From Erwinia endophytica (GTDB taxonomy: Bacteria; Pseudomonadota; Gammaproteobacteria; Enterobacterales; Enterobacteriaceae), in the NCBI RefSeq assembly GCF_009295515.1, contig NZ_RQVV01000007.1, positions 1-64,000 of the forward strand: a stretch of 64,000 nt of DNA, written 5' to 3'. Of this stretch, positions 1 to 64,000 are shown in pieces. The notes beneath the pieces are model-generated. The model had not been told where the DNA came from. It made no database searches and saw only the letters and a list, made by a program, of their open reading frames with translations. Both the position numbers and the translations under genes were made by a program. The number at the start of each line of letters is the position of its first letter. Position 1 is the stretch's first letter.

Positions 1-42
1 GTGTGGGGTCTCCCCATGCGAGAGTAGGGAACTGCCAGGCAT
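1..42 (+). rRNA. rrf: 5S ribosomal RNA, 3' end (partial)
   Basis: The first 42 bases match the 3' third of enterobacterial 5S rRNA, including the GTGTGGGGTCTCCCCATGCG helix and the terminal CTGCCAGGCAT that closes helix I. The gene begins upstream of the window. Its position directly before murB-birA corresponds to the rrnB location in E. coli. Confidence 0.97.
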
Positions 43-53
43 CAAACAAGCGG

Positions 54-82
54 AAACCCCGACCGGAAGGTCGGGGTTTTTT
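54..82 (+). terminator. Rho-independent terminator of the rRNA operon
   Basis: The inverted repeat AACCCCGACC / GGTCGGGGTT has a GGAA tetraloop and is followed by six T residues. It lies 12 bases after the end of 5S rRNA, as expected for an rrn operon terminator. Confidence 0.95.
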
Positions 83-177
83 GCGTTATAAGTCCGGCTC
101 GGTAGGTGTCAAAAATGCTCCTGCATATCCGCTCAATCGGGTAAACTACCGGCAGTTGAATTTGTTAAGGCTGCCTA

Positions 178-1215
178 ATGTCCAACCAGTTTTGTTCTTT
201 AAAACCTTTCAATACCTTCAATCTTGATGTTCATGCACGGCATATTGTCGTGGCAGAAACAGCGGTCGAATTGATCGATGCATGGCAGACCAGTCAGCAG
301 CAGCAACAGCCGGTTCTTTTGCTGGGTGAAGGCAGTAATATCCTGTTCCTGGAGGATTTTCAGGGGACAGTGATCGTTAACCGACTGAAAGATATTAAGG
401 TTGAGGAGAGCAGCAGTGCCTGGCATTTGCACATCGGAGCCGGTGAAAACTGGCACGAACTGGTGCAGTATACGCTGACAAAGGGGTTCTTCGGGCTGGA
501 GAATCTGGCGATGATCCCCGGTTGTGTTGGTTCCGCGCCAATTCAGAACATCGGTGCTTATGGTGTGGAATTGAAGAACGTTTGTGAATATGTCGATGTG
601 CTGGCCCTTGCTACTGGTGAGGTGCGGCGTCTGTTGGCGGAAGAGTGCCAGTTTGGCTATCGTGATAGCGTCTTTAAGCATCAATATCAGTCGGGCTATG
701 CCATTGTGGCCGTTGGCCTGATACTGAAAAAACACTGGGTGCCAATAACGCTCTATGGTGATCTGAGTCAATTAGATGCCGAAACGGTCACGCCACAGCA
801 AATTTTTGATGCTGTCTGCCATATGCGTAGTAGCAAATTGCCTAATCCCGACGTGACTGGAAACGCCGGTAGCTTCTTCAAAAATCCGCTTGTTGACGCC
901 GAACGAGCACGATCTCTGGCAAAAAATTATCCTGATATTCCGCTCTATCCTCAGGAAGATAACAAGGTCAAGTTGGCCGCGGCCTGGCTTATTGATCGCT
1001 GCGATCTGAAAGGGTTCAGTGTGGGAGGAGCTGCCGTACATCGTCAGCAGGCACTGGTCTTAATCAATCAGGAGCAGGCAACCAGCAGCGATATTGTGGC
1101 GTTAGCGCATGAAGTGCGCCAGCGTGTTGGCAGAAAATTTAATGTCTGGCTTGAGCCTGAGGTACGGTTTATCGGTGCCAGCGGCGAAAAGGATGCCGTT
1201 GGAGTCATCGGATGA
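178..1215 (+). CDS. murB: UDP-N-acetylenolpyruvoylglucosamine reductase MurB
   Basis: MurB reduces UDP-GlcNAc-enolpyruvate to UDP-MurNAc with FAD and NADPH, the second committed step of peptidoglycan precursor synthesis in the cytoplasm. The 345-residue product matches type I MurB in length and sequence. The FAD-binding stretch GEGSN is near residues 50-54. The family's catalytic residues are present: Arg162 in FGYRDS, Ser232 in [10 protein letters not shown] and Glu328 in the C-terminal EPEVRFIG. The ATG at 178 is preceded by TTAAGG, a fair ribosome binding site. The last codons overlap birA by 4 bases (ATGA), implying translational coupling, as in E. coli. Confidence 0.98.
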
Positions 1216-2177
1216 AAGCAAATACAGTCCCTTTAACGTTGATCGGTATTCTTGCTGACGGTGAGTTTCATTCCGGCGAGCAACTTGGCGCTCAACTGGG
1301 CATGAGCCGTGCCGCAATTAATAAGCATATTCAGACCCTGAAAGACTGGGGGATTGATGTCTTTACTGTCACCGGTAAAGGTTATAGTTTGCCTGCGCCT
1401 GTCCAGCTATTAAATGAAGAAACGATTGATGCTCAGTTGGAACGTGGTCGTCTTGCGGTGATCCCGGTGATTGACTCCACCAACCAGTATTTGCTGGAAA
1501 GAATGGATCAATTAGCGTCAGGTGATGCCTGTGTGGCGGAATATCAACAGGCAGGGAGAGGTCGACGTGGCAGACAGTGGTTCTCACCGTTTGGTTCCAA
1601 CCTTTATCTCTCGATGTACTGGCGTCTGGAGCAAGGGCCCGTTGCCGCTATGGGGTTGAGTCTGGTGATTGGCGTTGTCACCGCCGAAGTTCTGCAGGCG
1701 TTGGGTGCCAGTGATGTACGGGTAAAATGGCCTAACGATCTCTATCTGAACGATCGCAAACTTGCTGGCATTCTGGTTGAATTAACAGGTAAAACAGGGG
1801 ATGCGGCACAGATCGTGATAGGTATCGGCATCAACCTGGCAATGAATTCACCGGATACCAGTATCGTGAATCAGGGATGGATAAACTTGCAAGAAGCCGG
1901 TGTTAAAATCGATCGCAACACCCTTGCGGCCAGCCTGGTGAATAAAATGCGCGAATCGTTGGAACTGTTTGAACGCGAAGGGCTGGCGCCTTTTATTGAC
2001 CGCTGGAGCAAGCTGGATAACTTTATCAATCGTCCGGTAAAGTTGCTGATAGGCGACCGCGAAATCCCCGGTATTGCCAGAGGAATCGACCCGCAGGGCG
2101 GATTATTGCTGGAACAGGATGGTAAAGTAAAATCCTGGGTGGGTGGCGAAATCTCGTTGCGTCCGCTGGAAAAATAA
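1212..2177 (+). CDS. birA: Bifunctional biotin-protein ligase / biotin operon repressor BirA
   Basis: BirA activates biotin to biotinyl-5'-AMP, transfers it to the biotin carboxyl carrier protein, and as the holo-dimer represses the bio operon. The 321-residue protein has an N-terminal winged helix-turn-helix (about residues 1-60; [19 protein letters not shown]), the biotin-binding loop GRGRRG at 115-120 and the ligase core [10 protein letters not shown]-terminal SH3-like domain follows. Keeping the HTH means the regulator form is intact, unlike ligase-only BirA proteins. Its ATG overlaps the murB stop by 4 bases. It converges on katG. Confidence 0.98.
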
Positions 2178-2263
2178 CACCACAGTGAGCAAAAGCATGT
2201 CTGGCACAGGAAGGATAGTCTGTTTTTCTGAGGCCAGACGGGACTGTTGGCGTATGTTTGCGA

Positions 2264-2291
2264 AAAAACAGGAAGGGAGCCAGCCCTTCCT
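2264..2291 (-). terminator. Rho-independent terminator of katG
   Basis: Read on the minus strand this is AGGAAGGG, the loop CTGGCT and CCCTTCCT, followed by GTTTTTT. It starts about 10 bases after the katG stop codon and lies in the convergent birA-katG gap. Confidence 0.9.
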
Positions 2292-2300
2292 GATCATTGC

Positions 2301-4872
<2,572 letters not shown>

Positions 4873-4901
4873 ATAAAAAGAAGCCCTGAATGAGCTTCTT
4901 T
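4873..4901 (-). terminator. Rho-independent terminator of gor
   Basis: On the minus strand the stem AAAGAAGC / GCTTCTTT encloses a 9-base loop and is followed by a T-rich stretch (TTTTTATAC). It lies about 45 bases after the gor stop codon. Confidence 0.85.
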
Positions 4902-4947
4902 ATTACCTGAATATGGCCCAAAACAATCGGGCCAGTTTTGGAGACCG

Positions 4948-6300
4948 TTAACGCATGGTCACAAACTCTTCGGCGCCGGTTGGGTGGATAGCGACGGTGT
5001 TGTCGAAATCTTCCTTGGTTGCGCCCATCTTCAGAGCCACCGCGAAGCCCTGTAACATTTCGTCCATGCCGTAACCGATGCCATGGATCCCCACGATCTT
5101 CTCTTCTTTACCGATACAAACCAGCTTCATGCGACATGGCTGGCGGTGCTGAGTCACGGCGGTATACATCGCGGTAAAGGCCGATTGATATACTTTCACT
5201 TGCTCATCGCCATATTTCTTACGGGCTTCCGGCTCGCTCAAGCCAACGGTGCCAATTGGCGGGTGGCTGAAAACCACGGTTGGCACATTGCTGTAGTCCA
5301 GATGCTCTTGCGGTTTGTTGTTAAACAGACGTTCGGACAGACGACGACCTGCCGCAACAGCCACTGGTGTCAGTTCAACAGCGCCGGTGTTATCACCGAC
5401 AGCATAGACGCCAGGCACACTGGTGTTCTGGTATTTATCGACAATAATGTAGCCTTTTTCGTTCAGCTTAACGCCAGTAACGTCCAGATTCAGGCCATCG
5501 GTCGCGGGTTCACGGCCAATCGCCCACACCAGACAGTCCACTGTTTGCTCTTTGCCATTCTCCAACTGCAGCGTCAGGCTGCCGTCAGCGTTTTTTATCA
5601 CCGCTTTTGGAATGGATTCGGTATGCAACACCGGGCCTTCGGTGTTCATGACTTCTACCAGCGTATTCACAATCAGCGGATCGAAAGTACGTAGTGGGGC
5701 ATGTTTACGCACAAACAGATGAGTTTCTGAACCTAATGCGTTGACTACGCCGGCGATTTCGACAGCAATATAACCCGCCCCCACAACCGCAGTACGTTTG
5801 GGCAGGGCATCCAACGCGAAGAAACCGTCAGAATCAATACCGTATTCTGCGCCAGGCACTGACGGATGGACTGGACGACCGCCGGTGGCAATCAGGATAT
5901 GGTCCGCAGTAATTTTCTCACCGTTCACTTCCACGGTATGCGCATCAACAAAACGGGCATAACCTTTGATCACGTCAACGTTGTTTTTACCCAGTACGTT
6001 GTTGTAAGAGGTATGGATACGATCGATATAGGCGCTGCGATTTTTAACCAGTGTGGCCCAGTCGAAACGGTTCACCGTGGTATTAAAGCCGTAGTCCGGT
6101 CCGTACAGGTGGATGGCTTCAGCGATTTGTGCCGCATGCCACATCACTTTTTTGGGCACACACCCGACATTTACGCAGGTGCCGCCCAGCTCTTTTGCTT
6201 CGATCAGCGCGCATTTTTGCCCATACATGGCCGCGCGGTTAATAGAGGCGATACCGCCGCTGCCGCCACCGATGGCAAGGTAGTCATAATGTCTGGTCAT
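4948..6300 (-). CDS. gor: Glutathione-disulfide reductase
   Basis: Gor uses FAD and NADPH to reduce oxidised glutathione in the cytoplasm. From the ATG at 6300 the protein is 450 residues, the same as E. coli Gor. The reading frame is open for another 23 codons upstream, but those residues are not part of the family. The N-terminal Rossmann motif is AIGGGSGG, the redox-active disulfide is [13 protein letters not shown], and the C-terminal [10 protein letters not shown] carries the active-site His-Glu pair. It faces rnz divergently and belongs to the conserved gor-rlmJ-prlC block. Confidence 0.97.
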
Positions 6301-6466
6301 CGAGAGTGTTCCATAAGTGAGTGAAGTAAGCTGCCATAGAGTGTAACGCCACTCGGCCGAATGCCGCAAAGTTTGCGTCTATGATTGTGATAGGGCCGGC
6401 GCGCTAAAATCGGTAATAATCAGGATTTACTGTGACAGCGCGCTTATTAACGGGCAGAGAGGTTGG

Positions 6467-7381
6467 ATGGAACTGTTATTTTTAGGGACTGGCGCGGGAA
6501 TGCCCAGTCGCCTGCGTAATGTGACCAGCATAGCATTAAATTTACAGGGCGCCCGTAGTGGTTGCTGGTTGTTCGATTGCGGCGAGGGGACTCAGCATCA
6601 GATGCTGCACAGCCCGGTAAAGACGGCAAAAATTGAGAAAATTTTTATTACTCACCTGCATGGCGACCATATTTTTGGCTTGCCGGGGTTACTGACCAGT
6701 CGCTCGATGAACAGCATAAAAGATCCGCTCACAGTGTATGGTCCGCGGGGGATTAGAACGTTTGTGGAAACCGCGCTCAGTCTCAGCGGGTCGTGGCTGA
6801 CCTTCCCGTTAGACATTATTGAGCTTACCGCCGGAGAAGTGCTGAATGACGATCATTTTCGTGTAACGGCTTATCCGTTAACGCATCCGGTTGAATGTTA
6901 TGGCTACCGGATTGAAGAACACGATAAACCCGGTCCACTGGATGCCGGGCGCCTGCTGGCAGACGGTATCCAGCCGGGCCATTTATTCCAGCAGTTGAAA
7001 CTGGGGAAAACGGTGACCATGGAAGATGGTCGTATTGTTGATGGTCGTCACTACCTCGGACCGTCAATACCGGGGCTGAAACTGGCGATTTTTGGCGATA
7101 CCAGCCCGACACCCGCCGCACTTGAGTTGGCGGCGAATGTCGATGTGATGGTACATGAAGCCACGCTGGAAGTGGCTCTGGAAGAGAAAGCCAACGGACG
7201 GGGACACTCTTCCACCGTCCAGGCTGCCACAGTAGCGAAAGAAGCGGGAGCGAAAAAGCTGATTGTGACGCATCTTAGCTCGCGTTATTTGCGGGAAGAT
7301 ACGGAGCGTTTAGTGGCGGAATGCCGGGCGATTTTCCCGGACACCGAGATGGCGCATGACTTTGCCGTATTTCGCTTCTGA
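6467..7381 (+). CDS. rbn: Ribonuclease Z / ribonuclease BN
   Basis: This is a zinc-dependent metallo-beta-lactamase-fold nuclease that matures tRNA 3' ends (RNase BN/Z, formerly ElaC). The 304-residue length fits E. coli RbnZ. The metal-binding HLHGDH motif ([13 protein letters not shown]) lies near residues 64-69, with FGDTSPT and the C-terminal THLSSRY giving further ligands. The ATG is preceded by AGAGAGGTTGG. In E. coli this gene sits elsewhere (near the men genes), so its position between gor and rlmJ is a local rearrangement. Confidence 0.96.
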
Positions 7382-7394
7382 ATACGGGGATTTA

Positions 7395-7418
7395 CCCCAT
7401 GTGGCGGGATACATGGGG
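7395..7418. terminator. Inverted repeat between convergent rbn and rlmJ
   Basis: CCCCATGT and ACATGGGG form perfect 8-base arms around an 8-base loop, placed between the convergent stop codons of rbn and rlmJ. There is no T tract on either side, so it is only a possible bidirectional terminator or mRNA 3' stabiliser. Confidence 0.45.
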
Positions 7419-7477
7419 TGCATGTGAGCCAGTAGGGAACGAATTTATCCTGCGCTCGGGCAACGCGCCTTTTGTTA

Positions 7478-8320
7478 TTACTCCGGCACAATCCAGCTCA
7501 CTTTAGTGTGGCCCGTTCCGGTGGGCACCAGATGCTGGTGCAGCCACGGCAGTACATGATTCATCTGCTGCTCCAGTTTCCACGGTGGGTTGATCACCAC
7601 CATGCCGGAAGCCGTCATGCCGCGTTGATCATTGTCCGGACGTACCGCCAGTTCAATCTGCAATATACGACGAATACCGGTCGCTTCCAGGTCTGAGAAC
7701 ATACGTTTGATTTGCTGGCGTAGCACCACCGGATACCATAACGCATAAATACCGGTACTGAAGCGCTTATAACCTTCCTGAATGCCTTTCACCACTGCCT
7801 GATAATCGCTTTTGATCTCATACGGTGGGTCGATAAGGATCAGACCGCGCCGGGAAGGCGGCGGTAGCTTTGATTTCAACTGCTGATAGCCATCCGCGCG
7901 TTCGGTGCGGGCGCGGGCATCTTTCTGGAATTCGTTACGCAGCAATGGATAGTCGCTGGGGTGCAACTCGGTCAGATTCAGACTGTCATCGGCACGCAGC
8001 AGGTGGCGCGCAATCAGGGGGGAGCCAGGATAATAACGCAGCATGCCGTTCGGGTTCAGCGCTTTGATGCAGGAAATATAACTGGCCAGCTCCGCGGGTA
8101 AATCATCCTGCTGCCAGATACGGGCAATTCCAGACAGATATTCCCCAGTGCGCCCGGCGTGCTCACCGCTCAATTGATAGCGCCCGGCCCCGGCATGGGT
8201 GTCGAGGTACAGGTAAGGCTTATCTTTTTCGTTAAGCGCATCGATGATCAGGCTCTGAACGGTATGTTTGAGAACGTCGGCATGGTTGCCGGCATGGAAA
8301 CTGTGGCGATAGCTGAGCAT
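7478..8320 (-). CDS. rlmJ: 23S rRNA (adenine(2030)-N6)-methyltransferase RlmJ
   Basis: RlmJ makes the N6-methyladenine at position 2030 of 23S rRNA using S-adenosylmethionine. The 280-residue product aligns along its length with E. coli RlmJ. It begins with the diagnostic MLSYRHSFHAGNHADVLKH and carries the catalytic DPPY motif in GLILIDPPYEIKSDY. A TATPPW-like second element (VVINPPWKLEQQM) is near the C terminus. It is read toward rbn and away from the 535-base gap. Confidence 0.97.
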   Translation of the reverse strand: MLSYRHSFHAGNHADVLKHTVQSLIIDALNEKDKPYLYLDTHAGAGRYQLSGEHAGRTGEYLSGIARIWQQDDLPAELASYISCIKALNPNGMLRYYPGSPLIARHLLRADDSLNLTELHPSDYPLLRNEFQKDARARTERADGYQQLKSKLPPPSRRGLILIDPPYEIKSDYQAVVKGIQEGYKRFSTGIYALWYPVVLRQQIKRMFSDLEATGIRRILQIELAVRPDNDQRGMTASGMVVINPPWKLEQQMNHVLPWLHQHLVPTGTGHTKVSWIVPE

Positions 8321-8855
8321 TTTATTTATCCTGTTGAATTTATAAGGTTTTAATTTGCATTAAATCAAATAGTTACAATTATTACCTCACGGATTACCCC
8401 ACAGAATGGCGCACAGCAACAGATGCAGGAAAAAGCATGAGAACCTTTTGAAGCGGGGGATTATATCAGGGATGGTGGCCGGATGGACGGCAAACAGGAG
8501 AACAAAGTCGCCGCTTTTAGTGGTTTTGCGGCTTTACCTGAACCACTTTATCGGCGGTGAAGACTGACGGGTTGAGACCCTGGAATGTGCTTGCTGCTGG
8601 CCGAACGTAGCTCAGGCTTAACCTGACAATATTCTCTGGCAGTACACGAAAACCGACCTGTTGAACTCACAGCGGAAAGTAGACGTTATGCCTGTCGATA
8701 GACGGGCAGCAGCATCCCAAAATATCTGGGTCAGGGGGGGCCAGACGTCGTTAGCCAACACGTTCAGGCGGGTGACGTAAGGCACAATATTGTGCCGCCA
8801 GAGCGGCACAGATTGCCGACGTTATCATCACCACGCACAAGGGAAATTGTTCAGG
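8321..8855. other. 535-base gap without a supported gene
   Basis: I see no credible coding sequence here. A 63-codon minus-strand frame at 8618-8809 has no recognisable similarity and no good ribosome binding site. The only structure noticed is the inverted repeat AGTGGTT (8519-8525) / AACCACT (8541-8547), overlapping a shorter GCCGC/GCGGC pair. The part next to 8320 is AT-rich and should hold the rlmJ promoter. Confidence 0.5.
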
Positions 8856-9680
8856 TTATCCTGAATGGTGTTGCCAAACAGGGTAGGTAAAAAACAGCAA
8901 CTGCAGCAGGTTAAAGGCAAAATGCACCAGCGTGGAAACCCAAACCCGGCCACTCCACAGCCAGGCCAGACCGTAGATAATGCCGGCCAGGACAGCAAAG
9001 AACACCAGTAATGGCCCGCCAGCGTAATGCACCAATCCAAACAGTATCGCTGCAATCAACAACCCCCAGGTGTTACCTACCCGTTGGCTTAACCGCTGCT
9101 GAATATAGCCGCGGAACAACGCCTCTTCCGCCAGTGAGACGAAGAACAGGTTGGCGAGCATAAACGAGCCAAGCCAGGCGGGCTGGTGCAGTTCCACACG
9201 CAATCCGCCTGCCAGCGTAGCGATCAGCAATAAGATCGGCATTGCCAGGATAAGCACCAGCCACCACAGCTTATTGGTTGGTGGTACGGCAGGGCGCTTC
9301 AGCAGTGTTGGCAAGCCGCCCAGCAGCAAGAAGGGGATCAACGCTTTATCTAAGTTGTACCAAAAGGAAAAGGGCGCGCTCTCTGGTCCGGCCTTCACGC
9401 CGGAAACGACCAGCTGATTGTTGAACCCTGGGATCAGATGCAGCATTAGCGCGCCCGCACTGGCGAGCAGGATAATTTCCCCGGACAGAGAAAGCACAGA
9501 CTGAGTTTGCTGACGGTGACAGTATACCGCCACGACACCCATCAGCGTCAGCGCGATGATCCCCGGTAGTTGCAGCGTGTGGTTCGCCACCGCGAACACC
9601 AGCGTAATTGCCAGCAGACTTAACGAAGCCCGCAAATAAAAAGGTAAAAAGAATAACGATGCGGCTAACAGATACCACAT
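8856..9680 (-). CDS. CPBP-family intramembrane glutamic endopeptidase
   Basis: This is a predicted polytopic inner-membrane protease of the CPBP (Abi/RCE1, PF02517) family. The 274 residues are mostly hydrophobic, with about eight segments. The family motifs are all present in the C-terminal half: EEALFRGYIQ (EExxxR), FGLVHYAGG (FxxxH) and HFAFNLL (HxxxN). These supply the catalytic glutamate and the supporting histidines. Substrates of such proteins are generally unknown in enterobacteria. In E. coli the neighbourhood has no such gene, so it looks like a lineage-specific insertion upstream of prlC, on the opposite strand. Confidence 0.88.
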   Translation of the reverse strand: MWYLLAASLFFLPFYLRASLSLLAITLVFAVANHTLQLPGIIALTLMGVVAVYCHRQQTQSVLSLSGEIILLASAGALMLHLIPGFNNQLVVSGVKAGPESAPFSFWYNLDKALIPFLLLGGLPTLLKRPAVPPTNKLWWLVLILAMPILLLIATLAGGLRVELHQPAWLGSFMLANLFFVSLAEEALFRGYIQQRLSQRVGNTWGLLIAAILFGLVHYAGGPLLVFFAVLAGIIYGLAWLWSGRVWVSTLVHFAFNLLQLLFFTYPVWQHHSG

Positions 9681-9881
9681 AGTAAGACGCTCCCTGTGTT
9701 ATGACCAGCTGCCAGTATGGCGGTGATAAAAGTATGCTACCAGCTTGATTCATAGGCAAATACATTAGTGCCATGTACAACCGATTCGGCCCTGCCATTG
9801 ATTTTCGCTACACTTAGCCTCATGTTAGCCTAATCGCGTGCTAAATTGCGTTTCAAACATATCATGAACAAGGACTGCGCT

Positions 9882-11927
9882 ATGACCAATCCGTTACTCA
9901 CATCTTTTACGCTTCCCCCTTTCTCCGCCATCAAGCCGGAACACGTTGTGCCAGCGGTGACCCAGGCACTGGACGATTGCCGCGCGGCGGTGGAAAAAGC
10001 GGTGGCCCAGAGCGCGCCTTATACGTGGGAAAATCTCGTTCAGCCGTTGGCTGAGGTGGATGACCGTCTGGGACGTCTGTTCTCCCCGGTCAGCCATCTG
10101 AATTCGGTAAAAAACAGTCCGGAACTGCGAGAAGCCTATGAGCAGACATTGCCGCTGTTGTCTGAGTACAGCACCTGGGTTGGTCAGCATGAAGGCCTGT
10201 ATCAGGCTTATCGCAATCTGAAAGAGCATAGCTACCACGATCTGAGCGCCCCGCAGAAGAAAGCGGTAGATGATTCGCTGCGTGATTTTGAGCTTTCCGG
10301 TATCGGTCTGTCGAAAGAGAAGCAGAATCGTTACGGTGAGATTGCCGCTCGCCTGTCTGAGTTGGGTTCAAAGTACAGCAACAACGTGCTGGATGCGACT
10401 ATGGGCTGGAGCAAGTTGATTACCGATGAAAGTGATCTGTCCGGCATGCCGGACAGCGCGCTGGCGGCCGCTAAAGCGCAGGCTGAAGCGAAAGGACAAC
10501 AGGGATGGTTGCTGACGCTGGATATTCCAAGTTACCTCCCGGTAATGACCTATTGCGACAATCAGGCGCTGCGTGAAGAGATGTATCGCGCCTATTCGAC
10601 CCGCGCGTCCGATCAGGGACCAAACGCTGGTCAGTGGGATAACAGCGATGTTATGGCGGAAGAATTGGCGTTGCGCCACGAACTGGCTCAACTGCTGGGT
10701 TTCAAATCTTACGCGGATAAATCTCTGGCGACCAAAATGGCTGAGAGCCCAGCTCAGGTCATCGATTTCCTGACTGATCTGGCGAAACGTGCCCGCCCCC
10801 AGGCGGAGAAAGAGCTGGAACAGTTGCGAGCTTTCGCGAAGCAAGAGCACGGTATTGATCAACTGAACCCGTGGGATATGACTTACTACGGCGAAAAACA
10901 GAAGCAGCACCTGTATGCCATCAGCGACGAGCAACTGCGACCTTACTTTCCGGAAGAGCGGGTGGTTAACGGCTTGTTCGAAGTGGTGAAACGCATTTAC
11001 GGCATTACAGCGAAAGAACGCAAAGATGTCGATGTCTATCACTCCGAGGTGCGTTTCTTCGACTTGTTTGATGAAAGCGGCGAGCTGCGCGGCAGTTTCT
11101 ATCTGGATTTATACGCCCGTGAGCACAAGCGCGGTGGCGCGTGGATGGATGATTGCGTGGGCCAGATGCGTAAAGCCGATGGTTCTCTGCAAAAACCGGT
11201 TGCCTATCTGACCTGTAACTTCAATCGTCCACTGGCGGGTAAACCAGCACTGTTCACCCACAATGAAGTGACCACCTTGTTCCACGAATTCGGTCATGGT
11301 TTGCATCATATGCTGACTCGCATTGAAACCCCAGGCGTATCAGGTATCAGTGGGGTGCCGTGGGATGCGGTAGAGTTGCCCAGTCAGTTTATGGAAAACT
11401 GGTGCTGGGAGCCGGAAGCGCTGGCGTTTATCTCTGGCCATTATGAAACGGGTGAGCCGTTGCCGCAGGAATTGCTGGACAAGATGTTGGCGGCAAAAAA
11501 CTACCAGGCCGCGTTGTTCATTCTGCGTCAGTTGGAATTCGGTCTGTTTGATTTTCGTCTACACGCCGAGTTTGATCCGGCTAAAGGTGCGCAGATCCTT
11601 GAGATGCTTCAAGAGATTAAAAAGCAGGTGTCGGTGGTGCCAAGTCCATCATGGGGCCGCTTCCCTCATGCTTTCAGCCATATCTTTGCCGGTGGTTATG
11701 CGGCTGGTTACTACAGCTATTTGTGGGCCGATGTTCTGGCGGCGGATGCTTACTCCCGCTTCAAAGAAGAAGGCATTTTTAATCGCCAAACGGGGCAGTC
11801 TTTCCTGGATAACATACTGACTCGCGGTGGATCGGAAGAACCCATGGTGTTGTTCAAACGTTTCCGTGGTCGTGAGCCGCAGTTGGATGCCATGTTGAAG
11901 CATTATGGAATACAGGAACAGCAGTAA
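9882..11927 (+). CDS. prlC: Oligopeptidase A (M3 family)
   Basis: PrlC is a cytoplasmic zinc oligopeptidase that degrades signal peptides and other small peptides after primary proteolysis. From the ATG at 9882, which has AAGGA eight bases upstream, the protein is 681 residues, against 680 in E. coli. An in-frame ATG twelve codons earlier is less likely. The zinc-binding HEFGH motif is at about residues 468-472 (TLFHEFGHGLHHML), and the M3 C-terminal helical region including GGSEEPMVLFKRFRGR is complete. It abuts rsmJ with no gap, as a two-gene unit. Confidence 0.97.
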   Translation: MTNPLLTSFTLPPFSAIKPEHVVPAVTQALDDCRAAVEKAVAQSAPYTWENLVQPLAEVDDRLGRLFSPVSHLNSVKNSPELREAYEQTLPLLSEYSTWVGQHEGLYQAYRNLKEHSYHDLSAPQKKAVDDSLRDFELSGIGLSKEKQNRYGEIAARLSELGSKYSNNVLDATMGWSKLITDESDLSGMPDSALAAAKAQAEAKGQQGWLLTLDIPSYLPVMTYCDNQALREEMYRAYSTRASDQGPNAGQWDNSDVMAEELALRHELAQLLGFKSYADKSLATKMAESPAQVIDFLTDLAKRARPQAEKELEQLRAFAKQEHGIDQLNPWDMTYYGEKQKQHLYAISDEQLRPYFPEERVVNGLFEVVKRIYGITAKERKDVDVYHSEVRFFDLFDESGELRGSFYLDLYAREHKRGGAWMDDCVGQMRKADGSLQKPVAYLTCNFNRPLAGKPALFTHNEVTTLFHEFGHGLHHMLTRIETPGVSGISGVPWDAVELPSQFMENWCWEPEALAFISGHYETGEPLPQELLDKMLAAKNYQAALFILRQLEFGLFDFRLHAEFDPAKGAQILEMLQEIKKQVSVVPSPSWGRFPHAFSHIFAGGYAAGYYSYLWADVLAADAYSRFKEEGIFNRQTGQSFLDNILTRGGSEEPMVLFKRFRGREPQLDAMLKHYGIQEQQ

Positions 11928-12683
11928 GTGAAGATTTGTTTGGTTGACGAATCAGGCGCCGGAGACGGCGCCTTATCTGTTTTGGCCGGACGCTGGCAGT
12001 TACAGCATGATTATCTGGCGCAGATGGCGTTAGTGATGACAGCGACGCATCTGGAGTTGCGTAAGCGGGATGAACCGAAGTTGGGCGGTATCTTTGTGGA
12101 TTTCGTCGAAGGCGCAATGGCTCACCGCCGCCGTTTTGGTGGCGGCCGGGGCGAGGCGGTGGCTAAGGCCGTCGGTATCAAAGGCGCTTATCTGCCGGTG
12201 GTGGTCGATGCAACGGCAGGCCTTGGGCGGGATGCGTTTGTGCTTGCCTCGCTAGGTTGTCGGGTGCAAATGCTGGAACGTCACCCGGTGGTAGCGGCGT
12301 TGCTTGACGATGGTTTGCAGCGTGGCTATCAGAATGCGGAAATTGGCGACTGGTTGCGCGAAAGACTGACGTTGACGCATGCTTCAAGCCTGGCGGCGTT
12401 ACATGAAATGCGTGAAAAGCCTGATGTGGTTTATCTCGATCCGATGTATCCCCATAAGCAGAAGAGTGCGCTGGTGAAGAAGGAGATGCGGGTATTCCAG
12501 TCGTTGGTGGGGGCCGATGATGATGCAGATGGCTTGCTGGTGCCGGCACGTCAGTTGGCGAAGAAACGGGTGGTGGTAAAAAGGCCGGATTACGCACCGC
12601 CATTGGCGGGTATGGCAACCCAGTCCGCCGTCGTGACCCGAAGCCATCGTTTTGATATTTACCCGCCACTGGCGACCCAATAA
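11928..12683 (+). CDS. rsmJ: 16S rRNA (guanine(1516)-N2)-methyltransferase RsmJ
   Basis: RsmJ methylates G1516 of 16S rRNA. The 251-residue protein begins at a GTG immediately after the prlC stop codon; the start [16 protein letters not shown] aligns with E. coli RsmJ. The SAM-binding motif is [19 protein letters not shown], and the catalytic [12 protein letters not shown] element follows. Translation probably depends on ribosomes finishing prlC, since the start has no spacer of its own. Confidence 0.97.
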
Positions 12684-12771
12684 ATACAGGGGCGGAATCG
12701 TTTTCCCGCGTTGCTGGATATCGGCACTGTCGCCTGGCGGGGCGCGGTTTTTCCCACGCAGAGACGTTTCG

Positions 12772-13209
12772 TTATTCGTCTTCCTCATCGCGCAATGGCA
12801 CAATCAGCATATCGATATGTACGGTGTTGATCAGTTGGCGGGCAGAGGACATCAACTTGCTCCAGAAGTCCTGATGGTGACCACAAACCACCAAATCCAC
12901 GTCATATTTTTTGATGGCATCAACCAGTACCTGGCCCAGATCGCCACTGCCGCTCAGCGTTTCAGAAACCGGGTAGTCCGCGTTGGTGGATAGCTCGGTC
13001 AGCGCCGAGTGCGTCTCTTCAGAAATACGTTTCTGCATGTCACCCAGATTAACGTCGATCAATCCGGTATAGAGGTCGGAATAATTCACATCCACATGGA
13101 TCAGAGAAATTTTTGCATCGTAAGGACGCGCGATGGAAACTGCTTTGGCGACCAGTAGTTCACTTTCCGGCGAAAGATCGACTGCAATCAGAATGTGTTT
13201 GTAAGACAT
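12772..13209 (-). CDS. uspA: Universal stress protein UspA
   Basis: UspA is a cytoplasmic stress-endurance protein induced by growth arrest. The ATG at 13209 is chosen because GGAAGGAG lies just upstream and it gives a 145-residue protein beginning [19 protein letters not shown], matching the E. coli protein. The open frame extends 24 codons further without homology. UspA-subfamily members lack the full ATP-binding GxxGxxxxG(S/T) signature, and this one accordingly ends in [19 protein letters not shown]. It is divergent from uspB. Confidence 0.96.
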
Positions 13210-13555
13210 AACGATACTCCTTCCATTTGTGGTGGCTGTGAATCCGCCAGACAATGTTGTCTTTCCAGCATCATAACACATTGAAATCCGTTGTAATGTC
13301 TGATGCTATGCAGGACTTTTCGCCATGAACTCAACGGAAAAGACCGCAAGTGCTGTTCTTGCCGCTCTCAGTATAGCCTTACTCGTTAACAAATGAGGTG
13401 GCGATACGTTGCCTTTGCGAGCGGGATCAAAATGAATTTTTCACTCCATCCGACTGTTGCGACCAACAACGCTGGAAAAATTTTAAGTAAATCTCCTACA
13501 CTAAAGAGGACGATAAGCCTTGCGTTAGTGGCCTTTGCGTTGTCTGGAGGGGATC
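13210..13555. promoter_or_regulatory. uspA-uspB divergent intergenic region
   Basis: These 346 bases hold both promoters of the divergent universal stress genes. In E. coli uspB is sigma-S dependent and uspA is sigma-70 dependent under FadR and ppGpp influence. A TACACTAAAGAGG stretch near 13497-13509, about 50 bases before uspB, resembles an extended -10 element. No gene is supported here. Confidence 0.4.
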
Positions 13556-13891
13556 ATGATCAGCATTATTGCGCTGTTTTGGGCTCTGTGTGTAGTTTGT
13601 GTGATAAATATGGCGCGTTACTTTTCCTCTTTACGCGCGTTATTGGTGGTACTGCGAGGATGCGATCCCTTACTGTATCAGTACGTTGATGGCGCAGGAT
13701 TCTTTACTTCACGTGGACAGCCGGGCAAGCAGGTGCGGTTGGTCCGTTATATTTGGTTACAGCGCTACCGTGATCATCATGATGAAGAGTTTATTCGTCG
13801 TTGTGAGCGGGTTCGCGGTCAATTTATCCTGACCAGCGCGTTGTGTGGTTTGGTGTTGGTTAGTCTGGTGGCGCTGCTCATCTGGCATTGA
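13556..13891 (+). CDS. uspB: Universal stress protein B
   Basis: UspB is a small inner-membrane protein needed for ethanol resistance in stationary phase in E. coli. From the ATG at 13556, preceded by GGAGGGG, it is 111 residues, the same as E. coli. It has a membrane segment at each end (about residues 2-22 and 88-110). The conserved middle reads [11 protein letters not shown] and [17 protein letters not shown]. It is followed closely by a hairpin shared with convergent pitA. Confidence 0.97.
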
Positions 13892-13910
13892 CGCTGAGGC
13901 AAGAAAGCTA

Positions 13911-13938
13911 AAAAGGGTAAGCTAATGCTCACCCTTTT
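13911..13938. terminator. Bidirectional terminator between uspB and pitA
   Basis: AAAAGGGT and ACCCTTTT form perfect 8-base arms, with further pairing of AGC/GCT inside. A/T-rich arms give T tracts on both strands. It lies between the convergent stops of uspB and pitA. Confidence 0.8.
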
Positions 13939-13955
13939 GTCATTACAACGCATTG

Positions 13956-15455
13956 TTAAATGAATCTGAGGGCCATCCAGTACAGCACGCCAGACAGCAC
14001 TATCGAAACAGGCAGGGTCAACACCCAGGCCAGCAGGATGTTTTTGATGGTGCGGCTCTGTACACCCCCGCCGTCTACCAGCATCGTGCCGGCGACGGAA
14101 GAGGACAGTACGTGCGTAGTGGACACGGGCATTCCCGTATAGCTGGCCACGCCGATGGATACTGCGGCGGTCATCTGCGCGGACATTCCCTGTGCGTAGG
14201 TCATGCCTTTTTTACCGATTTTTTCACCGATGGTGGTGGCGACACGGCGCCAGCCAACCATGGTGCCCAGAGACAGGGCTAACGCAACCGCCACGATAAT
14301 CCACACTGGCGCGTATTCAATCGTATTCAACAAATCGCCTTTCAGTTTATTGAGATAGCGCTGGTCATCACTGGACGCTCCCGGCAGTTTGGCTGCTTTG
14401 TCGGCCGTATCGGAGATGCACATCATCAGCCGACGCAACTGGCTACGCTGTTCAACACTCAATGCGTTGTAGCTTTGCAGGTTATTCAGCAGGCTCTGAG
14501 CATGTTGAATAGCCTGCATCGCGCGGCTCACATCGCAATGGAACTCCTGTGGCGTGGCGGCATTTTCTCCCGATGTCGGGGCGACAGGCGGTGTCATCTG
14601 CACGATATGGGGCAGTGAATCAGCATGCTGCTGGAAATACTGTTCCATATGATTCACGGCATCGCGAGTACGGGTAATGTCATAACCGGAGGCATTCATG
14701 TTCACGACGAATCCCGCTGGCGCGACGCCAATCAGCACCAACATAATCAGGCCTATACCTTTCTGGCCATCGTTAGCGCCATGCGAGTAGCTCACACCGA
14801 TAGCCGACACGATCAGGGCGATACGGGTCCAGAACGGGGGTTTTTTCTTGCCGACTTTCTTTTCACGTTCCGCAGGCGTCATATGAATGCGGCGACGTTT
14901 TTTGCTGCCGCTCCAGTAACGACGCAAGAGAAACACCAGGCCGCCAGCCAGTGTCAGGCCCACGATGGGTGAAATAATCAGCGATAAAAAGACCCCGATC
15001 ATTTTCGGGATATTCAGCGCGTCCACCACTGACGTTCCGGTCAGCAGCGCGTTGGTCAGGCCAATGCCAATGATAGCCCCAATGAGGGTATGAGAACTGG
15101 ATGCGGGCAGACCGAAATACCAGGTGCCAAGATTCCAGATGATCGCCGCCAGCAGCATCGAAAAGACCATCGCCAGCCCGTGGGTCGATCCGACATTGAG
15201 CAGTAGATCGGTGGGTAATAAATGGACGATAGCGTAAGCAACGCTTAGTCCACCCAGCAGTACACCGAAAAAGTTAAATATTCCTGCCATCGCTACCGCT
15301 AACTGCGATCGCATTGCGCGGGTATAAATCACGGTCGCTACCGCATTTGCCGTGTCGTGGAAACCATTGATGGCTTCATAGAACAGAACAAAGAGCAGGG
15401 CAAGGATGAGTAACAGGCCAGTATGATAATCAAGACCAGTAAACAGATGTAGCAT
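13956..15455 (-). CDS. pitA: Low-affinity inorganic phosphate transporter PitA
   Basis: PitA is a proton symporter for metal-phosphate complexes in the inner membrane. From the ATG at 15455 it is 499 residues, equal to E. coli PitA; a 13-codon upstream extension is not conserved. Both copies of the duplicated PiT signature are present, [11 protein letters not shown] near residue 31 and [12 protein letters not shown] near 228. A large cytoplasmic loop follows, then the C-terminal helices with the conserved [16 protein letters not shown]. The loop is the only variable part. Confidence 0.97.
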
Positions 15456-15696
15456 AAGCGTTACGCCATTTTGGAGGACATGAACGCGGCGCATTATCCG
15501 CGAGAAACCCTCTCAGGGGAAAGTGAAATATAGACTTTTTTTGACATTAATGTGTCAGAAAGAGGAATATAGGTCCTTATTTACCTTAAAGATCATTACA
15601 TTACTAAATGTTTCAGCGCTGATGTTTTTGTGGTGCTGGTGTCCGTGCGGGGGAGTCACTACAATCACCGCTTTGAGCTGTGGCGCGGAGCGAAGT

Positions 15697-16881
15697 GTGG
15701 AAAAGTTTGATGTTGTCATTATTGGCGCCGGTGCGGCAGGTTTGTTCTGTGCCGCTCAGGCAGGGCAGCGGGGCCGCCGTGTTTTGCTGCTTGATAATGG
15801 CAAAAAAGCGGGACGAAAAATTTTGATGTCCGGCGGTGGCCGCTGTAATTTCACCAATCTTTATACTGATCCTGCCGCCTATCTTTCGCATAATCCCCAT
15901 TTCTGCAAATCCGCCCTCGCACGTTACACCCAGTGGGACTTTATTGATCTGGTTAATCGCCATGGCATTCCCTGGCATGAGAAAGCGCTGGGCCAGCTGT
16001 TTTGCGACGACTCCGCGCAGCAGATTGTCGATTTGTTGCTGAAGGAGTGTGAGGCAGGAAAGGTGACGCTGCGGCTGCGGAGTGAAGTACTGGCGGTCAA
16101 ACGTGATGCAGCAGGCTACACGCTCGACCTGAACGGTAGCGCGGTGCAGGCGGAAAAATTAGTTATCGCGACTGGCGGCCTTTCCATGCCGGGACTGGGC
16201 GCTTCGCCATTTGGCTATAAAATTGCGCAACAGTTTGGTCTGAAGGTTTTCCCTACTCGCGCCGGGCTGGTGCCGTTTACGCTGCACAGGCCGCTGTTGG
16301 CGCAGTTACAAACCCTGTCCGGGGTGTCTGTGCCTGCGGTGATGACTGCGGAGGATGGCACGGTGTTCAAAGAAGCGCTGTTATTTACCCATCGCGGTCT
16401 GTCCGGCCCGGCGGTTCTGCAGATTTCCAGTTACTGGCGACCCGGTGAATTTGTCACCATCAACCTGTCGCCCGAGTGTGATCTGAATGCTTTGATCAAT
16501 GAACAGCGAGAAGCCCATGCTAACCAAAGCCTGAGAAACACCCTGGCAAAGGTGTTGCCGCGTCGGCTGGTGGAGTGTCTGCAACTGCTGGGACATGTAC
16601 CGGAATGTACGCTAAAGCAGCTTAACAGCCGCCAGCAGAGCGAATTGGTGGCGTTGTTACACCACTGGCGTGTGCAGCCGAATGGCACTGAAGGTTATCG
16701 TACGGCGGAAGTGACGCTGGGGGGGGTGGATACCCACGGGCTTTCTTCTAAAACGATGGAGGCGCAGGATGTTCCCGGCCTGTACTTTATCGGCGAAGTC
16801 GTCGACGTCACTGGCTGGCTTGGCGGGTACAATTTCCAGTGGGCCTGGAGTTCAGCCTGGGCTTGTGGACAGGCGCTATAA
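15697..16881 (+). CDS. yhiN: HI0933-family FAD-binding oxidoreductase YhiN
   Basis: YhiN is a BaiN/HI0933-like flavoprotein of unproven physiological role. I place the start at the GTG at 15697 (residues VEKFDVVIIGAGAAG), which gives 394 residues, close to the 400 of E. coli YhiN, and has GCGGAG just upstream. The frame stays open upstream to an ATG at 15523, but those 58 residues are not conserved. The dinucleotide fold is GAGAAG, followed by the family signatures GRKILMSGGGRCNFTN and GLYFIGEVVDVTGWLGGYN. It is divergent from pitA. Confidence 0.93.
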   Translation: MEKFDVVIIGAGAAGLFCAAQAGQRGRRVLLLDNGKKAGRKILMSGGGRCNFTNLYTDPAAYLSHNPHFCKSALARYTQWDFIDLVNRHGIPWHEKALGQLFCDDSAQQIVDLLLKECEAGKVTLRLRSEVLAVKRDAAGYTLDLNGSAVQAEKLVIATGGLSMPGLGASPFGYKIAQQFGLKVFPTRAGLVPFTLHRPLLAQLQTLSGVSVPAVMTAEDGTVFKEALLFTHRGLSGPAVLQISSYWRPGEFVTINLSPECDLNALINEQREAHANQSLRNTLAKVLPRRLVECLQLLGHVPECTLKQLNSRQQSELVALLHHWRVQPNGTEGYRTAEVTLGGVDTHGLSSKTMEAQDVPGLYFIGEVVDVTGWLGGYNFQWAWSSAWACGQAL

Positions 16882-16888
16882 AGGAAGC

Positions 16889-16922
16889 CAGGCCATGGTC
16901 TTCTTTATCTGACCACGGCCTG
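16889..16922. terminator. Inverted repeat between yhiN and the uronate operon
   Basis: CAGGCCATGGTC and GACCACGGCCTG pair over 12 bases with one mismatch around a T-rich loop. It sits in the 50-base gap between convergent stop codons, so it probably terminates both transcripts. No clear T tract follows. Confidence 0.55.
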
Positions 16923-16931
16923 ACGGGATAA

Positions 16932-17573
16932 TTAATGCTGAATAAGCTGTTTGACCCAGGCAATGATTTCCGCATCTTTGCCGTGTTCAAACAGGCATTG
17001 CTGGAAGCGTTTGCCGCCCACCGCTGTTTTTACCAATTCAGGGTCGATGGCGCGTAAGGTATCCAGATAGTTGTCTTTGATAACGGCGCGTTTAACCTGA
17101 TTCAACAAACCCGCATTGCGTACCTGCGGTTCTTTACGTTCAGGTGGGTAGCCTTCTCCTTTGCGCCCTGTGAACGCTTTCTCAAAGATGTAGCGTACGT
17201 TCAGTTCCGCGCCCCAGCCAAATCCTTTCGCAAAAGGCAAAGACAGCGCGTTGCCATTATTGATCTGCGCAAACAGGAAGGCATCCGCTGGATCGATACA
17301 GTAACCGCAGACCACGCCCGGGTGGATATTCAGCGACATCAACGCGCCCTGTCCGGTACCACAACCGGTTACCACAAAGTCCACCGCTTTCGCGTTGAGC
17401 AGAATGCTGGCCATAATCCCCAAATGGATATAGGTCAGATGGTGATCCTGTTCGTCACTCATGCCCACATTAAACACCGTATCGCGGTTATCGGCGGCAA
17501 CGGCCTGAAGCTGTTGCAATACCAGCGCATTTTTCCCCGCCTGGCTGTTTTCCATCATCAGTGCAATATTCAT
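16932..17573 (-). CDS. RpiB/LacA/LacB-family sugar isomerase, DhuI-like
   Basis: This 213-residue protein belongs to the RpiB/LacAB fold. The conserved active-site segment is TGCGTGQGALMS, with the cysteine at residue 71 expected to act as the base in ring opening or isomerisation. It is longer than typical RpiB (about 150), with a C-terminal extension after KGFGWGAELNVRY. Relatives encoded beside KduD-type dehydrogenases in streptococci (DhuI) convert 4-deoxy-L-threo-5-hexosulose uronate to 3-deoxy-D-glycero-2,5-hexodiulosonate, replacing KduI. The location as last gene after kduD supports the same role here; this is inference from context and motif. The ATG at 17573 is preferred over one seven codons upstream because GGAGAG precedes it. 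Confidence 0.82.
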   Translation of the reverse strand: MNIALMMENSQAGKNALVLQQLQAVAADNRDTVFNVGMSDEQDHHLTYIHLGIMASILLNAKAVDFVVTGCGTGQGALMSLNIHPGVVCGYCIDPADAFLFAQINNGNALSLPFAKGFGWGAELNVRYIFEKAFTGRKGEGYPPERKEPQVRNAGLLNQVKRAVIKDNYLDTLRAIDPELVKTAVGGKRFQQCLFEHGKDAEIIAWVKQLIQH

Positions 17574-17621
17574 GTTCTCTCCTGCTGTAAGCATTGAGTG
17601 TGTTAAAAGGTACCGCGAGGA

Positions 17622-18383
17622 TCAGCGCGCCAACCAGCCGCCGTCCACCGCAAGGGTATAGCCGTTAATATAGTCGGAGGCTTTTGACGCCAGGAACACT
17701 ACGGGTCCCATCAGATCCTCAGGGCGTCCCCAGCGTCCGGCTGGGATGCGGGACAGAATTTCCTCGCTGCGCACCTCATCCTTGCGCAATTGCTCGGTGT
17801 TATTGGTGGCGATGTAACCCGGCGCCAGCGCATTAACGTTGATGCCATGTTTCGCCCATTCATTAGCCAGGGCACGGGTCAGTCCCATCACCGCGCTTTT
17901 GGATGCCGTATAGGACGGCACTCGGATGCCGCCCTGAAAAGAGAGCATTGAGGCAATATTGATAATTTTGCCTCCGCTCCCCTGGGCAATAAACTGACGA
18001 GCCACCTGTTGTGATAAAAAAAACAGCGTCTTGATATTGACGTCCATCACCGCGTCCCAATCCTGTTCGCTGAAATTCACCGCGTCGTCACGGCGAATAA
18101 TGCCCGCGTTATTGACCAGAATATCAATGCGCCCCATTTCCAGGACTGCACGTTCCAACAATGATGGCAGCCGATCCTGCCTGGCCAGGTCGGCCTTCAG
18201 GCTGAGGAAACGACGTCCCTGGGCTTTCACTTCAGCGGCCGTTTCCAGCGGGTCGCTGCGGTTGATAGCCACAATGTCACAGCCCGCCCGCGCCAGACCT
18301 GATGCCATGCTTTTCCCTAAGCCGGTATTACATCCGGTGACGATAGCCACCTTCCCGTGTAGGGAAAAATCGTTCAGGATCAT
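17622..18383 (-). CDS. kduD: 2-dehydro-3-deoxy-D-gluconate 5-dehydrogenase KduD
   Basis: KduD is a short-chain dehydrogenase that reduces 3-deoxy-D-glycero-2,5-hexodiulosonate to 2-keto-3-deoxygluconate in pectin catabolism. The 253 residues equal the E. coli protein in length. The NAD(P) motif is TGCNTGLG (residues 17-24), and NNAG is at 91-94. The catalytic Ser145, Tyr158 and Lys162 are in IASMLSFQGGIRVPSYTASKS. It lies 13 bases after the GH105 gene and 48 bases before the isomerase gene, clearly one operon. Confidence 0.95.
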   Translation of the reverse strand: MILNDFSLHGKVAIVTGCNTGLGKSMASGLARAGCDIVAINRSDPLETAAEVKAQGRRFLSLKADLARQDRLPSLLERAVLEMGRIDILVNNAGIIRRDDAVNFSEQDWDAVMDVNIKTLFFLSQQVARQFIAQGSGGKIINIASMLSFQGGIRVPSYTASKSAVMGLTRALANEWAKHGINVNALAPGYIATNNTEQLRKDEVRSEEILSRIPAGRWGRPEDLMGPVVFLASKASDYINGYTLAVDGGWLAR

Positions 18384-18396
18384 GCCGTACCCTTAG

Positions 18397-19536
18397 TTAT
18401 AAATAGACGTGCAGGTATTCCACCAAACACAGTATCGCCATGGCCTGACCATAAGGCATGGAGGTGAGTGGTATCTGGCGGTAGAAATCAAGGTCTTTCC
18501 CCATCCCGGTACCGAAGGAGACCTGGGTCAGTTCGCCGTCCGGATTAATCCGGGCGATGATCCCCTTCAGCGCTTTTTCCGCCACCGCGATATAGCGAGA
18601 ATCGGCATAGTGACGACGGGCGGCTTTCAGCATGCCGAAGGCGAAACCTGCGGTTGCTGAGGCTTCAAGATATGAGTTCGGATCATCAAGCAATGTGTGC
18701 CACAGGCCGCTTTCATCCTGACATTTTTCCAGCGCTGCCAGTTGGCAATCCAGCACCTGCTGCAGAAAACGGCGTGTTGCATCGTTTTCCGGCAGATTGA
18801 GCAGGTCGAGAAATTCTGGGATAACAATTGTCAGCCAGCTGTTACCGCGCGCCCAGCGGGCCTTGGCAAAGTTATGGTGACCGTCGAAAGTCCAGCCGTG
18901 GAACCACAGACCGCTTTCTTTATCCATCAGATGCTGGGTATGCAGCATGAACTGGTATTTAGCTTCTTCGATATATTCCGGATGATTCAGCAATTTACCA
19001 ATCTTGGCCAGCGGCAGTACGGTCATCATCAGCGTGTCATCCCAGAGTTGCTGATGGTTCTCTTCCGCCAGGGTAATGTGCTGCAATCCCCCCAGCTCAG
19101 TCCGCGGCATGGTGTGCATTATCCAGTCCGCCCAGCTTTCCAGGTAAGGTAACCAGCGCGGATCTCGTGTTTCTTCATAACGATACGCTAACGTCAGGAA
19201 CGGGCAAACGGTATTGACGTTACGGGTGGTTGAACCTTCGGCAAATCTATCGGTGAACCAGTCGTCAATAATTTGCTTCAGGCGGTCATCGCCCGTGTGC
19301 TGGTAATACTGATAGATACCATACAGACCGACGCCGTGCGTCCATTCCCAACCAGCCCAACCTTTAGTATCGATAACCCGGCCATCATCAAGACGCAATA
19401 AAAACTCACCGGTTTCGTCGGTAATGTTGACCAGATTATCGACCAGTTTGTTGATTAACTGATGAAGTTCCTTTCTTTCGATAAACCGCGCAGGCTGCCG
19501 CAGCAGCGGGCTGTGTTTTACCGGATATACCACCAT
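18397..19536 (-). CDS. rhiN: Unsaturated rhamnogalacturonyl hydrolase (GH105, RhiN/YteR-like)
   Basis: This cytoplasmic glycoside hydrolase removes the 4,5-unsaturated galacturonyl residue from rhamnogalacturonan oligomers by a hydration mechanism. The 379 residues match the family length of about 370-380. The (alpha/alpha)6 barrel motifs WTHGVGLYGIYQYY, LWDDTLMM (catalytic Asp about residue 167, as in YteR Asp143) and RWARGNSWLT are present. There is no signal peptide, consistent with hydrolysis after import. It follows the transporter gene by 23 bases. Specificity for rhamnogalacturonide over other unsaturated uronides is inferred from family and neighbours. Confidence 0.9.
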   Translation of the reverse strand: MVVYPVKHSPLLRQPARFIERKELHQLINKLVDNLVNITDETGEFLLRLDDGRVIDTKGWAGWEWTHGVGLYGIYQYYQHTGDDRLKQIIDDWFTDRFAEGSTTRNVNTVCPFLTLAYRYEETRDPRWLPYLESWADWIMHTMPRTELGGLQHITLAEENHQQLWDDTLMMTVLPLAKIGKLLNHPEYIEEAKYQFMLHTQHLMDKESGLWFHGWTFDGHHNFAKARWARGNSWLTIVIPEFLDLLNLPENDATRRFLQQVLDCQLAALEKCQDESGLWHTLLDDPNSYLEASATAGFAFGMLKAARRHYADSRYIAVAEKALKGIIARINPDGELTQVSFGTGMGKDLDFYRQIPLTSMPYGQAMAILCLVEYLHVYL

Positions 19537-19559
19537 AATGCACTATCCTCTGGAAACGA

Positions 19560-21173
19560 CTAAAGTTGGCCAGGACGGGGTAAATTGTCGCTGGCATTAT
19601 CTACAGTTGTCTCATCCGCCCTGGCAGACAGCGACTTTGCCGCTGGCTTGTGACGGTTGAGATACCCAATATTGTTGTTTCCCCACAGCGATTCGTAAGG
19701 CATACCAGCCAGCATCTCTACCGTAGCCCGTGCTTGTGGTGTGATGCTGTCAGGAACGATATCGCCCGCAGCACGCATTTTTTCTGTTTCTTCGCGCAGG
19801 ATCTGGTGTGTTTTGAGATTCAGCTTGAAACTCAGAGAGATGGCGAAGCCCACTATCAGTACCAGAACGGTACCACCGCAAAGAATGCCGAGGATGGTGT
19901 GAATGACCACTGGCGGCTGCTCGTTACTGCCTGCGACAAAACCAGAGAATTGCATCAGAATCCCCACCAGCATTACCGCGCCAGCCTGAGATGCTTTGCG
20001 GGTCAGGGTCATTATCCCGGCAAAAATCCCTTCGCGCCGCTGTCCGGTAATCACTTCGTCAACATCTGAAATGTAGGTATAGATATTCCATGGAACATAG
20101 TTGATCCCACCACGGCCAAGGCCTGCGATGGCGGAAACTAACAGCAACAGGGAGAACACATCGCTCATTCCCGTGTAATAGAGTACGCCGTAGGACAGGG
20201 TGCTAAGGCCAAAAAGCACGGCCACCATGCGGTAAGAGGGCGCCGGCCCAAAGCGGATACACAGCGGGATCATGCCGATGACGGCCACGAACTGCAGAAT
20301 CGCCATGGTGCCCATCAGAGTAGAGGCGACGGTGGCGCTCTGCATCAGAACAAACACCACGTAATAGGTGAAAACCGCGTTAAACACGTCCTGAGCGATA
20401 TAGCCGCCGAGATACATGCCCAGATGCTGGCGGAAGATACGGATACGTAATGTGGAGAGCAGATCGATTTTCAGACGGTTCAGACTCTGACCCAGGGTCA
20501 TTTTTTGTTGCTCATCAGCCAGCGCGGCGGCAGACTTTTTCTCCGCGGGTCGTTCCCAGGTAAACAGATAGACCATGACCAGTACCAGCGAGCACAGCAG
20601 CGAGAATACCAGGCTGGAATAGAAGAAAGAGAGCGGGTTATCTTTGCCAAAATAATTGAGCAGGATACCGGGTAAAAATGCTGCCAGAATGGCGGAAAGC
20701 TGGGCCAGTGCGATACGCGCACCGGAGAATTTGGTCTTCTCTTTAAAGTCGTCGGTCATCTCCGGCACCAGCGTTTCGTAAGGTACCAGGATCGAGGTAT
20801 ACACCACTTCGAATATCAGATAAGTCAGGAGATAATAGAGATAATTCATATCTCCCAGCCACATCAGGCTATAAGTGAACACCAACGGGATGCCCGTGAG
20901 GATAAAGAATTTGCGGCGGCCAAAGCGTTTGCCTAACCAGGTGACGCCGAAGTGATCGGTCAGATAACCCATCAGTGGGCTGGCTATGCCATCCACAACA
21001 CGGGCCATCGCGAAAATAGAAGTAGCTTCAATCGGACTGAGACCACAAAACGTGGTATAGAAATAGAGCAGCCAGGAAGAGGTTAACGCCATCGTGCCAG
21101 CGCCAAGAAAGTCTCCCGATCCATATGCGAGATAATTTAACGTTCCAGGTTTACGTGTTGTCATAGTGTCCAT
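19560..21173 (-). CDS. rhiT: GPH-family oligouronide/rhamnogalacturonide transporter (RhiT/TogT-like)
   Basis: This is a major facilitator of the glycoside-pentoside-hexuronide:cation symporter type, with about twelve membrane segments over 537 residues and a hydrophilic tail of about 45 residues. The N-terminal GSGDFLGAGTMALTSSWLLYF and the loop GKRFGRRKFFILTGIPL (GPH version of the MFS loop) are typical. It is the first gene of the operon with the GH105 hydrolase, so rhamnogalacturonide is the best substrate guess. Two in-frame ATGs (21173 and 21164) could start it. Confidence 0.85.
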   Translation of the reverse strand: MDTMTTRKPGTLNYLAYGSGDFLGAGTMALTSSWLLYFYTTFCGLSPIEATSIFAMARVVDGIASPLMGYLTDHFGVTWLGKRFGRRKFFILTGIPLVFTYSLMWLGDMNYLYYLLTYLIFEVVYTSILVPYETLVPEMTDDFKEKTKFSGARIALAQLSAILAAFLPGILLNYFGKDNPLSFFYSSLVFSLLCSLVLVMVYLFTWERPAEKKSAAALADEQQKMTLGQSLNRLKIDLLSTLRIRIFRQHLGMYLGGYIAQDVFNAVFTYYVVFVLMQSATVASTLMGTMAILQFVAVIGMIPLCIRFGPAPSYRMVAVLFGLSTLSYGVLYYTGMSDVFSLLLLVSAIAGLGRGGINYVPWNIYTYISDVDEVITGQRREGIFAGIMTLTRKASQAGAVMLVGILMQFSGFVAGSNEQPPVVIHTILGILCGGTVLVLIVGFAISLSFKLNLKTHQILREETEKMRAAGDIVPDSITPQARATVEMLAGMPYESLWGNNNIGYLNRHKPAAKSLSARADETTVDNASDNLPRPGQL

Positions 21174-21321
21174 CCTGATAAGCCTACTTACACGCCCGGC
21201 CCAATGTCGGGGGATGGGGCTAAAGTAGAATTATGCTAATCAGAAAACCTTTGCGATTTTGCCAATAGAGAAAGGTTGATGGCGGTCAGGGGAAGAAAAT
21301 ACCGGGCAGCTTCACTAATTT

Positions 21322-21346
21322 AATAAAATAGCGTTTCATTTTTATT
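21322..21346. promoter_or_regulatory. Possible KdgR operator upstream of the uronate operon
   Basis: AATAAAATAGCGTTTCATTT followed by TTATT loosely fits the KdgR box (AATGAAA-centre-TTTCATT). The right half is perfect and the left half has mismatches. It lies about 150 bases before the transporter start, in the divergent gap with adhP. KdgR is the known repressor of pectin genes in soft-rot enterobacteria. The call is motif similarity only. Confidence 0.35.
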
Positions 21347-21480
21347 GAATTAACATTTTGGCAATACTGATTTTTCCTGGTTGTGTCATGGCATCAATGT
21401 ATTGTGTGTTTTAACGCAAATTTTTCCGATGAAATCCTCCAATATACAAGGGGATTTAACACTCAGAGAGGAAAAGGACA

Positions 21481-22491
21481 ATGAAAGCTGCTGTGGTTAA
21501 TCAAGATCATTCCGTTGATGTAGTGGAAAAAAAACTACGGGCGCTGGCGCATGGTGAGGCGCTGCTGAAAATGGATTGTTGTGGCGTGTGTCACACTGAT
21601 TTACACGTTAAAAATGGTGACTTTGGTGACCGTACGGGCGTTATTCTTGGCCACGAAGGGATCGGCGTGGTGAAGGAAGTCGGGCCGGGCGTCACCTCGC
21701 TGAAGGTGGGGGATCGGGCCAGTGTGGCCTGGTTTTATAAAGGTTGCGGACATTGTGAATACTGTACCACCGGTAATGAGACGCTATGTCGTGATGTACA
21801 AAACGCGGGCTTCACCGTTGATGGGGGGATGGCTGAAGAGTGCATTGTGGTGGCGGATTATGCGGTAAAAGTGCCGGATGGTCTGGATTCCGCCGCGGCC
21901 AGTAGCGTAACCTGCGCCGGTGTCACGACGTATAAAGCGGTAAAAGTTTCTGCTATTCAGCCCGGTAAGTGGATAGCGATTTATGGTCTGGGCGGCTTGG
22001 GGAATCTGGCGCTACAGTACGCAAAAAATGTGTTCAATGCCAAAGTCATCGCCATTGATGTTAATGAGGCTCAATTGCAGTTTGCTGCTGAAATGGGGGC
22101 CGATTTAGTGGTGAACTCGATGAAAGAGGACGCGGCTAAAGTTATTCAGGAAAAAACCGGTGGCGCGCATGCGGCGGTGGTGACTGCGGTGGCGAAAGCC
22201 GCGTTCAATTCCGCGGTGGATGCGATGCGGGCGGGTGGGCGTATTGTCGCTGTTGGCTTACCGCCTGAATCAATGAGCCTGAATATTCCTCGTCTGGTGC
22301 TGGATGGCATTCAGGTGGTTGGATCGCTGGTCGGGACCCGGGAAGACCTGGCAGAGGCGTTTCAGTTTGCCGCAGAAGGAAAAGTGGTCCCCAAAGTGAC
22401 CAGACGACCACTTGAAGACATCAACGCAATTTTCACTGAGATGCAGGAAGGTAAAATCAAAGGCCGGATGGTTATCGACTTCACCAAGTAA
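21481..22491 (+). CDS. adhP: Alcohol dehydrogenase AdhP, zinc-dependent
   Basis: AdhP is a cytoplasmic NAD-dependent, ethanol-active alcohol dehydrogenase. The 336 residues match E. coli AdhP throughout. Catalytic zinc ligands are in CGVCHTDLH and GHEGIG; the structural zinc lobe is GCGHCEYC with a later Cys in NETLC. The nucleotide fold is [14 protein letters not shown] strong GAGAGGAAAAGG lies just before the ATG. It is a single-gene unit facing away from the uronate operon. Confidence 0.97.
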
Positions 22492-22533
22492 GTAACCGGT
22501 CAGGCCGTTTACGGAGAGAAAATCTCTTCTTTG

Positions 22534-22571
22534 TAAAAAAACAGGCGCCTTGTATTAAGCTGGCGCCTGTT
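22534..22571 (-). terminator. Strong hairpin terminator for minus-strand small gene (also after adhP)
   Basis: AACAGGCGCC and GGCGCCTGTT form perfect 10-base arms around a 12-base loop. On the minus strand it is followed by seven T residues, so it is a strong terminator for transcription coming from the right. On the plus strand only a short T run follows, and it may end adhP less efficiently. Confidence 0.85.
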
Positions 22572-22593
22572 TCGCTGAGGATGTTGAGCGTTT

Positions 22594-22698
22594 TCAGGCA
22601 TTCATAAAGAAGCTTGAACGCTCGGGAGCTTCTTGCTCCAGCAGGCAGCAAAGGCTCTGCCACAATAATGAGAGCAACCAACCGATATTGTTCAGCAT
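22594..22698 (-). CDS. Possible 34-residue hydrophobic small protein
   Basis: An ATG at 22698 opens a 34-codon frame: N-terminal MLNNIGWLLSLLWQSLCCLL (one short hydrophobic helix), then a charged tail ending in SSFFMNA. AAAGGAAAGGG precedes the start, and the frame ends about 20 bases before a strong minus-strand terminator. Having RBS, frame and terminator together supports a real small-membrane-protein gene, or a type I-toxin-like peptide. I do not recognise the family. The start region is repeated at 22832-22851, where it opens only an 8-codon frame. Confidence 0.5.
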   Translation of the reverse strand: MLNNIGWLLSLLWQSLCCLLEQEAPERSSFFMNA

Positions 22699-22851
22699 GA
22701 CCCTTTCCTTTTAATCTTCATTTACAAAATAAATGTACCCTGAAAATGAGAAACCGCCATGCTGAATCACTCTTTTTTACGATGGAGTTTGGTGCAGCCC
22801 TCATTCTACCCGTTGATCAATTAGTGACATCATTGTTTAGCATGACCCTTT
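22687..22851. repeat. Duplicated 20-base start-site box
   Basis: ATTGTTCAGCATGACCCTTT at 22687-22706 recurs at 22832-22851 with a single C-to-T change. On the minus strand both copies read AAAGGGTCATGCT(G/A)AACAAT, that is, a ribosome binding site plus an ATG. The right-hand copy gives the frame MLNNDVTN (22817-22843), which then stops. Confidence 0.75.
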
Positions 22852-22896
22852 TCACTTTTCTATCCCTGAACAGGGATCCTGTTGAGGATTATTCGC

Positions 22897-23913
22897 GTGT
22901 TAAATATTTTTCGCTGTCTGCTGTCGCTGGGCATCCTGGCGGCGTTCACCGCTGGTGCTGCTGATAGCGCCACACCGCAGTATGGTGCTGAACTGCAAGG
23001 TTTTAACTTCCCTTACCCTATTGAGAAGTTTAATTTTTCTTCACAGGGGCAGCCCCTGTCCATGGGCTTTATCGACATCAAACCGCAGGGAAAAAAAGCA
23101 AATGGTCGTACGGTGGTGTTGATGCACGGTAAAAATTTCTGTGGTGTGACCTGGCAGGATTCTATTGACGCACTGAGCCAGGCGGGTTACCGGGTTATTG
23201 CGCCGGATCAGATAGGTTTCTGTACCTCGACCAAACCGGCTCACTATCAGTACAGTTTCCAGCAGTTGGCGTTCAATACGCATCAGTTGCTCGACAGTCT
23301 GCATATTGACCATATCACCCTGGTGGGACATTCGACCGGCGGTATGCTGGCAACCCGCTATGCGCTGATGTATCCACAGCAGGTGGAGAAACTGGTGCTG
23401 GTCAACCCAATAGGTCTTGAGGACTGGAAGGCGAAGGGCGTACCGTGGCGTAGCGTTGATGCCTGGTATCAGCGTGAACTGAAAACCTCGGCGGCCAGTA
23501 TTAAAAAGTATGAATTGAACACCTATTACGTCGGCAAGTGGAAAGCGGAATATGACCGCTGGGTCACCATGCTGGCAGGGCTGAACAACGGGCCGGGACA
23601 TAAACTCGTCGCCTGGAACTCTGCGTTATTGTACGACATGATTTTCACCCAGCCGGTGTACTACGAGTTTAAAGATTTAACCATGCCGACGACGTTAATG
23701 ATTGGCACCTCGGATACCACCGCCATTGGCAGTGATATTGCACCGCCAGCGGTGAAAGCCCGGATTGGCCACTACAATGAGTTAGGCAAACAGGTGGCGA
23801 AGTTGATCCCGCATTCAACGTTGATCGAATTCCCAGGCATGGGCCACGCTCCGCAGATGGAAGATCCCGCAAGGTTTAATCAGGCGCTGATTAAGAATAT
23901 TAGTCAGCTTTAA
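22897..23913 (+). CDS. Exported alpha/beta hydrolase
   Basis: This is an alpha/beta-hydrolase-fold enzyme of unknown substrate. I choose the GTG at 22897 (GAGGA eight bases upstream), giving 338 residues that begin with a signal peptide (LNIFRCLLSLGILAAFTAGA). An alternative TTG lies five codons earlier. The oxyanion loop LMHGKNFCG, nucleophile elbow GHSTGG (catalytic Ser), an Asp in MIGTSDTTA and the His in GMGHAPQMED make up a complete triad. The extra tract around KAKGVPWRSVDAWYQ forms a cap. The product is probably periplasmic. The gene has its own terminator. Confidence 0.88.
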   Translation: MLNIFRCLLSLGILAAFTAGAADSATPQYGAELQGFNFPYPIEKFNFSSQGQPLSMGFIDIKPQGKKANGRTVVLMHGKNFCGVTWQDSIDALSQAGYRVIAPDQIGFCTSTKPAHYQYSFQQLAFNTHQLLDSLHIDHITLVGHSTGGMLATRYALMYPQQVEKLVLVNPIGLEDWKAKGVPWRSVDAWYQRELKTSAASIKKYELNTYYVGKWKAEYDRWVTMLAGLNNGPGHKLVAWNSALLYDMIFTQPVYYEFKDLTMPTTLMIGTSDTTAIGSDIAPPAVKARIGHYNELGKQVAKLIPHSTLIEFPGMGHAPQMEDPARFNQALIKNISQL

Positions 23914-23924
23914 ATTTGTATCGC

Positions 23925-23954
23925 GCAGGCCGATCCGATCATGGCCTGCTTTTT
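23925..23954 (+). terminator. Rho-independent terminator
   Basis: GCAGGCC / GGCCTGC arms around an 11-base loop are followed by TTTTT. It lies 11 bases after the alpha/beta hydrolase stop codon and before the convergent binding-protein gene. Confidence 0.9.
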
Positions 23955-23976
23955 CCTGGCATAAAACGAACAGCCT

Positions 23977-24996
23977 TCACTCCGGCCCTTCAGCCCGTAA
24001 AATGCGTGCCGCTTCATCCGCTGTCAGTGGATAGTTAAAGAATCGCCGGTAGAAATCCTGGGTGGCTTTGACCATATCCAACCCTGGAAACAACTCTGGG
24101 TGCAGCGTCTTCGCGGCCCACAGGATTTGCAGTCCGGCTTCGGTTCCGTAGCGATCCCACGGGAACACCCCTGCTGGATTTTGCCATAGCTGATGGTTTT
24201 TCACCGCCTTCAGGCTGCTGAACAGCGAGGCGTAATCCGAATCAGCCAGCGTCCCCGCGCCCGCGCCGATAATGATGATATCCGGTTGCCAGGACAACAC
24301 GTTCTCCGGCGAGATCTCCTTCATATTTCCGTCGACATCTGCTGCCGCGTTGCGGCCACCCGCCAGTTTGATCCAGGTATCGATCAGCGTATTGCGACCA
24401 TCCACCTTTAGTGGGTGCAGCGAGGCGATATGCAGTACGCGCGGACGCTGGGCCGCACTCAGGCCGCCCGTTTTTGCCTGAACGACGGCAATCTGTCGAT
24501 CCAGCCAGGCGTTATAATCTTGCGCCCGTTGTCGTGCCTGATCGGTGCCGATCACCTCGGCGGTGGTCAGCAGGGAACGCTTCATCGAGGGGAAATCATC
24601 AAAACGCATCACCAGCGTGGGTAAACCTGCGCGGCGATAGGCGGCGGTATCCGCATCATCCGCCGGAACAAACACCGTATCCACTTTACGCGCCAGCAGC
24701 GCCTCACTTGAAAAGCTGCGACCATGAACCGACAGCGCCTGATTCAGCGATGGCTGGATTTTAAACATCCAGGGGCGGTCTTTCACGTGATTGACCGTCG
24801 CCACTATTCTGTCGCCCGCTCCCAGCGTCATTAACAACGAGTGGTGGGCATACCAGCCATCGGCAATACGTTTCGCTTGCGGCGGAACCGCCACTTTATT
24901 GCCGAGATCGTCGGTCACGATGCGGGCAAAGGCCGGGTGGCTGGCGGCAGTCAGGCTTAACGCCGCCAGGAGCGGCAGGAACAGAAACTTGTTCAT
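23977..24996 (-). CDS. ABC-type metal/metallophore periplasmic binding protein (PF01497 type)
   Basis: This 339-residue secreted binding protein of the BtuF/FepB/CeuE class begins with a signal peptide (MNKFLFLPLLAALSLTAASHPAFA), and the DDLGNKVAVP segment is typical of the family start. A long helix in the middle joins the two lobes. Residues such as GWYAHHSLLMTLG and NHVKDRPWMFK line the expected ligand side; the paired histidines hint at a metal or metal-chelate ligand, but that is only a guess. It lies 10 bases after the TonB-receptor gene and must share its transcript. No permease or ATPase gene is nearby. Confidence 0.82.
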   Translation of the reverse strand: MNKFLFLPLLAALSLTAASHPAFARIVTDDLGNKVAVPPQAKRIADGWYAHHSLLMTLGAGDRIVATVNHVKDRPWMFKIQPSLNQALSVHGRSFSSEALLARKVDTVFVPADDADTAAYRRAGLPTLVMRFDDFPSMKRSLLTTAEVIGTDQARQRAQDYNAWLDRQIAVVQAKTGGLSAAQRPRVLHIASLHPLKVDGRNTLIDTWIKLAGGRNAAADVDGNMKEISPENVLSWQPDIIIIGAGAGTLADSDYASLFSSLKAVKNHQLWQNPAGVFPWDRYGTEAGLQILWAAKTLHPELFPGLDMVKATQDFYRRFFNYPLTADEAARILRAEGPE

Positions 24997-25006
24997 GAGC
25001 GCCTCA

Positions 25007-27127
25007 TTAAAAGTTCAATTGCATAGAGACCTGCACCATTCGCGGTTCCCCTAACTGGGCGCTGGCATAACCTGCACCGCTGTAGCCGTTCAGACCACCA
25101 GGCACAATATTGCTCCAGTAGTGGCGGTTGGTGAGGTTGGTGATATCCAGGCGGAAGGTGGTTGCGGTATTAAACAGCGGTGTTTTGTAACTGCTGCCTA
25201 TATCGACGGTGGTATAGCTGCCCACCCAGCCGTTATTGGCGTTATCGGTACTGCGGCGACCAACATAGTGCATACCGCCATGAATATCGGTTCCGCTCAG
25301 AAACGGCAAATCATAGGCGGCAAACAGACTGGCAGTATAGCGCGCCAGGCCAACTATTTGTTTATTGTCGGTACTGGCGCTGGCGGTATCGTGCAGACGC
25401 GGATCCAGCCAGGTCATCCCACCATACAGATGCAGGTTTTCAGTGAGGCTGCCATCGGCCATCAGTTCCAGACCACGATTGCGCTGGGTACCATCGGTAG
25501 CATAGTCGCCGCTGGCGGTGGTCCAGGCAAATGGGCGCTCGATCTGAAACAGGGCGGCGGTCAGCAGCATTTTATTCACCGCCAGTTTGCTACCGACTTC
25601 GACTTGTTTACTGCGGTAAGGCGACAGAATATTCCCGGCGTTGTTGGCGCCGGTCGGCGCGGTATCCCCCTGTTGCAGGCTATCGGCATAGGTGACGTAC
25701 AGCATCAGCGGATCGACCGGCTTATACATCAGGCTGGCCGAACCACTGAATCCGCTATTGCTGGAGTCGCTGGTACGCTTGTTGGTTTTGGCATAATTAG
25801 CCGAACTGAGCAGGTTTTCGCTCCCGGCCAGCAGCAGGCTCCACTGTGGGGTAAACGTCAGTGTATCGCTGAGTAAAAATGCCTGTTGAGTCGCGGAGGC
25901 GGAATGGTAACGATGGGTAAAGTCAGGGTAGTCCGGCTCGGCAAACGCCTGTGGATTATCCAGTGAAGCGCTGCCCAGTGTCGAGGTACCACCGTGGACC
26001 GGATTGTAGTTTTTCCAGACAAAGCCGCGGATGCCTGTGGAAATCTGGTGATGCAGCCAGCCGGTATCCACTTCGCCGTTCAGATTGGCCAGATAACTGT
26101 TGATGGTGAAACGGCTGGCGGTGGCGGAAGAGGTGGTGGTTTTGTAGTGACCGAGGTTATCGGTAAAGGTATTGGTGACCGCCGTAGATTCACGGTCGGC
26201 GATTTGTCGCAGGACGCCCACTTCACCTTGCCAGTTACCATCAAAATCATGCTTCAGATGCAGGCTGGCGGTCAGCGTGTGGTTATCATCGCCAGCGTAA
26301 TACTGCCCCAGATTCGCCGTTTTCGGATTAGGCGCGGAGGGGAAAGACAGACCGCTACCGAGCGCGAATTTGCCGGGCAGGCCTTTGGCGTAGAAGTGAT
26401 AATAGCTGAAGTTAGTCTCCAGCACGGTTTTATCACTCAGGTTGGCATCTAACGCCAGGCTGAATAATTGACGGCGTTTTTTGCTGCCGCTGACGTAGCC
26501 ATTCCCCTCGTCGTCAAGGAAATTGGCGCGATAGCGCAGGCGATCGTGGTCATCCAATGGGCCGCTGAAGTCACCGGCGACCAGATGGCTGAGGCCAGTA
26601 CCCGCGCCAAACGTCAGGCTGTGTTGCGCGATATCGGTCGGACGTTTCGCCACAAAATTAAACAGACCGGCCGGATTGGCAGGGCCATAGAGCGATCCAG
26701 CCAGGCCATTCAGCACCTCGATATGGTCAAACTGTTCGGCGGCATAATCGGTGGTGGAAACCACATTCAGCCCATCGATCAGGGTGTTTTGTACCACGCT
26801 ACCCTGCATACCGCGGGTTTGCGGACGAGCACCGTCACCCTGTACTGAAGGCATATAGCGATAAATATCGCTGATGCTTTTTAACTGCTGACGTTTCATT
26901 AACGTAGGGGAGACGACCTGTACGGAATAAGGTGTATTGCGGATCTCGCGTTTTCCCAGGTTACCTAATGTCGCCTGTTTATCCGGTGCGGCCACGTCAC
27001 TGTCGGCGGCGGCAGCGTCAACGGTCAGTGTTTTTTCCTGAGAGGCGGCCTGGGCCTGTAGGGTCAGCAAAACCAGCATGCTGAGCGCACTTTTCTTAGC
27101 CCATAAAGACGGGGTTACTACGGTCAT
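25007..27127 (-). CDS. TonB-dependent outer-membrane receptor (siderophore/metallophore type)
   Basis: This is an outer-membrane active-transport receptor. The preferred ATG at 27127 gives 706 residues with a signal peptide (WAKKSALSMLVLLTLQAQA); an ATG 12 codons upstream is also possible. The mature start EKTLTVDAAAAD may contain the TonB box. The plug domain follows (NTPYSVQVVSPTLMKRQQ, MPSVQGDGARPQTRGMQG, EVLNGLAGSLYGPANPAG). The beta-barrel ends in the expected aromatic residue (VSMQLNF). There is no N-terminal signalling domain of the FecA type. The binding protein downstream is probably its periplasmic partner; the ligand is unknown. Confidence 0.92.
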   Translation of the reverse strand: MTVVTPSLWAKKSALSMLVLLTLQAQAASQEKTLTVDAAAADSDVAAPDKQATLGNLGKREIRNTPYSVQVVSPTLMKRQQLKSISDIYRYMPSVQGDGARPQTRGMQGSVVQNTLIDGLNVVSTTDYAAEQFDHIEVLNGLAGSLYGPANPAGLFNFVAKRPTDIAQHSLTFGAGTGLSHLVAGDFSGPLDDHDRLRYRANFLDDEGNGYVSGSKKRRQLFSLALDANLSDKTVLETNFSYYHFYAKGLPGKFALGSGLSFPSAPNPKTANLGQYYAGDDNHTLTASLHLKHDFDGNWQGEVGVLRQIADRESTAVTNTFTDNLGHYKTTTSSATASRFTINSYLANLNGEVDTGWLHHQISTGIRGFVWKNYNPVHGGTSTLGSASLDNPQAFAEPDYPDFTHRYHSASATQQAFLLSDTLTFTPQWSLLLAGSENLLSSANYAKTNKRTSDSSNSGFSGSASLMYKPVDPLMLYVTYADSLQQGDTAPTGANNAGNILSPYRSKQVEVGSKLAVNKMLLTAALFQIERPFAWTTASGDYATDGTQRNRGLELMADGSLTENLHLYGGMTWLDPRLHDTASASTDNKQIVGLARYTASLFAAYDLPFLSGTDIHGGMHYVGRRSTDNANNGWVGSYTTVDIGSSYKTPLFNTATTFRLDITNLTNRHYWSNIVPGGLNGYSGAGYASAQLGEPRMVQVSMQLNF

Positions 27128-27200
27128 TTTGTTGTGATGCCTTGCAAATGGTCTGATCGCCATCGGGATGGGAACGGCTTTAAAAAGAGCGTAAAGGTTA

Positions 27201-27214
27201 ACATAACGTTATGT
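27201..27214. promoter_or_regulatory. Perfect 14-base palindrome upstream of the TonB receptor
   Basis: ACATAACGTTATGT is a perfect palindrome 74 bases before the receptor start, in an AT-rich stretch suited to a promoter. It resembles a repressor operator. It does not match the Fur box, and matches the Zur box only in composition, so the regulator is unknown. Confidence 0.4.
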
Positions 27215-27300
27215 AATATTGTATACAGCGAATTCTCTTGCCACGACTTCGGTGAAAACTGCTGATCAGCACCGTATTCACCAAGGATATGAAGGTTTAA

Positions 27301-27320
27301 AATGTGATTTTCATCACATT
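27301..27320. promoter_or_regulatory. CRP (cAMP receptor protein) binding site
   Basis: AATGTGATTTTCATCACATT contains TGTGA-N6-TCACA, an exact match to the CRP consensus core, with the flanking AA/TT also symmetric. It lies 121-140 bases before dgcN, and about 175 bases before the divergent TonB receptor. It should place the D-glutamate/peptide operon, or both directions, under catabolite control. Confidence 0.85.
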
Positions 27321-27335
27321 ATCGCGTGGTAAGCG

Positions 27336-27350
27336 ATAACCTGAGGTTAT
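27336..27350. promoter_or_regulatory. Palindromic candidate operator downstream of the CRP site
   Basis: ATAACCTGAGGTTAT is a perfect odd-centred palindrome (7-base arms) 16 bases after the CRP site. It could be the operator of a local regulator. No known consensus is recognised. Confidence 0.4.
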
Positions 27351-27401
27351 GCCCTGGCAATAAACAAGCATTATCCCGCCCAGGAGATAGGTGAAATAGT
27401 G

Positions 27402-27428
27402 TTATCAGGCAACTTTGCAACCTGATAA
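27402..27428 (+). promoter_or_regulatory. Hairpin in the dgcN leader
   Basis: TTATCAGG and CCTGATAA are perfect 8-base arms separated by 11 bases, ending 12 bases before the dgcN ATG. In RNA this would place a stem directly upstream of, or touching, the AAGAGA ribosome binding site. In DNA it could be an operator. Confidence 0.45.
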
Positions 27429-27440
27429 GAGACGTTACCC

Positions 27441-28448
27441 ATGTTGATCCCGCAACCCTATCTGTTATTCCTTGGTGATGTTACCGATCCTTTGGCGGCC
27501 AAAACGGCGCGCGGGATCCAGGTCTGGCGGCCTGAACAGTGCGTCGGACAGATTCGCCTGCCAGGATGTTCTGTTTCGCTGGGGTTGGATGACCTGACGA
27601 TTGATGCCGCTGTTGCCGCAGGGGCGAAAACGTTGGTGTTGGGTACCGCCAATGCCGGAGGTTATTTGCCGGAGCACTGGCTGGAGACAGTGCGTCGTGC
27701 GATTAAGGCGGGCATGAACGTCGCCAGCGGTCTGCACTATCGTTTGGTGGATAATGCAGAGCTGGTCGCGCTGGCGCAGACACACCATGTCACGTTGTTC
27801 GATATCCGCCATATGCGCCCGCAACTGAAGGTCGGCAGCGGTAAAAAGCGCAGTGGTAAACGTGTGCTGACGGTGGGGACTGACTGCTCTGTCGGCAAAA
27901 TGTATACCTCGCTGGCGTTGGAAGCGGCAATGCGTGCGATTGGCCTGAAGGCAGATTTTAGGGCCACCGGTCAAACCGGTATTCTGGTCGCCGGTGAAGG
28001 TATTGCCATTGATGCGGTGATCGCCGACTTTATCGCCGGGGCGGCAGAAGCCCTTTCCCCGGAGAATGAGGCGGATCACTGGGACATTATTGAAGGGCAG
28101 GGCTCATTGTTTCACCCGTCTTATGCCGGGGTCAGTATGGGGCTTATCCACGGCGCACAACCTCACTGGCTGGTGATGTGCCATGAAATGCACCGTCCGC
28201 ATATGCGTCATTTGCCGCACCAGCCAATGGTCAGCCTTGCTGACTGTGTCGAAGCCAACCTGCGAGCCGCACAGGTCACCAGCGATAAGGTGCAACTGGC
28301 GGGTTTCGCCATCAATACCTCCAATTTTAGCGAACAGGAAGCCCGTGATTACTGTCGGCAAGTGAGTGATGAGTTTGGTGTACCCGCCACTGATCCGGTG
28401 CGCTTTGGTATTGGCGAGATCGCGGCACTGCTGAAGGTGCGGGGGTGA
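27441..28448 (+). CDS. dgcN: D-glutamate N-acetyltransferase DgcN (DUF1611)
   Basis: DgcN-type proteins, formerly DUF1611, acetylate D-glutamate as the first step of its catabolism. The 335-residue protein has an N-terminal Rossmann-like domain (GTANAGGYLPEHW). A P-loop-like domain follows with the nucleotide motif GTDCSVGKMYTSL near residue 146, then ATGQTGILVAGEG and the signature WDIIEGQGSLFHPSYAGVS. It is the first gene of a tightly packed operon behind the CRP site and overlaps dgcA. Assignment rests on family resemblance plus the dgcN-dgcA pairing. Confidence 0.88.
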   Translation: MLIPQPYLLFLGDVTDPLAAKTARGIQVWRPEQCVGQIRLPGCSVSLGLDDLTIDAAVAAGAKTLVLGTANAGGYLPEHWLETVRRAIKAGMNVASGLHYRLVDNAELVALAQTHHVTLFDIRHMRPQLKVGSGKKRSGKRVLTVGTDCSVGKMYTSLALEAAMRAIGLKADFRATGQTGILVAGEGIAIDAVIADFIAGAAEALSPENEADHWDIIEGQGSLFHPSYAGVSMGLIHGAQPHWLVMCHEMHRPHMRHLPHQPMVSLADCVEANLRAAQVTSDKVQLAGFAINTSNFSEQEARDYCRQVSDEFGVPATDPVRFGIGEIAALLKVRG

Positions 28449-29416
28449 TGATGCGTCGGATGCAGGTTGAAGTTGTTGAACTGCCATTGGCACGGCCTTT
28501 TGCCATTTCCCGCGAGACGCGTACGGCGGTGACGGTGGTGCGAGTCACGCTGGAACAGCAGGGGTTTATCGGACGCGGCGAATGTACACCGACCGCCCAT
28601 TATCACGAAAGTGCTGAAAGTGTGACCGCCCAATTGGCGGCGGTGCAGGAAGAAGTGGAAAACGGTCTGTCACTGACTGAGTTGCAAGAGCGACTGCTGC
28701 CGGGGTCTGCACGTAATGCGCTGGATTGCGCACTGTGGCGACTGGAAGCGGCATGCCACAAGCAAACGTTGTGGCAGCGCCTGAATGCCAGGCCGCCAGT
28801 GTCAGTCATTACCGCAGAAACGCTGAGCCTGGACCGTGTTGAGCAGATGGCCGCCGCGGCTGCCGATGCGGTTTCACGCGGGGCAATACTACTGAAAATC
28901 AAGCTGGATCGCGATTTAGTGCTGGAAAAAGTCGCGGCAATTCGCGCCGCCGCGCCGGATGCCACGTTAATTATTGATGCTAACGAAGGCTGGAGCGGGT
29001 TGGATCTCTACAGCCTGTTCAACGCGCTGACCCACTACAACATCGCGATGATCGAGCAACCGTTGCCCGCCGGGAAAGACGCGGATCTACAACGCTTCGA
29101 GCATCCTATTCCGATCTGTGCGGATGAAAGCTGCCACCACGTCGGCGATATTGCCGCCCTGCGTAACCGCTACGAGATGATCAACATCAAACTCGATAAA
29201 TGTGGTGGCCTGAGCGAAGCGCTGGCGATGGTGAAAGAGGCACAGCGTCATCAGTTGCGAGTGATGGTGGGATGTATGCTCGGTTCCTCGTTGGCGATGG
29301 AGGCAGCGCTGCCGGTCACCGTCTCGGCTGAATATGTCGATCTGGATGGTCCCATCTGGCTGGCGGCCGACAGTGCGCCTTATCTTTCCTACCATCAGGG
29401 ACGTGTCTGGCCCTGA
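28448..29416 (+). CDS. dgcA: Enolase-superfamily racemase/epimerase DgcA (N-acetyl-D-Glu racemase; L-Ala-D/L-Glu epimerase-like)
   Basis: This member of the muconate-lactonising-enzyme branch of the enolase superfamily has 322 residues from the ATG that overlaps the dgcN stop (TGATG). The metal and acid-base residues are visible: KIKLD (KxK), IIDANEGW and IEQPLP (metal Asp/Glu), ADESCHH, and NIKLDKCGG with the opposite catalytic lysine. Paired with DgcN it should racemise N-acetyl-D-glutamate to the L form. A closely related activity is epimerisation of L-Ala-D-Glu from murein (YcjG). The sequence alone does not separate the two. Confidence 0.87.
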   Translation: MMRRMQVEVVELPLARPFAISRETRTAVTVVRVTLEQQGFIGRGECTPTAHYHESAESVTAQLAAVQEEVENGLSLTELQERLLPGSARNALDCALWRLEAACHKQTLWQRLNARPPVSVITAETLSLDRVEQMAAAAADAVSRGAILLKIKLDRDLVLEKVAAIRAAAPDATLIIDANEGWSGLDLYSLFNALTHYNIAMIEQPLPAGKDADLQRFEHPIPICADESCHHVGDIAALRNRYEMINIKLDKCGGLSEALAMVKEAQRHQLRVMVGCMLGSSLAMEAALPVTVSAEYVDLDGPIWLAADSAPYLSYHQGRVWP

Positions 29417-29439
29417 GCCAGTTAGCCAGCGGAGCCACT

Positions 29440-31332
29440 ATGACTGATATTCTCCTCTCTGAATCCGCGACCTCGCGATCCGGTCAGACGTCTCCAGTGT
29501 TGCAGGTGGACGATCTTAGCGTCAGTTTCAGCGGTCGGTCCGGCCGGAATCTGGCGCTGAAAGGCGTCTCGTTCACTATCAACAAAGGCGAAATTGTCGC
29601 GGTAGTGGGGGAAAGCGGTTCGGGGAAGTCTGTCACCTCGCTGGCGATCATGGGGCTGTTGGCCCCTTCTGCCACCATTGAACGCGGAGCGATTCATTTC
29701 AGTCCCCGCAGCGGCGTTCGCCATCCTTTACTGAACATGGCCGCTGATGAACGCCGTAAGTTGCGTGGACGCGATATGGCGATGATTTTTCAGGAGCCGA
29801 TGACCTCGCTCAATCCGGTGTTACGGGTGGGCGATCAACTGACTGAGGCGCTGAAAGATCATCAACTGTGCGACAACAAAACGGCTCAACTGAAAGCCCG
29901 GGAACTGTTGCGTAAAGTGCGCATTGCTGATGTCGATCGGGTGATGAAAAGCCATCCACACTCACTCTCCGGAGGCATGCGCCAACGGGTAATGATTGCC
30001 CAGGCGCTGGCCTGCGATCCACAGTTGCTGATTGCCGATGAGCCGACCACCGCACTGGATGTCACCGTACAGGCCCGCATTTTGCAAATTCTCCGCGACC
30101 TGCAACAGCAAAGTGATATGGCGGTGCTGTTTATCACTCATGATATGGGCGTGGTGGCAGAAATCGCTGACCGCGTCGTGGTGATGTATCAAGGTGAGGT
30201 GGTGGAGCAGGGCAGCGTACAGCAGATTTTTAGCGCGCCTGAGCACCGTTATACCAAAGCACTGCTGGCTGCCGTCCCGCGCCTTGGTGACATGCAAGCC
30301 AGCCACTGGCCGCAGCGTTTTTCGCTACTGGGCGAAGGGCAAGTTAAAGAGGTCGGGGGGCAGAAAACCGCGCGTTATGAGGAAAAGCCGCTGCTGGATG
30401 TCCGGGGACTGAAGGTTTACTACCCGGTGCGCAGCGGGTTGTTCTCCGCGCTGACCCACCGAGTGCATGCGGTAGAGCAGATTGATTTCTGTGTCTGGCC
30501 TGGCGAAACGCTGGCGATTGTCGGTGAAAGCGGTTGTGGCAAATCCACTACCGGACGCGCGTTACTCCGGCTGGTCAACAGCGAGGCGGAGAGCATCCTG
30601 TTTCAGGGGGAAGAAATCACCCTGATGAAGGAACCGGCGTTCAAGCGGCTACGGCGCGAGATGCAGATGGTGTTTCAGGATCCTTATGCCTCGCTCAACC
30701 CACGTTTGACGGTGGGTTTTTCCATTGCGGAACCGCTGTTGTTACATGGTTTGGTGAAATCACTGGAAGACGCCACGCCGCACGTGCAGGCGTTGCTGAA
30801 AAGCGTGGGACTGTTGCCGGAACATGCCCGCCGTTACCCACATGAATTTTCCGGCGGTCAGCGCCAGCGTATTGCCATTGCCCGCGCAATGGCGCTGAAA
30901 CCACAAATCATCATCGCCGATGAGGCGGTGTCGGCGCTGGACGTATCGATTCAGGCACAGGTGGTTAACCTGATGATGGATCTGCAACAAGAAACCGGCG
31001 TCGCGTGGATTTTCATCTCCCACGATATGGCGGTGGTTGAGCGTATCGCCAACCGTGTCGCGGTGATGTATCTCGGGCAGATTGTCGAAATCGGTCCGCG
31101 TCACGCGGTATTCAATAATCCCCAACATTCCTATACCCGCCGTCTGCTTGCTTCAGTACCCGTGGCCGACCCAGCCCGACGTACGGTGCGCGTGCTGGAC
31201 GACAGTGAAATCCCTTCGCCGCTGCGCAAAGTTGGCGAAGACGTGGCGAAACTTCGCTACCGGCAGGTTGCCCCACAACACTGGGTGGCAGAAGGTGCTG
31301 CCTTTACTACCCCATCAGGAGAGACACCATGA
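29440..31332 (+). CDS. Peptide ABC transporter, fused double ATPase (GsiA-like)
   Basis: This 630-residue protein carries two full ABC-ATPase domains of the oligopeptide/nickel/glutathione type. Domain 1 has Walker A GESGSGKS, the signature LSGGMRQRV and Walker B LLIADEPTTALD. Domain 2 has GESGCGKS, FSGGQRQRI and IIIADEAVSALD, a slight variant with Ala-Val after the catalytic Glu. Each domain ends with the oligopeptide-ATPase C-terminal region (VPRLGD, VPVADP). It energises the importer with the next three genes. The SBP gene overlaps its end by 4 bases. Confidence 0.93.
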   Translation: MTDILLSESATSRSGQTSPVLQVDDLSVSFSGRSGRNLALKGVSFTINKGEIVAVVGESGSGKSVTSLAIMGLLAPSATIERGAIHFSPRSGVRHPLLNMAADERRKLRGRDMAMIFQEPMTSLNPVLRVGDQLTEALKDHQLCDNKTAQLKARELLRKVRIADVDRVMKSHPHSLSGGMRQRVMIAQALACDPQLLIADEPTTALDVTVQARILQILRDLQQQSDMAVLFITHDMGVVAEIADRVVVMYQGEVVEQGSVQQIFSAPEHRYTKALLAAVPRLGDMQASHWPQRFSLLGEGQVKEVGGQKTARYEEKPLLDVRGLKVYYPVRSGLFSALTHRVHAVEQIDFCVWPGETLAIVGESGCGKSTTGRALLRLVNSEAESILFQGEEITLMKEPAFKRLRREMQMVFQDPYASLNPRLTVGFSIAEPLLLHGLVKSLEDATPHVQALLKSVGLLPEHARRYPHEFSGGQRQRIAIARAMALKPQIIIADEAVSALDVSIQAQVVNLMMDLQQETGVAWIFISHDMAVVERIANRVAVMYLGQIVEIGPRHAVFNNPQHSYTRRLLASVPVADPARRTVRVLDDSEIPSPLRKVGEDVAKLRYRQVAPQHWVAEGAAFTTPSGETP

Positions 31333-32870
31333 AGCCGTTTGTACGCCGTACTGCTACAGCCCTTGGGCTGTCACTGTGTCTGGCTGGATTCGTCCAGGCG
31401 CAGGACCTGCGGATTTCCGCCTATGTCGATATTACCGGTCTCGATCCGCACGATACTTCGGACAACGCCAGTTATTCGGTGCAGAGCGGTATTTTTGAGC
31501 GGTTGTTCCAGTTCGACAACAAGATGAAGTTGGTGCCCTGGCTGGCGACGGATTACACCAGTAACGAGGATGCGACTGAGTTCACCCTGAACCTGCGCAG
31601 TGATGTGACATTCCAGGACGGTACGCCGTTTAATGCCGACGCGGTGAAAGCCAACCTGGATCGCCTGGCGGATCAGAGCAAAGGGTTGAAGCGCAACAGC
31701 CTGTACAAGATGATTAAAACGGTGACGGTGGTATCGCCAACTCAGGTGAAAATCACACTAAACCAGTCTTTCGGGGCGTTGATCAATACCCTGGCGCATC
31801 CGTCGGCGGTGATGTGGAGTCCGGCAGTACTCAAACAGTACCCGGATGAAGCGCAACTGCGCCTGCACCCTACCGGAACAGGCCCGTTCCGTTTTGTCAG
31901 TTGGCAACCCGGCAAAGCGGTCAAACTGACGAAATTTGCCGGCTACTGGCGTAAAGGCTGGCCGAAGGTGGATAACGTGATTATTTCACCGAGCCCGGAA
32001 GACGCCACCCGTGTGGCTGCGCTGAAATCCGGCCAGGTGGATGCTATCTATCCGTTGCCTTCTGATCTGGTCAACGCCGTACAGAGCGACAGCAAGCTGG
32101 CAGTACAGCGCGATGAAAGTATCTATCTGTATTACATGGCGATTAACACCTTGCACAAACCGCTGGCCGACGTGCGCGTACGCCAGGCGATCAATTACGC
32201 GATCAACCGTGATATCTGGCTGAAAGTGGCGTATGCCGGCATGGGGCAGCCAGCGACCTCCGCTATTCCACCTGCGGTGCAATTCTATGCCAAACAACGT
32301 GATCCGGATTACCACTACAACCCGGAAAAGGCGAAAGCGCTCTTGCAAGCCGCCGGTTATGGCAATGGATTGGTGCTGAAGTTGTGGGTGACCGATGCCA
32401 CGACCAGCGTGCGGGCCGGACAGTTCCTCAAACAGCAGTTAGGGGCGGTGGGGATTACGGTGACGGTGACGCCGATGGATTCCGGCGCGCGTAACGCTAA
32501 ACTCTGGGGCGTGAAAGACCCGAAACAGGCTGAGTTCGATCTTTACTACGGCGGCTGGTCGACCTCGACCGGTGACGCAGACTGGGCGATACGTCCGTTG
32601 TTTGCCTCCGGGTCTTGGGTTCCGACCGCTTACAATGTTTCCTATTACAGCAATCCGAACGCGGATAACGCGATTGCCGCCGCGCTGAAAACGGCCGACC
32701 CAGCCAAACGCGCGGCAGCCTACGCCGAGGCGCAGAAAATTATCTGGCAAGACGCACCGATCGCTTTCCTTGGTTCACCGGATAATCTGGTTGGCAGGAA
32801 GAAGAATCTGAGTGGGGTTTCGCTGCTGGCAGACGGCTCGCTGTTGTTCGATCAGGCTGAGTTTAAATAA
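31329..32870 (+). CDS. Peptide ABC transporter periplasmic binding protein (SBP family 5, GsiB-like)
   Basis: This 513-residue exported binding protein begins with a signal peptide (VRRTATALGLSLCLAGFVQA, cleavage before QDLRI). The family 5 pattern is clear: the opening DITGLDPHDTSDNASYSVQ, FTLNLRSDVTFQDGTPF, TGTGPFRFVSW and the C-terminal AQKIIWQDAPIAFL. Within this operon the likely ligands are short peptides containing D-amino acids or gamma-linked glutamate. That is inference from neighbours, since the family also binds glutathione. Confidence 0.92.
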   Translation: MKPFVRRTATALGLSLCLAGFVQAQDLRISAYVDITGLDPHDTSDNASYSVQSGIFERLFQFDNKMKLVPWLATDYTSNEDATEFTLNLRSDVTFQDGTPFNADAVKANLDRLADQSKGLKRNSLYKMIKTVTVVSPTQVKITLNQSFGALINTLAHPSAVMWSPAVLKQYPDEAQLRLHPTGTGPFRFVSWQPGKAVKLTKFAGYWRKGWPKVDNVIISPSPEDATRVAALKSGQVDAIYPLPSDLVNAVQSDSKLAVQRDESIYLYYMAINTLHKPLADVRVRQAINYAINRDIWLKVAYAGMGQPATSAIPPAVQFYAKQRDPDYHYNPEKAKALLQAAGYGNGLVLKLWVTDATTSVRAGQFLKQQLGAVGITVTVTPMDSGARNAKLWGVKDPKQAEFDLYYGGWSTSTGDADWAIRPLFASGSWVPTAYNVSYYSNPNADNAIAAALKTADPAKRAAAYAEAQKIIWQDAPIAFLGSPDNLVGRKKNLSGVSLLADGSLLFDQAEFK

Positions 32871-32919
32871 ATCCAACGGTGGCGGGAGCGATCCCGCTGG
32901 TATTAGCGGGAAATCACCC

Positions 32920-33852
32920 ATGTTTGCTTATTTACTCCGACGTTTGCTGGAAATGATCCCGGTGTTGCTGGTGGTCTCGCTGTTGGTATTTGGTTTTATC
33001 AAATTACTACCGGGCGATCCGGCGCGTATCTATGCCGGCCCGGATGCGCCGGTTGAAGCAATCGAGGCGGCACGGCAACATCTGGGGCTTAACGACCCGC
33101 TGCCGCAGCAGTATTTGCACTGGCTGGGCGGATTGTTAAAAGGCGATCTGGGGGTCACTTATCGCACACAGCAACCGGTGGCAGCGGTGATTGCCCAGGG
33201 CTTTATGCCGACGATGTGGCTGGCGCTGGCGGGGTTTGCCTGGTCGGTGCTGCTCGGGTTGATTATTGGCGTGGTTTCGGCCCTGAAACGGGGTAAATGG
33301 CAGGACTGGATGCTGATGAGTATGGCGGTCGGCGGGATTTCGATGCCGCCTTTCTGGTTGGGTCTGTTACTTATCCAGTTTGTGGCGATGCCGTTTGGGG
33401 TGTTTTCGGTCAGTGGTTTCAATAAACCCAGCGATATTATTTTACCCGCACTGACCCTGGGGTCGTCGGTGGCCGCGGTCATGGCGCGCTTCACTCGTTC
33501 CGCCTTTCTGGACGTGGCGCAGGAAGACTACGTGCGTACCGCCAACGCTAAAGGATTGCGTAACCGACTGGTGACATGGAAACACATTATGCGTAACGCG
33601 TTGATCCCGGTGATCACCATGCTGGGGTTGCAGTTCGGCTTTTTGTTGGGGGGATCGATTGTGGTGGAAACCGTCTTCAACTGGCCAGGGCTCGGCTGGT
33701 TGCTGATCGAGTCGATCAAAAGTCAGGATCAGCCAGTGATCCAGGCGTTAGTGATGCTGTTTGTCTTTGAATTTATACTGATTAATTTGTTGGTGGATCT
33801 GCTGTATGCGGTGATTAATCCAGCGATTCGTTTGCGACAGGAGCCTGCATGA
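32920..33852 (+). CDS. Peptide ABC transporter permease 1 (GsiC/DppB-like)
   Basis: This is an inner-membrane permease of the BPD type. The ATG at 32920 (MFAYLLRRLLEMIPVLLVV) gives 310 residues; the frame is open 36 codons further upstream but overlaps the SBP gene without homology. It has six predicted membrane segments and the EAA loop YVRTANAKGLRNRLVTWKH with the usual G-x-x-x after it. It overlaps the next permease by 4 bases. Confidence 0.93.
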   Translation: MFAYLLRRLLEMIPVLLVVSLLVFGFIKLLPGDPARIYAGPDAPVEAIEAARQHLGLNDPLPQQYLHWLGGLLKGDLGVTYRTQQPVAAVIAQGFMPTMWLALAGFAWSVLLGLIIGVVSALKRGKWQDWMLMSMAVGGISMPPFWLGLLLIQFVAMPFGVFSVSGFNKPSDIILPALTLGSSVAAVMARFTRSAFLDVAQEDYVRTANAKGLRNRLVTWKHIMRNALIPVITMLGLQFGFLLGGSIVVETVFNWPGLGWLLIESIKSQDQPVIQALVMLFVFEFILINLLVDLLYAVINPAIRLRQEPA

Positions 33853-34748
33853 AGCCCACACCTGATGCCACGCTGGCTGGCAATGTACAGGGCCACAGCC
33901 GCTTACGTTCGCCATGGCGTGATTTCCTGCATCACTTAATCCGTAACCCCTTAGCGTTGATATCGGGTGGTTTTATCCTGCTGCTGGTGATGGTGGCGAT
34001 ATTGGCGCCGTGGATTGCGCCCTGGGACCCGATGGCGCCGGACTGGATGGCGTTGTCGTCGCCACCTTCGGCGGCACACTGGATGGGGACGGACGATCTG
34101 GGGAGAGACGTATTGAGTCGCATTATTTATGGTGCGCGCATTTCTCTGTACCTCGGTGTGCTGTCGGTGACGCTTGGCATGGTAGTGGGGATTATTCTCG
34201 GTCTGCTGGCCGGTTATTATGGTCGCTGGGTCGATATGCTGATCATGCGGGGCTCCGATGTGTTATTTGCCTTTCCGGGCATGCTGCTGGCGATTGCGGT
34301 GGTGGCGATCCTCGGGCCGGGCCTTAACAATGTGATCATCGCGGTGGCGGTATTCAGCGTACCGGTATTTGCCCGTATCGTGCGGGCGGCGACGTTATCA
34401 CTGAAGCAGGCGGCGTATGTCGAAGCGGTGCGCTGTGCTGGTGCGCCGGACCGGGTGATTTTACTTCGCCATATCCTGCCGGGCACGCTCTCTAACGTGA
34501 TTGTCTATTTCACCATGCGTATCGGTACCAGTATTCTGACTGCAGCAGGGCTGAGCTTTATCGGCCTCGGGCCCGAGCCGGATGTGCCGGAATGGGGCAA
34601 TATTCTGGCAATGAGTCGGAATATGATGATGGCCGGACAGTGGCATGTCAGTGTTTTCCCCGGCCTGGCGATTTTTATCACCGTGCTGGCTTTCAATCTG
34701 CTGGGTGATGCTTTGCGCGATACCTTAGATCCGAAACTGAAAGGATAG
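33849..34748 (+). CDS. Peptide ABC transporter permease 2 (GsiD/DppC-like)
   Basis: This is the second BPD permease of the importer, 299 residues, with the family N-terminal membrane anchor. The conserved MGTDDLGRDVLSRIIYGARISL segment (residues about 78-99) and the EAA loop YVEAVRCAGAPDRVILLRH are present. Coupling overlaps on one side and a 6-base gap to the peptidase gene on the other show a single transcript. Confidence 0.93.
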   Translation: MKPTPDATLAGNVQGHSRLRSPWRDFLHHLIRNPLALISGGFILLLVMVAILAPWIAPWDPMAPDWMALSSPPSAAHWMGTDDLGRDVLSRIIYGARISLYLGVLSVTLGMVVGIILGLLAGYYGRWVDMLIMRGSDVLFAFPGMLLAIAVVAILGPGLNNVIIAVAVFSVPVFARIVRAATLSLKQAAYVEAVRCAGAPDRVILLRHILPGTLSNVIVYFTMRIGTSILTAAGLSFIGLGPEPDVPEWGNILAMSRNMMMAGQWHVSVFPGLAIFITVLAFNLLGDALRDTLDPKLKG

Positions 34749-34754
34749 AAAAGA

Positions 34755-35819
34755 ATGGATTACCAACAGGCGGCGGTGGAGTTGTTACTGCAACGCTGGC
34801 AAACCACACGTCAGCTGGGCAATCCACGCGGTACACCAGGCGCCACCAACAGTCTTTGCGATGTGGCGGGGGTGCGCGTCGGTCACAGTACCCAGGCGGC
34901 GGGTGAACGACAGACCGGGGTAACGGCCATCGTGCCGCCCGGAGATAACCTGTTCATGCAGCCACTGCCCTGCGGCGCCGCGGTACTGAACGGTTTCGCC
35001 AAACCGGTCGGGTTGGTGCAAATTGAGGAACTGGGCGTACTGCACACCCCCATCCTGCTGAGCAACACGCTGGCGGTCGGAACGTTGTTTACCGCGTTGG
35101 TGCGTGAGGCGATTGAGCGCAATCCTGAACTGGGTCGCTCGCTGCCAACGGTTAATCCACTGGTGCTGGAATGTAATGATGGCTGGCTGAATGATATCCA
35201 GGCGCTGGCGGTGACGGAGCAGATGGCGCGGCATGCGCTGGCGACAGCGAGTACGGGTTTTGCCCGTGGCAGCGTGGGCGCCGGACGGGGCATGAGTTGT
35301 TTCAGCCTGAAGGGGGGAATTGGCACCGCATCACGGTTGATCCCGACCCTCAACGCGACGCTGGGCGTACTGGTGCTGGCTAACTTTGGTGCCCTGAACG
35401 CACTGACGCTGGATGGTGTGCGGATGGGGGAGGCGATCGCGCCGTTATTGCCAGAGCTGACGCCACAGCGCGATGCCGGTTCAATTATTATCATTATGGC
35501 GACCGACGCGCCGCTGGATGCGCGACAACTGAAGCGTATCGCCAGGCGTGCCGGTGCCGGATTGGGGCGGCTTGGCAGTTACTGGGGGCATGGTTCCGGC
35601 GATATTGCCGTGGCATTTTCCACGACGGCTACGCCACAACCACCGGACGAGCCCGAGCTGGAACCGCTGTTGGCGGCGGCGGCGGATGCTACCGAACATG
35701 CGGTAGTCGATGCATTGTTAACCGCGACGGCCGTGACCGGTTTTCGTGGGCACCATCGCCCTGCGTTGAGTGAGGTGTTGGATCGACTGGTTATCCTGTC
35801 GGCCTGTTCAGGCCATTAA
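34755..35819 (+). CDS. P1-family peptidase (DmpA/BapA-like L-aminopeptidase/D-esterase)
   Basis: This is an N-terminal-nucleophile peptidase of MEROPS family S58/P1. DmpA homologues release N-terminal L- or D-residues or beta-amino acids from short peptides. The 354 residues include NSLCDVAGVRVGHST at the start and the conserved LKGGIGTASR. The self-cleavage site is predicted at Gly242-Ser243 (DAGSIIIIMATDAPLD), where Ser becomes the nucleophile of the beta chain. GSGDIAVAFST near the C terminus is also typical. There is no signal peptide, so it acts on imported peptides. Confidence 0.9.
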   Translation: MDYQQAAVELLLQRWQTTRQLGNPRGTPGATNSLCDVAGVRVGHSTQAAGERQTGVTAIVPPGDNLFMQPLPCGAAVLNGFAKPVGLVQIEELGVLHTPILLSNTLAVGTLFTALVREAIERNPELGRSLPTVNPLVLECNDGWLNDIQALAVTEQMARHALATASTGFARGSVGAGRGMSCFSLKGGIGTASRLIPTLNATLGVLVLANFGALNALTLDGVRMGEAIAPLLPELTPQRDAGSIIIIMATDAPLDARQLKRIARRAGAGLGRLGSYWGHGSGDIAVAFSTTATPQPPDEPELEPLLAAAADATEHAVVDALLTATAVTGFRGHHRPALSEVLDRLVILSACSGH

Positions 35820-35872
35820 TTTATCTCAGCGCCGTACCCGGCGCCTGACTTATTGCTCAAGGAAATACCCTG

Positions 35873-36694
35873 ATGAAAATCTTTATCTCTGCGGATATCG
35901 AAGGCATTGCCGGTGTGATGCGTCCGGAGCAGTGCAGCCCAGGCCATGCGGAATATCAGTTGGCACGCGGTCTGATGGAGCAGGAAGTCAATGCGGCGAT
36001 TGACGGTGCGTTTGCCGGCGGCGCCAGTGAAGTGGTGGTGGCCGACAGCCATGCGCAGATGACTAATTTGCGGGCAGAGAACATGGATCCCCGGGCGCGT
36101 CTGGTACAGGGCAAACCTCGCGGTCTGTCGATGGTGGAAGGGCTGCAACAACTGCGGTACGACGGGATGATTTTTGTCGGTTATCACAGTGCTGCCGGCG
36201 AGTCTGGCGTGCTGGCGCACACCATCAACGGTCGGGCATTTTATCGGGTGAAGATCAACGGTGAAGTGATGGGTGAGAGCGACATCTATGCCGCGATGGG
36301 GGCTGAACGGGATACCCCACTCTGGTTGGTGACCGGCGACGATACGTTGGAAAAGTGGATTGCACACTACTATCCGTCCGTGGACTATGTTCGCGTGAAG
36401 CGGGCTATCTCGCAGACCACTGCCGAATCCCTCAGCCCGACAGCCGCCTGTGCTGCGATTCGCCTGGCCGCGGAACAGGCCGTTAAGCGGGGGCGTAAGG
36501 TACAAACCTCGCGTCTCTGCTCACCCTATACGCTGGAGCTGATGGTGGCCCGGCCAGTACTTGGCGATCTGTTCTGTTTGATCCCCGGCGTCGAACGGCT
36601 GGATGCGGTCACCGTGCGCTATAGTACCGCGGATATGGCGACTCTGGTCAGTCTGCTGAGCGCTTTCTCTTATCTGGCGACGACGCAGAATTAA
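35873..36694 (+). CDS. dppA: D-aminopeptidase DppA-like (M55 family)
   Basis: This zinc D-aminopeptidase of family M55 is known from Bacillus subtilis DppA, which removes N-terminal D-Ala from short peptides. The 273 residues carry the metal ligands Asp8 and Glu10 (SADIEGIAGV), His60 (VVADSHAQMTNL), His105 (VGYHSAAGE) and Glu135 (GEVMGESDIYA). It is the last gene of the CRP-associated operon, 53 bases after the P1 peptidase. The symbol follows the B. subtilis enzyme and is not the E. coli dipeptide-binding protein of the same name. Confidence 0.9.
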   Translation: MKIFISADIEGIAGVMRPEQCSPGHAEYQLARGLMEQEVNAAIDGAFAGGASEVVVADSHAQMTNLRAENMDPRARLVQGKPRGLSMVEGLQQLRYDGMIFVGYHSAAGESGVLAHTINGRAFYRVKINGEVMGESDIYAAMGAERDTPLWLVTGDDTLEKWIAHYYPSVDYVRVKRAISQTTAESLSPTAACAAIRLAAEQAVKRGRKVQTSRLCSPYTLELMVARPVLGDLFCLIPGVERLDAVTVRYSTADMATLVSLLSAFSYLATTQN

Positions 36695-36795
36695 GCCGCA
36701 AACGGAGAGTCGCCGTCATACCGCAAGCTGCCGGCGCATTGACTGCGCCAGCGTCCCTGATCGCTGAGCAGAGTTGACGATTCGGTCTGATGGTC

Positions 36796-38349
36796 TCACC
36801 CCTTCAGGACCGGCGCTGGCGTTTTTGGCCGGCATTCGCCTGATTGGGAACGTGGGGTATAGCGTATTATCCGGCTGCGATTAAGCGCTAACAGCAACTG
36901 ATCTCCCTCTGACTGTACGGCAAAGCGTTTTTGCCACGGGCCATCCTGCGCGGTTGCCAGTAGCCGCCCGTTGCCTAATGAAACCAGACTGGCCGTAATA
37001 GCGGCCGGTCCGATGCCGATGGTCATTTTATTGCCCTCAATCAGCAGCTCGCTGCGCATTGCCACCTGGCTCCAGCGGCCCTGCACGGCATCCAGCGAGG
37101 CGCTGTCCGCGTTGGCCGGGACAAAGCGTCTGGCCGCCAGGCCGATTTCACCGGATAGGGTCGTGCCTTGCTGGGTTAAGCGTACCGGGAAGGTACTGGA
37201 GAGCGATATCGCTTCGCCGGGGTGCTGGCTGTGATACAGATTTTCGGCGTTGCCCAGCCAGTTAATGCTCTGCGCATTGACTTCCAGCCAGTCATAACCG
37301 TCTTCCGCCACATACAGGCCCGGAGTCAGGTCGTGGCCGCGTTGCGGCAGCGGCTGTCCCAGTAGCGCGCTGATCACCGCCAGAGCGGAATCCGCGCTGG
37401 CGACATCCTCACGGTTGGCGACCAGCGCCAGTCCGACTTTTTGTTGTGGCTCAAGCAAGAAATAACTCTTATAGCCAGCATGAGAACCACCGTGCCCCAC
37501 CAATGTCACGTTGCCTACCTGGGTCTGTGAGATGCCCAGGCCGTAGCCGGTAGGGCGGCCATCGGCCAGCTTACGGGGGGCGCTCAGACGGGCCAGCGTC
37601 GTTTTCTCTTGCAGTAAATGTTGCAGCCACTGACTGAGCGCGGTCACGCTGCCAGTGAGACAGCCGGAAGCGGAAAGATGCAGGCCCGCGCTGGCCAGAC
37701 GCCACTGATTATGTTGCAGCCAGTAGCCCGGCGCCAGCCCTGGCACGATATCAAACCAGGTTTCGGGCGCGCTGAAGCGCAGGCCCAGCGGCTGATTAAT
37801 ATGTTGCTGGATCAGATCGTCAAACAGAATGCCTTTGGCTTTCAGCGCTTCTTCCACCAGCCGGTAGCCGGTGTTGGAATAGGAAACTTCGCTGCCGGGC
37901 GGGTAGTTGAGGTCGCCCAGGTCGCTGAGCAAGGTCAGCAGTGAGGCGGCGCTGGTGGCGTTATACACCGACAGACCAAGTAGCGACAGAGTTTCACGCA
38001 CATCCGGCAGACCGGATGTCATGTCCAGCGCCTGCCCTACCGTGACCTGACCATTTTCACCCTGCAACTGTGGCAGATGTTGCGCCAGTTTATCTTCCAG
38101 CCCGATCGTCTGCTGGCAGTAGCCAGTCACCAGGGCGGCGAAAATATGCTTGGTGATTGAGGCAAAGCGCACCACGGTATTCGCATCAAACACTGTGCCC
38201 TGCGCCAGGTCAGCCAGTCCGCCGCAACTGATACTGAACATGTTATCGGCATCGAACAGGGCAATGGCCCCGCCCGGCGCGCCATCTTTACCCCAGCCTG
38301 CGGTAATCTCCTCCGCGACCTGCCGGGCGTGCTGCCAGTTCAGCGTCAT
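36796..38349 (-). CDS. Serine hydrolase, D-aminopeptidase DAP-like (S12)
   Basis: This is a penicillin-binding-protein-fold serine hydrolase of 517 residues with no signal peptide, probably cytoplasmic. The SxxK motif is Ser64-Ile-Thr-Lys67, the YxN motif is Tyr157-Ser-Asn159 and the third motif is His286-Gly-Gly (VGHGGSHAGYKS). The HxG-type third motif and a C-terminal region of about 170 residues fit the Ochrobactrum D-aminopeptidase DAP, which has a catalytic domain plus two beta-barrels. Relatives annotated as beta-lactamase or esterase cannot be excluded. It overlaps the upstream ATPase gene by 4 bases, so it is co-expressed with the second peptide importer. Confidence 0.83.
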   Translation of the reverse strand: MTLNWQHARQVAEEITAGWGKDGAPGGAIALFDADNMFSISCGGLADLAQGTVFDANTVVRFASITKHIFAALVTGYCQQTIGLEDKLAQHLPQLQGENGQVTVGQALDMTSGLPDVRETLSLLGLSVYNATSAASLLTLLSDLGDLNYPPGSEVSYSNTGYRLVEEALKAKGILFDDLIQQHINQPLGLRFSAPETWFDIVPGLAPGYWLQHNQWRLASAGLHLSASGCLTGSVTALSQWLQHLLQEKTTLARLSAPRKLADGRPTGYGLGISQTQVGNVTLVGHGGSHAGYKSYFLLEPQQKVGLALVANREDVASADSALAVISALLGQPLPQRGHDLTPGLYVAEDGYDWLEVNAQSINWLGNAENLYHSQHPGEAISLSSTFPVRLTQQGTTLSGEIGLAARRFVPANADSASLDAVQGRWSQVAMRSELLIEGNKMTIGIGPAAITASLVSLGNGRLLATAQDGPWQKRFAVQSEGDQLLLALNRSRIIRYTPRSQSGECRPKTPAPVLKG

Positions 38350-39092
38350 GTCGGTTCCTCCAGCGTGAGACTTAAATCAAAGAGTTCAGCCGTGTGTGGA
38401 TGCTGGATCCTCCGGGCGCGTAGATCCTCAGAACTGAGTAGCTCAACCATTTTACCCTGTTGCATCACGCCAATTTGTCGGCACAAATGGGTCACCACGG
38501 CCAGATTATGGCTCACCATAATGTAAGTCAGTTTACGCTCTTCGCGCAGGTCGCTGAGCAGATTCAGAATTTCCGCCTGTACTGAAACGTCCAGTGCCGA
38601 GGTCGGTTCATCCAGCAATAACACTTCCGGCTCGGCGATCAGCGCCCGGGCAATCGCCACACGCTGGCGCTGACCGCCAGAAAGCTGATGAGGAAAGCGA
38701 AAGCGCACGGCGGCAGGCAGCCCCACTTCTGACAGCGCCTGCGTAATGCGTTGTTCCGCACGATCGATGCGGTGGATCAACAGCGGCTCATGCAGGATGC
38801 GATCGATGGTCTGTCGCGGATGCAGCGAGCCATAGGGGTCCTGAAAGACCATCTGTACCTGACGAAAGAAGTTACGGCTACGGTGGGCGGCAAGCGTCAT
38901 GCCGCCAAATTTTATCTCGCCGTGCCAGTGGTGATTAAGCCCGGCCAGTGCTCGCAGGATTGTGGATTTGCCGGAACCGCTTTCGCCGACGATGCCGAAG
39001 CTGGCACCGTTAGCGACGCTAAATGACACGCCCTTTACCACGTCCAGGGCGCCGAAGGTGATACGTAAGTCGTTAATCTCGATCATTAACAT
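38346..39092 (-). CDS. Peptide ABC transporter ATPase 2 (DppF/OppF-like)
   Basis: This is a single ABC-ATPase domain of 248 residues with Walker A GESGSGKS, signature LSGGQRQRVAIA and Walker B VLLLDEPTSALD. It is shorter than OppF-type proteins because the C-terminal oligopeptide-ATPase extension is mostly missing. It is encoded 99 bases after the companion ATPase, the only large gap in an otherwise overlapping operon. That gap contains a perfect TATCGCC-T-GGCGATA palindrome (39166-39180). Confidence 0.92.
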   Translation of the reverse strand: MLMIEINDLRITFGALDVVKGVSFSVANGASFGIVGESGSGKSTILRALAGLNHHWHGEIKFGGMTLAAHRSRNFFRQVQMVFQDPYGSLHPRQTIDRILHEPLLIHRIDRAEQRITQALSEVGLPAAVRFRFPHQLSGGQRQRVAIARALIAEPEVLLLDEPTSALDVSVQAEILNLLSDLREERKLTYIMVSHNLAVVTHLCRQIGVMQQGKMVELLSSEDLRARRIQHPHTAELFDLSLTLEEPT

Positions 39093-39191
39093 TCCTTGTG
39101 GGGATCATCAATTTCCCCTGGCGGTGAGAAAGGCACGGTTATCGGGGCGGTATTGTCGTCGCCCGTATCGCCTGGCGATAAGAAGACCCGA

Positions 39192-40022
39192 TTATTCATC
39201 CCGCCATGCCGCCTCGCGTTGCATCACCGGTAAGCGTGCTCGTGGATGGCGCAGTGAAGGCAGGCAGGCCAGTAGCCCTTTGGTATAAGGATGCTGCGCC
39301 TGATGTAGTTCACTGGCATTCAGCATTTCGACGATCCTGCCGGCATACATCACCGCGACGCGATCACAAAAGTGCGCCACCAGCGGCAGATCGTGACTGA
39401 TCAGCAACAACCCCATGCCACGTTGTGAAACCAGTTCATCAATCAGCCGCAGGATCTCCGCCTGCACTGTCGCATCAAGCGCGCTGGTCGGTTCGTCGGC
39501 AATCAGCAGTTCTGGATCGGGTGCCAGCATCATCGCAATCATCACCCGTTGCCCCATACCGCCGGAAACCTGGTGTGGGTAGCGTTGCGCCACCTGGTGC
39601 GGTTCGCGGATTTTTACCTGCGCCAGCAGTTCAATCGCGGCGTGCATTGCTGCACGTTTGCTGCCGCCTTTATGCTCACGCCAGGCCTCGGCAATCTGCT
39701 GGCCGATCGTCATCACCGGGTTCAGTGAATATTTCGGGTCTTGTAAAATGAAGCCGACACGTTTGCCGCGCACCTGGCGCAGCGTTTTTTCACTGGCGCC
39801 GCGCAAATCAATACCGTCAAAGCTCAATGCGTCAGCCTGCACTTTGGCGCTACCCGGCAGCAACTGCATCAGACTACGGGCGGTCAGTGATTTACCGGAA
39901 CCGCTTTCACCGACGATGGCGAATTTCTCCTTGCCGATGCTGAAGGAAACACCGCGTACCGCTTCAAAGGTCTCTGTGCCGTTGGTGAAGCTGACGCGTA
40001 AATTTTGAATATCCACCAGCAT
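39192..40022 (-). CDS. Peptide ABC transporter ATPase 1 (DppD/OppD-like)
   Basis: This 276-residue ABC ATPase has Walker A GESGSGKS, signature VSGGMGQRVMIA and Walker B LLIADEPTSALD. The DppD-type C-terminal region (GRIVEMLNASELHQAQHPYTKGLLACLP) is present. The start codon directly follows the stop of the upstream permease gene with no spacer. Confidence 0.92.
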   Translation of the reverse strand: MLVDIQNLRVSFTNGTETFEAVRGVSFSIGKEKFAIVGESGSGKSLTARSLMQLLPGSAKVQADALSFDGIDLRGASEKTLRQVRGKRVGFILQDPKYSLNPVMTIGQQIAEAWREHKGGSKRAAMHAAIELLAQVKIREPHQVAQRYPHQVSGGMGQRVMIAMMLAPDPELLIADEPTSALDATVQAEILRLIDELVSQRGMGLLLISHDLPLVAHFCDRVAVMYAGRIVEMLNASELHQAQHPYTKGLLACLPSLRHPRARLPVMQREAAWRDE

Positions 40023-40922
40023 TTACGTCTCCTTAGGATCCAGTACGTCGCGCAGGCCATCGCCAAGAAAGTTAAATGCCAGCGAGGTTAAAAAAATCGC
40101 GATGCAAGGCATCAGCGGTACCCACCATTCACTGAACAGGAAGCGCCGCGCGGTGGCGATCATCGTGCCCCATTCCGGCGACGGCGGCTGGGCGCCCATG
40201 CCGAGAAAACCAAGACTGGCGGCGGTGATGATGATGGCGCTCATATCCAGCGTCACGCGCACAATCAGGCTGGGTACGCACAGCGGCATCACATGATGCA
40301 GAATAATACGTAGCGGCGACGCCCCACTCAGACGACTGGCCGCGATAAAATCGCTGTGGCGGAACTGTAGCGTCTCTGCCCGCGCCAGACGGGCATAGGG
40401 CGGCCAGGCTGTCAGCGCGATCGCCAGGATGGCGCTTTCGACACCGGGCTTCAGCGCGGCGACAAAGGCCAGTGCCAGAATCAGCCGTGGAAAGGCGAGG
40501 AAAATATCGGTGAGGCGCATCAGCGCTTTATCCAGCAGGCCACCGGCATAACCGGCGATACAGCCGATAAATAGTCCGAGCGGCGCGGTAATCAGCACCA
40601 CGGCAATCACCATGCCCAGCGTGGTCCGGCCGCCGAACAGAATGCGCGTCCAGATATCGCGGCCCAGCTCATCCGTGCCGAGCCAGTGTAGGGCAGAAGG
40701 GCGGGCCAGGCGGTTAGCCAGATCCTGATAACCGGGATGGTACGGTGTTAACCCGGGCGCGGCCAGGGAGAGCAGCAACATCAGCGCCACCACTAACAGT
40801 CCGCTCATGGCCAGTGGGTGACGCTTCAGCGCCAGCCACAGCCGATAACGGCGTCCCCATATCGCCTGACGGCGGGTAGCGGGGGTTTCATCGAGCAACC
40901 AGGCTCTTGATAAAATACTCAT
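40023..40922 (-). CDS. Peptide ABC transporter permease (DppC-like)
   Basis: This is a BPD permease of 299 residues from the ATG at 40922, chosen because it overlaps the upstream permease stop as ATGA; a start six codons earlier is possible. The conserved LGTDELGRDIWTRILFGGRTTL segment and the EAA loop FIAASRLSGASPLRIILHH identify it as the C-type partner. Confidence 0.92.
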   Translation of the reverse strand: MSILSRAWLLDETPATRRQAIWGRRYRLWLALKRHPLAMSGLLVVALMLLLSLAAPGLTPYHPGYQDLANRLARPSALHWLGTDELGRDIWTRILFGGRTTLGMVIAVVLITAPLGLFIGCIAGYAGGLLDKALMRLTDIFLAFPRLILALAFVAALKPGVESAILAIALTAWPPYARLARAETLQFRHSDFIAASRLSGASPLRIILHHVMPLCVPSLIVRVTLDMSAIIITAASLGFLGMGAQPPSPEWGTMIATARRFLFSEWWVPLMPCIAIFLTSLAFNFLGDGLRDVLDPKET

Positions 40923-41929
40923 TTTACTCGTGGATCCCACAATCGGTAGAGAAGATCAGCGCCCAGGTTGAGCAGGACATAGACCGTGCCGACCAACAAG
41001 GTGGCGCCAATGACTGGATTCATATCGGCGTTCATCAGTGAGGTGGTGAGGTACTGCCCAAGGCCAGGCCAGGAGAAGACGTTCTCTGTCACAACCGCGC
41101 CTTCCAACAGACCCGCATAGGTCAGCGCCAGTACCGTAACCAGTTGTACCGCGACGGTAGGGAAGGCATGACGCCAGATGACCCGACGCGACGATAAGCC
41201 TTTTGCACGGGCGGTGATAATAAACTCGCCACTCAGGGCATTGAGCATAAACGTGCGGGTCATGCGGGTGATATACGCCATGCTGAAGTAAGCGAGGATC
41301 AGCACTGGCTGGGCCATATGTGCCAGCGCATCCCAGAACGCGTCATAATCTTTTGCCAGCAGGGAATCCACCGTCAGCAGGCCGGTGACCTGCGGCACCA
41401 TATCCTGATAAATAATGTCCTGTCGGCCTGGGCCAGGGGCAATCCCCAGCACGGCATAGAACACCAGCAAGCTGAGCAGCGCCAACACAAAGACCGGCAA
41501 TGAATGCCCAGCCAGGCAGACGACGCGGATCACCTGATCGATCCATTTACCCTGGCGTACCGCCGCCCAGACCCCGAGGGGAATGCCGATGATCGCTGCC
41601 ACGATAATCGCCGCCGTCGCCAGTTCCAGCGTGGCGGGAAAGAAGCGGGCAATATCCTGGCTGACCGGATTTGAGGTCAAAATGGAACGACCAAAATCGC
41701 CGTGCAGGATCTGCGTCAGATAGTGCCAGAACTGAACGTATAACGGCTGATCCAGCCCCATCTCCTGGCGCACTCGCTCCACCACCGCCTGTGGCGCGTT
41801 GTCGCCGACGGCTGCCAACACCGGATCGGTCGGCATGACCCGGCCAATAAAAAACGTTAATACCGACAGACCAAACAACGTCAGCAGCAGACTGCCCAGC
41901 GTGCTGATAAAACTTTTTAACCATTGCAT
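40919..41929 (-). CDS. Peptide ABC transporter permease (DppB-like)
   Basis: This is a BPD permease of 336 residues with six membrane segments and a long periplasmic loop around residues 168-206 (AVLGIAPGPGRQDIIYQ). The EAA loop is FIITARAKGLSSRRVIWRH. Its ATG shares a base with the SBP stop (TGATG), showing tight coupling. Confidence 0.92.
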   Translation of the reverse strand: MQWLKSFISTLGSLLLTLFGLSVLTFFIGRVMPTDPVLAAVGDNAPQAVVERVRQEMGLDQPLYVQFWHYLTQILHGDFGRSILTSNPVSQDIARFFPATLELATAAIIVAAIIGIPLGVWAAVRQGKWIDQVIRVVCLAGHSLPVFVLALLSLLVFYAVLGIAPGPGRQDIIYQDMVPQVTGLLTVDSLLAKDYDAFWDALAHMAQPVLILAYFSMAYITRMTRTFMLNALSGEFIITARAKGLSSRRVIWRHAFPTVAVQLVTVLALTYAGLLEGAVVTENVFSWPGLGQYLTTSLMNADMNPVIGATLLVGTVYVLLNLGADLLYRLWDPRVK

Positions 41930-43524
41930 CAGGCTTTTTTCACCTGCTCATACGCGTTGTCGTTCAACACGGTGATACGCATGCCGGTGACGCCTTTGGT
42001 ACTGGCGTAGGTATTCAGTTTCTGGAACATGAAAATAAACGGGCTTTTCTCACGGTGCAGGGTCTGGATCTGCTCATACAGCGCGATCCGCTTAGCGGGG
42101 TCTTTCTCATGCAGGGCTGCGGTGGTCATCTTATTGAAGGTTTCATCCGCCCAGCTACAACGCCAGGCCAGTGAACGCACGCGGGCATTGTCGCTGTTAT
42201 CGGTATTAACGCTGAAAGCTTCAGTGTTGGAATTCGGATCAAAATAATCTGCCCCCCAGGCGGTGATGGCCAACTGGTGCTGCCGGGCGCGCATTTTGGT
42301 GAGGACTTGCCGATTCTCCGCCGCAATCAATTGCACTTTAATGCCAATCGCGCCGAGTTGGGTCTGGATGGCCTGGGCGATATCCGGGAAGGGTTGCGCG
42401 GAATAGTGATCGAGTGTCAGCTCAAAGCCGTCCGGATAGCCCGCTTCCGCCAGCAGGGCTTTGGCCTTTGCCACATCGATTTTAAACGGCTGATCGTTCA
42501 GGGCCGCAGGGAACCCGGCAGGTAGCAGGCTCTGATGGACTTTCCAGGTGAGTGGAATGATATTTTTTTGGATGCTGTCGTAATCGATAGCCCATTTCAG
42601 TGCCTGCCAGACCTGCGGTTTTTGCAGATGCTCATTTTTGGTGTTGCAGGACATCAGCATAATTGTGCCCACTAACTGCTGCACCACGTGGAAATTGCTG
42701 TTGCCGAGCAGTGGTTGCAATTGCTCGGTGGTTAAATCACGGGCGATATCCACATCACCTTTTTGCAACATCAACAACTGGGCAGCAGGATCGAGAATGT
42801 GTTTGGCAATCACGCGTTTGATGGCGCTTTGCGATGGATGCTGGTCATTTTTCTCCAGGATAACGCTCTCGCTGGCTTTCCAGGCGCGCAAGGTGAACGG
42901 ACCGCTCCCCGCACTGTGTTGCTTGATCCAGGCGTTGCCCAGATCATCTCCCACCTGATTGGCGAGTGCGGTTTTCTTCTGCACGATACTGCCGACTGGC
43001 GCGGACAGGCAGTAAAGCAGAAAGGTTTCGGTGGCCGGTTCCGCGAGGTTTAGCACCAGGGTGTGGGCATCTTTCGCCACGATCATTTGCGCGACATTAT
43101 CTTTGGTAAAGCCAAACTGATTGACGATAAAGGCCGGGGATTTATCCAGTTTCACCACGCGCTGTAATGAAAACGCGGCGTCGTCAGCCGTCAACGGGCT
43201 GCCATCGGCAAATTTCACTGTCGGATCAAGGTGGAAGGTAAAGGTTTTATTGTCGCTGCTCACTTCCCAGCTTTTCGCCAGTTGGCCGATAACTTCATTC
43301 GGTTTATCCGGGTTCGCCATGACCAGACGCTGATAGAGATTGCCACAGATTTCGGAACCAATGGCTTCAAAACTTTCCGCCGGGTCCAGACTGGTCATAT
43401 TGTCGAGCTGCATGGCCATCACTAACATTGAAGGTGGCGTGGCGGCAAAGGCGGTATTCAGAGAGAGGTAAGAAAGGAAAGGGACGGCGCTGCATCCTGC
43501 AAGAAAACGTCTTCTGGTAACCAT
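41929..43524 (-). CDS. Peptide ABC transporter periplasmic binding protein (SBP family 5)
   Basis: This is the first gene of the second importer operon, 531 residues. The N terminus VTRRRFLAGCSAVPFLSYL carries a twin-arginine-like motif (TRRRFLAG) ahead of a hydrophobic stretch and an AFA-A cleavage site, so export by Tat is possible. Family 5 features include LDPAESFEAIGSEICGNLYQ, FTFHLDPTVKFADGSPL and SAGSGPFTLRAWK. The divergent gap to the M19 dipeptidase gene holds the promoters. Ligand is unknown; dipeptides are the family's usual substrates. Confidence 0.92.
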   Translation of the reverse strand: MVTRRRFLAGCSAVPFLSYLSLNTAFAATPPSMLVMAMQLDNMTSLDPAESFEAIGSEICGNLYQRLVMANPDKPNEVIGQLAKSWEVSSDNKTFTFHLDPTVKFADGSPLTADDAAFSLQRVVKLDKSPAFIVNQFGFTKDNVAQMIVAKDAHTLVLNLAEPATETFLLYCLSAPVGSIVQKKTALANQVGDDLGNAWIKQHSAGSGPFTLRAWKASESVILEKNDQHPSQSAIKRVIAKHILDPAAQLLMLQKGDVDIARDLTTEQLQPLLGNSNFHVVQQLVGTIMLMSCNTKNEHLQKPQVWQALKWAIDYDSIQKNIIPLTWKVHQSLLPAGFPAALNDQPFKIDVAKAKALLAEAGYPDGFELTLDHYSAQPFPDIAQAIQTQLGAIGIKVQLIAAENRQVLTKMRARQHQLAITAWGADYFDPNSNTEAFSVNTDNSDNARVRSLAWRCSWADETFNKMTTAALHEKDPAKRIALYEQIQTLHREKSPFIFMFQKLNTYASTKGVTGMRITVLNDNAYEQVKKA

Positions 43525-43582
43525 GACTTCTCCAATATATTGAAATAAAAGAATAATTCCGATACTTTTTAAATTATTTGCC

Positions 43583-43612
43583 TTGACAACTTATCGCGTA
43601 CTCGGCTACTAG
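43583..43612 (+). promoter_or_regulatory. Candidate sigma-70 promoter for the dipeptidase-LysR unit
   Basis: A consensus -35 TTGACA (43583-43588) and a -10-like TACTAG (43607-43612) are spaced by 18 bases. They lie about 110 bases before the dipeptidase ATG in the divergent gap. Confidence 0.5.
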
Positions 43613-43719
43613 TGTGAAGAACGAATCCTTTTTTCATCTGGTCAATCAGCCCGCTCTTTCCTGGTGCGTTACGCACCATCAGGCGGCAAGCCAGATCTAA
43701 TGATCGAGAGCGTACTTTC

Positions 43720-44814
43720 ATGTCCCCACACCCGTGTTCTGAACCGATTACCGTGCCAGTTTTTGACGGTCACAACGATGTGCTGATGCGTCTCTGGCTG
43801 TCTCATCAGGACAACCCGGCTACAGCATTTCTCAACGGTCCCGCGGTCGGACAGATGGATTTGCCCAGAATGCGTCAGGGCGGTTTTGCTGGCGGCCTGT
43901 TTGCGGCCTATGTACCGTCGGCAGGATTGAAAGCAAGAACCGCGCCAGCTATGAAAAAAAACCGGGGGCAGCTGGGCTATGACCAGATTGAACCCACGCC
44001 TGGCAGGGAAGAGGCGCGGGACATCACATTGTCGATGATTGCCACGTTGCTGCGGATAGAACAGCAGTCGGCGGGCGCGGTGAAGATTTGCCGGACCGCC
44101 GCAGACATTCGTCAGTGTATGCGGGATAACCGGGTGGCGATGGTGATGCATATTGAAGGGGCCGAGGCGCTGGATGCGGAGCTGCAACTGCTGGAGGTGT
44201 TGTATGCGGCGGGGCTGCGTACGCTGGGCCCGCTCTGGAGCCGTCCTAACCTCTTTGGCGATGGCGTGCCGTTCCGCTTTCCTTCTTCCCCGGATACAGG
44301 CAACGGATTGACGGAAGCGGGGCGGCGACTGATACGCGCGTGTAATGAGAAGCGCATCATGGTCGATTTGTCGCACATGGATGAGAAAGGATTCTGGCAG
44401 ACGGCGGAAATTTCCAATGCGCCGCTGGTGGCCAGTCATTCCAACGCGCATGCGCTTTGCCCTCAGTCGCGCAATCTGACTGATCGTCAACTGGCTGCTA
44501 TCGCTGAAACCAATGGTTTTGTTGGGGTAAATTTTGGTACCAGCTTCCTGCGCAGCGACGGCCAAAAAGCGCCGGACGCCACGGTGTTGGAAATTGTGCG
44601 TCATGTGGATTATTTGCTGGAAAAACTGGGCGAAGACCATGTCGGCTTCGGCTCGGATTTTGACGGCACCACGTTGCCGCCGGACCTGAAAGACGTGGCT
44701 GGATTGCCGCTGTTAGTCAGCGCGCTGGCAGAGCACGGTTACGATAAAGCGCTGCTGGAAAAAATTTGCCACGGCAACTGGATCCGCGTGCTGGAAGCAA
44801 CCTGGGGCGAATAA
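43720..44814 (+). CDS. Membrane dipeptidase family zinc peptidase (M19)
   Basis: This is a renal-dipeptidase-like M19 peptidase of 364 residues, a class that hydrolyses dipeptides including those with a C-terminal D-residue. The binuclear zinc ligands are visible: His18 and Asp20 (FDGHNDVLMRLW), the bridging Glu146 (VMHIEGAEALD), histidines in VASHSNAHALCPQSRNLTD and the late Asp in VGFGSDFDG. There is no signal peptide or anchor, so it is probably cytoplasmic like other bacterial members. It overlaps the LysR gene by one base (TAATG). Confidence 0.92.
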   Translation: MSPHPCSEPITVPVFDGHNDVLMRLWLSHQDNPATAFLNGPAVGQMDLPRMRQGGFAGGLFAAYVPSAGLKARTAPAMKKNRGQLGYDQIEPTPGREEARDITLSMIATLLRIEQQSAGAVKICRTAADIRQCMRDNRVAMVMHIEGAEALDAELQLLEVLYAAGLRTLGPLWSRPNLFGDGVPFRFPSSPDTGNGLTEAGRRLIRACNEKRIMVDLSHMDEKGFWQTAEISNAPLVASHSNAHALCPQSRNLTDRQLAAIAETNGFVGVNFGTSFLRSDGQKAPDATVLEIVRHVDYLLEKLGEDHVGFGSDFDGTTLPPDLKDVAGLPLLVSALAEHGYDKALLEKICHGNWIRVLEATWGE

Positions 44815-45728
44815 TGATGCGGCTGCGGCATATTGAAGTTTTTCAGGCGATTATCGATACGGGCAGTATCAGCGGCGCGGCGCGTCAGCTCAATGTCTCG
44901 CAGCCTAATGTGAGCCGGGTGCTCAACCACGCCGAGCAGCAACTTGGTTTCGCGCTGTTTGAACGCCGTAGTCAGGGGATGAGTCCGACACTGGAAGCAC
45001 AGCGGTTGATCCCGGAAATTCGCGAGTTGTACAACCGATTACAGGCGATCAGCGCGCTAACCGAACAACTGCGTAAAGGGGAAGGGCAAACGGTAAGGGT
45101 GGGGGCCGCTCATGCGTTCGGGCAGATGATCCTCGCGCCTGCGTTGGTCGAATACCGGCAGCAATATCGCTATGTGAACGTTGAACTGGTCACGGAGCAC
45201 TTCCAGACCTTATGCCAGAATTTACTGGCGGATCAGCTGGATTTCGCGCTGGTATTTGGTCAACAGGTATCAGGGGAACTGGTTTCCGAACCGCTTTTCC
45301 ACTCGTCGATGGTGGCGCTGTTGCCTGCGCAGACTGCGGTCAGCGGCCCGGTGTCTCTCGACTGGCTGTGTCAGAATAATTTGCTGATGATGCAGCAGGA
45401 AGATCCGCTGGGCCATGTACTGCATCGGGCGCTGCGTGATAAAGGTTTGCAACCCGCCAACTCGTTGTATATCAAAACCTATTCTGTGATTGCTGATATG
45501 GTGCTGGCCGGTGGCGGCGTGGGAATTGTCGACCTGTTTACCGCCAGGCGCTATGCCGATCAACTGCGGGTCGTGCCGGTGGCGCAACCGCTGCCGTTTG
45601 AAGTGATGTTAATCAGCCGGCGCGATCGTCCACAATCGCAGTCCACGCTACAACTTAAGCAGGTTATCCGCACCCGGCTATGGGAACTGGCACGGCAATG
45701 TGAGGTGCAAATTCATGTCGGGCAGTGA
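44814..45728 (+). CDS. LysR-family transcriptional regulator
   Basis: This is a 304-residue LysR regulator with an N-terminal winged HTH (IEVFQAIIDTGSISGAARQLNVSQPNVSRVLNHAEQQLG) and a periplasmic-binding-fold effector domain. The start ATG overlaps the stop of the dipeptidase gene; a second ATG follows immediately. Its place at the end of the peptide-catabolism locus makes it the best candidate regulator for that locus. It is also the last gene before the IS-rich junction. Confidence 0.93.
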   Translation: MMRLRHIEVFQAIIDTGSISGAARQLNVSQPNVSRVLNHAEQQLGFALFERRSQGMSPTLEAQRLIPEIRELYNRLQAISALTEQLRKGEGQTVRVGAAHAFGQMILAPALVEYRQQYRYVNVELVTEHFQTLCQNLLADQLDFALVFGQQVSGELVSEPLFHSSMVALLPAQTAVSGPVSLDWLCQNNLLMMQQEDPLGHVLHRALRDKGLQPANSLYIKTYSVIADMVLAGGGVGIVDLFTARRYADQLRVVPVAQPLPFEVMLISRRDRPQSQSTLQLKQVIRTRLWELARQCEVQIHVGQ

Positions 45729-45756
45729 GCGACAGTTCAAAATAACGTCGCACCAT

Positions 45757-46439
45757 TGATGCTTCCCTGTTCATTGTTCTCGCTGCCATTCAGACGACGT
45801 TATCGCCATGGTTGTCGCTCTTCCCAACACGAACGTTTTCGTTGCCGGTCATGTGCCCGCGTTTTCCAGTTGTCCTGTACCTGTGAAGCCCGAAACCCGG
45901 TGTTAAGGAGCAGATCGTTGAGATGTCCTTCAACGGGGCGGGCGTCCGTGATCCCGCAAGGACACTGAAAGTGGGTATCCACACTGTCTCCGGGCCTTCA
46001 AAAACGCGCACCAAAACAGGCGACATCTTCGCCAGTCGCCCATGCCGATGTTGCCCTGGATCTGCGAATGGGATGGACAATGGAGCGTTGTTGGTAGCAA
46101 GGCCCGGCAACACTGGATCTGGTACGCATACAATACGAAAACCGGAGGCGTACTGGCCTGCACTTTTGGCCCACGTACCGATGAAACCTGCCGTGAACTG
46201 CTCGCCCTTTTTAACATCGGCATGATAACCCGCGACAACGCGGGCAGTGATGCCAGAAAAAGTCCCGAAGAATAAGCATCTGACCGGCAAGAATTTTTAC
46301 TCGACGTATTGAGCGTAACAATCTGACACTGAGAACCCAAATCAAAAGACTGGCCCGCAAAACCCTCTGCTTCTCACGCTCTGTTGAGTTTCATGAAAAA
46401 GTCATCGGAGCATTTAGCGAAAAATACATGTTCTACTGA
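45757..46439 (+). pseudogene. Degenerate IS1-family element (insA-insB remnant)
   Basis: Pieces of IS1 InsA and InsB are readable in shifting frames. The zinc-finger segment HERFRCRSCARVFQLS and the HTH segment FNGAGVRDPARTLKVGI come from InsA. GSKARQHWIWYAYNTKTGG and the C-terminal [18 protein letters not shown], ending in a stop at 46437, come from InsB. Small deletions break the frame several times, and the DDE core is partly lost. I could not find terminal inverted repeats. The element is dead and marks the left edge of the accessory island. Confidence 0.85.
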
Positions 46440-46449
46440 TTGGAGTCCC

Positions 46450-46496
46450 CCCTTAAGATTTAGGTTATGAGCGCTATTACGCGAACCTATTAAGGG
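46450..46496. repeat. Nested inverted repeat after the IS1 remnant
   Basis: CCCTTAA (46450-46456) pairs with TTAAGGG (46490-46496), and inside it TAGGTT (46461-46466) pairs with AACCTA (46484-46489). It starts 11 bases after the insB stop. It may be an IS end structure or a terminator-like hairpin. Confidence 0.55.
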
Positions 46497-46876
46497 AAAA
46501 GGTACATGAAAAAATGACAAATAACGTGAAAATAAATGGAAATTTCAGTTTGTGAATTTATCCGTATCGCACTTGGTTTGTTATTGAAAATGAAATTAAC
46601 ATGCCTTTTATCATTGAATTTAATTTTTGATGTGATAGTGATCGTGTTATATATATACAGATTAATTATTTTTGAGAATATATTTTCATTGATTTTATAG
46701 GCGGTGATAATATTAATTTTGTAACTGAATTATTGAGTTGATGTTAGTTTAATGTGTTGCTGTTCGTTATTTTTCTAGATCTATAGCAGAGAATATGGAT
46801 GAGAGAATTATCTGTTTTGTCGCATTAAGCGTCTGGATCAGATAACATGATTTCTTGAAATTACCTGACCATATCT
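46497..46876. other. AT-rich gap without a gene
   Basis: This stretch is markedly AT-rich compared with the DNA to its left, and all frames are short. It looks like degraded horizontally acquired sequence. I see no gene or RNA in it. Confidence 0.5.
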
Positions 46877-47271
46877 TTGATCCTAAATGATTTTAAACGT
46901 CTGAATCATTCCATTGATGTTATTGCTCAATGTGTTAACTGTCCTTTGGCGTACTCAATCAGCCAGTGCAATCTCGAAGAGATGATGGTAGAGTTTGGCA
47001 TTATCGTTGACTATTCCACACCTCATCGCTGGGTTATTTGTCTGGTTTTTCTATTGAATAAGGCATTCCGCCGGTATAAACGTCGAACAAATCTCTGGTG
47101 GAGAATGGATGAAACTTACATCAGGCAGAGTAAGTTACCTTAATAATATTATGGCGCAGGAACAGCGGGATATAGAACGACGAATATGTCTGAGACAGGG
47201 ATTTAAATCATTCAGATGGGCACAGGAAATTCTGGTTGGTATTGAGCTTGTGTAGATGATGCGCAAAGGGG
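46877..47271 (+). pseudogene. IS6-family transposase remnant with internal deletion
   Basis: The N-terminal part of an IS6/IS26-type transposase is readable (YSISQCNLEEMMVEFGIIVD, then RRTNLWWRMDETYIR). It runs straight into the C-terminal part in another frame (LNNIMAQEQRDIERRI, GFKSFRWAQEILVGIELV, a TAG, then MRKGE). The second and third catalytic acidic residues are deleted. No inverted repeats were found. Confidence 0.8.
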
Positions 47272-47646
47272 AAATATCAGCATCCGTATGGGGACGGAAT
47301 GTCCCTGGCAGAACCGATTAGAGTCATTTGATACATATAAAATGATATGATCGATTTGTTTTTATTTCGATTAATGGTTAATATCCCAACTCGCCTTGTC
47401 TAATTTTTTAGGTCCATTCTAATATTGGATGGGAATACCTTTTTTTGAAAAGGAGATTAATCAAATCAATCTGTTGTAAAGGTAATATGGTATATTCGTT
47501 AATTTTTTATGATTAGTTGCCAGATCAACACAGTCAATTACTACAATAAGGTGATAGTTATTCTTAGACCAATGTAGTCGCTTACCGCCATGAGAAACTA
47601 CCATCATGGTTGCCCAGGCTGGGATCATCAGGTAAAAGGAGATTTA
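47272..47646. other. AT-rich region upstream of the LuxR-type regulator
   Basis: No gene is supported. The region is AT-rich and should contain the promoter of the regulator gene. The start of that gene is set by AAAGGAG at 47636-47642. Confidence 0.45.
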
Positions 47647-48282
47647 ATGGTTATGTGTGACAGTAATAACATGAAATGTAATGGAGTTATGAAGGTATCA
47701 TTACAAAGTGATAATTTATATTATACTTTCGGTCTTAGCCTTCTCGTTAATGAAGTTAACAGCGTGTTGAGTAAGTCACCTTTGTATTTTTTGGTAGGAG
47801 AATCGTCGAGTGACAGTAATGAAAAAAACATTATCTTCCGGGATATGATGGTTAGCGTTCACCTGAAAAAAGAGAACCGACGATGGAAAAATGACAACAT
47901 CTCACCTTGTAAGGAGATATATCATATTCCTTTTGGATGTCGGCAGAATAGTTTATCAGAAATCATGGGTAAACTTGAAAAAATCCTGTTGATAGCCCAT
48001 ATGGATTACTCTTCTTTTATTCGTCCGGAAAACCACAAATCAATTGGGTTGAAAGATTTTAGACAGTTGTCATTAACAGAATGTAAAGTTTTGCTATTAA
48101 TTGGTAAAGGCTATAATATCGGCCATATCTCCAGGATGTTAAACCGCTCAGAGAAAACCATCAATACACATTATCGCAATACCATCAGAAAATTGGGTAT
48201 GCTTAATCGGGCTGAATTCTATAAATATGCCTCTTTCATTGCTCACGGCGCTAGCAAAGATTGTAATACGTTATGCCTTTAA
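47647..48282 (+). CDS. LuxR-type helix-turn-helix transcriptional regulator
   Basis: This is a 211-residue regulator whose C-terminal 60 residues form a LuxR/FixJ HTH: LSLTECKVLLLIGKGYNIGH, SRMLNRSEKTINTHYRNTIR, KLGMLNRAEF. The N-terminal domain (YYTFGLSLLVNEVNSVL) resembles the degenerate receiver of CsgD/RcsA-like regulators and lacks an obvious phosphoacceptor Asp cluster. The ATG at 47647 is preferred over one 19 codons upstream because AAAGGAG lies five bases before it. It is AT-rich. It sits at the island edge, convergent with the T6SS-fimbrial operon, and is a plausible local regulator of it. Confidence 0.82.
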   Translation: MVMCDSNNMKCNGVMKVSLQSDNLYYTFGLSLLVNEVNSVLSKSPLYFLVGESSSDSNEKNIIFRDMMVSVHLKKENRRWKNDNISPCKEIYHIPFGCRQNSLSEIMGKLEKILLIAHMDYSSFIRPENHKSIGLKDFRQLSLTECKVLLLIGKGYNIGHISRMLNRSEKTINTHYRNTIRKLGMLNRAEFYKYASFIAHGASKDCNTLCL

Positions 48283-48283
48283 A

Positions 48284-48361
48284 AGAGCCATATTTAGTTG
48301 CAGACACTCAGGCCAATACAACATACGAGCCTGGGTGTCCTCGTTATTCTGGTGTGGCTCT
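48284..48361. repeat. Nested hairpin between convergent regulator and dcrB-like gene
   Basis: Outer arms AGAGCCA (48284-48290) and TGGCTCT (48355-48361) enclose an inner 11-base stem, GACACTCAGGC (48303-48313) with GCCTGGGTGTC (48329-48339), one mismatch. It fills the 80-base convergent gap and probably acts as a bidirectional terminator, though without a T tract. Confidence 0.6.
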
Positions 48362-48362
48362 A

Positions 48363-48854
48363 TTATGATTTCAGCTTCATTGGTGAAGTTTCAGGATCAA
48401 AGCTATTAATCAATTGAACATAATGTTTTCGCTGATGCTCTGTAAACTTTTCTTCCGCATTTAGGGTGAAAATAATGATATTTCTTCGTTCACTATTTAT
48501 TACTGGGTGAAAAGGAAGAGCGACCATCGTCTGGACCTGCTTCATCTGTTTACCGTCAAGATGAAACCGGTTTGCGATTTGCACTACCGGGAGTTTAGCG
48601 GGACCAATTTCGCTTTTCAGCTGTATCCCTTCTACGGCAAATGCAGGCATAGTATTGGTCATAAATGCCATTTGCGCATCACAGAACTCTTCCAGCTTTT
48701 GATCTTCTGCCAAAAAAGCGCGGTTGATCAGAATGGTGTATTCATTCTCTTCAGGGTCACGAAACCGTAATACGTTGACCGATTGGTCAAACAACGGGGC
48801 AGAGGTTAATAGTGTTCCTTCATAAATGATATAGGTTGATTTATTTTTACTCAT
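48363..48854 (-). CDS. DcrB-related protein (DUF1795, EagR/EagT6-type T6SS chaperone candidate)
   Basis: This 163-residue cytoplasmic protein (no signal peptide) of the DUF1795/DcrB-like family has the fold start YIIYEGTLLTSAPLFDQSVNVLRF and the conserved EYTILINRAFLAEDQKL. EagR-type members bind transmembrane segments of T6SS effectors and load them on VgrG. No Rhs, PAAR or VgrG gene is visible beside it, so its client is unknown. It is the last gene of the minus-strand operon, 6 bases after the ompA-like stop, with AAAGGA before its ATG. Confidence 0.8.
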   Translation of the reverse strand: MSKNKSTYIIYEGTLLTSAPLFDQSVNVLRFRDPEENEYTILINRAFLAEDQKLEEFCDAQMAFMTNTMPAFAVEGIQLKSEIGPAKLPVVQIANRFHLDGKQMKQVQTMVALPFHPVINSERRNIIIFTLNAEEKFTEHQRKHYVQLINSFDPETSPMKLKS

Positions 48855-48860
48855 AGTCCT

Positions 48861-50339
48861 TTACTCATTATTGTCGTGTTGATGTGCAGGTACAGGGATA
48901 AGATCCACTCGCCTGTTTTGTTGTCGACCTTCTTCAGTCTCATTACTGGCAACAGGATCGCTGGCACCAACGCCCTTAACCAAAAAGTTTGTTAGCGGGA
49001 CGTCTCCATGCTCTACCAGCCAGTCGCGCACAACTTTTGCTCTTTGCTCTGATAGCTGCATATTTAGCTGAGGCGTACCAGTATTATCCGAGTGACCAAC
49101 AATCAGAAAGGTAGTCTGGCGGTTATGGGTCACGGCAGGCAGCAACGCCTGTAATATTTTATCACTGCCCTCATTGAGCTCAGCACGGCCCTGAGCAAAT
49201 AAAGCCACAGGACCTGAAGAGAACAATATGGGTGAAGCCTTATAACGGCTGATAGCGTTATTGATATCAGCCAACATCTTACTGCACCTTGAAAGCCCCA
49301 AAATTTGTAGAAACGGGTTGGCCATACAGCCAGATAAGTTATCGCTGAATTTAGTTAATGAACTGAAAGTATTGCGTTTTTTCTGTAGATAAATATCATC
49401 GATCTGATTGAAGGTTTCGAGCGCTTTTTTCGCTTTAATCAGACGCTGCCCTTCCATCCAGGTTGTTCCTGCCAGGGTAAGCGCCAGCAATACCGCAATT
49501 GCAGCCGGTAACCAGAGACGTCCCCGTTGGGGCTTTTCTGTTACCCGGATAACCGTCTTCACTGCCGGTCGGTAAAGAAGGTCAGGTAGCTGAGGTAAGG
49601 CCAGCGATGAAGCAAGACCGGGATATATTGCAAATCTACTGCCCATCCAGTTTGCCCAGGCTCCATGCCGTACAAATCCCTCACCGTAGTCAGAAATAAG
49701 CATCCCGGTCAGCTTCAGGGATGTCTGGCTAAACAGTGTCTGTAATGACTTCATTACCCCGGTGTCATACAGCCATAATTGCAAGGCATCGATCATGGCA
49801 AAGCGCTGAATAGCGTGATGACCGCCAGACTGGCTGTGCCGTTCCAGCATTGCGCTCAATCTGGTAAATTCACTGTTGAGCGTGGTCTCTTTACGGGTGG
49901 TTATGTCAAATTCTCCGAGCCATATTGCACGGTCGGGATCTTCAACAGAACGCTCCCGGCTCAGTTGCGTATATAGACCCAAGATGCAGGGGAGGGATTC
50001 AGACAGCGGAAGTGCGCTAAACGATGCCTGGCAGTCGGCGATTTGCGCCAGAGTCAGCTCGCGACTTTCCTGCCCATCGGGAAGAAAAGGGAAGAACGCC
50101 ATGATTTTTGTATGCTGGTTAGTTGCATGGACCCGTGGCAAATATTTGTGCAGATCCTCAACATTCGGAGCCAGAATCCAGCGAATGTTCCCATTCTCAG
50201 CCTGATCGTCGAGAGGCTGACGATGAGAAAACCACTTTCTGGCGTATGGACCAATAATGAAAATGGCGACGATTCTTTCCTCTTCCTGATGCATTAAAAG
50301 AGAATGTGGCGTCTTATTTGAGTCGATTGAAGCAGACAT
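48861..50339 (-). CDS. T6SS-associated OmpA-domain protein (TagL-like)
   Basis: This is a 492-residue protein with a long N-terminal cytoplasmic region and one membrane segment at about residues 280-298 (LPAAIAVLLALTLAGTTW). A periplasmic OmpA-like peptidoglycan-binding domain follows at about 375-485 (FLIVGHSDNTGTPQLNMQLS, EQRAKVVRDWLVEHG, EGRQQNRRVDLIPV). Such proteins anchor the T6SS membrane complex to the cell wall as a separate partner of TssL. It starts directly after the tssL stop codon. Confidence 0.85.
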   Translation of the reverse strand: MSASIDSNKTPHSLLMHQEEERIVAIFIIGPYARKWFSHRQPLDDQAENGNIRWILAPNVEDLHKYLPRVHATNQHTKIMAFFPFLPDGQESRELTLAQIADCQASFSALPLSESLPCILGLYTQLSRERSVEDPDRAIWLGEFDITTRKETTLNSEFTRLSAMLERHSQSGGHHAIQRFAMIDALQLWLYDTGVMKSLQTLFSQTSLKLTGMLISDYGEGFVRHGAWANWMGSRFAIYPGLASSLALPQLPDLLYRPAVKTVIRVTEKPQRGRLWLPAAIAVLLALTLAGTTWMEGQRLIKAKKALETFNQIDDIYLQKKRNTFSSLTKFSDNLSGCMANPFLQILGLSRCSKMLADINNAISRYKASPILFSSGPVALFAQGRAELNEGSDKILQALLPAVTHNRQTTFLIVGHSDNTGTPQLNMQLSEQRAKVVRDWLVEHGDVPLTNFLVKGVGASDPVASNETEEGRQQNRRVDLIPVPAHQHDNNE

Positions 50340-50930
50340 TTAATACAAACCATCCAGGTATTTTCTGCAATAAATCCAGAGAGCCAGTAACAGGAAGAGC
50401 ATGGTTCCGGCCTGCCAATAGAATGGGTTTCTCCAGCGGTTACGTGATTTTTCTGGAACAAAAAGAGTGAGTTCTTCTCTTTTTTCCTCTGCAACGCCAA
50501 TGTCCTGAGTTATTTCTGTAACAGGCTCCGGTGCGTAGTGTGATATCAGGGCAATGATTTTCTCGTCGTGCCCAAGAGATTGGAGGATCAATGGAAGTAA
50601 TTGATAAGCATAATGAAAAATATTCTCCTCACTTTTTTTCAAAAAAATATCAAGTCTGTCAGTTAATGAGCCAAACTCCTTGTCATAGCCATAGAAATGA
50701 CGAGTCAGCAAATTTCTTTCCCATGAAATGTTACTGGCATTCAAGTGTAGTGAAATATGCTTATCGAGATAGCTACAGATGATATGGCATAAATCATCAC
50801 TTAGTTGCTCACATTCCCCCTCTGAAATAAGTGCTTTGCTGAATTGTTCAATCAGATTGACCACTTTTAGCTGGAACTCGGCCAGCGAAGGAATTACACC
50901 ATTAAATGACAACAGCGTATCAATACACAT
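50340..50930 (-). CDS. tssL: T6SS membrane-complex protein TssL (DotU/IcmH family)
   Basis: TssL is a C-tail-anchored inner-membrane protein of the T6SS trans-envelope complex. From the ATG at 50930 it is 196 residues: a helical cytoplasmic hook domain (SFNGVIPSLAEFQLKVVNLIEQF, WERNLLTRHFYGYDKEFGSL) and one C-terminal membrane segment (FYWQAGTMLFLLLALWIYC). An ATG 19 codons upstream overlaps the transferase gene and cannot be excluded. It has no fused OmpA domain; that function is in the next gene. Confidence 0.85.
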   Translation of the reverse strand: MCIDTLLSFNGVIPSLAEFQLKVVNLIEQFSKALISEGECEQLSDDLCHIICSYLDKHISLHLNASNISWERNLLTRHFYGYDKEFGSLTDRLDIFLKKSEENIFHYAYQLLPLILQSLGHDEKIIALISHYAPEPVTEITQDIGVAEEKREELTLFVPEKSRNRWRNPFYWQAGTMLFLLLALWIYCRKYLDGLY

Positions 50931-50956
50931 TATTTTGTTATAGTATTTTTCGCTTC

Positions 50957-52291
50957 TCACCAGTCCTGCTCCAAAATTTTTCCCCATCCTTCATTATGAA
51001 TATAAGGACTCACCCTGATAACGCTGGGTTTCAACAACGATGAGGTAATGAAATCCAGTTCGACATCCAGCCCAGATTGATCTTCATCTTCCAGGATGTC
51101 TTTTATCTCATCTGTGCACAGCACTTTCTTTTCAAGAAGCTCATTATTTTTGCTGTAAACACCAATATGCAGCCAGGAAATGTTTTGCATGGGATAGTCG
51201 AGTTCAGATTTGGCAATGGTCAGCGTTTTCTTATTGGCGCTGATCAACCTTTTCCGCCAGTCCTCGCCATTGTGATGAGGGAAATAAGAGCAACGCTGTT
51301 TATTAACCACTTCAGGAAGTACACAACAACGTTTAAAGTCGATGCCAATCATACTTTCGAATTCTTCCAGAGACCGCTTGTCACCCAGAGCATACCGTGG
51401 GTCAATATCACGGCTATCTTCCTCATAACCGAGTAATCTTCTGACTTGTTGCTTGGAGTTTCTATCCCTCTCCCACCATGCTTTATCAATCGAACCGGAT
51501 TTTTTGGCTTCACTATTATGATCTGACCAGACCTTAGTATGGTTTTTTCTGCCGTAAAAATGCCATAGTAAAACTTTATGTGGGTACCAGATGTCATAAC
51601 CGTGGGTAAATGAACGCACAGCCATGGCTATCTCTTCACCTTCGAAGAATATCTGTGGATCGTTTGGGACGTCGGTGACAAATGACCCCTCGGCAAAAAT
51701 AAACCCTCCGGCCAGATAACTTCCTCTTAATGGGGCACTATCTTTGAAATAAATCGAGGTCAGTTGCAATATGTTATCTCTGGAAAAACGACGAAATACC
51801 AGGCGGTTGACGACGTTCTTTTTCGTGCTGTCATCACCCGGTTCGTATCCTGGCGGGTAAGAGGAGAGGACGGGTTTACTGCTTTGCTTTTTTAATTGAG
51901 TTAGCATCGAGACCATCTCTTTATCCCAGTTTTTAATAAACCGACAATGAGAGTCAATCTGCAGGAAATAGTCTTCTTCGTTATAGAGTTTTTCGCAAAG
52001 ACTCCTTGCCCAGCAAACCCCCTGGCTGAGGAAGTAATGTACATTCAGGATCTGAATGTGGGCACCATGATAGTTGAAAATATATAAATCATGATCACCC
52101 TGCTGCTGCTGCTCATTCAATAGCATCCCTTCCTTCAGAAAAAGCGCTATATCCCCATCATCCTGCCAGCATACGGCAATGTTGAGTGAGTACAAACCCG
52201 AAGAGTGTTTGATAATATCATTCAACGTCGGAATGAGTTCAGCGTCCCGATAGCTGGCAATACTCACAAATATTCCAGGTTTTATGTCCAT
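50957..52291 (-). CDS. GlcNAc-transferase-like glycosyltransferase (PF11397/GT60-like)
   Basis: This 444-residue cytoplasmic protein has an N-terminal GT-A domain. It begins IFVSIASYRDAELIPTLNDI, the hallmark of the family related to Dictyostelium Skp1 polypeptide GlcNAc-transferase. The metal-binding DxH/DxD position is Asp113-Ser-His115 (FLQIDSHCRF). GSYLAGGFIFAEGSF and IFFEGEEIAMAVRSFTHGYD complete the nucleotide-sugar and acceptor pocket. About 130 C-terminal residues are not recognised. In this operon it follows the adhesin gene by 43 bases and precedes tssL. Its acceptor is unknown; a cytoplasmic protein of the cluster is plausible. Confidence 0.78.
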   Translation of the reverse strand: MDIKPGIFVSIASYRDAELIPTLNDIIKHSSGLYSLNIAVCWQDDGDIALFLKEGMLLNEQQQQGDHDLYIFNYHGAHIQILNVHYFLSQGVCWARSLCEKLYNEEDYFLQIDSHCRFIKNWDKEMVSMLTQLKKQSSKPVLSSYPPGYEPGDDSTKKNVVNRLVFRRFSRDNILQLTSIYFKDSAPLRGSYLAGGFIFAEGSFVTDVPNDPQIFFEGEEIAMAVRSFTHGYDIWYPHKVLLWHFYGRKNHTKVWSDHNSEAKKSGSIDKAWWERDRNSKQQVRRLLGYEEDSRDIDPRYALGDKRSLEEFESMIGIDFKRCCVLPEVVNKQRCSYFPHHNGEDWRKRLISANKKTLTIAKSELDYPMQNISWLHIGVYSKNNELLEKKVLCTDEIKDILEDEDQSGLDVELDFITSSLLKPSVIRVSPYIHNEGWGKILEQDW

Positions 52292-52334
52292 ATACTAACC
52301 CTTATATCTGAATTGACATAGCGTAATTGGCCTG

Positions 52335-53327
52335 TCAATTAATATCTAAAACAATTTCAGCCTTAGCAGTAAATGTCCCATTTTGTGGACGAGAAGAGCC
52401 AGTGCTGGTATTAATTAACTTCGCTCTCCAGTTGAATTTTGCGGCACTATTGGTGCTAGTTGACGCTATTTTTTCCAGAATAGAACCATCAACGTTAATG
52501 ACGCTGCCACTGTTGCTTAGTATCTGAATGCCAAGATTATCCGTATTACCATCTGCATCTGTTACTTTTATGTAGGTTGCATCTGAAGACGGCGTAGTGG
52601 TGGTAATGCTTGCGGTAGTAGAATAGGAGCCATAATCTGTTTTACAGGTCAGGCTGAAGTCCAGATTGCGTTCCACGCCTGCATCCACCATGGCGGGTGT
52701 CACGGTATTAAAATCGATGATTTTGGTATTTTCGACAGTACATGCTGGCGTGCTGATTATCTTTATCTGGTTAATAAAAAGTGACACTGGACGAACTGAG
52801 TCAGCCCCTAACCATTCATAACCCAGGGTGCCGGAATCAAGCACAATATCCCCTGTTGGATCGGAAAGCGTCAGGGTATCGTCCACTTTATAGAACCGTA
52901 TTCGATAATAACTTCCTGCTACCCAGTCCCATGTCCCTTTGTTTTCACCATTGGAAAATGTCAATGTGTAATTAATAGGGTAATAGCCGAAAGTGGCGCT
53001 ATCCGGAACATAAATATGTAATTTTACTCCGATACCAGGAATATTAGTTTTGTATAATCTTGTCGCTACTTCCTCTCCCAAGCCGATCAGTGCTCTGCCT
53101 GCGGCCAGACCACTAACACACTCATCATATCCGATGGCACTACCCAGTGATGAAGTAGTGAAGGTAGCAATAGGGTTTGATAAATCAGTAACGGCATCAG
53201 CACTAATAGTAATGGTCTGAGCAGGAAGGCTTAATATTGTTGGTGTTCCCCTTGCCAGGGTACAATCTGCCGCTGCATTGCTTGCGATTAATCCGCTCAG
53301 TGATAAGAATATAACCTTCCTTAGCAT
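52335..53327 (-). CDS. Fimbrial tip adhesin-like protein (two-domain, FimH-type)
   Basis: This 330-residue exported protein has a signal peptide (MLRKVIFLSLSGLIASNAAA, then DCTLARG). An N-terminal receptor-binding-like domain (to about residue 205) is followed by a C-terminal pilin domain beginning PACTVENTKIIDFNTVTPAM. The second cysteine is in FSLTCKTDYG, and the closing strand is GTFTAKAEIVLDIN. This is the layout of chaperone-usher tip adhesins. It is rich in Thr/Ser (TTASITTTTPSSDATY). It lies 5 bases after tssA on the minus strand, about 7 kb from and opposite to the fimbrial operon. Confidence 0.85.
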   Translation of the reverse strand: MLRKVIFLSLSGLIASNAAADCTLARGTPTILSLPAQTITISADAVTDLSNPIATFTTSSLGSAIGYDECVSGLAAGRALIGLGEEVATRLYKTNIPGIGVKLHIYVPDSATFGYYPINYTLTFSNGENKGTWDWVAGSYYRIRFYKVDDTLTLSDPTGDIVLDSGTLGYEWLGADSVRPVSLFINQIKIISTPACTVENTKIIDFNTVTPAMVDAGVERNLDFSLTCKTDYGSYSTTASITTTTPSSDATYIKVTDADGNTDNLGIQILSNSGSVINVDGSILEKIASTSTNSAAKFNWRAKLINTSTGSSRPQNGTFTAKAEIVLDIN

Positions 53328-53332
53328 GTATA

Positions 53333-54400
53333 TTATTCCTTGTCTGGATCTATTTTTTCTATCATATCGGGTGGTAATATTTTCAATAATTCTGAAAAAC
53401 GCTTACCTACAGTTGATTCCGCAAACGCTAATAGAGGGATTACCGGGCTACTGGGTTCCATTTTTGTGAACCATGTACGAATCTCTCTGAGCTTTGATAA
53501 TGCATCAGAGCGATTCTCTATTGTTTTTTGTACCTCAATTCGCTGAGGAGAAGTGACCGGAGCGTCATGGCTCACAATAGCGTTAACAGGTGAGGTTTCT
53601 GCTGGTTCTGTTTCTGTTTCTGGTTCCGATCCACTTTCCACTGGCACAATATCCTGTGGTGCAGAGGACTGATATGATGTGGTGACAAATAAGTTCAGCA
53701 GAGACGTCAGCCGTGAGAAGTCAGGCGTATCATGGCCTAATGAGTCTCTGAGATGATCCTTTATCTCCGCAAGACAGGCCCAGGCTTCCCGCAGAGAATG
53801 AATAGTTTTGTCTTCGCGCTCATCCCATTCATATAATAGTGCGGTGACGGTGGCTTCGGGTAGTGCACCTTCTTCACGCGGGGAAGCATTGGCTTTTTCA
53901 AATTCTTTAATGGTGATTTGTAAGCCTGCCGCCTTTGGCAGTGTCTGATTTCTGATATCGGTGAGCAGACCGCTAACATCTTCCATCTCCGATAGCGCAT
54001 TGGCTCGCATTAACGGGTCAAATTCACCATCCTCCAGTAACTGAGGATGTATATCAACCGGGAAAGCGATAAGCAAATGGTGCAGGGCCTGCAGGCCTTC
54101 ATTGATCGCCATCAGGCCTATTTGCCTGGTGCGACAGCGTATCAGAGCGATGACCAGACGGATATCCTTGCTTTTTTGCAGCAGTGCCAGACATTCCCGT
54201 TCTATCTCGGCCCAGTTCACAGGTTCAGCTGCCTCAACAAAGTTGCCATATTCCACATCCAGTCTGGGCTGTAACTTTGATTGCAGCATAATAAACCCGG
54301 CGTCGTATTCCAGGTTCTCCCCGCAAGGCCACTCTCCTGGAATAGGATCGAGCAGGTGTTGATAATAACTACTGAGTTTCGTGGTATGTATTTCAGCCAC
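53333..54400 (-). CDS. tssA: T6SS protein TssA (ImpA N-terminal domain, short form)
   Basis: TssA caps and primes T6SS sheath assembly. A GTG at 54400, preceded by AGGAAAAGGG, is the best start and gives 355 residues; the ATG 35 codons upstream overlaps tssG and lacks homology. The ImpA_N signature is present near the start (LLDPIPGEWPCGENLEYD), as is ALIRCRTRQIGLMAINEGL. A Glu/Pro/Thr-rich linker leads to a short C-terminal domain (SDALSKLREIRTWF, SPVIPLLAFAES). It is a short TssA form compared with the roughly 500-residue EAEC protein. Confidence 0.85.
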   Translation of the reverse strand: MAEIHTTKLSSYYQHLLDPIPGEWPCGENLEYDAGFIMLQSKLQPRLDVEYGNFVEAAEPVNWAEIERECLALLQKSKDIRLVIALIRCRTRQIGLMAINEGLQALHHLLIAFPVDIHPQLLEDGEFDPLMRANALSEMEDVSGLLTDIRNQTLPKAAGLQITIKEFEKANASPREEGALPEATVTALLYEWDEREDKTIHSLREAWACLAEIKDHLRDSLGHDTPDFSRLTSLLNLFVTTSYQSSAPQDIVPVESGSEPETETEPAETSPVNAIVSHDAPVTSPQRIEVQKTIENRSDALSKLREIRTWFTKMEPSSPVIPLLAFAESTVGKRFSELLKILPPDMIEKIDPDKE

Positions 54401-54470
54401 GGTAATATCCCTTTTCCTGAAAATTTGGCTGTTAACGGCCTTTCCCTGCTCACTCAACGCGTGAACGTAT

Positions 54471-55508
54471 TTACTGCAGTGCTCCCTGGTACAATTCAGG
54501 CTCAAAGCTCATCCCGTAGATGGGAATATCGGTTTCAGCTCTTTCCAGCCAGGTGGCATATCCTAGTTGATGCTCGCCACTTAACGTGGCATGTGGCACC
54601 TCACTGGCCGCCAGCACCAACTGAGTATCCCAGGCATATTCAAAGCCAATAAAGTTTCGCACCCATTCCCGTAATACCGGTAGATCCTGCCCCCACGGGC
54701 TGAAACGGATATATTGCTGCAGCGTCAGAGGGCCAAGAATAAGTTTAAATTTATGCTGCCGGTCTTTAACCGTATCACCCAGTATTGCGCCATCGCCCAG
54801 TAACATGGCACAGTCAGCCGCGCCAAGGATGGATTGATCTTTAGGAGAGAGAAAAATCCACTGGCTGGCGAATTCCTCCATTCGTGCCGGAACTTCAAAG
54901 TAGTATTGCAATGCACCGAGTAGGCCTTCCGGATTACGTGCTTCACGAATCAAATGGGCGGAAGAAGCGAGGCGGGCATGTGTTGGCAAAATCTTACTAT
55001 CCAGCTCCTGCGGATCCATGCCGACCAGGCTGGCGATGTAAAAAGAGAATCGCTCATCATCTGCGCGATCCAGTGATGCAGTATCCTGTGCGACAAACCA
55101 TGCCCGATAAAATAAAGAGAGGGCTCGATGATGAAAAATATCCAGAAAATCAACCATTGTATGGTCATTCAGTTCTGAACGTGAGTAGATCAGCTCCGAC
55201 AGATTCAGTGGCATCGCGCCCTGAGGTCCCCAGACACCAAGACCAAAAAGTTGCAGCCTGGCTCTGCCATCCTCAATGCCAATACGCGCAATCTCGCGGG
55301 GTGAAAACGCCATTGTGGCAGCCTGGCCGATACGATATTTTTCCTGAGAAGGCAACGCTGCCATACCGGGGTGGGGCGTCGACTGATGTTTGGCAGCAAT
55401 AGCCCGCATGACGCTGATAAAACCCGCATCCCAGGGGCGATCTTCATTAAACCAGGCATCCAATGTTGATAATGAATGCGCCATATCCACCGATTTTTCA
55501 GACATCAC
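54471..55508 (-). CDS. tssG: T6SS baseplate protein TssG
   Basis: TssG is a wedge component of the T6SS baseplate, bound to TssF. The 345 residues carry the family pattern: the opening WDAGFISVMRAIAA, the core LQLFGLGVWGPQGAMPLNLSE, HHRALSLFYRAWF and the C-terminal YIRFSPWGQDLPVLREWVRN. It overlaps the end of tssF by 4 bases (ATGA), the usual tssF-tssG coupling. Confidence 0.92.
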   Translation of the reverse strand: MMSEKSVDMAHSLSTLDAWFNEDRPWDAGFISVMRAIAAKHQSTPHPGMAALPSQEKYRIGQAATMAFSPREIARIGIEDGRARLQLFGLGVWGPQGAMPLNLSELIYSRSELNDHTMVDFLDIFHHRALSLFYRAWFVAQDTASLDRADDERFSFYIASLVGMDPQELDSKILPTHARLASSAHLIREARNPEGLLGALQYYFEVPARMEEFASQWIFLSPKDQSILGAADCAMLLGDGAILGDTVKDRQHKFKLILGPLTLQQYIRFSPWGQDLPVLREWVRNFIGFEYAWDTQLVLAASEVPHATLSGEHQLGYATWLERAETDIPIYGMSFEPELYQGALQ

Positions 55509-57382
55509 AGCGCCCCTCTTTTACCTGGACGTCCCTGCCAGCTTGCTATTGGCCCTCTTTGCATTGAGTGCAGTTCGGTTTCAGTAAAGATATTGATGGC
55601 TGCGTGACGAGATAAATAGTTTTCCATGATCAATCCGAACAAATAGGGACTGATACCTGAAAAACCGTCTTCGTCTACGGTCAACGTACAGCGGACTCCC
55701 CGGCCATAGACCAGCAGTCCATCGCCAGGCAGGCGGCGGGTGATTGGTTCGCTTTTGCAACCAATAAGACTGTTAACCTGGGCGTTTGACTCATGGTCCG
55801 AACTGTTCAAAAACAGACGAAGCATGTTGCGCAGGGATTCTCCGCCTAATCCGTGTTCCATATCTGACAGCGGCAAATAGTTAAAACTTAGCTGACGGAT
55901 CAGACGCCAGGCGGATTCACCAAGAGCGAATGGCGCTCGTGGCGCACTGGGCTGGCAAATAAAGGCGGCCCCCAGAATTGGAACCGCGTCGGCCATGGAG
56001 AGATCAAAGCTGCCGCTTCTTGTGATCAGACGAGGAAGGTCCCTGTTTGTGACCATGGCTTCGACAGAAAGATATCTGATGTGATCGGCATACGGCGCTT
56101 CCTGTTGGTCAACCAATGAGATGAATACTTCAGTACCCAGATAGGGCGTCCTGGTATCGTACTTTCTTTTGGTTTCTTCTTTGATCCTTGCCTCACGCTG
56201 GATGGAGAAGTAGCGGCCAAAATTGCTGTAGTCGCAGTATCGTGTCTGATAAAGCGGATTAAAGGTAACTTCTTCGCTTTTTTCTGCCTGCTGACCCAGG
56301 ACTTTATTAACCGAGAATATTTCAAAATCCATAGGCTTGCTGCGCTCAGGAACAACATGGAAAGCATTAAGCGCTCTGTTAACTTCTATCCTGTCAACCA
56401 CCTTAGGAAAGAGATTAATTACCGGGGTGCAAAACAATAGAAATTTCGATGAATCGACATGGCCAATCAGCTCTTGTGGCAGGCGTTCTAACAGAACAAT
56501 GAGCTCGGCTTCATTAGTGTGATTGTGCCGCAGTCCTTGTGCCAATTGGGTTAGCGTAAAGAAATAAAAACGTTGGCGGCAGGCAAAATATTCATGGATT
56601 AAATTGTGTCCATGGAACATGTTCCATGCCAGGGGAAGCAGTGTCTGGTCGGGTTTCAGCCCCTCAAAGGCCAGAGGTTGCTGACTGATGACCACATCCT
56701 GTGCTTCCGACCCACCCGCGCGTACGATCATTGCTACGTTGCTGGTATGCATTAACTCGAAAATATGGGAGACAACACTTTCATCGCCATCAATATAAAG
56801 CGGTAAGTCATCAAGGCCATTTAGTTGAGAAAATATTTTGTCACCCTGCAACTTCAGTTTTATACGCAGTGCGCCTTTAAGTTTTGCTGACGGAATACGA
56901 TACTTTTCCAGGTTCGGCAGATCGGGAGGAATCGAAGTCAAACGGGCTTCGGTTATTTCTATCGGCCAAAGTGTGACGTCCTGACCATTACGAAATTCGC
57001 AGCGAGAGTTTTCACCGGGTAAAATTTGGGTGTGAAACGCACTGCCTTTGGGAACCCGATAGCCTTGAGTCAGATCGCCTTCTTTCAGGTTGGGTGTTAG
57101 CTGAACCACACCCATTGATGGCGTCGGTGAATTATAATTTGGATAGACGATATCTAGCAGTCGCTGGGTGAATTTAGGGAATTCAGCATCCAGTTTTATC
57201 TGCGTCCTGGCGGATAAAAAGCAAAATGCCTCAATCAGACGCTCGACATAGGGATCGGCAACTTCGATTCCATGCATACCCAAACGGGCGGCAATTTTAG
57301 GATGTTTATCAGCGAACTCACGTGACATTTCTTTCATAAAGGTGAGTTCATGATTATAATAATCAAGAAATTTATGATCCAC
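55505..57382 (-). CDS. tssF: T6SS baseplate protein TssF
   Basis: TssF is the major T6SS baseplate wedge protein. The 625 residues start with the diagnostic FLDYYNHELTFMKEMSREF and continue with EVADPYVERLIEAFCFL. Later blocks such as FHVVPERSKPMDFEI, SQQPLAFEGL and GDGLLVYGRGVRCTLTVDE are conserved. It is the first gene of the minus-strand operon, although tssE normally precedes it. The 540-base divergent gap to clpV contains its promoter. Confidence 0.94.
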   Translation of the reverse strand: MDHKFLDYYNHELTFMKEMSREFADKHPKIAARLGMHGIEVADPYVERLIEAFCFLSARTQIKLDAEFPKFTQRLLDIVYPNYNSPTPSMGVVQLTPNLKEGDLTQGYRVPKGSAFHTQILPGENSRCEFRNGQDVTLWPIEITEARLTSIPPDLPNLEKYRIPSAKLKGALRIKLKLQGDKIFSQLNGLDDLPLYIDGDESVVSHIFELMHTSNVAMIVRAGGSEAQDVVISQQPLAFEGLKPDQTLLPLAWNMFHGHNLIHEYFACRQRFYFFTLTQLAQGLRHNHTNEAELIVLLERLPQELIGHVDSSKFLLFCTPVINLFPKVVDRIEVNRALNAFHVVPERSKPMDFEIFSVNKVLGQQAEKSEEVTFNPLYQTRYCDYSNFGRYFSIQREARIKEETKRKYDTRTPYLGTEVFISLVDQQEAPYADHIRYLSVEAMVTNRDLPRLITRSGSFDLSMADAVPILGAAFICQPSAPRAPFALGESAWRLIRQLSFNYLPLSDMEHGLGGESLRNMLRLFLNSSDHESNAQVNSLIGCKSEPITRRLPGDGLLVYGRGVRCTLTVDEDGFSGISPYLFGLIMENYLSRHAAINIFTETELHSMQRGPIASWQGRPGKRGAL

Positions 57383-57922
57383 CTGTATACCCCATTAATT
57401 CCATTTTTATCACTCTTAAATTTTTTTGGGATTTTCAGTTCAGAATAAAACGATTCCTTCGATAGCCAGAACAGTAGGACAAATCATCCAATGGCCGTAA
57501 AATGTCCTTCCCTGAAAGTATCCTGGTGGGTAAGCCATCGGTGCTTATTTCATCATGGAAAGTGTCTGATGGGAATAAAACAGTGATGTACATTGCATCC
57601 GACATTTCCACTGAATCATGTTCATCCCTCCCTTAATTTGTATTTTATCCTTATATCATGATGATTCTGATGACTCAAATCTGAAGGTTTATATATTTAT
57701 GTTTTTTTTGGCATCTTATCTCTATACTCTATTAAAAAATCTTTGATAATAACGATTTAAGTATGGCGCGATGATGAAATTAGGAATTTGTCCCGGTCTG
57801 TAATCCTAAAATTAGGTCTGAATGTGTTCTGTGCTTTGTGTTTCTATATCACCAAATCTAGAATAGCGCCAAAGGACGGATATGTCTGTAAATAAAAAGC
57901 CCAAAGGGATTGAACTATAATT
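57383..57922. promoter_or_regulatory. Divergent promoter region between tssF and clpV
   Basis: These 540 bases are AT-rich with no supported gene. They must serve both divergent T6SS transcripts. I looked for a sigma-54 -24/-12 site (TGGC-N-TTGC) and found none convincing. Stretches such as TATATATTTATG near 57690 could supply -10 elements, but no promoter can be fixed by eye. Confidence 0.45.
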
Positions 57923-60586
57923 ATGGCGATTACCAGGAAAAATTTATTTGGAAAACTAGATGCAACGCTATTCAGAAGTATCGAAAGTGCGACGACGATT
58001 TGTAAGTTGCGTGGTAATCCATACGTCGAACTGGTCCACTGGCTCAATCAACTCTGGCAACAGGATGAGAGTGATTTTCGTCTGATTGCCCGTCACTTCG
58101 AAGTGGATGTGGATGCAATGGAGCGAGGTTTTGCTCAGGCATTGACTCGTTTGCCTTCCGGTGCGAGTAGTATTTCTGATTTTTCCTATCATATTGAACT
58201 GGCTATTGAACGCGCCTGGATTTATGCCAGTCTGGAATGTTCCGATAACCGGATCCGTAGTGGCCATTTGCTGATTGCAATGCTGACAACTATGGAGCTA
58301 CGCCGTGCTTTATTTGATATATCTCCTGCACTTGAACATGTTTCTCTTGAGCATTTAACCAATGATTTTGGTTATATCACTCAGTCTTCTGTTGAAGCGA
58401 GCGAAGCCGCAAATGACGGCAGCGTATTGAATGAAGGGGCAATGCCTGGCGAGGCCAGTAATGCGCTGATGAGCCATAAAAACAGCGGTGGTCTGGCGCA
58501 ATACACCACCGATTTCACCGCGTTGGCGCGCGAAGGAAAAATCGATCCTGTGCTGGGGCGTGACCATGAAATTAATACCATGGTGGATATCCTGCTACGT
58601 CGTCGTCAAAACAATCCGTTGTTGACGGGGGAGGCTGGCGTTGGAAAAACCGCCGTGGTTGAAGGGTTGGCTCTGGCTATTGTCGCGGGCAATGTCCCCC
58701 CCGTGCTTTCTCAGGTACGTCTGCTGACCCTGGATGTTGTGGCGCTTTCTGCTGGCGCCAGTATGAAGGGCGAATTTGAGGCGCGGCTGAAATCGGTGTT
58801 GGAGGAGGCGATAGCTTCTCCACAACCTGTGATTTTGTTTATTGATGAAGTTCACACGTTGGTTGGTGCTGGCGGTACGGCGGGAACGGGAGATGCAGCT
58901 AACCTTCTTAAGCCCGCGTTGGCGAGGGGGCAGCTTCGCACCATCGGTGCGACCACCTGGCGTGAATTTAAGCGTCATATCGAAAAAGATCCGGCACTTA
59001 CCCGTCGCTTTCAGGTACTGCAGATTGGCGAACCGGATGAAGAGACGGCAACCTCAATGCTTCGCGGCCTGCTCCCCATGTTGGAAAAACACCACGGTGT
59101 CTGGATCATGGATGAAGCTTTGCAGGCTGCTGTTCGCTTATCTCACCGTTATATTCCCGCCCGTCAGTTGCCTGATAAGGCGATCAGTCTGCTGGATACC
59201 GCCTGTGCTCGAGTGGCTGTTGCTCAACATGTGCCACCGACAGAACTACAGATCCTTAAATTCCAGACTGAAACGGCTGAGACTGAATTATCGCTGGTTG
59301 AAAAAGCGTTGCACTTTGGTAAAGGCGATAGCAGCCGTGCGGCATCTTTGCGCGAACATATTGCCGGGCAGGTTGAAGAATCCCAACGGCTTGAGCAGCG
59401 GTGGCTGCAGGAGAAAGAGCTGGTGTCCTCCATGATCGCTGTCCGACAGGAGCTTCAGGTGCTGGTTGCACAAGACTCACCGGATAACGATCAGATTCGC
59501 CAGCAGCAAAACCAGCTTTCTGTGCTGGAAGTCAGTCTGGAAAGCATGCGTCAGGAGCAGCCGATGGTGCAGGCAGAAGTCAATGCGAGTGTCATCGCCA
59601 GTATTGTTGCCGACTGGACGGGTATTCCTGTGGGGCAAATGATGAAAGACGACATTCGTGCTGTGCTGGCGTTGCCACAGCGGCTGGCAGAACGTGTGAT
59701 TGGTCAGGAATTTGCCCTGAATCAGGTGAGCGAAAGTATTCAGACGGCACGTGCCGGTCTGGCCGATCCGAAAAAACCGATCGGCGTCTTCATGCTGGTA
59801 GGTCCCTCTGGGGTTGGTAAAACTGAAACAGCATTAGCCATTGCTGAGCAGCTTTATGGTGGTGAGCAGAATCTTATTACTATCAATATGAGTGAGTATC
59901 AGGAAGCTCATACAGTCTCATCATTGAAGGGGTCGCCACCAGGCTATGTCGGCTATGGAGAAGGCGGTGTTTTGACCGAAGCGGTTCGTCGTAAGCCTTA
60001 CAGCGTGGTCCTGTTGGACGAAATCGAGAAAGCGCACCCGGACGTGCATGAACTGTTCTTTCAGGTCTTCGATAAAGGCAGCATGGAAGATGGAGAAGGT
60101 CGTCAGATCGACTTCAAAAATACCATTATATTGCTGACCAGTAATGTCGGTAGTGAAATGATCAGCAGCCTGTTTACCGACCCGGACACAGCACCTGATG
60201 CTGAAAGCCTGAAAAAGCTGTTGCATCCAGCATTGTTGAAAACCTTCCCGGCCGCGTTTTTGGGGCGACTGGGCGTTGTCCCCTATTTACCGTTACTGCC
60301 CGAATCTCTGCAGAAAATTGTTCGACTGCATCTTGACCGACTGGGAGCGCGGCTGTTGGAACAGCACGGTGCTAATCTCCATTACCACGATGACCTGGTG
60401 CAATTTATTGTTGAACAGTGTCCGGTGTCTGAGACTGGCGCGAGGATGTTGATCCGTTTCATTGAGCAAAATATCGTGCCGGAAATGGGGCGTCGCATAT
60501 TGAGCAGTGAAGTGGTTATTACAGGGCAGACTATCCGTCTTGAAATGAATAAAGAAAATGGAATTGAGATCATTTTTCAACAATAG
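57923..60586 (+). CDS. clpV: T6SS sheath-recycling ATPase ClpV (TssH)
   Basis: ClpV is a hexameric AAA+ ATPase that disassembles contracted T6SS sheaths. The 887 residues comprise an N-terminal Clp-N domain (about 1-160), D1 with Walker A GEAGVGKT and Walker B VILFIDEVHTL, a coiled middle domain (about 410-530), and D2 with Walker A GPSGVGKT and VVLLDEIEKAHPDVHE. The family sequences QYTTDFTALAREGKIDPVLGR and VADWTGIPVGQMMKDD are present. It is monocistronic or leads into the fimbrial operon, whose first gene starts 112 bases downstream on the same strand. Confidence 0.96.
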   Translation: MAITRKNLFGKLDATLFRSIESATTICKLRGNPYVELVHWLNQLWQQDESDFRLIARHFEVDVDAMERGFAQALTRLPSGASSISDFSYHIELAIERAWIYASLECSDNRIRSGHLLIAMLTTMELRRALFDISPALEHVSLEHLTNDFGYITQSSVEASEAANDGSVLNEGAMPGEASNALMSHKNSGGLAQYTTDFTALAREGKIDPVLGRDHEINTMVDILLRRRQNNPLLTGEAGVGKTAVVEGLALAIVAGNVPPVLSQVRLLTLDVVALSAGASMKGEFEARLKSVLEEAIASPQPVILFIDEVHTLVGAGGTAGTGDAANLLKPALARGQLRTIGATTWREFKRHIEKDPALTRRFQVLQIGEPDEETATSMLRGLLPMLEKHHGVWIMDEALQAAVRLSHRYIPARQLPDKAISLLDTACARVAVAQHVPPTELQILKFQTETAETELSLVEKALHFGKGDSSRAASLREHIAGQVEESQRLEQRWLQEKELVSSMIAVRQELQVLVAQDSPDNDQIRQQQNQLSVLEVSLESMRQEQPMVQAEVNASVIASIVADWTGIPVGQMMKDDIRAVLALPQRLAERVIGQEFALNQVSESIQTARAGLADPKKPIGVFMLVGPSGVGKTETALAIAEQLYGGEQNLITINMSEYQEAHTVSSLKGSPPGYVGYGEGGVLTEAVRRKPYSVVLLDEIEKAHPDVHELFFQVFDKGSMEDGEGRQIDFKNTIILLTSNVGSEMISSLFTDPDTAPDAESLKKLLHPALLKTFPAAFLGRLGVVPYLPLLPESLQKIVRLHLDRLGARLLEQHGANLHYHDDLVQFIVEQCPVSETGARMLIRFIEQNIVPEMGRRILSSEVVITGQTIRLEMNKENGIEIIFQQ

Positions 60587-60697
60587 AATATGGGGGAGGA
60601 AAGCAAATAAAAATCAGATGATCAGCAATGGAAAGGGCAAACACAGGGTGTGTGCGCCGAATGTAATCAATTTGTATTTGTAAATAGGAAAATTTTT

Positions 60698-61234
60698 ATG
60701 CGTAACTTTAAAATGACGGTATGTGCACTGGCTCTGGGTATGGTTTCAGCTTCTTTCGTACAGGCTGCAACTCAGGGGACTGTAGAGTTCAATGGTAAGT
60801 TAATCAACGATACGTGTGTGATTGATCCAGAAAGCGAGAACATCGTTGTGACTCTGCCAACTCTTTCTGTCCAGACCCTGGCTGAAGCAGGCGCTACTGG
60901 TGGTTCAACATCATTTGATATCAAGGTGACTGATTGTCCTGCGGCAATCACCCAGGTTGCAGCCCATTTTGAAGCAATTGGCGGTACTGGCACCGATGCA
61001 GCTACCGGCAATCTGATTAATGATGAGACGACTGACCCAGCCACAAACGTCCAGGTCCGTCTGTATGATACTGATGAGGCGCCACTGGCCTTGGGTAATA
61101 CCGGTACAGCATCTGAGGTCGATACCACTAGCCAAACCGCCACAATGCGTTACTACGGTGGGTACTATGCTACAGGCACCACTACTGCCGGTAATGTACA
61201 TGCTAAAGCTCAGTACACACTGGCCTACCCATAA
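60698..61234 (+). CDS. Fimbrial major subunit (type 1 pilin family)
   Basis: This 178-residue pilin has a signal peptide (NFKMTVCALALGMVSASFVQA) and mature start ATQGTVEFNGKLINDTCVI. The two family cysteines are in NDTCVID and VTDCPAA, and the C-terminal strand AKAQYTLAYP is the donor-groove closing motif with penultimate Tyr. The ATG at 60698 has AGGAA upstream; the frame extends 16 codons earlier without a signal. It is Thr-rich near the C terminus. It is the first gene of the pilin-chaperone-usher operon. Confidence 0.93.
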   Translation: MRNFKMTVCALALGMVSASFVQAATQGTVEFNGKLINDTCVIDPESENIVVTLPTLSVQTLAEAGATGGSTSFDIKVTDCPAAITQVAAHFEAIGGTGTDAATGNLINDETTDPATNVQVRLYDTDEAPLALGNTGTASEVDTTSQTATMRYYGGYYATGTTTAGNVHAKAQYTLAYP

Positions 61235-61258
61235 TAGTCGCTCAATACACTAGACAGT

Positions 61259-61282
61259 AAGAGCGGCCTGAGGGCCGCTCTT
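61259..61282 (+). terminator. Hairpin after the pilin gene (attenuator-like)
   Basis: AAGAGCGGCC and GGCCGCTCTT form a perfect 10-base stem with a TGAG loop, followed only by GTTGAAT. In fimbrial operons such hairpins give more pilin than chaperone and usher mRNA, by partial termination or by protecting the pilin mRNA 3' end. Confidence 0.7.
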
Positions 61283-61376
61283 GTTGAATAATATAATGAC
61301 TTGGTGTTATGGGGAAATAAATCCAGGCTATTCGTGTTGTATTTAATTAAGAGTCAATATTTTATTGGGTAATTAT

Positions 61377-62126
61377 ATGTTTTTTAAAATGGCTTCTTCA
61401 GCTCTTTTGACTTTCTGTCTGGTGGCCAGTAGCCAGGCGGCGATGACAATTAGCGGAACGCGTATCATTTTTCCGGGTAATGAAAAAGAAGTGAATGTCC
61501 GGACAAACAATAAAGGCGCTAATCCGTCATTAGTCCAGGTCTGGGTGGATGATGGCAATGCTAATGCTGATGTTAACTCAATAAAAACACCGTTTATGGT
61601 TACGCCGCCTGTGTATCGGGTTGAACCCGGGAAAGGCCAGAGTGTCAGGGTAATCTATAACGGCATGGCGCTTCCTCAGGACCGGGAATCTGTATTCTGG
61701 TTCAATATGCTGGAAGTACCACCAGTTATGCAAAATGCGGAAAAAGTTGATCGCCTTGAATTGGCGTTCAGAACCAGAATTAAAATATTTTATCGGCCAA
61801 AATCGCTCTCCAGTTCCGGAGTGGGTGAAGTGGATAAAATTAAGTGGGAAATGCTGGGAGATAATACAGGAATTCGGGTAACTAATCCGACGCCTTATTA
61901 TTTGTCTTTCGATAGTGCTGATGTACAACTTGGTGGTAAGGCGGTTGCACTGAATACGGAGATGGTGGCACCTTTTTCCAGCAAAGATTTCCTGTTAAAA
62001 AATAAAGGCAGTGTTGCAGGCCTGACGGGAGTGACCTTCCGGTTATTGAATGACTTTGGCTCTGCCTATAAAGGTCAACTGAATTTCAGCAATGGAAAAG
62101 AATTGGTTTTACAGCATAAAAAGTAA
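61377..62126 (+). CDS. Periplasmic fimbrial chaperone (PapD-like)
   Basis: This 249-residue chaperone for pilin subunits has a signal peptide (SSALLTFCLVASSQA) and mature start AMTISGTRIIFPGNEKEV. The first Ig domain carries TPPVYRVEPGKGQSVRV and the usher/subunit-binding FWFNMLEVPP. The second domain includes KIFYRP and RVTNPTPYYLSFDSADV. The basic residues expected to anchor subunit C termini are present. The ATG at 61377 is used; a TTG four codons earlier is less likely. Confidence 0.93.
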   Translation: MFFKMASSALLTFCLVASSQAAMTISGTRIIFPGNEKEVNVRTNNKGANPSLVQVWVDDGNANADVNSIKTPFMVTPPVYRVEPGKGQSVRVIYNGMALPQDRESVFWFNMLEVPPVMQNAEKVDRLELAFRTRIKIFYRPKSLSSSGVGEVDKIKWEMLGDNTGIRVTNPTPYYLSFDSADVQLGGKAVALNTEMVAPFSSKDFLLKNKGSVAGLTGVTFRLLNDFGSAYKGQLNFSNGKELVLQHKK

Positions 62127-62241
62127 AGGATCGGTTTTAAGCAGCAGAATTAAATCGTGCGGATAAATGTGCAATATTGGAGAGGGAATGCTCAGCCTGT
62201 AAAAAGGCGGCAGCAGCCAACTGGGAAAAGGAGTTTACCAG

Positions 62242-64000
62242 GTGCATCAATCAGAAATGAGTCTACACCATAAACCGAAAGGCACACTGCTGTGCGATTT
62301 TTCACCCAGAAAAATGATAGTCGCGGTAGGTGTTATTTGGGCAGCGATGGTACCCGTGGGATGGGCTGCACTGGCCACATCGACCGAGAAAAATGTAGCT
62401 ACTGAGCCTGCTATTATCCAATTTAATTCATCATTTATGCATGGTGCTGCCATCGATGTTTCCCGTTTTGACAGAGGAAACTATGTTGCACCAGGCAGCT
62501 ATCTCGTCACTGTTATTGTGAATAATGAAAGTCGTGGGAAATATACCATCCGTTTTACGGCACCTACCGGTGAGTCAAGTGCATATCCCTGCTTTACCCT
62601 GGGGGAGATTGAGCGTCTGGGGATCAAACTGGATGCCGTGGTGCAAAAGGAACTGGATCAACAGACTCCCGGGAAAACCGAAGACTGTCATAGATTAGAA
62701 AGCCTGGTTGCCGGGAGCACCGTAAATTATGACAGTGGTGACTTTCTGCTTGCGGTTGTTGTACCGCAGATTAATGTTGCCCATTTACCACGAGGCTATA
62801 TCGATCCTAATACCTGGGATTCAGGGGTAACGGCGGGTTTCCTGGATTATAACACGAACATTTATACTCTGAATTCAGGGACAGGTAAGTACAGCGAACG
62901 CCACAGTACTACCTACACGAATAATATTGGTTTGCAGGCAGGATTTAATCTTGCTGGATGGCGTTTAAGAAAACGGCTGAATGTCAATTGGTCGAACCAG
63001 AGTGGGATGCATACGCAAAACTTACTGGGTTATGCACAAACCGATATTACACGATTAAAAAGCCAGCTTACGTTGGGAGACAGCAACACCCGCGGTGATG
63101 TATTTGACAGCTTTACGCTACGCGGTGTACAGCTACAATCCGACGACCGTATGTTACCTGAAGGCGTCCGCAACTATGTTCCTGTCCTACGTGGGAACGC
63201 TGAAACCAATGCCAAAGTTAAGGTGACACAACGTGGACAAACGGTCTATGAAACGACTGTCCCTCCAGGCCCTTTTGAGCTGACTGATGTCGGGGCCATG
63301 GGGTATGGTGGCGATTTGTTGCTGACCATCATAGAGGCTGACGGTAGAGAACGGAGTCAAAACATCCCTTTTTCTGCTCCGCCCATGATGTTACATGAAG
63401 GCATTTCTCAGTTTGGTTTGTCCGTTGGGCAGTTAAAGGACAACGTTTTACGCAGTAGCCCTAAAGTGCTACAGGGTGTCTACCAGTATGGTCTGACCAG
63501 TATGTATACCCTTTATGGTGGTATTCAGGGTTCTGAACACTACCGTGCGCTGGCGATCGGTAATTCTTACAATACGCCTATTGGCGGTTTTTCTCTGGAC
63601 GGTATGTATGCACAAAGTGATCTCCGTGATGATGAGAAGGATTCCGGTAACAGTTTCAAAATGGGTTACAGCAAATATATTGAGCCAACGAATACAAATT
63701 TCACGCTAGCCGCCTACCGCTACTCAACAAAAGGTTTTTATACCTTCAGAGAGGCAAGCATTGCGCGATATGGGACCCGCTACAAGAATTATGAGGCGGA
63801 TTATCGCACTCGGGAAAGGCTGACGTTAACGCTGGGGCAGCGCTTGTGGAACAATGCATATATTAATGCATCCGGTAGCATTTATAATTACTGGGATAAT
63901 CGTCCATCGGCAAAACAGTATTCGTTAAGCTATAACAAATCGGAACGTTATTTTTCCTGGGCGCTTTCGGCTTCTCGTTTACGTTCGGGAAACAGCAAAG
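62242..64000 (+). CDS. Outer-membrane fimbrial usher (partial, runs off the window)
   Basis: The frame opened by the GTG at 62242 (AAAAGGAG eight bases upstream) stays open to the last base, giving 586 visible codons of a family of about 830. After a long N-region and a hydrophobic signal (MIVAVGVIWAAMVPVGWAAL), the usher N-domain begins (IIQFNSSFMHG, DVSRFDRGNYVAPGSYLVTV). The barrel and plug follow (RGVQLQSDDRMLPEGVRNYV, PGPFELTDVGAMGYGGDL, LTSMYTLYGGIQGSEHYRAL). The C-terminal domains lie outside the window. An ATG five codons in is an alternative start. Confidence 0.93.
   Translation, partial: MHQSEMSLHHKPKGTLLCDFSPRKMIVAVGVIWAAMVPVGWAALATSTEKNVATEPAIIQFNSSFMHGAAIDVSRFDRGNYVAPGSYLVTVIVNNESRGKYTIRFTAPTGESSAYPCFTLGEIERLGIKLDAVVQKELDQQTPGKTEDCHRLESLVAGSTVNYDSGDFLLAVVVPQINVAHLPRGYIDPNTWDSGVTAGFLDYNTNIYTLNSGTGKYSERHSTTYTNNIGLQAGFNLAGWRLRKRLNVNWSNQSGMHTQNLLGYAQTDITRLKSQLTLGDSNTRGDVFDSFTLRGVQLQSDDRMLPEGVRNYVPVLRGNAETNAKVKVTQRGQTVYETTVPPGPFELTDVGAMGYGGDLLLTIIEADGRERSQNIPFSAPPMMLHEGISQFGLSVGQLKDNVLRSSPKVLQGVYQYGLTSMYTLYGGIQGSEHYRALAIGNSYNTPIGGFSLDGMYAQSDLRDDEKDSGNSFKMGYSKYIEPTNTNFTLAAYRYSTKGFYTFREASIARYGTRYKNYEADYRTRERLTLTLGQRLWNNAYINASGSIYNYWDNRPSAKQYSLSYNKSERYFSWALSASRLRSGNSK

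Follow-up and report, generated by a model that had tools for sequence, protein, structure and literature searches.

Introduction

Contact between a cell that deploys a type VI secretion system (T6SS) and its target is usually ascribed to crowding or to separate adhesins, and how T6SS attackers secure this contact is a standing question. The SPI-6 T6SS of Salmonella has saf/tcf fimbriae in a neighbouring operon.

Published accounts of Citrobacter rodentium and Enterobacter cancerogenus describe fimbrial genes within a T6SS cluster (PMC10797944, PMC5813230). For the C. rodentium CTS1 system, a further paper reports transcriptional slippage in tssM and a need for both of the resulting TssM forms: an A11 tract lies ahead of a stop at nt 2421, and the Y. 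pseudotuberculosis gene has A9 at nt 2394 (PMC4256274). In these papers, tssM slippage has been demonstrated in two species, with one more suggested (PMC10797944, PMC4256274). The published account of GT60 glycosyltransferases, which include protist members, gives a DxH motif and Ser/Thr O-glycosylation of polypeptides (PMC7185993).

The present locus is from Erwinia endophytica (GCF_009295515.1, contig NZ_RQVV01000007.1, positions 1 to 64,000; this whole stretch of 64,000 nucleotides is referred to as the window). Comparison with its relatives makes it probable that it represents a conserved class of T6SS with genes for a chaperone–usher pilus of its own, the tip adhesin being on the minus strand, and with a GT60-like enzyme directed chiefly at a T6SS component or cargo.

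Organization of the locus

The features of the locus are as follows, with coordinates as in the window unless given as contig.

47590..48282, plus strand: LuxR-type (GerE) regulator, running convergently towards the end of the operon (PF00196, E 9.7e-11)
48363..48854, minus strand: Eag-type effector chaperone, previously labelled dcrB (PF08786, E 1.3e-20)
48861..50339, minus strand: OmpA-domain protein (PF00691, E 1.3e-18)
50340..50987, minus strand: DotU/TssL-like protein, TssL2 (PF09850, 24.3 bits, under the cut-off of 27; NF038239, E 9.2e-5, under cut-off)
50957..52291, minus strand: PF11397 GlcNAc-transferase, GT60-like (E 1e-70, 239.4 bits, cut-off 21)
52335..53327, minus strand: two-domain tip adhesin, receptor-binding plus pilin domain (PF00419, E 8.2e-15; MrkDrd, E 9.2e-5, under cut-off)
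53333..54505, minus strand: tssA (PF06812; TIGR03363, 148.8 bits, cut-off 160.85)
54471..55508, minus strand: tssG (PF06996, TIGR03347)
55505..57382, minus strand: tssF (PF05947, TIGR03359)
57923..60586, plus strand: clpV/tssH, which opens the divergent arm (TIGR03345, 1245.5 bits, cut-off 884.95)
60650..61234, plus strand: fimA-type pilin (PF16970/PF00419)
61365..62126, plus strand: PapD-type fimbrial chaperone (PF00345, E 1.4e-43)
62242..64000, plus strand: fimbrial usher, a plus-arm fimbrial gene running past the window edge (contig 62242-64872)
after the usher to the contig end at 78168, plus strand: fimA2, tssB, tssC, hcp, tssJ, tssK, TssL, tssM, an unnamed gene and vgrG

The core genes tssA, B, C, D, F, G, H, I, J, K, L and M thus lie together in one cluster, with vgrG interrupted by the contig end. 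A gp25 match (tssE) is absent from the source contig; in several relatives, one is found ~20–30 kb from the transferase gene on the plus-arm side (G413:C1:202922, G404:C30:45085). All eight minus-strand ORFs of the preliminary description are present in the order that it gave, although two of its labels ("tssL" and "dcrB") have been changed, and its operon span of 48363..60586 is too long: 57383-60586 falls outside the operon, with clpV/tssH on the opposite strand. Within the operon, tssF and tssG overlap by 4 bases, whereas tssG and tssA either overlap by 35, from the mechanically chosen TTG start, or are 70 apart if tssA begins at the GTG at 54400. The latter is probably the true start; the TssA proteins of six relatives align only from residue 21–47 onward. 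The remaining junctions comprise gaps of 5 bases (tssA–adhesin) and 43 bases (adhesin–transferase), an overlap of 31 (transferase/DotU-like), abutting genes (DotU-like/OmpA) and a gap of 6 (OmpA–DcrB). Our promoter and terminator scan found no minus-strand terminator-like site in the eight-gene junctions, and two weak promoter-like matches (9/12) that end 5 and 6 bases ahead of the adhesin and DotU-like starts. Promoter-like matches were fewer overall than in shuffled sequence (15 versus 22.1), and the scan is uninformative. Co-transcription of the eight genes is plausible. The convergent LuxR-type regulator bears weak similarity to FimW, and is matched in 20 of the 44 clusters described below. 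The G+C content is about 43% over adhesin, transferase and TssL2, as against 45–52% over tssG–tssF and clpV, which would also fit a later addition of the former.

The full-length TssL, comprising both DotU and OmpA domains, is encoded in the plus arm (contig 70297-71685), and the gene at 50340..50987, formerly called tssL, is on the evidence of its profile matches a second, divergent TssL-like gene. Its neighbour has a conserved N-terminal domain, one transmembrane segment (judged by eye) and an OmpA domain (alignment A4); in 16 of the 44 clusters, counting only ORFs of 585 aa or more, a single ORF is the top match for both the OmpA-domain and TssL2 profiles. The "dcrB-like" label likewise gives way, as the family resembles Eag-type effector chaperones: searched against the PDB, its profile (A3) matches SciW (E 2.4e-8) and EagT6 (E 0.0038). 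This gene was found in all 44 clusters. A search of nine proteins encoded beyond vgrG in G414 gave no match to PAAR.

The preliminary description overlooked a chaperone–usher operon (fimA, chaperone, usher, fimA2) that sits between clpV and tssB, the usher, PapD-type chaperone and pilin genes being adjacent on one strand. None of these four plus-arm fimbrial genes encodes a two-domain adhesin; that layout is provided by the adhesin of the minus arm, the sequence of which matches the receptor-binding domains of Abp1D and Abp2D (E 2e-5 to 9e-4), tip adhesins of Acinetobacter chaperone–usher pili. Given the want of a tip adhesin in the plus-arm operon, the domain match, and the joint presence and absence of the two sets of genes (see below), the minus-strand adhesin probably supplies the tip of the plus-arm pilus. 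Its receptor-binding domain is more variable than its pilin domain (mean identities of 36.7 and 47.5%, respectively), as would be expected if the targets of the adhesin differ.

The transferase belongs to PF11397, which we take to be CAZy family GT60. Its DxH motif is intact, and D113 and H115 are invariant across 42 sequences; no signal peptide was seen by eye, and it carries no further Pfam domain. Comparison with the PDB gave no match by sequence (E up to 0.01) or by profile (E up to 1). A survey of Ser/Thr/Pro-rich stretches yielded no candidate substrate, the TssA maximum being 0.46 in genomes without the transferase (n = 7) and 0.42 in those with it (n = 44).

Distribution and joint absence

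The gene order, sought in other genomes, recurs in dozens of them, which is beyond chance. Within 392 genomes of the same family, the transferase and adhesin profiles match the identical 33, where the adhesin profile (A2) was trained on transferase-adjacent adhesins and applied to no more than five candidates from each genome (E up to 1e-15). The 44 clusters compared here were gathered by searching for the transferase, and its presence in 44/44 follows from that. The adhesin gene is in place in 41 of them (including G050, where the transferase and adhesin genes are at the ends of separate contigs, C216 and C91), on another contig in one (G068) and absent from two (G392 and G413). The whole order is also displayed by L018 (Rosenbergiella epipactidis), which is outside the 44.

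That adhesin and transferase might be missing from the locus in close relatives, with insertion scars, had been raised beforehand, and the answer is informative: the adhesin is off-locus in three of the 44 clusters, but the two that lack it altogether also lack the fimbrial operon. Indeed, fimA is absent only from G392 and G413, both of which are without the adhesin genome-wide, and their best usher identities of 35 and 34%, respectively, indicate no T6SS-type usher, as compared with 61% in G404 and 53% in G068; counts of usher and chaperone genes are low, since most fetched stretches stop short of both. G068 is the sole fimbriate cluster without a local adhesin. In trees, G392 groups with G404 (bootstrap 94 and 100), which has both adhesin and fimbriae, and a clade of G392 plus G413 is rejected (AU 0.027 and 0.0013); one loss followed by a regain in G404 may be an alternative history. 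In an inspection by eye for insertion scars, the tssA–transferase junction of G392 was about 96 bases long and that of G413, 3 bases.

In a search with TssF, the 31 best-scoring loci (57–100% identity) are all in transferase-bearing genomes, whereas the next seven (55–57%), which represent the nearest T6SS class, are in genomes without transferase or adhesin, and no gene of the module was seen in the stretches fetched for these seven, of which those of L087 and L090 miss the clpV–tssB junction. The comparison extended to 13 T6SS loci whose TssF identity is no higher than 43% (L091–L103). Among more distant genomes, three Betaproteobacteria have tssA–adhesin–transferase and the fimA–chaperone–usher–fimA2 operon in one T6SS cluster, partly reordered. 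Their adhesins match the profile weakly (72, 74 and 49 bits); DotU2–OmpA follows the fimbrial genes in two of the three, the Cupriavidus stretch having no TssL2–OmpA pair, and none of the three stretches yielded an Eag-type gene. In a tree with 20 of the 44 gamma clusters, the T6SS-linked transferases form one clade (bootstrap 99). A shorter member of this clade lies amid IS elements on the K. aerogenes plasmid pYD-K10_1, with no T6SS in the 37 kb examined and another fimbrial operon about 7 kb away. GT60 genes outside the T6SS class neighbour other systems; in PF11397 genomes from far phyla, the transferase profile was matched in nine of ten fetched stretches. E. coli genomes gave no match to the tssA–adhesin–transferase DNA.

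Proposed function and alternatives

The idea of a composite machine for contact and delivery, put forward in the preliminary description, is supported by the comparative evidence, namely co-occurrence, joint absence and conserved order. The products of the plus arm (FimA, chaperone, usher and FimA2) would build the rod of the pilus and the platform for its assembly, the minus-strand adhesin would cap it as its tip, and a pilus expressed with the T6SS would keep the target cell close during sheath firing. The GT60-like protein, as a cytosolic protein O-glycosyltransferase, would act mainly on a T6SS component or exported cargo, as opposed to the pilus. Additionally, the last minus-strand gene (48363..48854) would, by similarity, encode a chaperone of the Eag type that serves a membrane-domain effector, and TssL2–OmpA, with its OmpA domain, would give the system a second TssL-like anchor. 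The arrangement suggests a weapon that carries its own grappling hook, in a minority of enteric bacteria.

The transferase could instead glycosylate the adhesin or the pilins in the cytosol before export, making one module of pilus and enzyme. Its gene directly follows that of the adhesin wherever one stretch shows both with the adhesin in place, and there is precedent in that adhesins of other families are glycosylated in the cytosol ahead of export; nevertheless, we regard this as rather unlikely, as G392 and G413, without adhesin and fimbriae, still keep the transferase, TssL2–OmpA and Eag-type genes. Since the enzyme is retained where the pilus has been lost, its target is probably a T6SS component or cargo. 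The same two genomes, with a T6SS cluster devoid of fimbrial genes, could be taken to mean that adhesin, fimbriae and transferase are passengers in the locus, perhaps co-regulated with it, although not mechanistically coupled. The lower G+C content and the displaced adhesin of G068 would agree with this; the absence is, however, joint and rare (2/44), and the core set survives between classes and through rearrangement, and we therefore consider mere passengers an unlikely explanation. Delivery of the GT60-like protein as an effector that modifies a eukaryotic host protein has in its favour the protist members of the family (PMC7185993) and the Eag-type gene in every cluster, but it is improbable for a protein that is present as a single copy per cluster, occupies a fixed position among structural genes, has no additional Pfam domain and is conserved to about the same level as TssA (mean identities of 45 and 44%, respectively). 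The fused relic that the preliminary description also mooted, read as a locus in decay, is rejected as extremely improbable: the DotU match is degenerate and there are in-frame stops or split genes in the G332 adhesin and G345 tssF, but the cluster ORFs in the window are all open, the order is kept in most of the 44 clusters and the DxH motif is invariant.

A conserved T6SS class with its own pilus, and a transferase directed mainly at the secretion machinery or its cargo, is consequently the reading that we prefer. In addition, 40 of the 43 clusters compared (the tssM of G050 was left out) share a poly-A tract at the same codon of tssM, and the source gene contains A8 at nt 2386. Tentatively, and with considerable doubt, we envisage a distinct kind of T6SS that unites pilus, secretion machine and protein glycosylation in a single device. 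Slippage at the class-wide tract would give full-length and truncated TssM, and its membrane complex would be of mixed make-up, with TssL2–OmpA partnering the short form; firing would take place there, linked to contact through the pilus and modulated by GT60 glycosylation. Such a pairing is opposed by G293 and G409, in which the tract occurs but TssL2–OmpA does not, and by two Betaproteobacteria that have DotU2–OmpA without the tract.

With a pilus and tip adhesin of its own encoded in the core locus, such a T6SS class would make contact specificity testable by single-gene deletion. A protein O-glycosylation step in T6SS is another possibility that the locus raises, as is class-wide slippage in tssM.

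Comparison with known systems

The closest described systems are CTS1 of C. rodentium and T6SS-C of E. cancerogenus, the latter of subtype i3, which share with one another intra-cluster chaperone–usher genes (PMC10797944, PMC5813230) and the poly-A tract of tssM/icmF (PMC10797944, PMC4256274, PMC5813230). The E. endophytica cluster resembles them in its intra-cluster fimbrial genes and in a tssM poly-A tract near nt 2400. In excerpt, the published descriptions name a fimbrial protein, chaperone and usher in these two species only, and are set apart by making no mention of a tip adhesin on the opposite arm, a GT60 gene or a second TssL–OmpA; no report of an adhesin–transferase pair in a T6SS was among the matches listed in our literature search.

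Other likenesses are confined to single components. To the GT60 polypeptide GlcNAc-transferases, the enzyme is related by PF11397 (E 1e-70) and the conserved DxH motif, and it differs in being bacterial and T6SS-linked. The profile match to the Eag chaperones SciW (E 2.4e-8) and EagT6 is accompanied by a difference in context, as the E. endophytica gene closes a structural operon, and no cognate effector is seen before the source contig ends in vgrG. With the Abp1D and Abp2D chaperone–usher pili, the shared element is the receptor-binding domain, whereas the E. endophytica adhesin is encoded apart from its pilus operon, within that of the T6SS. Finally, a fimbrial operon near a T6SS recalls Salmonella SPI-6. 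The two sets are separate there, as the preliminary description pointed out, but no such separation is seen in E. endophytica, where clpV and tssB flank the fimbrial genes and the adhesin gene is inside the tssA operon. The arrangement, there called non-standard, is unusual in relation to textbook T6SS loci, and the usual one for a single T6SS class.

Gene arrangement of the cluster

The minus strand of the window (G000:C59:1-64000; source genome, 4.23 Mb) carries, in order, tssF, tssG, tssA and genes for a fimbrial adhesin, a PF11397 transferase (GT), a divergent DotU-like protein, an OmpA-domain protein and a DcrB-domain protein, exactly the eight-gene order given in the preliminary description; the spacing of 0-70 bases claimed there holds for the separated genes, but some neighbours overlap. 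The divergent plus arm comprises clpV, fimA, chaperone, usher, fimA2, tssB, tssC, hcp, tssJ, tssK, the gene for a full TssL (DotU plus OmpA), tssM, an unnamed gene and vgrG, and ends with the contig. The features at the distal end of the minus arm are as follows:

47590-48282, LuxR-type regulator gene, convergent with the minus-strand operon, weakly FimW-like
48363-48854, minus strand, DcrB-domain gene
50340-50987, minus strand, DotU-like gene
50957-52291, minus strand, GT gene
52335-53327, minus strand, adhesin gene

Two earlier labels have to be revised. The DotU-like gene, previously called tssL, scores 24.3 bits against a Pfam cut-off of 27 and is a second copy (TssL2) in addition to the full plus-arm TssL. 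The gene described as dcrB-like belongs to a DcrB-domain family whose profile resembles SciW (E 2.4e-8) and EagT6 (E 0.0038), and is termed Eag-type here. Four more tssF matches, of which one is partial and lies where its contig ends, were found in the source genome on contigs C28, C20, C55 and C40, pointing to several T6SSs.

Distribution and control loci

A GT search of genome contigs returned six loci, from Pantoea, Erwinia and Rosenbergiella; tssF-tssG-tssA lies upstream of the GT in all six, with the adhesin in between in five. The GT occurs in 33 of 392 same-family genomes, spread over 20 of 154 genera, and in 12 of 37 genomes within the genus. Joined, these sets give 44 clusters (genome G310 contributes two), all with the GT by construction, since it was the search bait. 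The Eag-type gene is present in 44/44, fimA and clpV in 42 each and the adhesin, in place, in 41; TssL2-OmpA is absent from five (G293, G345, G310b, G370 and G409), and in 16 of the 44 a single ORF of at least 585 residues tops both the DotU-like and OmpA-domain profiles. G310:C89 and G370 represent a diverged subclass that has the adhesin, the GT and the fimbrial genes; neither clpV nor TssL2-OmpA was found in their fetched stretches (L082, L083, L106 and L107), and their tssM is without a poly-A tract. An in-frame stop within the adhesin at L054 (G332) and a tssF split over two ORFs at L077 (G345) reflect decay or assembly error. At L123 (G414, Pantoea sp. BAV 3049), phage terminase, portal and major capsid genes lie beyond vgrG.

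The best 31 loci of a TssF search (at least 826 bits, 57-100% identity) are all in GT-bearing genomes; the following seven (at most 825 bits, 55-57%), the sister class, are in genomes without a GT or adhesin match. The 20 kb fetched at these seven contained neither GT nor adhesin, and likewise no fimbriae, no TssL2-OmpA and no Eag gene; no fimbrial gene separates clpV from tssB in the five with both genes in one stretch (L087 and L090 fall outside this count). Thirteen loci with TssF identity of at most 43% had no match to GT, adhesin or fimbriae; several have a weak Eag match close to vgrG. G310:C89, G370 and G345 have the GT, yet their TssF matches are low or partial (39-56%). At order level, 2 of 295 genomes carry PF11397, each together with a T6SS of this class, and at phylum level 28 of 398 do. 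Nine far-phylum stretches with a GT match yielded none of the T6SS or fimbrial profiles of the cluster; one of these distant GTs is flanked by HlyD and ABC-transporter genes.

The adhesin and the pilus

The adhesin combines a Fimbrial C-terminal domain with an N-terminal domain resembling the Abp1D/Abp2D receptor-binding domains. Among the 392 same-family genomes, the set matched by its profile is identical to the 33 with a GT, the remaining 359 giving no match (E ≤1e-15; up to five candidates were scored in each genome); training on adhesins of GT loci biases this profile. In genomes G392 and G413 neither the adhesin nor the fimbrial operon is present, clpV directly adjoining tssB; genome-wide searches of the two found no adhesin elsewhere (E ≤0.001) and no usher above 35% identity (the T6SS-type ushers of G404 and G068 reach 61% and 53%). 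A single loss of adhesin and fimbriae followed by regain is the competing history. G392 groups with the fimbriate G404 (bootstrap 94 for clpV+tssFGA, 100 for GT+eag+luxR), and a G392+G413 clade is rejected (AU 0.027 and 0.0013, respectively), so that two independent joint losses are likely. Gene families, their order, co-occurrence and joint absence are matters of direct observation. In G068, fimbrial genes are present with the adhesin not in place; a T6SS-type adhesin gene lies on a separate contig, where it adjoins a different usher and where Pfam recognised no chaperone in the neighbouring genes tested:

L168:9232-10224 (G068:C10), T6SS-type adhesin gene

Over 38 sequences, the receptor-binding domain averages 36.7% identity, whereas the pilin domain averages 47.5%; this faster divergence would fit varied targets. 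The minus-arm adhesin probably caps the plus-arm pilus, which would secure contact for T6SS firing.

The transferase and its other contexts

Within the PF11397 match, D113-x-H115 is unchanged in 42 sequences; according to PMC7185993, DxH is the motif of GT27 and GT60, whose common mode is polypeptide Ser/Thr O-glycosylation. Retained after pilus loss, the GT probably modifies a T6SS component or cargo; Ser/Thr content pointed to no substrate.

A tblastn search of plasmid records gave eight. By annotation, Burkholderia ambifaria pBMC401 and Paraburkholderia sprentiae pl1WSM5005 carry adjoining tssG, ImpA-family protein (tssA), fimbrial protein and GlcNAc-transferase genes, together with a run of fimbrial protein-chaperone-usher-fimbrial protein-DotU-OmpA-tssB and onward; B. 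ambifaria, too, has a LuxR-type gene, there ahead of fimA. Profile searches in Cupriavidus campinensis gave tssF-tssG-tssA-adhesin-GT-clpV-fimA-chaperone-usher-fimA2-tssB, with no TssL2-OmpA pair in the stretch. The adhesins of these three betaproteobacterial stretches score weakly (72, 74 and 49 bits), and none of the stretches yielded an Eag-type gene, so the core of the gene set is, on annotation and profile evidence, conserved, with order and extras varying beyond the family.

In a tree of 37 GTs, the T6SS-linked sequences and one Klebsiella aerogenes plasmid GT form a clade (bootstrap 99). On an Azospirillum thermophilum plasmid (L176/L180), the GT lies directly upstream of, and heads, an eCIS-like contractile-injection operon (DUF4255, sheath, VgrG, PAAR and tape measure), and that of Phyllobacterium is near type I secretion genes. 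GT60 is therefore recurrent beside export machines in the few contexts examined, with the exception of Granulicella, where no such machine adjoins it. Against a strict link to T6SS counts the K. aerogenes GT, a shorter orphan amid IS elements on the conjugative plasmid pYD-K10_1 (L169), with another fimbrial operon ~7 kb away and no T6SS in the surrounding 37 kb.

A poly-A tract in tssM

The source tssM has an A8 tract at nt 2386, with one further A8 and one A9 elsewhere:

L007:11697-15515 (contig 71697-75515), tssM

Tracts of A8-A11 occupy this codon in 40 of 43 gammaproteobacterial clusters, that of G017 aligning a codon earlier; the three without one are G345, G310b and G370. Lysine codon use of the same genes would predict 18.7 of 40, and no probability is claimed for the observed number, as the sequences are related; of six other KKK motifs in these genes, none begins AAAAAA. 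The ORF is broken at the tract in four (G280, G355, G017 and G209), to which homopolymer assembly errors could contribute, and intact in 36. The tract is absent from B. ambifaria and P. sprentiae tssM, and from that codon in four sister-class genes; two of these carry A9 or A10 at a later position, which in G234 coincides with a break in the ORF. PMC4256274 describes such sites as uncommon. It reports transcriptional slippage at A11 in Citrobacter rodentium tssM, where the long and the short TssM are both required; in Yersinia pseudotuberculosis tssM3, frameshifting occurs at A9 (nt 2394). Class-wide transcriptional slippage in tssM is likely.

Comparison with known systems

The main text of De Maayer 2011 on Pantoea and Erwinia T6SSs (PMC3235180) contains no mention of fimbria, adhesin, usher, pilus, glycosyl or GlcNAc, and the adhesin-GT pair is without a report in the literature searched. 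Fimbriae within T6SSs are already known: PMC10797944 describes chaperone-usher proteins for Enterobacter cancerogenus T6SS-C and also, with reference to Petty et al., for C. rodentium, and PMC5813230 does so again for C. rodentium, with reference to Gueguen and Cascales 2013. By these descriptions, both systems have chaperone-usher genes in common with the present cluster.
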